Assembly (NCBI GenBank): GCA_964019415.1 | Contig: OZ025877.1 | Coordinates: 778,501 to 842,500 of the forward strand | Direction: 5' to 3' | DNA length: 64,000 nt | Source of the DNA: Ianthella basta | Taxonomy: Eukaryota; Porifera; Demospongiae; Verongiida; Ianthellidae | Part shown: positions 1-64,000 of the stretch, piece by piece | Position numbering within the stretch: position 1 is the stretch's first letter | Layout of the letters: each line of letters opens with the position of its first letter | The notes under the pieces: model-generated | Seen by the model: the letters and a program-made list of their open reading frames with translations, nothing else | Told to the model about the DNA's origin: nothing | The model's database searches: none | Position numbers and translations under genes: made by a program

Positions 1-333
1 GGCATCCTCCACACACGCAATAACCATTCCTGTAATCAAGAACTCATAAAATGTTATCTTCTGGCTACCTTTACACCATAGATACTACACTATGCTTACC
101 TACCCCTCTGTACCACCTACTGCTTGTCTCTCCACCAAGACACCCAGTAGCTATCAGTGCTGTGTTTAGAAACTCTTAACGTAACTGATGAGAGAGAGCA
201 TCATTGGGATTGACTGAACCTGCTGTCCCACAACCACCTGCTCATGAACTGTATACTAGCAATACATTATTGTCAGTTGTTGTGTCAGCCATATTGCAGC
301 CCATGTGTCCTTGACTTACCACCCCACACACAG
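1..333. other. intron-like sequence, no gene seen
   Basis: Nothing is coding here in either strand. The stretch ends in a pyrimidine/CA run and an AG acceptor at 332-333, so it is read as the intron before the CHMP3-like exon that starts at 334. Confidence 0.5.
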
Positions 334-464
334 CCACTGTCCGTATGGCTGGTGCAATGGAGAAGAGTAGTGATGTGATGAAGGCCATGCAGAGTCTGAT
401 GAAGGTGGGGGAGGTGCGGGAGACAATGATGGCACTCTCCAAAGAGATGAGCAAGGTGGGACTG
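334..464 (+). CDS. CHMP3: CHMP3/VPS24-like exon (second half of ESCRT-III core), partial
   Basis: CHMP3 (VPS24) is an ESCRT-III subunit that polymerises on endosomal and other membranes during scission. After an AG acceptor the frame reads TVRMAGAMEKSSDVMKAMQS, then a helix ending in LSKEMSK and KVGL. This matches the CHMP3 segment that follows the QLA motif. The exon needs one base from the previous exon, and the CHMP3-like exon at 21301-21480 ends with exactly that phase, yet it lies 21 kb downstream. The 3' end may use the donor at 456 or 465; otherwise TGA at 468-470 ends the frame. No following C-terminal exon was found in the next 1.5 kb. This may be the tail of a gene that starts before the window, one half of a rearranged gene, or a relic. 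Identification as CHMP3 is firm; whether it is functional is open. Confidence 0.7.
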
Positions 465-521
465 GTGTGAAGGCTGTTGCTTCATCTCATGTAGGTATTG
501 CTTCATCTTGTGTGCTGTTCT

Positions 522-637
<116 letters not shown>

Positions 638-1720
638 CATACATTCCTACCCTCACACACTGTGTGTCTTCTAGTACTACACAGTACACATTGTGGGACT
701 GGCAGTCTGACTGTCATTGAATATGGCAGTAAGGATGGTTCTCTTCCCTTCCCTCTTAGTGACTGGTCATGTGGTCCTATCCTGACAACACTCCTCCATA
801 TGAACAACAACCCTTGACTAGAGGAGTCATCTTCCAAAGACCAAGTTAAAAGTGAGTCAGTTGACACAAGAGTGCCGCACACAAACACTTTGACATGCAG
901 ACACACACACCATGTGTTTACTGTACTTTTGGATTAGTTGTCCAGACTGGATGGGTGCAATCAGTTGTCGGCTATCAATTATTGACCTCGACGTCATTTT
1001 GGCAAGACCTTTAGTATACCCAGCTCTGTTGGTGGACGGTGTACAGGAGATGTAGGGTATGTGGTGAAGGCGGGCGACTGGAATCATCGACTGGTTGGGT
1101 GCTTTGATAGTTTTCTCAGTGGTCTGGAACGCAGGTTTCAGAAAATTGTTGCACGAGATCGATACAAGTCTGTGTAGCCCCCGCACTGTCTGTTCACTTA
1201 TCATGGAGGCGTATAGAGACCTATACGCATTTCACTTCACATGCACACATGTAATCATCGACTTCACTGAACCTTACTGAATCTTATCTAAATAGTTCCT
1301 CACTTTTATTTTGTCATTGCATTGCACATGCGTGTGCCTATACTGCTGTGCTTGTCTGAATGGTTATGAAATCATCTACTTCACACACACATTGTATGAA
1401 ACACACAAACATGCTGGACACAATAAGGCTTGTTTGCACTAGAGTAAAGTGGGTCAAAAGTGGTTTAATTAATCCATTTCTTCCCCAGTGACACGTACAT
1501 TCACATACAAATAATTATGTAAATGGCTTATAACAGACACAGTGGATTAGCCTTGAACGTGAGCATTCTTCAAGTGTGACACAATCATACTCGAGGTGTA
1601 TTCTCCATAGGCAAAAGTATTGCTGAATGACAACAGAGGTATGACATTCCCATAACCAGATTATAGCATTATAACTGACATTGGATTGGTTCATTCAATG
1701 TGAACAGTTCTGTACACACT

Positions 1721-1721
<1 letters not shown>

Positions 1722-1776
<55 letters not shown>

Positions 1777-1794
1777 GCACACACACACACCACA

Positions 1795-1834
<40 letters not shown>
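1722..1834 (+). repeat. (AC)n microsatellite
   Basis: AC dinucleotide tract with a few CG and AT interruptions. Confidence 0.97.
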
Positions 1835-1835
<1 letters not shown>

Positions 1836-2043
1836 CTGCCAGTTGTACACTGCTGCAGTCAGTGAACTAACAAAATGGCCCCTTTGACTGAGTTCCATTC
1901 CTAGTGCACTGCACTGCTCACTAGTGTGTGAGCTGCAGTCTGTGCTGTGTCATGACAAGTGTCACTTGTGGAGTCACAGTGCCACACTAAGCTGGGCTAC
2001 TGTAAGTGAAAGGTCTAAAACTGTTTGGAGCTGTGTGTGCTCT

Positions 2044-5000
2044 TGTATGCCCTACAGTAGCTGCCACTGTATTGTATGTCCTACAGTAGCCGCCACTGTA
2101 TTGTAGGCCCTACAGTAGCTGCCACTGTATTGTATGCCCTACAGTAGCTGCCACTGTATTGTATGCCCTACAGTAGCTGCCACTGTATTGTATGCCCTAC
2201 AGTAGCTGCCACTGTATTGTATGCCCTACAGTAGCTGCCACTGTATTGTATACCCTACAGTAGCTGCCACTGTATTGTATGCCCTACAGTAGCTGCCACT
2301 GTATTGTATGCCCTACAGTAGCTGCCACTGTATTGTATGCCCTACAGTAGCTGCCACTGTATTGTATGCCCTACAGTAGCTGCCACTGTATTGTATGCCC
2401 TACAGTAGCCGCCACTGTATTGTATGCCCTACAGTAGCTGCCACTGTATTGTATGCCCTACAGTAGCCGCCACTGTATTGTATGCCCTACAGTAGCTGCC
2501 ACTGTATTGTATGCCCTACAGTAGCTGCCACTGTATTGTATCCCCTACAGTAGCTGCCACTGTATTGTAGGCCCTACAGTAGCTGCCACTGTATTGTATG
2601 CCCTACAGTAGCTGCCACTGTATTGTATGCCCTACAGTAGCTGCCACTGTAGCTGCCACTGTATTGTATGCCCTACAGTAGCTGCCACTGTATTGTATGC
2701 CCTACAGTAGCTGCCACTGTATTGTATGCCCTACAGTAGCTGCCACTGTATTGTATGCCCTACAGTAGCTGCCACTGTATTGTAGGCCCTACAGTAGCTG
2801 CCACTGTATTGTATGCCCTACAGTAGCTGCCACTGTATTGTATGCCCTACAGTAGCTGCCACTGTATTGTATGCCCTACAGTAGCTGCCACTGTATTGTA
2901 TGCCCTACGGTAGCTGCCACTGTATTGTATGCCCTACGGTAGCTGCCACTGTATTGTATGCCCTACAGTAGCTGCCACTGTATTGTATGCCCTACAGTAG
3001 CTGCCACTGTATTGTATGCCCTACAGTAGCTGCCACTGTATTGTATGCCCTACAGTAGCTGCCACTGTATTGTATGCCCTACAGTAGCTGCCACTGTATT
3101 GTATGCCCTACAGTAGCCGCCACTGTATTGTATGCCCTACAGTAGCTGCCACTGTATTGTATGCCCTACAGTAGCTGCCACTGTATTGTATGCCCTACAG
3201 TAACTGCCACTGTATTGTATGCCCTACAGTAGCTGCCACTGTATTGTATGCCCTACAGTAACTGCCACTGTATTGTATGCCCTACAGTAGCTGCCACTGT
3301 ATTGTATGCCCTACAGTAGCCGCCACTGTATTGTATGCCCTACGGTAGCCGCCACTGTATTGTATGCCCTACGGTAGCCGCCACTGTATTGTATGCCCTA
3401 CGGTAGCCGCCACTGTATTGTATGCCCTACGGTAGCTGGCACTGTATTGTATGCCCTACGGTAGCTGCCACTGTATTGTATGCCCTACGGTAGCTGGCAC
3501 TGTATTGTATGCCCTACGGTAGCTGCCACTGTATTGTATGCCCTACAGTAGCTGCCACTGTATTGTATGCCCTACAGTAGCTGCCACTGTATTGTATGCC
3601 CTACGGTAGCTGCCACTGTATTGTATGCCCTACGGTAGCTGGCACTGTATTGTATGCCCTACAGTATTGTATGCCCTACAGTAGCCGCCACTGTATTGTA
3701 TGCCCTACGGTAGCCGCCACTGTATTGTATGCCCTACGGTAGCTGCCACTGTATTGTATGCCCTACGGTAGCTGGCACTGTATTGTATGCCCTACAGTAG
3801 CCGCCACTGTATTGCATGCCCTACGGTAGCCGCCACTGTATTGCATGCCCTACGGTAGCCGCCACTGTATTGCATGCCCTACAGTAGCCGCCACTGTATT
3901 GCATGCCCTACGGTAGCTGCCACTGTATTGCATGCCCTACGGTAGCCGCCACTGTATTGCATGCCCTACGGTAGCCGCCACTGTATTGCATGCCCTACGG
4001 TAGCCGCCACTGTATTGTATGCCCTACAGTAGCTGGCACTGTATTGCATGCCCTGCGGTAGCCGCCACTGTATTGCATGCCCTACGGTAGCTGCCACTGT
4101 ATTGCATGCCCTACGGTAGCTGCCACTGTATTGTATGCCCTACAGTAGCCGCCACTGTATTGTATGCCCTACAGTAGCCGCCACTGTATTGTATGCCCTA
4201 CAGTAGCTGGCACTGTATTGTATGCCCTACAGTAGCTGCCACTGCATTGTATGCCCTACAGTAGCCGCCGCTGTATTGCATGCCCTACAGTAGCCGGCAC
4301 TGTATTGTATGCCCTACAGTAGCCGCCACTGTATTGTATGCCCTACAGTAGCTGCCACTGCATTGTATGCCCTACAGTAGCCGCCGCTGTATTGCATGCC
4401 CTACAGTAGCCGGCACTGTATTGTATGCCCTACAGTAGCTGGCACTGTATTGTATGCCCTACAGTAGCTGGCACTGTATTGTATGCCCTACAGTAGCTGC
4501 CACTGTATTGTATGCCCTACAGTAGCCGCCACTGTATTGTATGCCCTACAGTAGCTGGCACTGTATTGTATGCCCTACAGTAGCTGCCACTGTATTGCAT
4601 GCCCTACGGTAGCCGCCACTGTATTGCATGCCCTACGGTAGCCGCCACTGTATTGTATGCCCTACAGTAGCCGCCACTGTATTGCATGCCCTACGGTAGC
4701 TGACACTGTATTGCATGCCCTACGGTAGCCGCCACTGTATTGCATGCCCTACGGTAGCCGCCACTGTATTGCATGCCCTACGGTAGCCGCCACTGTATTG
4801 TATGCCCTACAGTAGCTGGCACTGTATTGCATGCCCTGCGGTAGCCGCCACTGTATTGCATGCCCTACGATAGCCGCCACTGTATTGCATGCCCTACGGT
4901 AGCTGCCACTGTATTGTATGCCCTACAGTAGCCGCCACTGTATTGTATGCCCTACAGTAGCCGCCACTGTATTGCATGCCCTACAGTAGCTGGCACTGTA

Positions 5001-7437
5001 TTGTATGCCCTACAGTAGCTGCCACTGCATTGTATGCCCTACAGTAGCCACCGCTGTATTGCATGCCCTACAGTAGCCGGCACTGTATTGTATGCCCTAC
5101 AGTAGCCGCCACTGTATTGTATGCCCTACAGTAGCTGCCACTGTATTGTATGCCATACGGTAGCTGCCACTGTATTGTATGCCCTACAGTAGCCGCCACT
5201 GTATTGTATGCCCTACAGTAGCCGCCGCTGTATTGTATGCCCTACAGTAGCCGCCACTGTATTGTATGCCCTACAGTAGCCGCCGCTGTATTGTATGCCC
5301 TACAGTAGCCGGCACTGTATTGTATGCCCTACAGTAGCCGCCACTGTATTGTATGCCCTACAGTAGCCGGCACTGTATTGTATGCCCTACAGTAGCTGCC
5401 ACTGTACTGTATGCCCTACTGTAGCCGCCACTGTATTGCATGCCCTACGGTAGCTGCCACTGTACTGTATGCCCTACCGTAGCTGCCACTGTATTGTATG
5501 CCCTACAGTAGCTGCCACTGTATTGTATGCCCTACAGTAGCCGCCACTGTACTGTATGCCCTACTGTAGCCGCCACTGTATTGTATGCCCTACAGTAGCC
5601 GCCACTGTATTGTATGCCCTACAGTAGCCGGCACTGTATTGTATGCCCTACAGTAGCCGGCACTGTATTGTATGCCCTACGGTAGCTGCCACTGTATTGT
5701 ATGCCCTACGGTAGCTGCCACTGTATTGTATGCCCTACAGTAGCTGCCACTGTATTGTATGCCCTACAGTAGCTGCCACTGTATTGTATGCCCTACAGTA
5801 GCCGGCACTGTATTGTATGCCCTACGGTAGCTGCCACTGTATTGTATGCCCTACGGTAGCTGCCACTGTATTGTATGCCCTACAGTAGCTGCCACTGTAT
5901 TGTATGCCCTACAGTAGCTGCCACTGTATTGTATGCCCTACAGTAGCTGCCACTGTATTGTATGCCCTACAGTAGCTGGCACTGTATTGTATGCCCTACA
6001 GTAGCTGGCACTGTATTGTATGCCCTACAGTAGCTGGCACTGTATTGTATGCCCTACAGTAGCCGCCACTGCATTGTATGCCCTACAGTAGCCGGCACTG
6101 TATTGTATGCCCTACGGTAGCTGCCACTGTATTGTATTCCCTACAGTAGCTGCCACTGTATTGTATGCCCTACAGTAGCTGCCACTGTATTGTATGCCCT
6201 ACAGTAGCCGCCGCTGTATTGTATGCCCTACGGTAGCAGCCGCTGTATTGTATGCCCTACAGTAGCCGCCACTGTATTGTATGCCCTACAGTAGCTGCCG
6301 CTGTATTGTATGCCCTACGGTAGCTTCCGCTGTATTGTATGCCCTACGGTAGCTGCCACTGTATTGTATTCCTTACAGTAGCTGCCACTGTATTGTATGC
6401 CCTACAGTAGCCGCCACTGTATTGTATGCCCTACAGTAGCCGCCGCTGTATTGTATGCCCTACGGTAGCTGCCGCTGTATTGTATGCCCTACGGTAGCTG
6501 CCGCTGTATTGTATGCCCTACGGTAGCTGCCACTGTATTGTATTCCCTACAGTAGCTGCCACTGTATTGTATGCCCTACAGTAGCCGCCACTGTATTGTA
6601 TGCCCTACAGTAGCCGCCGCTGTATTGTATGCCCTACGGTAGCTGCCGCTGTATTGTATGCCCTACAGTAGCCGCCACTGCATTGTATGCCCTACAGTAG
6701 CCGGCACTGTATTGTATGCCCTACTGTAGCTGCCACTGTATTGTATTCCCTACAGTAGCTGCCACTGTATTGTATGCCCTACAGTAGCCGCCACTGTATT
6801 GTATGCCCTACAGTAGCCGCCGCTGTATTGTATGCCCTACGGTAGCTGCCACTGTATTGTATGCCCTACAGTAGCCGCCACTGTATTGTATGCCCTACAG
6901 TAGCTGCCACTGTATTGTATGCCCTACGGTAGCCGCCACTGTATTGTATGCCCTACAGTAGCCGCCACTGTATTGTATGCCCTACAGTAGCTGCCGCTGT
7001 ATTGTATGTTCTACAGTAGCCGCCACTGTATTGTATGCCCTACAGTAGCCGCCACTGTATTGTATGCCCTACGGTAGCTGGCACTGTATTGTATGCCCTA
7101 CAGTAGCTGCCACTGTATTGTATGCCCTACGGTAGCTGCCACTGTATTGTATGCCCTACAGTAGCCGCCACTGTATTGTATGCCCTACAGTAGCCGCCAC
7201 TGTATTGTATGCCCTACGGTAGCTGGCACTGTATTGTATGCCCTACAGTAGCTGCCACTGTATTGTATGCCCTACGGTAGCTGCCACTGTATTGTATGCC
7301 CTACAGTAGCCGCCACTGTATTGTATGCCCTACAGTAGCTGGCACTGTATTGTATGCCCTACAGTAGCTGCCACTGTATTGTATGCCCTACGGTAGCTGC
7401 CACTGTATTGTATGCCCTACAGTAGCTGCCACTGTAT
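2044..7437. repeat. 29-bp minisatellite array, about 186 copies
   Basis: A 29-bp unit repeats without a break for about 5.4 kb. Each unit contains the core TGCCCTACAGTAGCTGCCAC followed by TGTATTGTA. TACAGT and ACTGTA inside the unit are reverse complements separated by seven bases, so each unit can fold as a 6-bp hairpin. Variants are patchy: CAG or CGG before TAGC, GCTG or GCCG, and TATG or CATG. CAG/GCTG forms dominate the left end (2.0-3.3 kb), while CGG, GCCG and GGCACTG forms are mixed in the middle. Truncated units occur near 2650 and 3660. No long frame is open through it. Confidence 0.97.
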
Positions 7438-7450
7438 GAGCTCACTCAAA

Positions 7451-7608
7451 CTCCCTTCCTCCCCTCCCTTCCTATCCCTCCCTTCCCCTTCCCTCTCCTC
7501 CCCTCCCTTCCCCTTCCCCTCCCCTCTCCTCCCCTCCCTTCCTATCCCTCTCCCCTCTCCTCCCCTCCCTTCCTACCCCTCCCTTCCCCTCCCCTCTCCT
7601 CCCCTCCG
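7451..7608 (+). repeat. pyrimidine-rich CCCTTCC/CCCTCTCC tract
   Basis: About 160 bases are almost purely C and T on the plus strand, in short repeats of CCCTCCCTTCC and CCCCTCTCCTCC. It directly follows the 29-bp array. The Pro/Ser open frame across it is compositional. Confidence 0.9.
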
Positions 7609-8090
7609 TCCCAGATCTGGAGGAAGGGTGGGTGCTTGCCACATTCCTGGGACCACAGAAATGATGAGAGATATCAACAGAACACTCTATGTCTTGTACA
7701 TACTGTTTTAACACACACTCCCTGTACATGTATGTCACCATATGTATTGGAGCAACTGTAATTATATATGCTGACTGTACATATGGTACATATAATAATT
7801 ATGCATGCATGTGCACAGTGTATGGAGTGCAACTGTATGGGGATGCATGTGTCCATGCTGCAGCCATCCATATGTGTACATGCAGGTAGCGGCACAAGTT
7901 GCTATGATGTAGTGCTGTACTTGAACTAGCCACATACTACCTTATTTGTACATGCAGTGCATGCAAGTTATAGAAAAGGCAATCGAGGACTGTTTTGTAC
8001 AGTACAGTTACAGTGTATGAGGAAGTGTATAAACAGTGAACTGTTTTACATATAAATATGCATATAAATATGGTGATGTACTGATGCCAA

Positions 8091-8170
8091 GCAAACAAGT
8101 GCAAGTGCACGAGAGATGATGAAGAAACAAACAACACAACAACGCTTTGACATTCAGTGCTGTCAATCAT
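8091..8170 (-). pseudogene. relic of the signal-peptide start of the 23-25 kb membrane protein
   Basis: On the minus strand from 8170 the frame begins with ATG, a TECQSVVVLF motif and bases coding Ser/Leu/Val. It matches the start of the membrane-protein gene at 25034 (TECRSVVVLF). After about 25 codons similarity is lost and stops follow. Flanks on both sides are also homologous, so this is the decayed 5' end of a duplicate whose coding body is gone. Confidence 0.7.
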
Positions 8171-9010
8171 TGTAGGCCTTTGCTATGTCTGTGTTGTCTG
8201 TCCTACCATGGAACGACACTGCAAAACAGTACTTGTAACAGTGAGATCGCACTAGAGCTGGTTGTGTACACTTTTAAGTGTAATGGCTAAGATACCGATT
8301 TGCAGCTGATAAAGGAAACGGATCAGAAGATAGCAACTATGTCAACAAGTGTGCTTCTCTTTCGTCCCCTTTGTTCACTGCACACACATGTACAGGCGGT
8401 GTATTGTACAATGTCATGTGAATGTACAGTATGTGTGTGCATTGAAGTTAAAACACTCTCACACTGTATTATTTGCATTGTACATACATGTATAATATAA
8501 TGTTTAATGTCATGCACAATATTACTATTGTAACTTGCACTGTATTTATTGCATGCATTGCATACCATTCTGTTGTAAGTGTGTCTGTATTAAGTGTATA
8601 AATTGTGTAATTAATAGTGCAAAATGGCTTCCCGTTTAGCGGTACAGTTGTGTAACTTAAGCTTCCTGGGAACATGTGCATGCATATATTATGCAATTAA
8701 GTGTAATATAATAATTATAATTCATGTGACTGTGTGACAGTTTCTGATGGTGCTGGTATCCTTGATGCTCCAGTGAGCTGTGAGACTAAGCAACCCGATG
8801 CGAAGGCTTCTACATACAGACCAATATAATTGGCAGCATTAGACCTGCATGCCGTAAGTGGGGAACATAGTGCTTTTGACAGCAATATAGCACTGCTCAC
8901 TTTGGAGTTTATTAGTTGCCTATAACGGGTGCATGAAGGTGACATTAACAAGTTTAATTTTGACTAATGTTAACCTTAACACAATGAGTGCTGCCCTACA
9001 TAGCCAGACC
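8091..9010. repeat. degraded duplicate of the 24.96-27.43 kb segment
   Basis: Matching blocks occur in the same order. They include the signal-peptide start, an upstream block containing GGTGTATTGTACAATGTCAT (8398 against the 25655 area), the block near 8620-8810 against 26970-27150, and a final block at 8961-9005 against 27385-27431. The 25-27 kb copy has gained an internal tandem duplication, a TIR element and the 33-bp minisatellite. This copy lacks them and keeps a single unit-like sequence at its right end. Confidence 0.75.
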
Positions 9011-9666
9011 AGAGGTCAAAGGTCACCCCAATCATATGGGTCACTCTTCCGCTAACTAGTACATGTGTGTAGTGCATGTACGTATCTGCATACATAGTGT
9101 GGGACCAGATTATGGGGGCTGACATCAATTAAACGGTTGCAGCTACAGAATATAACTGGGTTCGATCAGTTTGGGCCATATGCATGCACTATGTGGTTGT
9201 TAAAACATTACTGCACATTGCATGGACTGGAACAGTTGAAGGGGCAGCATGGCCTCCAGCTGTGAAGCTATAGTTGCCCGTGCCTTGGTATGTAAATTAA
9301 TGTGGCGTTGAGATAATTAAAATTAACTGTGCTGCGCGTGCACATACACGTACCCATACCCACTCTTGTCTGATAATCACAATAATACGTACAGCACAGA
9401 CTTTGTCTGAGTAACAAATCAGCTAAAAATAATAGATTAAATGTACCAGAGACAAAATTTACAATGTAGACTTAGCACCACTGATATCAGTCACATACGA
9501 TATTAGAGGAATACAGCTGAAATTACCAAAAGTGGTTTACAATGTACTCTAGACTAATAAACAATGACCTTTGAGTGTTGATTGCATGACAATGGTGGCA
9601 CACTGCAGGGATGAGGTATTACACACACATCACTAACACACTACACTACACCACCTGTTAGACACC

Positions 9667-9668
<2 letters not shown>
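9011..9668. other. non-coding; left edge of the NLR segmental duplication
   Basis: No gene was seen. From about 9.34-9.4 kb onward the sequence is homologous to 38.9-39.25 kb; TCTGAGTAACAAA and CTAGACTAATAAACAATGAC are shared. This marks the left limit of the duplicated NLR segment. Confidence 0.6.
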
Positions 9669-9881
<213 letters not shown>

Positions 9882-10071
9882 GCCATGACATAACAAAGAT
9901 AGAAATGATATACAGTATGCTCTGCTAACCTTGCAGCTGTAACTTCACAAATAGTTAAAGATCCCTGCACATTAAAAGGATAGTAACAGATGAAGCCATT
10001 GATTACAAACCATGTGCACTGTAACATAATTAAATGGATGAAATACAATTCCACAAAATACCCAGCCAGCC

Positions 10072-13000
10072 TTACTTAGTCCCATGAGGTGTACCATACA
10101 GGACCTCAACACATACAAAGTCACTCCCACTGCTATGGGCTATGACAAGTAATGGTGACTCGCCTCCTGCCCATACAGTTAGCCGTAGCTTAGAGTTGGA
10201 TTTTCTTAAGTCATCAATAAACTGCTGGGGAGGGAGTGGTTCAGCTGGTACTTCTAGATGCAATTCCTGAAGTGTTGCATTCTTTGTAGCTCCTTTCAGG
10301 ATGGCCTCGGCAACATTGGTCCATGTCATACTATCGTCCCCAATCACCATCCTCCTCAGAGATGTGTTCTCTCTCACTGCTACCTCAACTGCTTGCAGTG
10401 TGGCAGGGTCTGACACATCCTGCAAACACAACATCACAAGAGGAGAATAAATCAACTTTCACTGCACCACTTCATCAAGAGACTGGAACTGTGCTATCAA
10501 TGTGCTTGTGTGCATTGTTGCATGGGTAGGGGGAGGATCAAAGGCTTCAAGTGTGCAATTACTTTGTCACTGCACACTTGCTTGACCACAAGCTGTACAA
10601 TTACCACCCTAAGGGTCCACTGTAACAATGTGACCACAACCTGTTTTGGGAGTGCCAAAGTGATGAATCAACACAAGTACACAGCACAGACATTCCTAAG
10701 GATCCAGGGACTGTAGCACACAGAGGAATGTGCTCTGATAACTTACGTCAGTGACAGTTGTTAGTGTACGAGTGGTCGGCCATTTTAATGTTATTCTGTT
10801 ATTGCACTATTCCATATTCCATGTTTTAGTAATGCTGGTTTCAGAGGATACAGCTTCACACCTTGGAGTCTAACCTCCACAACAAAACACATCAAACAAG
10901 TGTCAACATAGTGCACATACCCCATGCACCAGTGAAGAGTGAATACATGTTTGTGAGCATAGATGTTGTCATAGGTGCATGTGACTGCATGGTGCAGGGA
11001 TGGGAACAGCATGTGCTAGGGTTGGTTGGTGGTAGCTAGTCTCTAAATTACAGTAGCTACGTACAAGTGTGTACATTGCAGACACGCATGCACGTACACA
11101 CACACTCACACACACAGTATCCACAGTGTAGAAACACACCTTTTAAATGTATATAACCATATACAGAGAACATCAGGACAGCTATGCACATATATACACA
11201 GTAGCTACTGAGGTTTCGTCAACCTGCAGCTGGTGACCCAACAACCAACCTAGAAATGTCTCAGGAGGCAGGCAAGAAATGGATCAGAGAATGAACAAAC
11301 TATGCGGCTAATGAATATGAAGGCTTGCTTTCTCTCCACTTCTTGCAGCCGGCCTGGTGTCTCAGCATACCTTCAGTATCTTAACATACACAAACAAAAT
11401 GGCAGATCCCAAGAAGTGCCTCTAAAGGCAGGAATCAATAGTGCTTGTTGTCCATTTCTGTTATTATACCATGACTCCAACAATAATGACACCAATGCAC
11501 ACTTGGGAGTGCCATAACTACCACTTACAACACAATGCATTCATCTTCACACAAACTGCACACACACTAGACAAAAGTACTGTAGTAGCAATTTCAAGGA
11601 AGACAAGAAGACTCACGTTGCCTTGTGAAGAGTGACAACTAATGTGAAGCTCCTCCAGTGACCTACTCCAGTGTAGGCCTCTGCACAGGGTCGCAATATG
11701 AAGGGGGGAAAGCTCACGACATAGTGTCATCTCCAATTTTGTCAATTTGCTATCCTTTAAGTGTTTGGCAAACTTTTCCACTGCACCATCAATACCATCT
11801 GTAGAGGAACACAGGACAATAGTCAGCAATAGGTTGTGTGAGTGTTTAGATAACCTTGGTACATGCAATCCTACACAGTGCACACATGCCAATACACCTC
11901 ACACACTTACATACCAAATGAACAGTTCTCTAGGACTACCTCCTCCAAGGATACACACTGAGACACAGCCTTGAGGAGGGCTGCAGTACAGGAGGAAGCT
12001 GGCTCTCCAACTGGTGCCTCCTGCAATGGTGGGCAGTACCAGAGAGGTGGAGACTAGAGTGTCAATAACAAATGAATCAACAGTTGAGTATGAAGAAGGA
12101 AAGGGTGAAGTCAATGATAACAGTTTTGGCCCCCACGGCCGAAACGTTCCGTTATCATTCACTTCATTGACTGCTACATATATACTGCTCAAGAATTCAC
12201 CATTTCAAGTTATTTACGACATAGTAATGAGCCTCTATGACATTAAGAAAAGGATATCACATGCATGTCATGTGACATAATAAAGGTGACACAGCAAACA
12301 TGACAACAAACATACAGCTGGAAAGACAAAACAGGACACTGTGAAACTCAGGGCAGCGTACCTCACGATGTGGCCTTGGTAAGGTTACCCCTAATGTTTG
12401 CAGGCAGGTGCAGTGGGGGAGTTCCTTCAACAAACTCATACACTGGGAACAGGATATTTCTCCAATGTCCAAGACCTTCAGACATCCAGTCTTTATCATA
12501 AGAGCAACTTGTGAGACCATTTCATCAGTGAGGCTGAGTTGTTTCCATAGATCTAAGACATCAAACCACTCAGTTCCATATCACTGCATACAATTAACAG
12601 CAACAGCTACAACCAAACACTACACACTGTTAGCAAACATCCATGTAAACATCATCAAAAGATGAAAGCACTCACATGTAACAATCTACAAACACTTTAT
12701 TAAACACATCAAAATGACATCTAACGAGACTCTGTACACCACTGGGTCTCTGTGCAGATACATACACCTGTATGTGACAACACATGCATGCACGCACGCA
12801 CACACACACACACACTAGTCCAAATTATACCATCTCACGGTCTCTACACTCTATCCTCCTAGGGTCTACTGCATACACACTATTCTACACACATAGGGGC
12901 ACTTGGACAACAGTGTGTGCAAACAGGACATACACCACACTGTACCACCATACCACACACACAAGCAAGACAAACACACTATCAACTGACAAGTGGGGGA

Positions 13001-14884
13001 CTCACTCAGGCTCACCCTACAAAGGGGTTCCTTACCTGAAGGTGTCACAACAAGCTTTTCCACACTGCCTCTCTTAGACATCCCAGCAACAGCTCCCTTG
13101 ACAAGTGGAATACTACACTCCCCTCCGATTGTCAGTGCCTTCAGACTGGGGTGGTCCTGCACTCGCTTGGTGAGGTTGACTTCAAAATCATGCACAGCTT
13201 TACTATTGTACTATAGAGATAAAAGCACAGCAAGGGAGTTACAATTAATACAGGTATACCACACAACTATAATACAATTAACGCACACTATAAAACACAA
13301 CTATACTACAATGAATACCACACAATTACAATACAATTACAATGTAAGCATACCTCAACCAGTGGAAGAGGCAGACACAATCTATCACTCACAATATCTC
13401 TCACTGACACATGCTCTAGTACAAGTTCCTGTAACTTCGGCAACTCTTCCAATGACGTCAACATGTTCTCATGAGACAGTCTAGCTCCTTGTAGTTCCAA
13501 AACAGCCATTTTCTGGCACACAACCAGGGCTGGCACCAAAGGGTCCAGGGGAATTGTATAACCACCAATTGCTACTACTTCAAGCGAATCTTTGTGGTGC
13601 AAAATCACACCTTTGCACAGACTGATGAGTGGCTCCTGAACCTAAGCAATCAGTAGATACACAACATACACAGTGTCACAACATACACAGAGGTCAAGTG
13701 TTTAGCAAGCACTTTAGGCACTTAAGAAGACACTTGCTTTCAATCAAGTTTACGAGGATTCCTATACCCACAAACTGTGCTGATCAGCCAAGGCCCACTT
13801 CCAAGGCCTGCAGCCCAGCCAAGCTTCATTAACAAGCTTCAAGCCCAAGGGAACATACCATTACACAAAGTATCACTTATATAGTCAAGTGTCGTTCTTG
13901 GCAACACACAGTATGACATCTTCTGGTACTCGCCCCCTCTTTCTGTCGGTGTGCTCTTAAATCACTTCTAGAATACTGGAGTGTCAGATGGATGGTTGGT
14001 GACAAGTCCCCAGTCAAGTGTCTGCATGCAGTCTAAATGTAACCTCTGATCATCTTCCAAATGAGGGAAACACTTGTTCACTTCACCTACCCAGTAACCT
14101 CACATACAATGTGTGTATAGTGTCTTAGGCACTAGAGGACGTTTCAAATAATTATTTCACAAATGTCCACTAATGTTCAAATTCACAAATATACATTTCT
14201 GCAGAACTGGTTCAAAGGAATGGACTCAGATCAAAACCACCTCCCGAGGTTGTCTGGGAGGATGCCCATTCAGTGTACATTGGTTTCAATTAGTCTCGCA
14301 TATCCAGACCGCTTTCCAGGGGAAAGGGTCTTGTACTTAGCCGCTTGTGCAGAGACCCCCCGGAACTAGGGGGTAATAATTACATTCTGCGACAGCCAGC
14401 CCACAACTACCGGTGTTTCACCAGCCGTGGCAATGAAGGCCATGACTCGATCGGCGTGTAGCAGGCTGCTACAAAAAGGGCTTTGGTTGCCTGGTAACAC
14501 GTAGACTTGATTTCAATGTGCATTCCGTGGGACCACTCCAATGAGCACTCAATTAACAAGAGGAAATCCACTGCTGAATCAGTCAATGAATGAAGAGTTA
14601 ACAAGTGATCAAGTACACACAGGAAATGATGTGGAAGTAGCAACCTAATTAAACTACCCCATCTGCTGCTTACATCACCACAAGCATGCACACCTGTCTG
14701 GTGAGTCCACAAAACGGACATGCACTGACAATAAACAAACCTGACATTGACAATCACAACAAGGTAACATATAACAATCAACATGGCAGCTATACCTTGA
14801 CGGGTCGTGTATAACCTAACACTGTCAGTGTGAAGCTCTTTAGGCACTTCTGCTTGAGTAGAAACTGCTTCACATTCTCAACGT
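10072..14884 (-). CDS. NLR-A leucine-rich-repeat exons
   Basis: Seven short exons after NACHT carry degenerate LRRs. Examples are LEELPKLQELVLEHVSV (13641-13354), LKELPHCTCLQTLGVTLPRP (12552-12362), LLKAVSQCVSLEEVVLENC (12020-11915), LCRGLHWSRSLEELHISC (11798-11617) and NATLQELHLEVP (10419-10072). The reading ends with a tail SDFVCVEVLYGTPHGTK and TAA. Each exon carries roughly one to three repeats, typical of LRR tails built by exon duplication. The ligand or autoinhibitory role is inferred from the family only. Confidence 0.75.
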
Positions 14885-17800
14885 CTGCAAGCAAATCCAA
14901 CCCACACACACAGAAGATTCAAACCATGCACTCAGACAAACAATGCAGTCTATGTGTACTGCCCCTCAGTGTTCCAAGGGACCATGTATACAACATTCAC
15001 AAACTGGGATAGGTTCACTTTCAACACATAATTCTCAATTAGGAACAACCTACATGATTATGTACACACCATGTCTCTCATTATATCAAGTCTACACAGT
15101 ACCATGAAGGGCACACATGTACTCATGCAGTTTAGGGCTATGGAGCTTACCAACTGGGACAGGAGGGGTACGAATGTCTACATTGTGTAGATGTACTGCA
15201 GCAAGACTGCAAACTGACTCCAACTGAAAGGTAATGTTAGAGAGATCAGAAAATGTGGCTGGACCAATGCTCAGTCTCACGCCTTCCACCCGTTTGCAGT
15301 ACTGAGCCATAACCCAGATAGCTCCTTGGAGGTTGGGGTCAGGTATATCCACTGTGGTGCCACATACAGATAAAATGGAATGTGCAAACTCCTCATTGCC
15401 ACTTTCTGACACTACTTCACACAGTTCTGCTAACAGGGTGTCAAAACTAATAGTGGGCTCCACTGCTGTGTCCAGGGTGTTGAGCAGCATGCTCTGGATG
15501 CCTGGGTTGCTGAGGCCACTCACTCCACAATAAAAGAGAAACATTGACTTGATATTATCGTCTCCAAGGACAAAACGCCCCCTCTTGTCATATCTAGGGC
15601 TGAGATGTTTCCTCCAAAACAGAACCTGCTCCTCTGGTGGCTTCTTGGCCATGGCAAGGCCTGCCATGAATTCCTGCAGGGTTCGATGCAAGAAGTGCCA
15701 CGTGCGAGTGGTCGTTCCGAAACGAGTCTGAGATTGAATGCAATTTATCAGACCAAGGAGAGCATCATCTACTTCGAAATTCAACTTGTCAAAAATTATA
15801 GTGTCCGTTACAATACCATCCAAGGCTAAATCAGCTAGTTTAGCAAAACTCGGGCACAGTTTCATCAAGCCCTCAAGACTACCTGCACGCTCTTTCTTCC
15901 CTTCTCGCTTTAGGTTGTAGTTGACCGTGTGGATGATGATGTCCACGTACAGTTGGTGCATTGTGGGAGGGATCCCTTGAGTGTCACCACCATGTGCTGT
16001 TAGAAAACAGATCATCGTCAGCAGCAGAGGTACATAGCAGAGCCTTTTGATGTTAGGGCGGGTGGAGAGGGTTGATAGGAGCTTCTTTCCTGCTGCTGGG
16101 TTGAAGGATGCATAATATTTCGTGATATAGTCCTTCACTTCTTTGTCTCCGAAACCACAGATTTCAACTCTCCTGTCGACACAGGAGTAGAGGCTCTCAG
16201 CAGAGATGGGGCGAGTTGTTATCACGAAAGACGACAATGGAGCAAGACGGCCATCCAAGATATCAGAAATGATTGATTTCTGCTTCATTTCCTCCGACAT
16301 CTCGTCGAATCCATCAAAGACAAAGAGAACACCAGCTCCTTGGTGCGTCAAAACATAGCGAACAATTTCCTGAATGTCAGCCTCATCAGCAACTGTCGTG
16401 TAAATGAGATCCTCTAAGCTCAGCTTCTGGTCCTTGGGGAGGCTCCTCAGGGTCACTTGGATGACTAGTTCATAGTCATGTGCAAATCCACCGACCGACC
16501 AATCGTGGCACATTCGCTGGACGAGAGTGCTCTTGCCGCTGCCTGGCACTCCTTCTATCAAAACCCTCTTCCTGCTCATTACAGTGGATGGCGAGAAAGT
16601 GAGGATGTTCGCATATTCGATTGGTTCTTTGGAGAGTGGCACCTGCTCAGCTCCACCCCTAGCAAGACACACTGACACAGCCTCGTCAGCCCTCCCTGCC
16701 ATCGGCCTCCTTTGCTGCGGCTGTACCAAATTGAGCCTCACGTGCTGCATGTTGGATGAGGCCAGCAGAGGGTTGTCTGGGACACACCCCTTGGAGTAGT
16801 ACGAACACAGCTTGGCATGGAGGGGCTACAACAAACACAGATGAAGTGGATAGATTATATATAAGAAGGTGTGCAAATGTACAAAGCCATGTAAAAGGTA
16901 GCCACATTTATCTGGTATACGTTCTACCAGGGTGCAAGTTGTAGGGGGAACTTCATTAGACAGTACATTAGAAACAAATCAAAGGTCAGCATAGATTATG
17001 TATGGTCACTGCCTTCTCCATGGTCAGTGGTGTCATCATCATCTCTGTCATCATCACCACAACACAAAAGGGTCATCCTAATACTCCATTTCATTCAGAG
17101 GATGGAGAATTAACATAAACCTCATGCACCCCAGATCACACAGTATACCCTGATAAACATGGTATACACAAGATGGCGCCCAGTCACATTTTGTACTGCC
17201 AATATAAACAAAGTGTGACTACAGCTTAACAGTGTATATAGCTTCAGCACTGACTTCACTTGTGATGTTTCTCACACATAGGTCAGATCACATGCTTGTT
17301 ATGTCCCTGACCATGGTATACACACTACACTTACATGTACATGTGTAGAACCATGCATACTTAAGCCGCGTTTACACGAGCACTTTTAATCACGCTTGAA
17401 ATCACACGTGTAAAGGGTCTAAGCAAGCTTAGAAGCCAGCTTACGTAAACCTGGTCTGGAGGTGGTTAGGAAGCGGGTTTAATCGGTCTTGACTAAGCTC
17501 GCTCGTCGTGTAAACAGGTTAAGCGAGCTTACAATCTGCGGCAAATATCTGCAAATGGCTTCTACGCGAGGACAAACCTGGACCCACGAAGAAATCTTAG
17601 CCCTGATTCGTATCTGGTCGGACAGTGCTATTCAGTCTCGTCTGGATGGTGCTTCGAGGACGGCTGACATCTGGCAGGATGTTGCTGGACGGATTAGTGC
17701 TGCTGGCTTCCGAAGAACATCGAAGCAGTGACAAAATGAAAAATCTCAAGCAGGACTACAAGAATTTCAAGCATCACAGACATCCCGCACAATAAGGCAA

Positions 17801-19907
17801 ACCGACGCTCTTGAGACACCAAACAAGTGGCCAATTGTTCTATAGTCACCATTTGTAGCCAGTCTCCAAAGAGCTATTGCAACTCTCTGCTCCAGAGGTA
17901 TAGCTATTCTCATAACTGTGTCCTCTTTCTCCACATAAGACTTCAATTCTGCACATAGATATAAAAATGTGCCTCTAGACATCCTAAAATTTTCAAGCCA
18001 ATCCCTTTCAGTGAAGCTTTGGTTACCAATCCTGTCCCACCAAGTGCTGCTTCTCTCGTGGCTCCAAATACTTCTTTCTACTGTCAAATGCGCAATCGTA
18101 ACAACACTCAAAAAGATTACAAAATAGAAACGCTGCCGAGCTTGCAATCGTTTGAACACCATGATACGACGTTCTCTTGCGTCCTGGATTCTTCTCAGCA
18201 ACCTGGCATTGAAGCGAGCAGCGCGCGAACAGAAAATGAGCAACAAAACGTAGACAATAATACAGAGAAACGCCATCCTTTCCGACTGGAAGGAAAAACA
18301 CGATAATACCGCAAATAATACCTCCTCAAATAGGGACGTGTAAACACAGCCCAAATTTAAGCGCAATTAAACTAATCGCACTTAGGAGCGCTCTTAAGTG
18401 ATCGTGTAAACGCAGCTTTAGATAGGTCATTCTAACGCACACAGACAGGAAGTAGCACTTCCAAAGATGCTCTACCCACCCAAGGGTGGATACATCTACA
18501 GGCACTGTCATACCTTGGCTGAAGGAGGAACAGGTTCCTCTTCCTTTACCAACGAGCGTGCCCTCACACTGCTGGGACTCACTCCATGGTGATCTGATTG
18601 TGCTCTGCCCTGTGGTTCTTGTTGACTCCCTTCAGACACTGCATTGAACAGTGAACAACACAAAGTGAAGTAGGTGAACAGTAAACACCATTGCACTTGT
18701 ACTTACTATTACAGAATAATAAAGTGTCCAAACACACATGGATGGGTTGTAAGGGACAGCTAGCTCTGAATCTTTGACACACACATACGCACACACATTC
18801 ACTAAATTCTTACCTGCTTCCAGCTTCTTCTTCATGGCCTCACCCAGTGCGTTCATCTTTGGGTAGCCCTCCTCAGCAATGAATACATCACAAGCACAAA
18901 TCAAAGCCCCTCTGGTGCAGTTGGTCACCAGTCGGTCATATAGAATCTCATTTCGCTGCTTACGACCATAAGCCCTTGAGATTTGCTCCTGACACTCTTG
19001 TGGAATAATGTTGCTTTTTCGAAGATCATAGGCAACGACTTCAGCCTCCACATCTTTAATGAACTGTTTCCGAAACTCTTCAAGAACTTCTTCAGCTGCA
19101 TGGAAAGAGAAGAGTCATGACACACAAACATGCCAACATCTCACGCTCACTGTAGGACCACCCTCCACCCACTTTGAGCAGGTCACTCATGTGTACCAAC
19201 ACAGGGCTACAGTACAATGGAGTGCACTATACACTCCACATACAGCTGTGTACTGTGGCTGGGGTCACTGCAGTATTCACACAGTAGTCACTAGTGGTAG
19301 TCACATGTCATACACACTCACCTGAGGGGAGGGCTGTACTGTTGGGACTCACTCCATGGTGATCTGATTGTGCCCTGCCCTGTGGTTCTTGTTGACTCCC
19401 TTCAGACACTGCATTGAACAGCGAACAACACAAAGTGAAGTAGGTGAACAGTAAACACCATTGCACTTGTACTTACTATTACAGAATAATAAAGTGTTCA
19501 AACACACATGGACGGGTTGTAAGGGACGGCTCACATGTTGCCACTTTGATCTCACTACTCAACAAGAATACAAACCAAAGGAATCAATAGGCAGACATGT
19601 CTGCACAGTGGTCCATGTCACGGCACATGATGGAACAACTCACTTGGGACTCAAAAGGTAGTCTCACATAGCCAGGCCACCATTTTGTAGACTACGCCCT
19701 CCATACAAAATGGCGGTCTGGCTACGCAGGGCTACTCAAAAGGTACCTGCACTGTGGGCAGTGACATTACCTCACATCACATGTCACACAGCATGCCTAA
19801 CCCTATGTCTACACACATACCTCACCACACACTGTGTCATGAGGCTCTCCCTGGTTCAGCCACTACAATGGACTCATTTGGTGGTCTTTCTATTGACACA
19901 CACACAT

Positions 19908-19951
<44 letters not shown>

Positions 19952-20723
19952 GCGCGCGCACAAATACACACACATGCACACACCATGTCAGAGAGTTAGC
20001 ACACAGAAGAAGCTGCTAGCTACAACAGTGCTAGACGGTGCACCTGGGTACAGACTGCCTTGTACATGTGGTGATATCACATAGCTACAGCTGACACTCT
20101 CTTTACCTTTAGCTAGCTGTGTGTGTATGAATGTCAACAGGAGGCCAAGTTGCCACTCTACAGATGTACAGGTCACAACACTTAAGGCTAGGGACCCTAA
20201 CCACACCTACACAGCTAGCTACACACCTAGCTAACATGAAGACCAGACCATGGTGCTTCTCCTAACACCGTTCCACGTATCGAACCTTCCCGCGTGGACA
20301 GTCCGCACAATAGAATGTACACACACAAAATGGTACTGTGCGGCCTATAGCCAGCTAGCTGTGTGAAACCTACAGATGGTCTAACTCACTTGTAGTGGAT
20401 CGGGGAGGATTATCAAGCTCTCGTGATGAGAAGGCTTCGCTTCCTCCAGGTGCGTCGTCCGAGGTCCCAACCCAGACGTTTCGGAAGAACCTCTTACTTG
20501 AAAAGTAGTCTTCGCTTCCTCCGGGTCCATTGTCCGAGGTCACACTCCCGAGGCGTTGATGGCTCAGCATCTTTGTCAGTACACGCATTCTCTCGCGTTG
20601 CCAAATGGCCATTTTCTTCCGCCTCCGTGCGCCCAAGTTTGAGAGAGATTCTATGCCCTGACCGTTCCCACATAAGACAAGGAGGTCGTCCCCTACGTCT
20701 GATCTAGTCGCGCAATTGGACAC
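10072..20723 (-). CDS. NLR-A: CARD-NACHT-LRR intracellular immune receptor
   Basis: Proposed exons, 5' to 3' on the minus strand: 20723-20390, 19408-19322 (Ser/Gln/Pro linker), 19095-18814 (CARD), 18638-18514 (linker), 16825-15151 (NACHT), 14884-14796, 13641-13354, 13210-13036, 12552-12362, 12020-11915, 11798-11617 and 10419-10072 (LRR region, TAA stop at 10072-10074). Every junction has GT/AG and agrees in phase (1,1,1,0,1,0,0,1,0,1,0), which strongly supports the model. The product is about 1,290 residues. No signal peptide or membrane segment was seen, so it is inferred to be cytosolic. In NLRs, NACHT binds ATP/dATP and oligomerises, LRRs gate activation and CARD recruits CARD partners. 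The ligand is unknown. The least certain part is the first exon. A near-identical paralogue, NLR-B, lies about 33 kb away. Confidence 0.82.
14291..14510. mobile_element. 220-bp insertion in an NLR-A intron with 7-bp target duplication
   Basis: TTTCAAT stands on both sides (14284-14290 and 14511-14517). The homologous NLR-B intron has one TTTCAAT (47502-47508) and no insert. This is the signature of a small transposon, SINE or MITE. It has no coding capacity. The ends (TAGTCTCGCATATCCAGACC and CACGTAGACTTGA) are only weakly inverted, so the class is unassigned. Confidence 0.75.
15151..16825 (-). CDS. NLR-A NACHT ATPase exon
   Basis: A single 1,675-nt exon that starts in phase 0 with PLHAKLCSYYSKG. 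Counting from the Met at 16750, Walker A (P-loop) is GVPGSGKST at about residues 67-75, Walker B is VLFVFDGFDEM at 141-151, and the following strand with its arginine is SSFVITTRP at about 173-181. LCYVPLLLTMICFL fits the helical region after NACHT, and WHFLHRTLQEFMAGL matches the conserved winged-helix/HD2 motif. All key nucleotide-binding residues are present. The exon closes with the first LRR-like residues and a GTAAGC donor. I infer that it hydrolyses or exchanges ATP/dATP to drive oligomerisation, as in other NLRs. Confidence 0.92.
17555..17731 (+). pseudogene. Harbinger Myb/SANT-like DNA-binding protein, truncated
   Basis: ATG at 17555 opens MASTRGQTWTHEEILALIRI, then WSDSAIQSRLDG, ISAAGFRRTSKQ and TGA. 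The tryptophan-spaced trihelix/Myb pattern (WTHEE, ALIRIW, GFRRT..Q) is that of the accessory protein carried by Harbinger elements, which helps the transposase reach DNA. Just past the stop, in another frame, MKNLKQDYKNFK continues the family pattern. A frameshift has therefore cut the protein, and the central deletion removes the rest. Confidence 0.85.
17767..18366 (-). pseudogene. Harbinger transposase, N-terminal half
   Basis: A 199-codon frame. After a hydrophobic leader and an Arg-rich stretch it has WWDRIGNQSFTERDWLENFR, then SRGTFLYLCAEL, IPLEQRVAIALWRLATNGDY and RTIGHLFGVSRASV. These are diagnostic of the HARBI1-like transposase N-terminal helix-turn-helix region. The DDE catalytic half is missing: the frame stops at VRDVCDA beside the deletion junction. 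The copy cannot transpose by itself. Confidence 0.9.
18514..18638 (-). CDS. NLR-A CARD-to-NACHT linker exon
   Basis: 125 nt, phase 1 to 0. It reads SEGSQQEPQGRAQSDHHGVS, then a charged tail ending in EEEPVPPSAK, and joins directly to PLHAKL of the NACHT exon. Its first half is almost identical to the linker exon before CARD at 19322-19408, so the two arose by exon duplication; the tails differ. NLR-B uses an unrelated exon at this place (53088-53146). Confidence 0.7.
18814..19095 (-). CDS. NLR-A CARD exon
   Basis: A 282-nt phase 1-1 exon encoding one death-fold domain of the CARD type. It reads AEEVLEEFRKQF, then LRKSNIIPQECQEQI, RKQRNEILYDRLVTN and GYPKMNALGEAMKKKLEA. The spacing of an early Leu-Arg-Lys followed by an Ile-Pro turn, R..ILYD.L and the C-terminal helix fits CARD. 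CARDs bind like with like and couple receptors to effectors. Three related exons lie at 53417-53707, 57782-58072 and 58241-58531. The acceptor context (TTTCCATGCAG) and upstream intron are conserved among them. Confidence 0.75.
19322..19408 (-). CDS. NLR-A linker exon before CARD
   Basis: 87 nt, phase 1-1, encoding a Ser/Gln/Pro-rich linker (SEGSQQEPQGRAQSDHHGVS, then NSTALPS). It has the same length and near-identical sequence as the NLR-B exon at 53934-54020. Confidence 0.7.
19661..19733. mobile_element. 73-bp hairpin MITE with 12-bp flanking repeats
   Basis: The arms CATAGCCAGGCCACCATTTT and AAAATGGCGGTCTGGCTACG are inverted repeats around a short loop. ACTCAAAAGGTA lies on both sides (19649-19660 and 19734-19745) as a probable target duplication. 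Non-coding. Confidence 0.7.
19905..19978 (+). repeat. (AC)n microsatellite
   Basis: AC tract with a CGCGCGCG interruption near 19949, in an NLR-A intron. Confidence 0.95.
20390..20723 (-). CDS. NLR-A candidate first exon
   Basis: Starts at ATG 20723 and runs 111 codons plus one base to a GTGAGT donor. That matches the phase-1 linker exon at 19408. It encodes an Arg/Ser/Gly-rich, probably disordered segment with an internal repeat: TSDNGPGGSED and TSDDAPGGSEA about 20 residues apart. No domain was recognised. The gene could instead start in another exon between 19.4 and 20.4 kb. Confidence 0.45.
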
Positions 20724-20816
20724 TACTGCCTTGGCACTGCTCCCCAGCTGGGGAGGAGTGGGCGGGACAACAGGCTGTGGTGCGCTTCTATTAGAGTAAC
20801 TTGCTAGTCACGCCGC
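20724..20816. promoter_or_regulatory. candidate shared head-to-head promoter of NLR-A and the CHMP3-like unit
   Basis: Fewer than 100 bases separate the candidate first ATG of NLR-A (minus, 20723) from the first CHMP3-like coding remnant (plus, 20817). The stretch is GC-rich with no TATA motif noticed. Shared control is inferred from geometry only. Confidence 0.3.
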
Positions 20817-21118
20817 TCTGAGAATGATCCGAAGGAGCAAGGGGGGGGGGCATCAGGGGACCTGGGTGTGGATACAGCTGTACGCGACTCGTGTGCTCCT
20901 CCTTATTTCCTTGGCTGGGTGTAGCTCAGAGAATGGAAGTCACAGCTGAGAAGGAGCAAAGAGTGATTCAGCCTGAGACAGATCAACGGTAGGGTCATCC
21001 TCTCGTACGCTTCGTAACCGTACTGTACCTTTCGTTTTGAAATCATTCTCCAACACGTGTGATTCCCCCATTGCTTACCTCTCCATCAAGGCATCTGATA
21101 TTTCACGAGGTTCATCCA

Positions 21119-21300
21119 CCTCCCTCCCCCTGCCTCTCTCCCTCTTCATTTCACCTGTTCCTCTCTTCGCCTTCCCTTCCCCCCTCTGTTCCCTTCTCTT
21201 CCCCTCCCCCTCCCCCTCCCCTCCCTCCCTCCCTCCCTCCCTCCCTCCCTCTCCCCTCTGCCTCTCCACACCTCCCCTCTGTTCCCTCCCTCTCCCTCAG
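21119..21300 (+). repeat. CT-rich intron tract before the CHMP3 exon
   Basis: Runs of CCCTC and CCTCCCT up to the AG acceptor. It probably serves as an extended polypyrimidine tract and is slippage-prone. Confidence 0.8.
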
Positions 21301-21480
21301 CGATCAAGCGTGAGGAAGCCAAGGTAGAGAAGTCGCTCAAGGATGCTGCCAAACAGGGCAACAAGGATGTGGCCCTCATCCTGGCCAAGGAGGTGGTGCA
21401 GTCCCGCAAGGCAGTCAGCAAGATGTATGCCTCCATGGCTCAGATCAACTCAGTCATGATGAGCATGGACCACCAGCTGG
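21301..21480 (+). CDS. CHMP3: CHMP3-like exon, intact (ESCRT-III helix 1-2 region)
   Basis: 180 nt between a strong pyrimidine-rich AG acceptor and a GTAGGT donor. The encoded helical hairpin part of ESCRT-III (basic first helix EAKVEKSLKDAAKQ, then RKAVSKMYAS) aligns with CHMP3/VPS24 rather than with other CHMPs. It joins in frame with the exon at 334-464. Confidence 0.8.
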
Positions 21481-21801
21481 GTAGGTCATGTGATAGTCAT
21501 GTGTCTCAGTGTCTCTCAATGTGTTTATCAGTTGTCTGTTTTAGCATAGATTCTCTAAGCTATGCAGAGAATCTATGGTTTTAGTAAATGTCCCCAACAT
21601 AGCTACAGTGACTGTATGTACAGTGCAAGCTGAGATAGCAGTGCATGCTGTGCTGCTGACTGCATGTACCTAATGTGTGGTATACAAATGGCTCTCTTTG
21701 CTCCAGATGCCTACCTGGTGCTCTATTTAGTCTGTGCTGCACAAGAGATGGAGGAGGTTATGTACAAGACAGCAACTAGCCCAGCAAGGACACATAACTG
21801 A

Positions 21802-23045
21802 TCAGCCAAACCAAGAGGAAGAAACACCTTTGGAGGTACACTATACGTACACATGGGGAGGGGTGCCTAATGCCTTGCATAAAGCAAATTATGTGACCAA
21901 TCCCACATGAATGGTTCTGCTTTGCAGACTTTTTACCATTTTGTTTATGTAGAGGTTTCTGTGTGTTATGAATGTCCTTTTTTATGATGGGATGGGCATG
22001 CCCATATACTTCATGAGCTATAAGGATGAAGAGCTCCATTTACATGCTTACATCTCCACGTGGCTGGTGCAAACTGCCACTTCGTATTCTGGTTGCGAAA
22101 CTCTCTAACAATTGGCAATACATGCATAATTATATATGCCTGCAGCTGCTTGGGGTATGCATGTATTCTGACTTCTCTCACTTGCAATACATTTCATTGT
22201 ACTACACAGTTATATTAAGCAAATTTGATTTAATTGACATTTGAATTACTGCCCCTTTAAACTTGTTATTCATGATGCAGTGTATTATAATGTTCATTTT
22301 AATGGCACAATGAGTATAATACTTGGGACAGTGTGCCTTGGACCACCACATGCATGCATGAAGTGGTGCAATGAATTCCATACATGTGTATACACACACA
22401 CATAATTATAACACTAATAATATAATGTGTTTGGTATAATAGCAATGTCCCGTCATGTGAGTATTGTCCAAGCACTGGGTGATATCCAGTTATTGTATAC
22501 AGTACACAATTTGTACTTGTTTGGCGTACACTGTGTACTCTTGTGTGTATGCAGTAATAATGAGCTAGGTAGCAGCTGCATGTGACCCAAAGTACTAGTT
22601 TGGACAGTTAACAGTTTAAATTTAATATGCTACAGCAGATAGTGTTACAGTGGAACCTGTCTATTGCAGTCACCTGTGGGCTGTGTAGCTATAAGTGGCC
22701 TTTATAGAGAGGTGGTTGCTCTACAGAGGTAGACTGCAATGGTGTGCTATTTGGGCCGGGCAGAGTGACTATTTAAGAGAGGTGTGGCTGCCTAACGCAC
22801 TGCAGTGACCATCTCAGACAGGTTTCACTATATACAGCACACATGCATACCTGAGCTTGTAGCTCTGTCAACAGTCAGTCACGGACCTGAGCTCACACTC
22901 AAGGCTGACCACATGTAACACAGTATTCATCACTTTTAACAACTCCCAAAACTTGTTGCATGAGCCTTGTCATGCATGTGGACAGCTAATACACGCATGG
23001 CAGTCACTTGCTAACTATTCATGCACACACACTCCTCAGCCTATG
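21802..23045. other. non-coding stretch, one small MITE
   Basis: No gene was seen apart from the inverted-repeat element at about 22649-22830. It is moderately AT-rich between 22.1 and 22.6 kb. Confidence 0.5.
22649..22830. mobile_element. about 180-bp MITE with imperfect terminal inverted repeats
   Basis: The left end AGTGGAACCTGTCTATTGCA and the right end (reverse complement begins AGTGAAACCTGTCTGAGATG) are inverted. The interior repeats the TATAGAGAGGTGG type of motif. Non-coding. Confidence 0.6.
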
Positions 23046-25034
23046 CTAGTTAAGGAACACACTTTGTCTATTTGTCCTGGGAGGTGTGGAGAACCACAGT
23101 TCCTGATGCCTTTCACTCTTATCAGCTATGCTTCCAAAGGATGTCTCCATCTCTTGCTGCTCCCTTCCCTTCGCTGAATCCTCCTCATCCTTTGCATCCG
23201 CCACCACAACATGTTCATTGGGGACGTGTGTGTCCAGAGCACCTTCTGGTGTGGTTGCAGATGGCTGTCTTTTAAATGACCTCCTCCATCTCTTGTGCAG
23301 CACATAGGCTAAATAGAGCACCAGGTGGGCACCTGGAGCAAAGAGAGCCAACAGGTAGAGAGTGGTCCAGGAGCCCTCCAAGAATCATCGGCTGTCCGGG
23401 TTTGAGTAGATGTAGACTGCCAGAATGTTTGTGGCTGCATGATGTGTGTACATGAGGGAGTCCACCACATTGATCCAACCTCTTCAGTGGGGACGAAGAA
23501 GTGAGTGAAGTGCAAGAACTGCAAGGCTGAGAGCAGTCATTATCACATAGCCCTCCTCCTGGGACCTGCTGACGTTCCACGCCACCACTACCACAATCCA
23601 CACAAGGAGGAGCAGACCAGCAAAGAACCGACAGTCGTCCTTGTAGCTGCTTTGGAATAGATCACCAAAATGCTGAATATTTGGTCTTGAGAAGATGTCC
23701 AGGCACTTTATTCCAGAGACACGCTGCAGAACTCTGTATTTGGACTGTTGCAGTTTTGCTTGCACTTGTGGCAGTGCTGGGTAGGCCAGTAGTAGGCAGG
23801 TGGGGAGCAAGATCATGAATATGATTAGCAGCAAAAACGTAATAGCAATTATAATGTGTTTAGGAGTTGCGAAGAAGCCGTGATTTCCTTGCAGTGCCAG
23901 AACCGGAATGGGAGAGGCATTGGATGGGTTGATGGGCTCAAGCAAGCTCCTGCTGTACAGCACTCCTCCATAGCTCAGGAATCTGGTGTAGGTGAGAGTG
24001 AAGAATGCTGACAAACCGTGGGCAGCAGACTGACCTGACATTCGACCAGACAGCCAACGGACTGCCTTGAAGCGCTGAGAAAGATGTTGCCAGCATTTGG
24101 GGACTCCACAATAGCCATACTGATTGCACCACTGCAGAGCAATGATGGCCAGAATGATGACAAAAGGCAGTAAACGAGTCAATGCCTTGACCAGGATCAT
24201 GTCCAACTGATCCAGGTTGGCTGCACCGGGGGAGATGCAGAATAGAGGGAGAAGGAATGAAAAGAATTGCAAGTTGAACATTCCAAAGAAGAGGACATAC
24301 AGAAAACGTGCGATCACACTGCTTGCAGTACTGTCAATTTTGATGGGCCCAATTGTGCTGACTGGCCAACTTGAGGAAACAAACTGTGCATACACCAAGT
24401 ATGAATTGAGCGGCCCTGCCAAGAGGTTGATGTCAAAGATGAGAAAGGCAGCCAACATAAGCAGCATAGGGAGAGCTTCCAGTAGTAGCCAGAGGAGCCA
24501 GCCCACTTGACTCAGTGGGTCGGTTGCACAGTGCACACAATGTGATAAGAAGAGATTCACCCTTGGGCTATAACCAGGACTACACTCCCCACAAAGAAGT
24601 CCTTTCCGCGTCTTCCCACACACGACTTCATTCAGTTCTCCTGTTGGGTCTGAACTGTTGAAGGAAGAAGGGAGGAGGAGAGGATTCCCATCATCTCCAA
24701 TTCTGCAGAATCCCCTTGGACAAATGTCCATGTACAATTCGAGCTTGCTACTGTTAAAGCCTGCTGGATGCAGAACGTAGCCCACCCAGTAGCCATTCTG
24801 TCAATACACCCTACAACTCTGTTCATTGCATCTGTTAATGCTTAGAGTGTCTCCCCCTGGACAGACACAGTCGTTGCCTGATCTGATCAGCCCTGGAGCA
24901 CAGCGGCCATCAATGGGAGTGCACCTGGACACTCCAGCACCAGCTGAGGCTGAGCAAACAAGTGCAAGTGCACAAGAGATGATGAAGAAATGGAACAGGA
25001 CCACAACGCTTCGACATTCAGTGCTGGCAGTCAT
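23046..25034 (-). pseudogene. single-exon multi-pass membrane receptor-like protein with three in-frame TGA codons
   Basis: One reading frame runs from ATG 25034 to a stop at 23046-23048 (663 codons) with no TAA, TAG or frameshift inside, but with TGA at 24801-24803, 23484-23486 and 23385-23387. The protein starts with a signal peptide (hydrophobic core FHFFIISCALALVC), then a Cys-rich ectodomain (CVCPGGDTLS, NGYWVGYV) and a juxtamembrane CGxCxxGYSP motif (LLCGECSPGYSP). Roughly nine hydrophobic segments and a charged cytoplasmic tail follow. Similarity to the family continues after every TGA: QNGYWVGY after the first, RGWINVVDSLMYTHH after the second and FLEGSWTTLYLLALF after the third. I recall this Cys-rich plus multi-pass layout from sponge and cnidarian gene families, but its function is unknown to me. 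It is most simply a young pseudogene; readthrough or recoding is possible. Confidence 0.75.
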
Positions 25035-25853
25035 TCTAGGTCGGCCTTTGTTGTGTTTGTACCATGGAATGGCACCACTCAGTCTGATGGTACTTTAAAC
25101 AATGAGTTCAGGCGTTAGGCGCAATGGATAGCTAATTAGGTAGCAATTTGTAGCATTAGAGCATGATAAGAACTAAGGAGTAGATAGCGTCAACAAATGT
25201 ACTTCTTTCTGTCCCCTTTGCATGCACATTACACACACACAGGTGGTGCATTGTATACGTACAATGTCAAGTGAACATACAGTGAATTTATGCATGTGTA
25301 TGTATTGAAGTTAACAATTATGAATGTGTTTATCACTGGTGAACACCTATGTACGTTGAGCAATGTTGAGTGCATGCTCATGCAGGTGCACTATAAGTGA
25401 AAACATGAATTTGGACTAGTTTTGTTTGTGGTGTTTGTACCATAGAATGGCACCGCTCAGTCTGATAATATACTTGAAACAGTGAGTGCAAGTTGTGCAT
25501 GGATACCACTTTAGGTGCAATGAGTACTAAGGTAGCAATTTGCAGCATTAGAGCATGATAAAGGGAAATGAGTAGATAACAGCAATGCCTTCAAATGTAC
25601 TTCTCTCTCTGTCCTCTTTGCATGTACATCACACACACATGTACAGGTGGTGTATTGTACAATGTCATGTGAATGTACAGTGAATGTATGCGTACAATAT
25701 GCATGTATTTAGGTTAATTATAAAACACCATACAAGCACTGTTCATGTATTATATTGTCATGCATATTGCACTGTATACCATTCTGTTGTGTGTCAGTAT
25801 TAATGCGTGTACTGTGTAAGAGTGCACTCAGGTTAGGTACAATGCTGGTGCTA
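25035..25853. repeat. two tandem copies of a roughly 290-bp upstream block
   Basis: About 25053-25330 and 25433-25720 are diverged direct repeats. Both run from GTTTGTACCAT through a GTAGCAATTTG..GCATTAGAGCATGATAA section to the GTGGTG(C/T)ATTGTA..ACAATGTCA section. A third copy lies at about 8200-8440 in the older duplicate. It is immediately upstream of the membrane-protein gene, so it may carry its promoter. Confidence 0.65.
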
Positions 25854-26584
25854 CGGTACGGTGCATAGAAAACATGACGATAATTCCGTTTGTCGGTTAA
25901 CTCTTTTCGCCGTTATCACTCCTTTATCCATGAATATTTTTGATTACCTGTTAGCGTTTAACCGGTAACAGTCAACGGAAAACCGTTAATCGTAATAAAA
26001 TGGCCGTCAGCCGTGAACGAAAAAACGGAAATTGAAGGATATCTCTTCAAGAACTGCAAGACGGGCGATGTCAACCCATGGAGAACACTTCTAGAGTCCT
26101 ACTTTATAGTCCCTGAGAGTTTAGTGGCGCCCTGTGCAGTAGTTTTTCCCGAATCACGACCGAACTCTTCGGAGACGCTTGGATACGTTGTCATTCGTGG
26201 ATTGGACACCTGTAAAGACGGTACCATTCGGAGCTGTTTGAATAGACTTGGAGGCGCTTGGATCAGTACGCAACCTTTCGGAGAGACTTGCGAAGATGCT
26301 GCTTTTCGGAATCTATTGCAGAGACACGGCCACTATTATCATCAGATGTGAAGACAGCGACTTAGTGCGCTACGACGGGACCAGTCTCCTTCGCGAACAC
26401 TGGAAACTGCTCCTGCACGCCTACGTATACCGTCGCCCTTTAGTAGGGGTAAAATCGCTACCAGTTAACAATTAAACGTTACTAGATACCGATTAACGTT
26501 TCGCCGTTTGCTGTTTGCTAACGATAACCGACGATAACTGTTACCAGTTTTCCGTTAACGTCATGTTTTCTATGCACCGTACCG
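25854..26584. mobile_element. 731-bp TIR element with TA target duplication
   Basis: Perfect inverted ends of about 26 bases begin CGGTACGGTGCATAGAAAAC at the left; the right end reads CTATGCACCGTACCG. TA lies on both sides (25852-25853, 26585-26586), the target preferred by Tc1/mariner-like elements. Sub-terminal sequence is full of short CGTTAACGG/CCGTTAACG-type repeats in both orientations. No transposase motif is visible, so it is non-autonomous. Confidence 0.85.
26013..26351 (+). CDS. 112-codon open frame inside the TA-flanked element, unknown
   Basis: The frame has no ATG at its 5' end; it opens at GTG 26013, and the nearest upstream ATG is in another frame. It encodes EIEGYLFKNCKTGDVNPWRT, then SRPNSSETLGYVVIRGLDTC, and ends HGHYYHQM. 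I do not recognise a domain. It could be a captured host exon or chance. Confidence 0.2.
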   Translation: MNEKTEIEGYLFKNCKTGDVNPWRTLLESYFIVPESLVAPCAVVFPESRPNSSETLGYVVIRGLDTCKDGTIRSCLNRLGGAWISTQPFGETCEDAAFRNLLQRHGHYYHQM

Positions 26585-26585
26585 T

Positions 26586-27410
26586 ACATGTATAACACAT
26601 ACAACTTGTGTTTTAGCTGCAGTAGCCACAGGTCTTGCTTAATGTGTTCACCACTGGTGACCACCTGCGTACATACCCTGAGCAGTGTACAGTGATCATG
26701 TGCAGCGTAAATGAATGAATTTGGACTCGCCATGTGAAATAGAGTTTACATACAGACAAGGACAATTTATAGGGAATCGAATTGGCATGGTCGTGCTGTA
26801 TCTAAGGCAGGTCACCAGTCATTGTGGTAGTTTACTAGCTAGGTACACACATGTATGACAAATAGCTATACAGCCCATCCATCCACACTGTGAACATGTG
26901 TGGCAGGTCGCACTGACATACAGTTTGAATGCATGCAGCTAGCTATAGGATTTTGAAATGCATTTGTGACAAAATGGTCTCCAGTTTAGTGGTGCATGCA
27001 GTAGTGCACCTTCCTGTGAACATGTGCACATACCTAGCTATTAATGTGTAATATATGTGACTGTGTGTAATGACACTTCCTGATTGTGCTGGCTTGCTGC
27101 TCTGGTGGGCTGTCAAATTGTACACTAAGTGACCCGATATGAAGGCTTTTATACTCCGCCAATTTCCACACCTTTCATACTTAGCTTAGAAATGGCATGG
27201 ACAAGTGGGCACCCATGCCGAGTGTATACACATGTGTATGGGCAGCATTAGACTGCTAAATGTAAGGAGCATAGTGCTTTTGGCAGAAACAGCCTTAATT
27301 TGCTCACTTAGGAGTTTATGTTGGTTGCCAAATATAATATGTGCATCTTCAGAAAGTCATAGCTAACATTAGCAAAGTTACTGTTGTCTAATGATAGCCT
27401 TAATGCACTG
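26586..27410. other. non-coding, right part of the duplicated segment
   Basis: From about 26930 it is homologous to 8620-9000. No coding exon was seen. Confidence 0.5.
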
Positions 27411-29230
27411 AGTGCTGTCCCCTATGTAGCCAAGCTTCATTTGAGTGCTGTCCCCTATGTAGCCAAGCTTCATTTGAGTGCTGTCCCATATGTAGCCAAG
27501 CTTCATTCGAGTGCTGTCCCCTATGTAGCCAAGCTTCATTCGAGTGCTGTCCCCTATGTAGCCAAGCTTCATTCGAGTGCTGGCCCCTGTGTAGCCAAGC
27601 TTCATTCGAGTGCTGGCCCCCATGTAGCCAAGCTTCACTCGAGTGCTGGCCCCTATGTAGCCAAGCTACATTTGAGTGCTGTCCCCTATGTAGCCAGGCT
27701 TCATTCGAGTGCTGTCCCCTATGTAGCCAAGCTTCATTTGAGTGCTGGCCCCTATGTAGCCAAGCTTCATTTGAGTGCTGTCCCATATGTAGCCAAGCTT
27801 CATTCGAGTGCTGTCCCATATGTAGCCAGGCTTCATTCGAGTGCTGGCCCCTATGTAGCCAAGCTTCATTCAAGTGCTGTCCCCTATGTAGCCAGGCTTC
27901 ATTTGAGTGCTGTCCCCTATGTAGCCAAGCTTCATTCAAGTGCTGTCCCCTATGTAGCCAGGCTTCATTTGAGTGCTGTCCCCTATGTAGCCAGGCTTCA
28001 TTCGAGTGCTGGCCCCTATGTAGCCAAGCTTCATTCAAGTGCTGTCCCCTATGTAGCCAGGCTTCATTCGAGTGCTGTCCCCTATGTAGCCAGGCTTCAT
28101 TCGAGTGCTGTCCCCTATGTAGCCAAGCTTCATTCGAGTGCTGTCCCCTATGTAGCCAAGCTTCATTTGAGTGCTGTCCCCTATGTAGCCAAGCTTCATT
28201 CGAGTGCTGTCCCCTATGTAGCCAAGCTTCATTCGAGTGCTGTCCCCTATGTAGCCAAGCTTCATTCGAGTGCTGTCCCCTATGTGCTGGCCCCTATGTA
28301 GCCAAGCTTCATTCGAGTGCTGTCCCCTATGTGCTGGCCCCTATGTAGCCAAGCTTCATTCGAGTGCTGTCCCCCATGTAGCCAGGCTTCATTTGAGTGC
28401 TGTCCCCTATGTAGCCAAGCTTCATTCGAGTGCTGTCCCCCATGTAGCCAGGCTTCATTTGAGTGCTGTCCCCTATGTAGCCAGGCTTCATTCGAGTGCT
28501 GGCCCCCATGTAGCCAAGCTTCATTTGAGTGCTGTCCCCTATGTGCTGGCCCCTATGTAGCCAAGCTTCATTCGAGTGCTGGCCCCCATGTAGCCAAGCT
28601 TCATTCCAGTGCTGGCCCCCATGTAGCCAAGCTTCATTCCAGTGCTGGCCCCCATGTAGCCAAGCTTCATTCCAGTGCTGGCCCCCATGTAGCCAAGCTT
28701 CATTCCAGTGCTGGCCCCCATGTAGCCAAGCTTCATTCCAGTGCTGGCCCCCATGTAGCCAAGCTTCATTCCAGTGCTGGCCCCCATGTAGCCAAGCTTC
28801 ATTCCAGTGCTGGCCCCCATGTAGCCAAGCTTCATTCCAGTGCTGGCCCCCATGTAGCCAAGCTTCATTCCAGTGCTGGCCCCCATGTAGCCAAGCTTCA
28901 TTCCAGTGCTGGCCCCCATGTAGCCAAGCTTCACTCGAGGGCTGGCCCCCATGTAGCCAAGCTTCATTCGAGTGCTGGCCCCCATGTAGCCAAGCTTCAT
29001 TCGAGTGCTGGCCCCCATGTAGCCAAGCTTCACTCGAGTGCTGGCCCCCATGTAGCCAAGCTTCACTCGAGTGCTGGCCCCCATGTAGCCAAGCTTCACT
29101 CGAGTGCTGGCCCCCATGTAGCCAAGCTTCACTCGAGTGCTGGCCCCCATGTAGCCAAGCTTCACTCGAGTGCTGGCCCCCATGTAGCCAAGCTTCACTC
29201 GAGTGCTGGCCCCTATGTAGCCAAGCTTCA
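27411..29230. repeat. 33-bp minisatellite, about 55 copies, open in several frames
   Basis: The unit core is ATGTAGCCAAGCTTCATTCG preceded by GTGCTGTCCCC or GTGCTGGCCCC; every unit holds a HindIII-type AAGCTT. Because 33 is a multiple of three, frames stay open for 200-316 codons on both strands (11-residue repeat SAVPYVAKLHS). No start, signal or flanking exon supports a gene. The left two thirds mix GTCCCCTAT and GGCCCC variants. From about 28575 to 28920 the units are almost identical (CATTCCAGTGCTGGCCCCCA), then a block of CACTCGAG units follows. This suggests recent stepwise expansion. Partial units interrupt near 28280, 28330 and 28540. Confidence 0.95.
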
Positions 29231-29947
29231 TAAATTTCAGTTCGAAAACATTAGCCTAGTTTGCTAATTGCATGGCAACTGTAGTGCAATAGAGAGAAGC
29301 TACATGTACGTCACTAGTGGAAATATTCCGCCAAAATTGGTGGAAAAGGGTGAATAGCATAAACACCAATGCTGGTGGAGAATATCCATCATTTTATGGT
29401 GGATACTACTACCACATACTGTGGCGTATTGCCAACAAAATGGCCTCAAAATGGATCCAGTCTAAACTTTAATCATTCAGATTCAGATTATTATACAATA
29501 CAGAAAAACAATAAATTAAGTGAACACTATCAGTCTCTCATGTATATGTATATGCATGCATTCTGTTTGCAGTCATGTCAGCTATACCTTCTCCATGCTA
29601 CTCTTTGCAGAAAACAATGCTGGTATTGACCTCATGCATGCATGGACATACACAACACAGCAAGATAAGGCAAGATGTACAGGATTAGGCAAGATAGAAT
29701 ATAGGAAGATGAGAAGGATAAAAAAGATACGGCAAGATATGGCGAGATGTAGCATGATGAGGCAAGATATAGAAGTTTTTTGGTCGGTTGTCCAAACTGG
29801 GCACTGGAATCAAAATTGTAGTACATGAACATTAGTCGTCTCGTCATAAAAAATCTCTAGCTCGCGATCTACGTCAACACTAGAATTGCAATTATACTGT
29901 AAGCATGTGTATGAATCCATATAATAATGTGCAAGTGTTTCCCGGAA
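29231..29947. other. non-coding spacer with a small decamer seed
   Basis: No gene was seen. At 29660-29770 there is a short, degenerate run of the CAAGAT decamer, split by about 175 unrelated bases from the main array. Confidence 0.6.
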
Positions 29948-32900
29948 ATTGCAAGATGAGGAAAGAAATAGCAAGATGAGGCAAGATGCAGTAAGATGAG
30001 GCAAAATGAGGCAAGATGAGGCAAGATATTGCAAGATGAGGAAAGAAATAGCAAGATGAGGCAAGATATTGCAAGATGAGGAAAGAAATAGCAAGATGAG
30101 GCAAGATATTGCAAGATGAGGAAAGAAATAGCAAGATGAGGCAAGATATTGCAAGATGAGGAAAGAAATAGCAAGATGAGGCAAGATATTGCAAGATGAG
30201 GAAAGAAATAGCAAGATGAGGCAAGATATTGCAAGATGAGGCAAGACATTGCAAGATGAGGCAAGATATTGCAAGATGAGGCAATATGAGGTAAGATAAA
30301 GCAAGATGAAGCAAGATGAAGCAAGATATAGTTAGATGAAGCAACATATAGCAAGATGAGGCAAGATGAGGCAAGATATGGCAAGATGAGACAAGATGAA
30401 GCAGGATGAAGCAAGATGAGGCAAGATATTGCAAGATGAGGCAAGACATAGCAAGATGAGGCAAGATAAGGCAAGATATTGCAAGATGAGACAAGATGAA
30501 GCAGGATGAAGCAAGATCAGGCAAGATGAAGCAAGATATAGTTAGATGAAGCAAGATATAGCAAGATGAGGCAAGATGAGGCAAGATATGGCAAGATGAG
30601 ACAAGATGAAGCAGGATGAAGCAAGATGAGGCAAGATATTGCAAGATGAGGGAAGACATAACAAGATGAGGCAAGATGAGGCAAGATATTGCAAGATGAG
30701 ACAAGATGAAGCAGGATGAAGCAAGATCAGGCAAGATATTGCAAGATGAAGCAAGATATAGCAAGATGAGGCAAGATATAGCAAGATGAGGAAAGATGAG
30801 GCAAGATGAGGCAAGATGCGGTAAGATATTGCAAGATGAAGCAAGATGAGGCAAGATATAGCAAGATGTAGCAAGATACGGCAAGAAATTGCAAGAAATA
30901 GCAAGATAAGGCAAGATGAGGCAAGATGAGGTAAGATATGGCAAGATGGAGTAAGATGAAGCAAAATATAGCAAGATGAAGCAAGATGAGGCTAGATGAA
31001 GCAAGATATAGCAAGATAAGGCAAGATGAGGAAAGATATAGCAAGATGAGGCAAGATATTGCAAGATGAGGCAAGATGAAGCAAGATAAGGCAAGAAATA
31101 GCAAGATAAAGGAAGATGAGGCAAGATATAGCAAGATGAAGCAAGATGAGGCAAGATGTAGCAAGATGAAGCAGGATAAGGCAAGATATTGCAAGAAATA
31201 GCAAGATGAGGCAAGATGAGGCAAGATATAGCAAGATGAAGCAAGATGAAGTAAGATATTGCAAGATGAGGCAAGATGAGGTAAGATATAGCAAGATAAA
31301 GCACGAAGAGGCAAGTTAAGGTAAGATATAGCAAGATGAGGCAAGATATTGCAAGATGAGGCAAGATATTGCAAGATGAGGCAAGATATTGCAAGATGAG
31401 GCAAGACGAGTTAAGATATAGTAAGATGAAGCAAGATGAGGCAAGATATAGCAAGATGAAGCAAAATGAGGTAAGTCATAGCAAGATGAAGAAAGACGAG
31501 GCAAGATATAGCAGGATGAAGCAGGATAAGGCAAGATATTGCAAGATGAAGCAAAATATAGCAAGATGAAGCAAGATGAAGCAACATATGGCAAGATGAA
31601 GCAAGATGAAGCACAACATAGCAAGATGAAGCAAGATGAAGCACAACATAGCAAGATGAAGCAAGATATAGCAAGATATAGCAAGATGAAGCAAGATGAG
31701 GCAAGATATTGCAAGATGAGGCAAGATGAGGCAAGATGAGGCAAGATGCGGTAAGATATTGCAAGATGAAGCAAGATGAGGCAAGATATATCAAGATGTA
31801 GCAAGATACGGCAAGATATAGCAAGATGAGGCAAGATATTGCAAGATGAAGGAAGATGAGGCAAGATATAGCAAGATGAGGCACGATGAGGCAAGATGAA
31901 GCAGGATGAAGAAAGACGAGGCAAGATGAGGCAAGATGAGGCAAGAAATAGCAAGATGAAGCAAGATGAGGCAAGATATAGCAAGATGAAGAAAGATGAG
32001 GCAAGATATAGCAAGATGAAGCAAGATGAGGCAAGATATACCAAGATTAGGCAAGATGAGGTAAGATATAGCAAGATGAAGCAAGATGAGGCAAGATATA
32101 GCAAGATAAGGCAAGATGAGGCAAGATATAGCAAGATGAAGTAAGATGAAGCAAGATGAAGCAAGATGAGACAAGATATTGCAAGATGAGGAAAGATATT
32201 GCAAGGTGAGGCAAGATGAGGTAAGATATAGCAAGATGAAGCAAGATGAGGCAAGACATAGCAAGATGAAGTAAGATGAAGCAAGATATGGCAAGATGAA
32301 GCAAGATGAAGCAAGATGAGGCAAGATATTGCAAGATGAGGAAAGATATTGCAAGGTGAGGCAAGATGAGGTAAGATATAGCAAGATGAAGCAAGATGAG
32401 GCAAGATATAGCAAGATGAGGCAAGATATTGCAAGATGAAGGAAGATGAGGCTAGATATAGCAAGATGAAGCAAGATGAGGCAAGAAATAGCAAGATGAG
32501 GCAAGAAATAGCAAGATGAATAGCAAGATGAGGCAAGATGAGGCAAGATGAGACAAGATATTGCAAGATGAGGCAAGATGAGACAAGATATAGCAAGATG
32601 AGGCAAGATGAGGCAAGATATAGCAAGATGAAGTAAGATGAAGCAAGATATGGCAAGATGAAGCAAGATGAAGCAAGATGAGGCAAGATATTGCAAGATG
32701 AGGAAAGATATTGCAAGGTGAGGCAAGGTGAGGTAAGATATAGCAAGATGAAGCAAGATGAGGCAAGAAATAGCAAGATGAATAGCAAGATGAAGCAAGA
32801 TGAGGCAAGATATAGCAAGATGAGGCAAGATATTGCAAGATGAAGGAAGATGAGGCTAGATATAGCAAGATGACGCAAGATGAGGCAAAAATAGCAAGAT

Positions 32901-35900
32901 GAGGCAAGATATTGCAAGATGAAGGAAGATGAGGCTAGATATAGCAAGATGAGGCAAGAAATAGCAAGATGAATAGCAAGATGAGGCAAGATGAGGCAAG
33001 ATATAGCAAGATTAGGGCAAGATGAGGTAAGATATAGCAAGATGAAGCAAGATGAAGCAAGATATTGCAAGATGAAGCAAGATATAGCAAGATATTGCAA
33101 GATGAAGGAAGATGAGGCTAGATATAGCAAGATGAAGCAAGATGAGGCAAGAAATAGCAAGATTAATAGCAAGATGAGGCAAGATGAGGCAAGATATAGC
33201 AAGATTAGGCAAGATGAGGTAAGATATAGCAAGATGAAGCAAGATGAAGCAAGATGAGGCAAGATGAAGCAAGATATAGCAAGATATAGCAAGATGAAGC
33301 AAGATGAGGCAAGATATAGCAAGATGAAGCAAGATGAGGCAAGATATAGCAAGATTAGGCAAGATCAGGGAAGATATAGCAAGATGAAGCAAGATGAAGC
33401 AAGATATTGCAAGATGAGGCAAGATGAGGCAAGATGAAGCAAGATATAGCAAGATATAGCAAGATGAAGCAAGATAAGGCAAGATATAGTAAGATGAGGC
33501 AATATGAAGCAAGATGAAGCAAGTTGAGGAAAGATATTGCAAGATGAGGCAAGAAATAGCAAGATGAAGCAAGATGAGGCAAGATATAGCAGATTAAGCA
33601 AGATGAGGTAAGATATAGCAAGATGAAGCAAGATGAAGCAAGATATTGCAAGATGAAGCAAGATGAGGCAAGATGAAGCAAGATATAGCAAGATGAGGCA
33701 AGATATAGCAAGATGAAGCAAGATGAGGCAAGATATAGCAAGATAAGGCAAGATAAGGCAAGATATAGTAAGATGAAGCAAGATGAGGCAAGACATAGCA
33801 AGATGTGGCAAGATGAGGCAAGAAATAGCAAGATGAAGCAAGATGAGGCAAGACATAGCAAGATGTGGCAAGATGAGGCAAGAAATAGCAAGATGAATAG
33901 CAAGATGAAGCAAGATGAGGCAAGAAATAGCAAGATAAGGCAAGATGAGGCAAGAGGAGGCGAGATATAGCAAGATGAGGCAAGATATTTTAAGATGAAG
34001 CAAGATGAGGCAAGATGAGGCAAGATATAGCAAGATAAGGCAAGATGAGGCAAGATATTTTAAGATGAAGCAAGATGAGGCAAGATGAGGCAAGATATAG
34101 CAAGATAAGGCAAGATGAGGCAAGATATTTTAAGATGAAGCAAGATGAGGCAAGATATAGCAAGATAAGGCAAGATCAGGCAAGATATAGCAAGATGAGG
34201 CAAGATGAGGCAAGATGAAGCAAGATGAGGCCAGATATTGCAAGATGAGGCAAGATGAGACAAGAAATAGCAAGATGAAGCAAGATGAGGCAAGATATAG
34301 TAAGATGAAGGAAGATGAGGCAAGATATAGCAAGATAAGGCAAGATGAGGCAAGATACAGAAAGATGAGGCAAGATGAGGCAAGATATTGCAAGATGAGG
34401 CAAGATATAGCAAGATGAGGCAAGATGAGGTAAGATGTGGCAAGATGAAGCAAGATGAAGCAAGATATAGCAAGATGAGGAAAGATATAGCAAGATGAGG
34501 GAAGTTATTGCAAGATGAGGGAAGATGAAGCAAGATAAGGCAAGAAATAGCAAGATGAGGCAAGATGATGCAGGAAATAGCAAGATGAAGAAAGATGAGG
34601 CAAGATGAAGAAAGATAAAGCAAGAGGAGGCAAGATATAGCAAGATGAGGCAAGAGGAGGCAAGATATTGCAAGATGAGGCAAAATGAGGCAAGATGAAG
34701 CAAGTTATAGCAAGATGAAGAAGATGAGGCAAGATATAGCAAGATGAGGCAAGATACAGAAAGATGAGGCAAGATGAGGCAAGGTATTGCAAGATGAGGC
34801 AAAATGAGGCAAGATGAAGCAAGATATAGCAAGATGAAGCAAGATGAGGCAAGATATAGCAAGATGAGGCAAGATACAGAAAGATGAGGCAAGATGAGGC
34901 AAGGTATTGCAAGATGAGGCAAGATATAGCAAGATGAGGCAAGATGAGGAAAGATATAGCAAGATGAAGCAAGATGAGGCAAGATGAAGCAAGACGAGGC
35001 AAGATATAGCAAGATGAAGCAAGATGAGGTAAGAAATAGCAAGATGAGGCAAGATGAAGCAAGATGAGGTAAGATATAGCAAGATGAGGCAAGATGAGGC
35101 ATGATATAGAGAGAGGCAAGATATAGCAAGATGAGGCAAGATAAGGTAAGAAACAGCAAGATGAAGCAAGATGAGGCAAGATGAGGAAAGATGAGGCAAG
35201 ATATAGCAAGATGAAGCAAGATGAGGCAAGATATAGCAAGATGAAGCAAGATGAGACAAGATGAGGCAAGATATGGTAAGATAGTACAAGATGAGGAAAG
35301 ATCAGGCAAGATATTGCAAGATGAGGCAAGATGAGGAAAGATGAGGCAAGATATATCAAGATGAGGCAAGATATAGCAAGATGAAGCAAGATGAGGTAAG
35401 AAATAGCAAGATGAGGCAAGATGTAGCAACTTGAAGATGAGGTAAGATATAGCAGGATGAAGCAAGATGAGGCAAGATATAGCAAGATGAAGCAAGATGA
35501 GGCAAGATGAGGCAAGAAATAGCAAGATGAGGCAAGATAAGGTAAGAAACAGCAAGATGAAGCAAGATGAGGCAAGATGAGGAAAGATGAGGCAAGATAT
35601 AGCAAGATAAAGCAAGATATAGCAAGATGAAGCAAGATGAGGCAAGATATAGCAAGATGAGGCAAGATATAGCAAGATGAAGCAAGATGAGACAAGATGA
35701 GGCAAGATATGGCAAGATAGTACAAGATGAGGAAAGATCAGGCAAGATATTGCAAGATGAGGCAAGACATAGCAAGATGAGGCAAGATATATCAAGATGA
35801 GGCAAGATGAGGCATGATATTGCAAGATGAGGCAAGATATAGAAAGAAGAAGCAAAATGAGGTAAGATATAGCAAGATGAGGCAGATGAGGCAAGATGAA

Positions 35901-36027
35901 GGAAGATGAGGCAAGATGAGGCAAGATATAGCTAAATGAAGGAAGATGAGGCAAGATGAGGAAGATATTGCAAGATTAGGCAATAAATTGCAAAATGAAG
36001 CAAGATAAGGCAAGATTAGGCAAGATA
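29948..36027. repeat. about 6-kb array of 10-bp CAAGAT repeats
   Basis: The repeat is built from GCAAGATGAG, GCAAGATGAA, GCAAGATATA and GCAAGATATT, roughly 600 units. They combine into higher-order blocks of 20-60 bases, such as GAG-ATATA-GAA. A few 12-13-base units (AAGATGAATAGC) shift the register. Minus-strand frames of up to 678 codons (repeat ILPHLASSC) come from the absence of stop codons in three-unit (30-base) periods; with no exon context I do not call them genes. Copy-number polymorphism is expected. Confidence 0.95.
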
Positions 36028-36374
36028 ATTTCACTCATCAACCTCCGGTGCATGGGAACAGTTCACCATCAAACTTCAAGAGGCACAGGGACTGCACTGT
36101 GGCATAGAGCGTCGCAAGGGATAGGGAACGGGCAAACAGGGCCAAATTTAGGGCTTACCAAAGGCGGGCCTTGCAGCTAGTTATTCTATAAATAGCACGT
36201 TCTATAAGCAGATACTGCATCAGCTGTAGCAAGATGAGAAAAATGAGAAGAGTACTTTAACACAATTAGAGCTAGCAAGAACAAGCTAGTGAAAACAGTA
36301 CTGCACTCACCTCAAAGAGAAGAGCATACTTCATAATGTCTACTGCTCTCTGAACACTTTAATGTTGGCTTCTT

Positions 36375-37170
36375 GAATCTCGCCCGTCTACTCTTTCGCA
36401 CAAGCCCGCGCGGACAGTCTGCAAATTAAAAACGAGCGAGCACATGCACTACGAACAAGGGTCAGATTACACTGCACCAAAAGTCCGGAGTCCACTTTCG
36501 ACCGAGGGGGACACCCTACGGCAACGACGAAGTCGCCTAAAACAGACCGGGGGGGAGGGATAGAAAACAGCACTAAACGTTGTTAAAACGTTCTAGGGGG
36601 ATCGGTTTCAAGGGGGGTCATTATCGCCGTGACGAAACTCTTGAAATCACCAGGTGCGCAACAACAAACGGTACGTTCAAGCAGCATACAGCTCTACCGT
36701 CCGCATTATCTCGCCCGTCCACTCTTTTGCACACCCTTGTCCGACATGCCCGCGCAGATGGTCAGTTCTAAACAGAACGAGCGAACACACGCACTACGAA
36801 CAACGGTCAGATTATACATACTGCACCAAAAGTCAGTAGGCCGCTTTCGACCGAGGACGACGTCCTACGGCAACAAATCTCCAACTACAGACGGCGGGGG
36901 ATTGAAACAATCCTAGCTAAACGTTGTTGATAGAGTTCCTGGTTGATCAGTTTCGGGGGGGGGGGGATCGTTATCGTCGCGACAGAACCCCTGAAATCGC
37001 TAGGCTCCTAACAAACAAACGGGTTTAAGCAGCATGGAGTTCCACCGTCGCCCGTCTACTCTTTGGCACACGTTTTCCGACGTGCCCGCACCGATAGTCT
37101 GCAAATATCAACAAAACGAGCCAACACATGCACTAAGAATAACGGCCAGATTATCCTGCTCCAAAACTCA
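36375..37170. repeat. tandem repeat of about 335 bp, 2.4 copies
   Basis: TCTCGCCCGTCTACTCTTTC (36379) recurs near 36708 and 37049. The following parts (GCACATGCACTACGAACAA, AGATTA, CCAAAAGT, TTTCGACCGAGG, CTAAACGTTGTT) repeat in the same order. The third copy is cut near 37170. The unit is G/C-rich and carries runs of G before ATCG. No coding frame was seen. Confidence 0.85.
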
Positions 37171-38292
37171 CCCAAGAACAACCAAAGGTGGCTATATAAT
37201 TATATGAAATTGTGACTGCTGCGCCACAATGCATTCGAAGCTGCCCATTCGCCAATATAATTAGTGGTGACGTCGTTCATTTCCAAACCACGCCTCCTGC
37301 CTTAACTGGAACGATACTTCGTGACTGTTTACTGTTCCTGATAATTGGACCACACACAGTTGTGTACTTGCACTTCATCCACTAGTAGAGAGCACTGTTG
37401 TCCATTGCCTCTCATTTGTGATCTTATAAGCATGTAGGGTATATAGGGCTACACAGAGCTGTCACTGATGACAGTTCGGGTTAGTCATCTCACATGCATG
37501 AAATGAGTGAGCTACACCTGAAAGTGTGCATAATGACATAGCTGGTGCAGTGCATGTGTGTTTGATCAGTTTGACCGCAGCCTGTCTGAGTGACTTCTGT
37601 GCAAGGTTTACTATCATAGACAGCCATCATGAAATCAATTGTAGCTATAGTGTAGTTGGTTATGATTTGTCCATTCACATTGTTTATTCTTGTCTAAGGT
37701 GGTCATTGTAAGCGAATGTTCCATTGATATAGAGAGATTATTAGTGAAGTGACAGACAACAGTAGCTGTTCTTCCAACAGGATTTGCTGGCCATTCTGCG
37801 TGGCTTATACTAGACATCTGCATGCATGTGACTTGTAGCACATTATATTAGCAGTGTGGAGATGTATACGTATATGCTCCTAGAGCCGTTACCCCTCCCT
37901 GTGTGACTGCTGTGTGTGACTGTTGTCACTGCAGTGAATGATGATGTCTGGCTGCAGAGTGGCACCACTGTGTCTGACTGCAGTGTACGTATGTGTGACT
38001 CTCTGTCTGTGTGTGTGTGGGGGGTAGCACAACACAAAGGTCATCTTGACATCCCTTGTGTTGTTCTCACAATGTACTTTGTACTTTGCAAACAGGATAC
38101 AGTGGCTTCAGGGTCTCTAGCTGGCCCGGAGAAAGCACTTTAAAAGTGGTCAGGCCAAGTCAGAACAATTTGCCTAGACAGCCCCTTGCACAGGCCAGGA
38201 AGTACCTTAGCCATAGAAAAGCACGACCAGACCTAAAAAGCCATGGCCTGGGCAGCCTGGGCAGTTCCGCCAAGCATGTAGACTAGTCCCAA
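37171..38292. other. no gene seen
   Basis: No exon with recognisable similarity on either strand. Open frames are short and lack splice context. Confidence 0.45.
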
Positions 38293-38584
38293 TTGACTTT
38301 TGCGTTCTTCACTCGACCACGTGAATAAAGTATTGGAAAGATACTTTCGCACATGCTCCAAACGAAGATAGCAAGGATGCCAGCACCTCCAGGCACACAT
38401 ATGCACTGCCTGTGATACAATATATACATTTATGTAAAACAAAGTAACAATCAAATGAAAATTGCTATTCAATAAGATGGTCTCATTTTGTCAAATCATT
38501 GAAAGGAAGCGAAGATTGGAGCATGTGCAAACCTGTCCTTCCAATACTTTATTCACATGATTGAGTGCAGAACTCAAAAGTCAA
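38293..38584. mobile_element. 292-bp MITE with arms of about 80 bp
   Basis: The left arm starts TTGACTTTTGCGTTCTTCAC and the right arm, reverse complemented, starts TTGACTTTTGAGTTCTGCAC. Both continue through GTGAATAAAGTATTGGAA and CACATGCTCCAA. No coding capacity. Confidence 0.85.
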
Positions 38585-38677
38585 TAGTGACTATAGAAAC
38601 CCTGAAACCTGTACATGTTTGGTTTTGCAATTTGGTAACTGACATGTTGCCATAGGAACGTATGTGAAACATACACA

Positions 38678-38828
<151 letters not shown>

Positions 38829-39251
38829 TAAAATCAGTTGCATAAGAAATGTGTCCCACTCTTATAAAATTATACCATCATATCCAGGCAGGTTGTCACG
38901 GCTATATAGCCAGTCCCAATTACACTATCTCACAGTCTGTACACTCCATCATATACTAACTATATACACAACACAGACATCATGTCTGAGTAACAAAACA
39001 GCTACAAAATTAATGATCAAATGCACTGTACAAAAGAAAATGAATAGCTATAAGCTTCAATACTGATATCAGTCACATGTGGAGTTAGAGGGAATACAGC
39101 TCAAATTAACAAAAGTGAGATTAGACTATACTCTAGACTAATAAACAATGACCTTTGAGTGTTGATTGCATGACAATGGTGGCACACTGCAGGGATGAGG
39201 TATTACACACACATCACTAACACACTACACTACACCACCTGTTAGACACCA

Positions 39252-39357
39252 ACACACACACACACACACACACACATGCACACATGCACACATGCACACG
39301 CGCAAACACACAAACACAAGGAATGCACACACACATGCACGCACGCACACACGCATG

Positions 39358-39389
<32 letters not shown>

Positions 39390-39480
39390 ATAAAACACAC
39401 ACACACACACGCACACACATGTGCATGCACACATGCACACCCACAAACACACACACACAAGAAATGCACACACACATGCA
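39252..39480 (+). repeat. interrupted (AC)n microsatellite downstream of NLR-B
   Basis: AC runs broken by GCATGCAC and AACACACAAACAC. The left flank is homologous to that of the NLR-A tract at 9669. Confidence 0.95.
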
Positions 39481-39887
39481 CGCAGAAAGTATGAACCAGT
39501 TACTGCAGTGTGTGTATAAAATTAAAGGTACATGCATATTAATTGTATCAACATCATTACAGTGCATGTATATAAATGGTGAGGACTGTACTACACAGTA
39601 CATGCATATAAACAGTGATGAAAGTATTACAGTGTATGTATATAAATAAAGACACAAAGTTTACATAAATTGTGTGTACAACTCCCATGCATTGTCTGCA
39701 CATGTGTAGAGTTGGTCTTGTGTTGTATCCCTCAATACACGGTAGCACGGACCTACAGAAAAGAGAGAGGACAGGTAGAGTTACAGGACAAACACAAATT
39801 AACTGGACATGTACACTGCAAATGTTGAAATGAGCAGTGAATGCAGAGACAAGGGACATGAGCAGTAGAGAGAGCAAGAGGCTGTCA

Positions 39888-40018
39888 TTAGTGTGACCGT
39901 CCCATTCTGACTACAACTTGGTCACCCGATGTGTTCCAACCATTAGGAGAACTACGCCGGTCATACTCCAAACAGTGAACGACTGGTGAAGCCGCTGGTT
40001 GGACAAGGTGCAGTGATG
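39888..40018 (-). CDS. exon-like block in the extra 1 kb beside NLR-B
   Basis: After a good acceptor (TTTTCTGTTGCCAG) a phase-1 frame of 43 codons reads SLHLVQPAASPVVHCLEYDR, then NTSGDQVVVRMGRSH and TAA. There is no homologue in the NLR-A copy. It could be an alternative terminal exon of NLR-B or a fragment of another gene. No domain was recognised. Confidence 0.3.
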
Positions 40019-40459
40019 CTGGCAACAGAAAACAAACAGCAACTTCCAGTTTATGTAACTCTTACCAAATCAGCCTTACTTTACTGTCATTGTCACACTG
40101 GCACTCTGACCACACTGTAACACCTCCTTCACTATAACACCTTCAAAAGGTGATGTAATCACTGCTTTGGGCACAGTACATGAAATGGGAATGGGAAACC
40201 TTCCAGACCCTTTCCTCCACATGGGGTATTGGGCAATAGCAGAAGGGGAGGAGAGGGTCTAGCCACTCTAGACTAGCACTAGTGAAGTTTCAAATGGGAC
40301 AGTATTGGCCACTCAGTTCCCATTGACATTGACCTCACTGACTTTGTGCTCAATTCCCTCCCTACCTCTAACTGTATTCCTTCTCCTCACGTGGACCATT
40401 CCACTCTACCTTACTCATTAACTGGCCATGGACCTCACACACACAGATAATCACCCACC

Positions 40460-40475
40460 CACACACACACACACA

Positions 40476-40563
<88 letters not shown>
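40460..40563 (+). repeat. (AC)n microsatellite
   Basis: Pure AC tract. Its right flank (CTGCCATGACATAACAAA) matches the right flank of the NLR-A tract at 9880. Confidence 0.97.
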
Positions 40564-40566
<3 letters not shown>

Positions 40567-40848
40567 GCCATGACATAACAAATATAGAAATGATATACAG
40601 TATGCTCTGCTTACCTTGCAGCTGGAACTTCACAAATAGGTGTAGCAATTACAATTACAAAATTGCACTTCACAACCAACTCTGCACAATGCTCGCTGCA
40701 GTGTACCCTGCACATTAAAGGGATAGTGACAGATGAAGCCATTGATTACAAACCATGTGCACTGTAACATAATTAAATGGATGAAATACAATTCCACAAA
40801 ATACCCAGCCAGCCTTACTTAGTCCCATGAGGTGTACCATACAGGACC

Positions 40849-54907
<14,059 letters not shown>

Positions 54908-55090
54908 CTACATGGGATGGTGTACACACATGTTCTAACCATGAACAGTGTGTGGTGCAGACATGTCTAACTACATCACTGGGACATGTGAAGGGTCAGA
55001 CCATCATGAAGTGCTCAGCACTCACATTAACATGTACAGATAGCTACAGTGGAGGGCTGTAAATGGAATACAGTCACAACCATAAGGCGC

Positions 55091-55202
55091 TAGTCTGGCC
55101 CGCTAGCCCCTACTTCTGACCCCCAATTGCGCATGGGCAAGATGGAACCTTCTTGCACACGCACAATCAGGAGCCGGAAGTAGGGGCTAGCAGGCCAGAC
55201 TA
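55091..55202. mobile_element. 112-bp fold-back MITE
   Basis: TAGTCTGGCCCGCTAGCCCC and GGGGCTAGCAGGCCAGACTA are inverted, with arms continuing into CTACTTC/GAAGTAG around a short spacer. Its TAGTCTGGC end resembles that of the element at 60426-61177. Confidence 0.8.
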
Positions 55203-55854
55203 CTGTAGAAGCGAGTGTACATGATGCTGTCATGTGTGCTTGCCAGATATTTGTGGTTGGCCTGTGTAAACGATGTCAAGTGTTGGAATGTGGGCTAGTG
55301 GACTACACCAAGACACTGTCAGTGCTGGCCTGCAAATATAGCAGAAGTCAACCAATTGTATGCTAATTGTAGAGGGTTGGACCAGGAGATTGGAAATGTA
55401 GAGTCTGACCTTTTCCAATCACTACAATACCTCACCACTGGATAGAGTGATGGTCAAGTGGTTTCCTAGCTCTTGTCTACAGGAAGGAAATTTCATGTTG
55501 TGTTGTCGTGTTTGAACCTTTGTGTATAGGAGTCGGGTCAGATAATCAACCACCTGAGTTCCGTCAAGGGAGGCAGTGATCACCGTAATGTTAGGACACA
55601 TGTGTTTGGACATTAACATTTAGTGTAGTGTAGCTACAAGTTGTGTCCCTGTCATGTGGCTCCACTCACTGGTGGTCACAGCGTGTTCTCAACTTTACAA
55701 TACATCTGATAGTCACATCTCAACATTAAATTTAAGTCACAGATAGTTGGAGTAAATCCACAGGCCTAGTATCAAATCACTCCAACTAACATGGTCAATC
55801 TAAACCAATGCAATGCCCCTACTGATGCCTTCCCCCTCCCCTCCCTCGTCTCAC
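55203..55854. other. intronic or intergenic, no exon seen
   Basis: No exon matching NLR, CARD or DDRGK proteins was found here on either strand. Confidence 0.4.
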
Positions 55855-57079
55855 CTCCTTCCGCTTCTACCTGATCTTGCAATCGACGAGCACTCTTAGA
55901 CCGCGTCCTCATGTTTTGATTTCTCCTAGCCCCACCCACCCTGGGGGCTCCTGCTGCTGGTGCTCGAGCACCAACCTCCCTTTGAGCTACAACACACACA
56001 CACGTAAACAAAACAATGATGAAGTGACCACTGCTGTGTATAATGTGAGGAGTGGTGTGTCCACCACAGCAGGAAGAGGAGGTGGGAGAGCACTCTACAC
56101 ACTAGTAAGCATTAACACACAAAGGATGTACATTGGCAGTCAAAGTCCAGCTCAAGGTCACTGCAGTTGTGGGAGCCCAAGTCTGACCACAGACAGCACA
56201 CACCACACAACATAGCCCAAGTCTGACCACAGACAGCACACACCACATAACATAGCCCAAGTCTGACCACAGACAGCACACACCACATAACATAGCCCAA
56301 GTCTGACCACAGACAGCACACACCACATAACATAGCCCAAGTCTGACCACAGACAGCACACACCACATAACATAGCCCAAGTCTGACCACAGACAGCACA
56401 CACCACATAACATAGCCCAAGTCTGACCACAGACAGCACACACCACATAACATAGCCCAAGTCTGACCACAGACAGCACACACCTCATAACATAGCCCAA
56501 GTCTGACCACAGACAGCACACACCACATAACATAGCCCAAGTCTGACCACAGACAGCACACACCACATTACATAGCCCAAGTCTGACCACAGATACACAA
56601 CATCCATGTCCTGACATTAACGTCTACCTCTCACACTACTACAAGCTATGAGCCCTGGACAGACTACTACAACCCAGTCTCCCCTAACCAGCCACGTGCC
56701 TGTACAGCTGCTAGCTACTTCACAGTGCTCACAGTATGCATATGGCACCAGGTAATACTGAAACACTGCTTAGTGCTAAAGACATAAGACCTTCCTGTAA
56801 ACCACTGTATTGATGTACTCTGACATTGCTCTCTGACCTTTGTACAAGGAGCTAGCAAACGAACAACACTCGCCTCGTGTAGCTAGCTAGCTAGCCATGG
56901 CGCTACAACAGACAAACAGCCTGTCAGAAACACACTTGAACGAGAAATAACCAACCTCCAGTTTTGACCTCTTTCCTCTTCCAACACTGAAGGTAGGTTA
57001 TGATGCCGACAACTACGCTTAACAGCAACAAAACTGCCAAAAGGGTTGAGTAAAGTAATAGATCCTGTCCGTCCGCCAT
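55855..57079 (-). CDS. two exons: membrane anchor and Arg-rich segment (NLR-B 5' exons or DDRGK1-like remnant)
   Basis: Exon 1 (57079-56956): an ATG with MADGQDLLLYSTLLAVLLLL, then SVVVGIITYLQCWKRKEV, a single N-terminal membrane anchor followed by basic residues. Exon 2 (55986-55855): QREVGARAPAAGAPRV, then ARRNQNMRTRSKSARRLQDQ. Both end in phase 1 with donors GTTGGT and GTGAGA. Two readings fit. (a) The layout resembles the N-terminus of DDRGK1/UFBP1, an ER-anchored UFMylation factor, but no coiled-coil or DDRGK exons follow. (b) The phase-1 end joins without break to the NLR-B linker exon at 54907, giving a membrane-anchored CARD-NACHT-LRR protein. A second donor, CAG|GTAGAAG, in exon 2 would give phase 0. 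Confidence 0.5.
56177..56592. repeat. 40-bp tandem repeat, about 10 copies
   Basis: The unit core is CCCAAGTCTGACCACAGACA, followed by GCACACACCACATAACATAG. Copies differ by only one or two bases, so the expansion is recent. It lies in the intron between the two exons of the 55855-57079 gene. The minus-strand open frames across it are periodic artefacts. Confidence 0.95.
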
Positions 57080-57531
57080 CTTGTTCTGTTATACTCCGAG
57101 GAGGTAGATCTGGCTAGTCCAGCCCGCTGTGGACCCCGAACGGGGCGAAGGCACCGATCTGGGGGCGGACCAGAACTGCAGACTCTGCCGGGAGGTATCA
57201 CGTGACGGTGGCTGGGAAGCACGCGTGTAGCGAATTTATACACATACACAATGTAATATTCTGTACTGTAGAGCGACCTCTCTTGGTTGAGCTAGCAGAT
57301 ATCCGCACATGTACACACTGCACACCATTCGAAAGCGCTGCTGAAGCAGAATCTGAAATTCATTCCGTGCATCTACTCCACTAGAGTTAGGAGGTGCATA
57401 CAGCAGTAAAACAGACATGCAGTCAGTGAAATCAGTACAAAGAATTGAATGCCAAAAGTAATACAAACTCCTACAAAACACCGTCCTATAGAGTTGTACT
57501 AAAAGTGTTTAACAAGTTCATGTACTGTCCA

Positions 57532-60500
57532 CTAGTACTGCCACTGAATGCTGTGCTCCAGGCATGTCCTGCTGTTCACTCTCCTTAAAAGGGAAATAGA
57601 CGAGATATAACAACCAGAAATTGCTAGCTTTGTCAAGTGTAGGGCAGTACTCATATCAAGATCTGGGGGCGGGCACTCATACACATCCTCTATCTGAGAC
57701 TGTATGGCATACATCATTGTGGAACTAGTACATGCAGCATGCGTGCACACAAGCACACACAGACACACACTATATTCTCACCTGTTTCCAGCTTCTTCTT
57801 CATAGCTCTACCAAGAGCATTCATGTTTGGGTAGCCGTCCTTAGCAATGAATATGTTGCAGGCATCAATCAAGGCCTCTCTGGTGCAGCCCCTCACCAGC
57901 CGGTCATGTAGAATCTCATTTCGCTGTTTACGATCCCTGTCAGGAGGTGAGATTTGTGCCTCACAGCCATCTGGGATAATGTTGCCTTTTCGAAGAGCAG
58001 AAGCAACAATGTCAGGCTCCATAACATTAAGAAATAGTTCCTGAAAATGATCAAGTACTTCTACTGGATCAGCTGCATGGAAAGAGAAGAGTCATGACAA
58101 ACTAACCTGCCAACAACTCACGCTCACTGTAGGACCACCCTCCACCCACTGTGAGCAGGTCACTGACACCTTCCGTGGTAAAAATCTCTACAATGTGAAG
58201 TAGTCATACTTGAATCCCCCTTCGTAATTTTACATCTTACCTGTAGCTGGTGCAAGCTTCTCTTTCATAGCTCTACCCAGAGCATTCATGTTTGGGTAGC
58301 CGTCCTTAGCAATGAAAATGTCGCAGGCATCAATCAAAGCCTCTCTGGTGCAGCCCCTAACCAGACGGTCGTGTAGAATCTCATTTCGCTGTTTACGATC
58401 CCTGTCAGGAGGTGAGATTTGTGCCTCACAGCCATCTGGGATAATGCTGCCTTTTCGAAGAGCAGAGGCAACAATGTCAGGCTCCATAACTTCAATAAAT
58501 CGATCACGAAACTCTTCAAGAACTTTTTCAGCTGCATGGAAAGAGAAGAGTCATGACACACAAACCTGCCAACATCTCACGCTCACTGTAGGACCACCCT
58601 CCACCCACTTTGAGCAGGTCACTGATGTGTACCAACACAGGGCGTACAGCACCATATAGTGGAAAAATTTTGCGGATTTGGCCAAATAGTCGTGAGTTTT
58701 CCCAAGAAAATCCTATTGGCAAATAAAGTGCATTGGTCCCTTTGTTAAGGCTTAGATGCGCTTATAGCGCTGATGAAGTACTTTTCGGTTAAGTCTAAGC
58801 CTCAGGGCGTGGCGCTGACCTCAACGGTCCCTTATCAAGCACAGTGAAACTCCAGAAGCGATTGAAATACCAACAGGAATGTTTCTGCTATAATTCCTCG
58901 CTTCCAATCAGTCCAGCACGAATGACGAAGGGTATGGGCCTTAGACAGCTCAACATAAGGCCCAGGTTGCTACTACGTAATGGAGTCAGCGAATAAGTGG
59001 GCAGTAGTAATGTACTCCAAGCAAAGGGGCGTCGATCTGACGGAAATCAGCTAGCTACCGTCGGAACGTGAAAGTCGAAGTACGAAGAGAATTACAAAAG
59101 AGGAAGTCGACGAACCTGCTGCCAATCAAAGCGATGGTAGCCAGTTACGCACCTTTCAATTGGAATTGACGCTCCTCCCTTGCAGCCATAGGGAAACACC
59201 TTTCTCGCTTGCTCCCTGCCTCGGGATTCACTTTGTTCACCCTATATACGCCCTTTGACGTCATGTTAACCGCGTGAATCGAAAGTTGCATGAGCATCAG
59301 AAAAAGCGCGCTCCATTTGAGTTACTCCTGCTTTCAGAAATCCTAGATCCGCCACTGCTAGCCATAGATCATAGATCCTTCTGGAGGATCTATGGCCTAA
59401 CTATGTGCACACAGCCAGCTACCTGGTAGCTAAGTAGTTTGTTGCAATGAACTAATACAATTTGATCTTTATTGAACCCAGAGTGAGGATGTCAGGTATA
59501 CCAGTGTGGGCTGAAGGCCTAACTAAAATTGGTACATACTATGAAGGAATTGTTGAAGACCGGAGGCAACACTGGAGCTGCATCAGCGAGACACTGTGTC
59601 AACAGGGCTCTTTGCTGACCAGTACATAATAATGTTTATACCTTGCTATATGTGTTAAGTGTCATACACGTTGTGGAGAGTGTGCAGGATGTACAGCCAA
59701 AGATTGCAAATTAATGCTGCATTCATTGTAAGAATATGAAGAAGTATGAGGACACTGGTAGAAAAAAGAAAGCTTGTATCCAACGGGAGTGTGTTCAGCA
59801 ATAGTAGGATAAGAGCATGTGCATGTACACACCACATATTCATGCCATCTGTGAAGAGACAGCAAGGAGCTGTTATGGATAGCTTGACTTTCATATTGGA
59901 TCAATATCCAGTCATTTTCTGCTTTGTATTACCTAATTTTGTGCGTCTGACAGTGCTCTGGACGCTTTGCATGGACAGGCATACATGTACAGCTACACCT
60001 ACGTATGTACATGTACACAAAACATCCACATTGTGGGGGATTCTCATGGCATGTGGTTACTAGTGACATCCATATAGCTATCAAATAGCTAGTTATGTGC
60101 GCATAGTTAGCTACGTAGGTGTACATAGCTAGCAACAATGCCACAAGTAGTTAGCTAGCTAGCTACCTGTTGAGCAGCTACCTGATTAGCTATAGTTAAC
60201 TGGCTGGGCTTGGCTTTGGTTAGCAACAACATAGACTAGAGCTCTCTAGGACTTCACTGCCCTCACGGAAGTAGCTAACTTTAGATACATAGATCGTGCT
60301 TTTGATGCCTGTGCAACTTCCGATGCATGTGGTTAGAGTGACATCATAGGACATGAAGTGGGGTGAAAAAAGTGAACCCCATAGCGAAACACCTTTCTCG
60401 CTTGCTCCCTGCCTCCCTGCGGTTAAGTCTGGCTAGCTAGACTGTCCCTAACAAACGCCAGCGGCGTGGAAGGGGAGGGACAGTCGGATAACAATTAGTT

Positions 60501-61520
60501 CACACCTTCCACTAACTGCAAAGTAGTAAACAAACAATCAACTTTGCAGATGGCCATGGCTGAAAGCAGCAACAATGGGTGTAGATGCAACAGCAACTGT
60601 ACGAATGCTTCTGCCGATGGTGTCGGGGCCTACTTCATCAGACAGATACAATCTTTACCATGCATGGTCAGTGAAGAAGACAGGCACCTTATTGTCTAAC
60701 ATTGCAGTAGAAGACCTGTCCCTGGAAGCGAAGTGTGCCCCACATATTTGCAAGAGTTGATATAATCTTCTGGACACAATAGCAAGGAGGAGGATGAACT
60801 GCAGAGAAAGTGCCAATTGCTTGTCCGGGCAAAAGATGTTGGCAGGCAAACTATCACATCACTGGCATTCGTGACTGCGCAAATTGCATCACTTTGGTGT
60901 TTCTATAAGATGATGTCCTTTCATTCCAACTTTGATAGAATAAACACTATTGATTCCTCATTGATAGAGCCACTAGCAGCAGCCATGTTCACAAGAACAA
61001 TGAATACCATTGCCACAATTCCTAAGCAACAGTTCTCATAGCAGCCGAATCCAAGCATCTCATTGGTCTGGAATCACGTGGCTAGGTGTGAACTAATCGC
61101 TATGTATGCTAGACTGTCCCTTCCTTTTGCGCCTTTGCGCCCTGGGCACTTAGGGACAGTCTAAGCTAGCCAGACTACTCTGTAGTGTAAGAGAAACTAA
61201 AAATGCACAGTATCAACATACAAATCATGAAATTGAAACTGTGAATTGCAGTTTTCAAGCATAATCACAATTTTTCATCTATACAGAGTGCACTGTATAT
61301 ACACTCCACCAGGCCTGACTCCACATACAGCTGTGTACTGTGGCTGGGGTCACTGCAGTATTCACACAGTAGTCACTAGTGGTAGTCACATGTCATACAC
61401 ACTCACCTGAGGGGAGGGCTGTGGAGGGTGAGGATGGTGGTGGACGCTCAGGTGGAGAGGGTGGTAGCTCTGTCTCAGCACTCTCCATTTTAGCTTCCAC
61501 AAACAACCGAGCATCAGGAG
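57532..61520 (-). CDS. double-CARD gene (adaptor candidate, or C-terminal part of a protease-CARD gene)
   Basis: Exons: 61520-61407 (Pro-rich linker PDARLFVEAKMESAETELPP), 58531-58241 (CARD 1), 58072-57782 (CARD 2) and a possible last exon 57662-57532 (43 codons including TAG). All joins are phase 1. The two CARDs are nearly identical over their cores. No NACHT or LRR exon follows before the next gene starts at 57079. Proteins made mainly of CARDs act as adaptors between CARD receptors and effectors; that role is inferred here. The 5' end is uncertain: the upstream protease exon can also splice in phase to 61520. The intron after 61407 has been enlarged from about 227 bp (its size in NLR-A and NLR-B) to 2.9 kb by inserted DNA. 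Confidence 0.6.
57782..58072 (-). CDS. CARD exon 2 of the double-CARD gene
   Basis: 291 nt, phase 1-1. It starts DPVEVLDHFQELFLNVMEPD, then follows CARD 1 almost residue for residue from MEPDIVASALRKG to GYPNMNALGRAMK. Flanking intron (CACGCTCACTGTAGGACCAC) is duplicated with it, giving a tandem duplication unit of 459 bp. Confidence 0.75.
58241..58531 (-). CDS. CARD exon 1 of the double-CARD gene
   Basis: 291 nt, phase 1-1: EKVLEEFRDRFIEVMEPDIV, ALRKGSIIPDGCEAQISPPD, RKQRNEILHDRLVRGCTREA and GYPNMNALGRAMKEKLAPAT. Its first 15 residues resemble the NLR-A CARD, while the rest is almost the same as CARD exon 2. That mosaic suggests exchange between copies. Confidence 0.75.
58643..61279. other. 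2.6-kb block inserted in a conserved CARD intron; no gene seen
   Basis: Sequence matching the short NLR-A and NLR-B intron stops at about 58642 (CCAACACAGGGC) and resumes at about 61280 (GAGTGCACTGTATATACACT). The block includes an inverted pair around AGATCCTTCTGGAGGATCT near 59380, and the TIR element at 60426-61177. Confidence 0.7.
60426..61177. mobile_element. about 750-bp TIR element with long sub-terminal inverted repeats
   Basis: The left end AGTCTGGCTAGCTAGACTGT and the right end (reverse complement AGTCTGGCTAGCTTAGACTG) are inverted. A second pair, GGGACAGTC..ATTAGTTCACACC, is also inverted about 60-80 bases inside. An internal 43-codon frame starts at 60551 with MAMAESSNNGCRCNSNC. 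No transposase was recognised. Confidence 0.8.
61407..61520 (-). CDS. Pro-rich linker exon of the double-CARD gene
   Basis: 114 nt, phase 1-1; sequence type as 54794-54907 (SPPERPPPSSPSTALPS). Confidence 0.6.
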
Positions 61521-61697
61521 CTACATGGGATGGTGTACACACATGCACCAACTATAGATGTACAGTGAGTTGGGCAGAAACATTGAGCTACCTATTGTTA
61601 TGAAAGCAGTTCTCACACGTGTCTCAATTCAATGGAACAGATCATATAACCACACACACAAAGGGGACTGATCACACAATGAAATGAGCTCCTTATT

Positions 61698-62440
61698 GGG
61701 GCGAGCCTGAGCGAGCCCCACACTAGTCGGTTCGTCGTCGGCTCTGTATGTATGTTTGTATGTTTGTAACGTACGTTGTTCCGGAAATTTCTATTTATGA
61801 GGTCGAAGAGGGACGGCTTACTCCGTATACTTCTGTTCCGAATCAGTTTTATACTGGCCATTTTGCATGTTACAAACATTGTGGTTGCGCTATCGTGCAT
61901 ATCATTAGGCGTCACATATAATACAGGTATCGCCAGATGTGACGTCACTAGATTCCACCCGTACTTTAGCTATATGGAGGTGGTGCATATTTGCTGCAGA
62001 AAGCTGTGCGAGGTAGACTACGCGAACAAATGTTGGCTGCTTACCACCCATACACTAGCTCAACGTTATCTGAAGAGACATGGAGTATGCCGACGATTTC
62101 TCTCCCTACAACTCCAAAAAAGTTACCCTGCCACACCTGGACGATGCCCAAGGCATCCTGCTGAGTCTTCATAATTTTAAGCATCAACAGTGCACCTGTC
62201 AGTCACTAACTCTCCATCTCCTGCTACACATCCACTTGCCCAATTTCTATGCAAACTAGGCACGTTTTGCCTGCACAGTTAATAATGCTTACCAAACATT
62301 CAAGCTATATTTTACTGTGTTGTGCTTTGCACATGAATTCACCGTGCTAGCTAGACACTGTGTGCTGGCGTTCTTGATTGCAGTCGCTTGCTGGTGATTG
62401 CAGCCATAGAATTTGCACATGCACTGCTCAGGCTCGCCCC
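61698..62440. mobile_element. 743-bp element with GGGGCGAGCCTGAGC inverted ends
   Basis: The 15-base ends are perfect inverted repeats. The left end is followed by a second, nested GGGGC(T)CG palindrome and a GTATGTTTGTATGTTTGTAAC run. A plus-strand frame of 132 codons at 61776-62174 (FRKFLFMRSKRDGLLRILLF) has a hydrophobic segment and Cys pairs but no recognised domain. Confidence 0.7.
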
Positions 62441-63100
62441 ACAATGCTCTGCATTCGTCTAGTATACGCATAAGATTACTTGTGGTGATGATCTACCAAG
62501 GGATCTACAAAGGATCGCAGTTTATTGTTGGTATAATGAAACATTCAAGAGTCAACAAATCAGATGATGTCAGGGCCTAGGTGCGATTCTGGTACAGACA
62601 CAAGTCACTAGCATTCGCCACAATATGTGCAGTACATACTGGAAGATGTGTCAATGCTGGTCCACCACCTTGTGTGTGTATGTATATAGGCAGTTACAGT
62701 ATAGGGCTGTAACTGGCATACAGTCACAGCCAGGATGGAGTGTACACAACACCATATAGTGGTTGATGCAACAGTGACACATGGTAAAATAGCAAATGAA
62801 CCCCAGTGAACAGACACAGCTGTAGATAAGTAAGGCGAACGAATACTCTATATTAAGTTCGACTATTTGTTGCTTCCAATGAACGAATATTCGAATATTC
62901 GTTCCACCTGAAGTGATTACCAAATATGGCAATTTTGTGCAGCTGTACATAAGGAACAGTAGGACAAAGTGTTTTCTGAAGATCTGCACAACCAAAATGC
63001 CCTACTACTTGCTAACAAGTACCTCCCAACTAATTAACCACTTAATTGAGTTTACACCAGGGTGCTCACAGTGATGTGTAGCCACTAATATTTTATCCTC
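62441..63100. other. intergenic or intron sequence, no gene seen
   Basis: It holds a short GTACACAACACCATATAGTGG block at 62741-62763 that shares ACCATATAGTGG with 58649-58660, perhaps a small dispersed repeat. No coding exon was recognised. Confidence 0.4.
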
Positions 63101-63925
63101 CTATGGCTTACTTTTGCCTGTGTACTTCTTCCCTTGGATAGCATCAACAAGCACAGTGGTAAGAGTGGCAAAGTTCATTTTCCCTGTCAGAACACCACGG
63201 TGGAGACCTACCACAATCCAGTCGTTGTTGTGCTGTCTCAGCACTGGGCTCCCAGAGGACCCATCACGTGTGGTGGCAATGTGCCCAATGTAAGGGCCTG
63301 TGGCAAAGAGAAAGGACGAGGTGTACTTCTAAACAGTACTGTGGTGTCTGTGTAGTTTCACACTGAGCAGCCTGTGCTTGGCTAGCTTACCGTCCAGCAC
63401 TTTAATAACCTCTGGATTCTCACACCTAACAAAGTTCTTCTCCTTTGGGTAGTGTACGATAGAGATCATGTCATTCACTTTCGGCAAGTCTTCCTTCCTC
63501 ATCAATTCTGCAAACTTTGCCAGTTGGAGTGGCTCAGGCACTTCATTCAACTTCTCTTCCATGACATTCTTGTTCACTTCCACAGCAGTGTAGTCAAATC
63601 TCTTCATATCTGATGGCCAAGGAGCAGGAAACTGCACAACTGGCTGCATAAAAAGCAATGCAGATCTATAAAAATAGGCAATTTACTGCACTGCAAACAC
63701 AACCTCAAGCTTACATTTTCAATATCTGTCTTAAAAAACTTGCCAAAAAGGTCCTTCCCTCTGATCAGCGTCCCCACTTCGTCATCAACTTTTCCAAAGT
63801 AGATGTCTGATTTCATGGCATCCAGCAGCGAAGGTAAGACATGGTTGCAGGTGATCAGTAAAGTCAACCACTTCTTCTTCCCATTATGAACAACGTCAAG
63901 TGCAGCAATAAACCCTGAGCCTTTA
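63101..63925 (-). CDS. trypsin-fold (PA clan) serine protease domain, 5' end outside the window
   Basis: Exons: 63925-63715, 63643-63391 and 63297-63101 (or 63112). Exon 1 has GSGFIAALDVVHNGKKKWLT, then LLITCNHVLPS with the catalytic His. Exon 2 has RFDYTAVEVN with the probable catalytic Asp. Exon 3 has TTRDGSSGSPVLRQHNNDWI, with the nucleophile Ser in GSSGSPV, and then VVGLHRGVL. The triad is thus complete, in the arrangement of trypsin-like intracellular (HtrA/FAM111-like) peptidases. There is no signal peptide in view. The last exon either stops at TAG 63101-63103 after YTGKSKP or uses the strong AAAA|GTAAGC donor at 63111. The latter gives phase 1 and would join the linker exon at 61520. 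Confidence 0.8.
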
Positions 63926-63958
63926 CTAGAAGATCATACAATGAAAAACATAGTACAA

Positions 63959-63994
63959 ATAGTGTGTGTGTATGTGTGTGTGTGTGTGTGTGTG
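63959..63994 (+). repeat. (GT)n microsatellite at window end
   Basis: GTGTGT tract with one TAT break, running to the window edge. Confidence 0.9.
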
Positions 63995-64000
63995 TGCATG

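Follow-up and report, generated by a model that had tools for sequence, protein, structure and literature searches.

A frame interrupted only by TGA codons

Does a long reading frame whose only internal stops are TGA codons belong to a gene in which UGA is read in an unusual way, or is it an ordinary gene copy that has been broken by mutation? This question is raised by a locus of the sponge Ianthella basta, located in a stretch of 64,000 nucleotides (the window; C10:778501-842500 of a 209-Mb assembly with 96 contigs). On the minus strand, positions 25034-23046 form a single frame of 662 codons followed by TAG. It contains no internal TAA or TAG and three internal TGA codons on the same strand, TGA1 at 24801-24803 (codon 78), TGA2 at 23484-23486 (codon 517) and TGA3 at 23385-23387 (codon 550). 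Re-reading of the minus-strand frame thus confirms both the positions of the TGA codons and the absence of other internal stops, as given by an earlier sequence-only reading. As the two remaining frames of this strand contain 20 and 24 stops over the same interval, the open frame is not due to chance; it is a real coding sequence or the remnant of one. The probability that all three stops are TGA is 0.035-0.105 under simple mutation models, and the CpG ratio is low, with values of 0.28 in the gene and 0.39 in the window.

Sister copies in the same genome

A search of the sponge's own genome with the middle segment of the frame (438 aa) as query gave 96 matches, with 96 of 332 candidates scored. 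At least seven other long copies, 96-98% identical, are present on C10 (L011 in two pieces). The matches listed also include a partial copy on C5 (88% at the protein level) as well as three at 71%, which lie on C1, C7 and C19. With the same query, 1 and 18 pattern matches were obtained in the collections viral_contigs and genome_contigs, respectively, none of which was confirmed by tblastn. The DNA alignment comprises 12 copies: the window copy, seven further C10 copies and those on C5, C7, C1 and C19.

Two of the sisters on C10, L002 and L003, are intact, with no stop through 651 codons and a TAG thereafter, and they supply the intact relative by which an unprocessed pseudogene is recognised. 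They align with the window copy over the whole length, which substantiates the earlier statement that family-like sequence continues past each TGA. The remaining five C10 sisters are broken too, and three of these carry stops other than TGA: L004 one TAA and one TAG, and L006 and L007 a TAG at codon 150 that they have in common, along with a 2-base deletion. In L005, there is a TGA at codon 8, 9 bases are deleted and the 3' end is taken up by foreign sequence; L011 has a 1-base deletion and has lost its 3' end. The middle is missing from the C5 copy. In the family frame, the eight C10 copies contain four TGA, two TAG and one TAA (the stop shared by L006 and L007 counted once), and TGA is common yet not the sole stop type among them. 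The outgroup copies on C19 (TAA and TGA) and C1 (TAG) also contain stops in the family frame, but both are gapped in the alignment and were given no weight. In a tree of the copies, L006 and L007 are joined with 99% support, while support for the remaining C10 branches is only 18-66%.

Sense codons at the TGA sites

At the site of TGA1, all 11 relatives encode leucine (TTA in eight, CTA in two, CTG in one), and TTA is found in each of the eight close copies (seven on C10 and one on C5). The C5 copy is gapped at the other two sites, leaving 10 relatives with letters. At TGA2, seven have CGA (Arg), i.e., all seven C10 sisters, and three have CAA (Gln); at TGA3, CGC (Arg) occurs in six, CGA (Arg) in one and CAA (Gln) in three. 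TGA3 differs from most sisters in two bases and from the CGA form in L011 in one. Among the 12 aligned copies, TGA at these three sites is seen in the window copy alone.

The sequence-only reading had attributed the TGA codons to CGA-to-TGA changes at methylated CpG and had asked whether paralogues show Arg or Trp at these positions. Arginine is indeed present at TGA2 and TGA3 in all seven C10 sisters, and deamination of CpG within CGA would account for both sites; TGA2 in particular is the C-to-T change that had been proposed. The explanation fails for TGA1, where the relatives have leucine and where a T-to-G change of TTA, a non-CpG transversion, created the stop.

A frameshifting insertion at the 3' end

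Alignment with the paralogues revealed an 11-base insertion (23081-23091, minus strand), which is private to the window copy, is located after the family residues ELWF and causes the last codons to leave the family frame. The 3' end (23046-23080, minus strand) is out of frame, and the TAG with which it closes (23046-23048) does not correspond to the stop of the family. The paralogues terminate with QDK and TAG after 651 codons; the window copy instead reads 14 unrelated residues up to a later TAG. The length of 663 codons is in part a product of this frameshift. The insertion is absent from L002, L003, L004, L006, L007, the C5 copy and the three outgroups; L005 and L011 have unrelated sequence at this point and are not scorable for it.

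The insertion refutes the statement that the frame has no indel over 1,989 bases, and the apparent oddity of a frame with only TGA and no indel was overstated. It could not be spotted by a reader without the sister copies. That neutral decay should leave frameshifts as well ceased to be an argument once the insertion had been found. In the duplicated non-coding DNA of the window, 17 frameshift-size indels were counted against 237 substitutions, with 11 of the 15 listed alignment blocks left out as overlapping. From this ratio, three nonsense changes without a frameshift have a P of 0.035, with most of the indels lying in one poorly aligned block.

Flanking DNA and copying history

The similarity between copies extends beyond the coding frame on both sides. 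The 3' flank (22120-23080, minus strand) is shared with L002 (locus L028; 97.8% over 961 columns), and the 5' flank (25043-25854, minus strand) is shared with L004 (locus L030; 92.9% over 845 columns). Among the matches listed and in the fetched stretches, NACHT-bearing blocks are repeated at 93-96% near L002 and L004. The recurrence of flanks and NACHT-bearing blocks together with the sister copies indicates that the copies arose as long blocks of DNA, not by retrocopying. Introns are of no use as a mark of retrocopies in this family, as the intact copies consist of one uninterrupted frame.

Within the window, two NACHT frames are found at 15092-16750 (553 codons with stop) and 48004-49701 (566 codons with stop). 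They are located in a duplicated block that is 93% alike, with adjoining blocks at 95%. The two proteins are 88% identical, and their lengths differ by 39 bases, in frame. Both frames lack an in-frame TGA and end with TAG, and hence TGA is not a sense codon in them and the ordinary code is used. The window also contains long tandem arrays (2043-7437, 27384-29267 and 29800-36000), including a strongly strand-skewed satellite of approx. 10-base units near 30-36 kb. A hairpin match to a microRNA family at 26447-26530 is weak (29.8 bits, cut-off 50) and probably due to chance.

Fragments of the membrane-protein gene occur in the window as well. An inverted 3' fragment is located at 21689-21773 on the plus strand (91% over 87 aligned columns, with a 2-base gap). 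Such fragments are found at nine listed places, the window's included, and in eight of nine copies (the window copy, six on C10 and the C5 copy, not L005) one lies within approx. 1.3 kb of the 3' end; a further one, at C10:493839, is not accompanied by any listed copy. A detached 5' fragment with the start region is present at 8081-8192 on the minus strand (82% over 117 columns, with a 4-base and a 1-base gap), and its upstream region is partly preserved. The first 80-90 coding bases recur in this detached form at seven listed places on C10, including the one in the window, and could be debris or the shared start of another gene.

The encoded protein and its relatives

The predicted product contains a signal-peptide-like hydrophobic start, a Cys-rich stretch, several hydrophobic membrane-like segments, the last of which falls past TGA3, and a charged tail. 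It looks like a multi-pass membrane protein. The Cys-rich stretch matches positions 15-45 of the 45 profile positions of DUF7630 (Pfam PF24633). The family is thus similar to DUF7630 in this stretch and differs from it in its sub-threshold score, since the window segment (22.2 bits) and the intact L003 (19.8 bits) both stay below the curated cut-off of 27 that defines membership. Of the four segments scored for codon usage, the two shorter ones gave a weak signal. Four matches to solved structures, all zinc fingers with an E of 0.58 or worse, were taken as chance.

Distant relatives of the membrane part (approx. 31-36%) occur within very long single frames, of which there are at least dozens on C4, C9, C12, C13 and C15. 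The two frames that were read, L031 (C9:4637000-4646900) and L032 (C4:10702500-10712400), encode 1,768 and 1,720 aa, respectively, and show an extended, repetitive-looking N-terminal part, followed by the Cys-rich and membrane parts. The L031 frame matched no Pfam family at an E of 0.1. Several C4 matches are duplicated on C86 with identical scores, and C86 may be a second haplotype or a duplicate.

Loss of constraint in the window copy

Private changes were defined as sites at which one C10 copy differs and all other lettered C10 copies agree. They were counted over 634 of the 651 codons; other variable sites were dropped, and the partial C5 copy and the outgroups were excluded. The counts of nonsynonymous, nonsense and synonymous changes are 11:3:0 for the window copy, 5:0:4 for L002, 3:0:5 for L003, 7:2:1 for L004, 2:1:8 for L005, 3:0:0 for L006, 3:0:1 for L007 and 9:0:5 for L011. 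The ratio of amino-acid-changing or nonsense to synonymous changes is therefore 14:0 in the window copy versus 8:9 in L002 and L003 together (Fisher P 0.0013), and the contrast persists when nonsense changes are left out (Fisher P 0.0039). In the two intact copies, nonsynonymous changes are below the neutral expectation (P 0.009). The 14:0 versus 8:9 contrast is the loss of constraint that characterises an unprocessed pseudogene, subject to the caveat of L005: the type of change does not cleanly tell dead copies from live ones, as the ratio is 3:8 in the broken L005 and 9:5 in the broken L011, and because L005 is rich in synonymous changes, the measure misses some dead copies. In the window copy, nonsense changes make up 3 of 14, more than the 4% that random change would give (P 0.017), and synonymous changes (0 of 14) are below expectation (P 0.021). 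Both deviations are mild and are treated here as chance combined with the choice of a site for its stops.

Alternative explanations

The observation that TGA is the only stop type inside the frame, and that the frame stays family-like after each TGA, would be compatible with readthrough or recoding, in which translation passes through all three codons to yield a full-length protein. This is very improbable, as the codons replace Leu and Arg instead of one residue and are confined to one of 12 copies. Because different amino acids are replaced, a single recoding of UGA, as selenocysteine or as tryptophan, is ruled out. The following codons are CAG, AGA and TTC, and the leaky stop context UGA-CUA is absent; the 90 bases downstream of the three codons show no unusual RNA fold (z of -0.70, 0.67 and -1.23). 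In addition, the frameshifting insertion lies downstream and the pattern of changes looks unconstrained. The presence of UGA as the sole in-frame stop would also suit a selenoprotein. This is the least probable of the explanations and practically without weight, because no relative has Cys at a UGA site, the residues there being Leu, Arg or Gln, and no SECIS family was reported by Rfam scans of 20000-27000 (E up to 5) or of the whole window (gathering score). With a loose SECIS-like pattern, 423 matches were obtained where 157 were expected; most of the listed ones lie in the satellite after 29900, and the count is uninformative. Genome-wide reassignment of TGA was rejected as well, on the basis of the two NACHT frames without TGA and of the differing residues that the three TGA codons replace, an argument that covers these genes only.

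Repair of the transcript by RNA editing has a negligible probability: U-to-C changes could in principle restore Arg at two sites, but TGA1 would require G-to-U, which no base editing is known to make, and the insertion would persist. Thus, readthrough, selenocysteine and editing, which the sequence-only reading had kept as rarer alternatives, lose their basis. Short introns of length 3n around the TGA codons would likewise keep the frame open. They are just as negligible, since the intact sisters have sense codons exactly there within an uninterrupted frame of 651 codons, and close sister identity runs through the TGA places. Near-identical segmental copies are difficult to assemble, and the broken frame could stem from collapsed copies, or from an assembly or consensus error in a gene that is in fact intact. 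This is very unlikely. The copy is set apart by 14 private substitutions and by the private 11-base insertion, and in the TGA3 codon the third base, too, is unlike that of six of the seven C10 sisters; such states do not resemble random isolated error.

A young pseudogene in a duplicated array

The feature at 23046-25034 (minus strand) is almost certainly a young unprocessed pseudogene in a segmental-duplication array, derived from a single-frame, putative multi-pass membrane-protein gene with an intact length of 651 codons. This conclusion, already favoured by the sequence-only reading, is strongly supported by the intact, near-identical sisters with sense codons at the stop sites, observed together with the insertion, the shared flanks and the type-of-change contrast. 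The undamaged near-identical copies on the same chromosome indicate that the three stops are ordinary damage and not a new reading of the code. The membrane-protein gene was copied several times within C10 along with its flanking DNA, in a region in which NACHT-bearing blocks recur as well. The window copy would then have lost its function, the order of these events being our reconstruction. It gathered three nonsense changes, a surplus of amino-acid changes and the frameshifting insertion of 11 bases, and the intact copies stayed under constraint. The window copy probably makes no useful protein. That the broken copies beside NACHT genes serve as a store of variants, from which gene conversion diversifies the intact receptor-like membrane-protein genes, is improbable; the branch support of 18-66% within the C10 set permits exchange among copies and does not demonstrate it.

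A tempting case of stop-codon recoding is thereby closed as false. Ordinary decay can yield a frame broken by TGA alone, and a single comparison with sister copies is enough to decide. The array, with two intact copies, several differently broken ones and repeated NACHT blocks, is a fair example of birth-and-death in a large animal gene family. A literature search, limited to titles and the openings of abstracts, found nothing on point. The window copy is an ordinary feature: like young duplicated pseudogenes in tandem or segmental animal gene families, it has intact sisters, copied flanks, nonsense changes with a frameshift and a nonsynonymous excess, and it shows no difference of weight from these, except that its internal stops happen to be all TGA.
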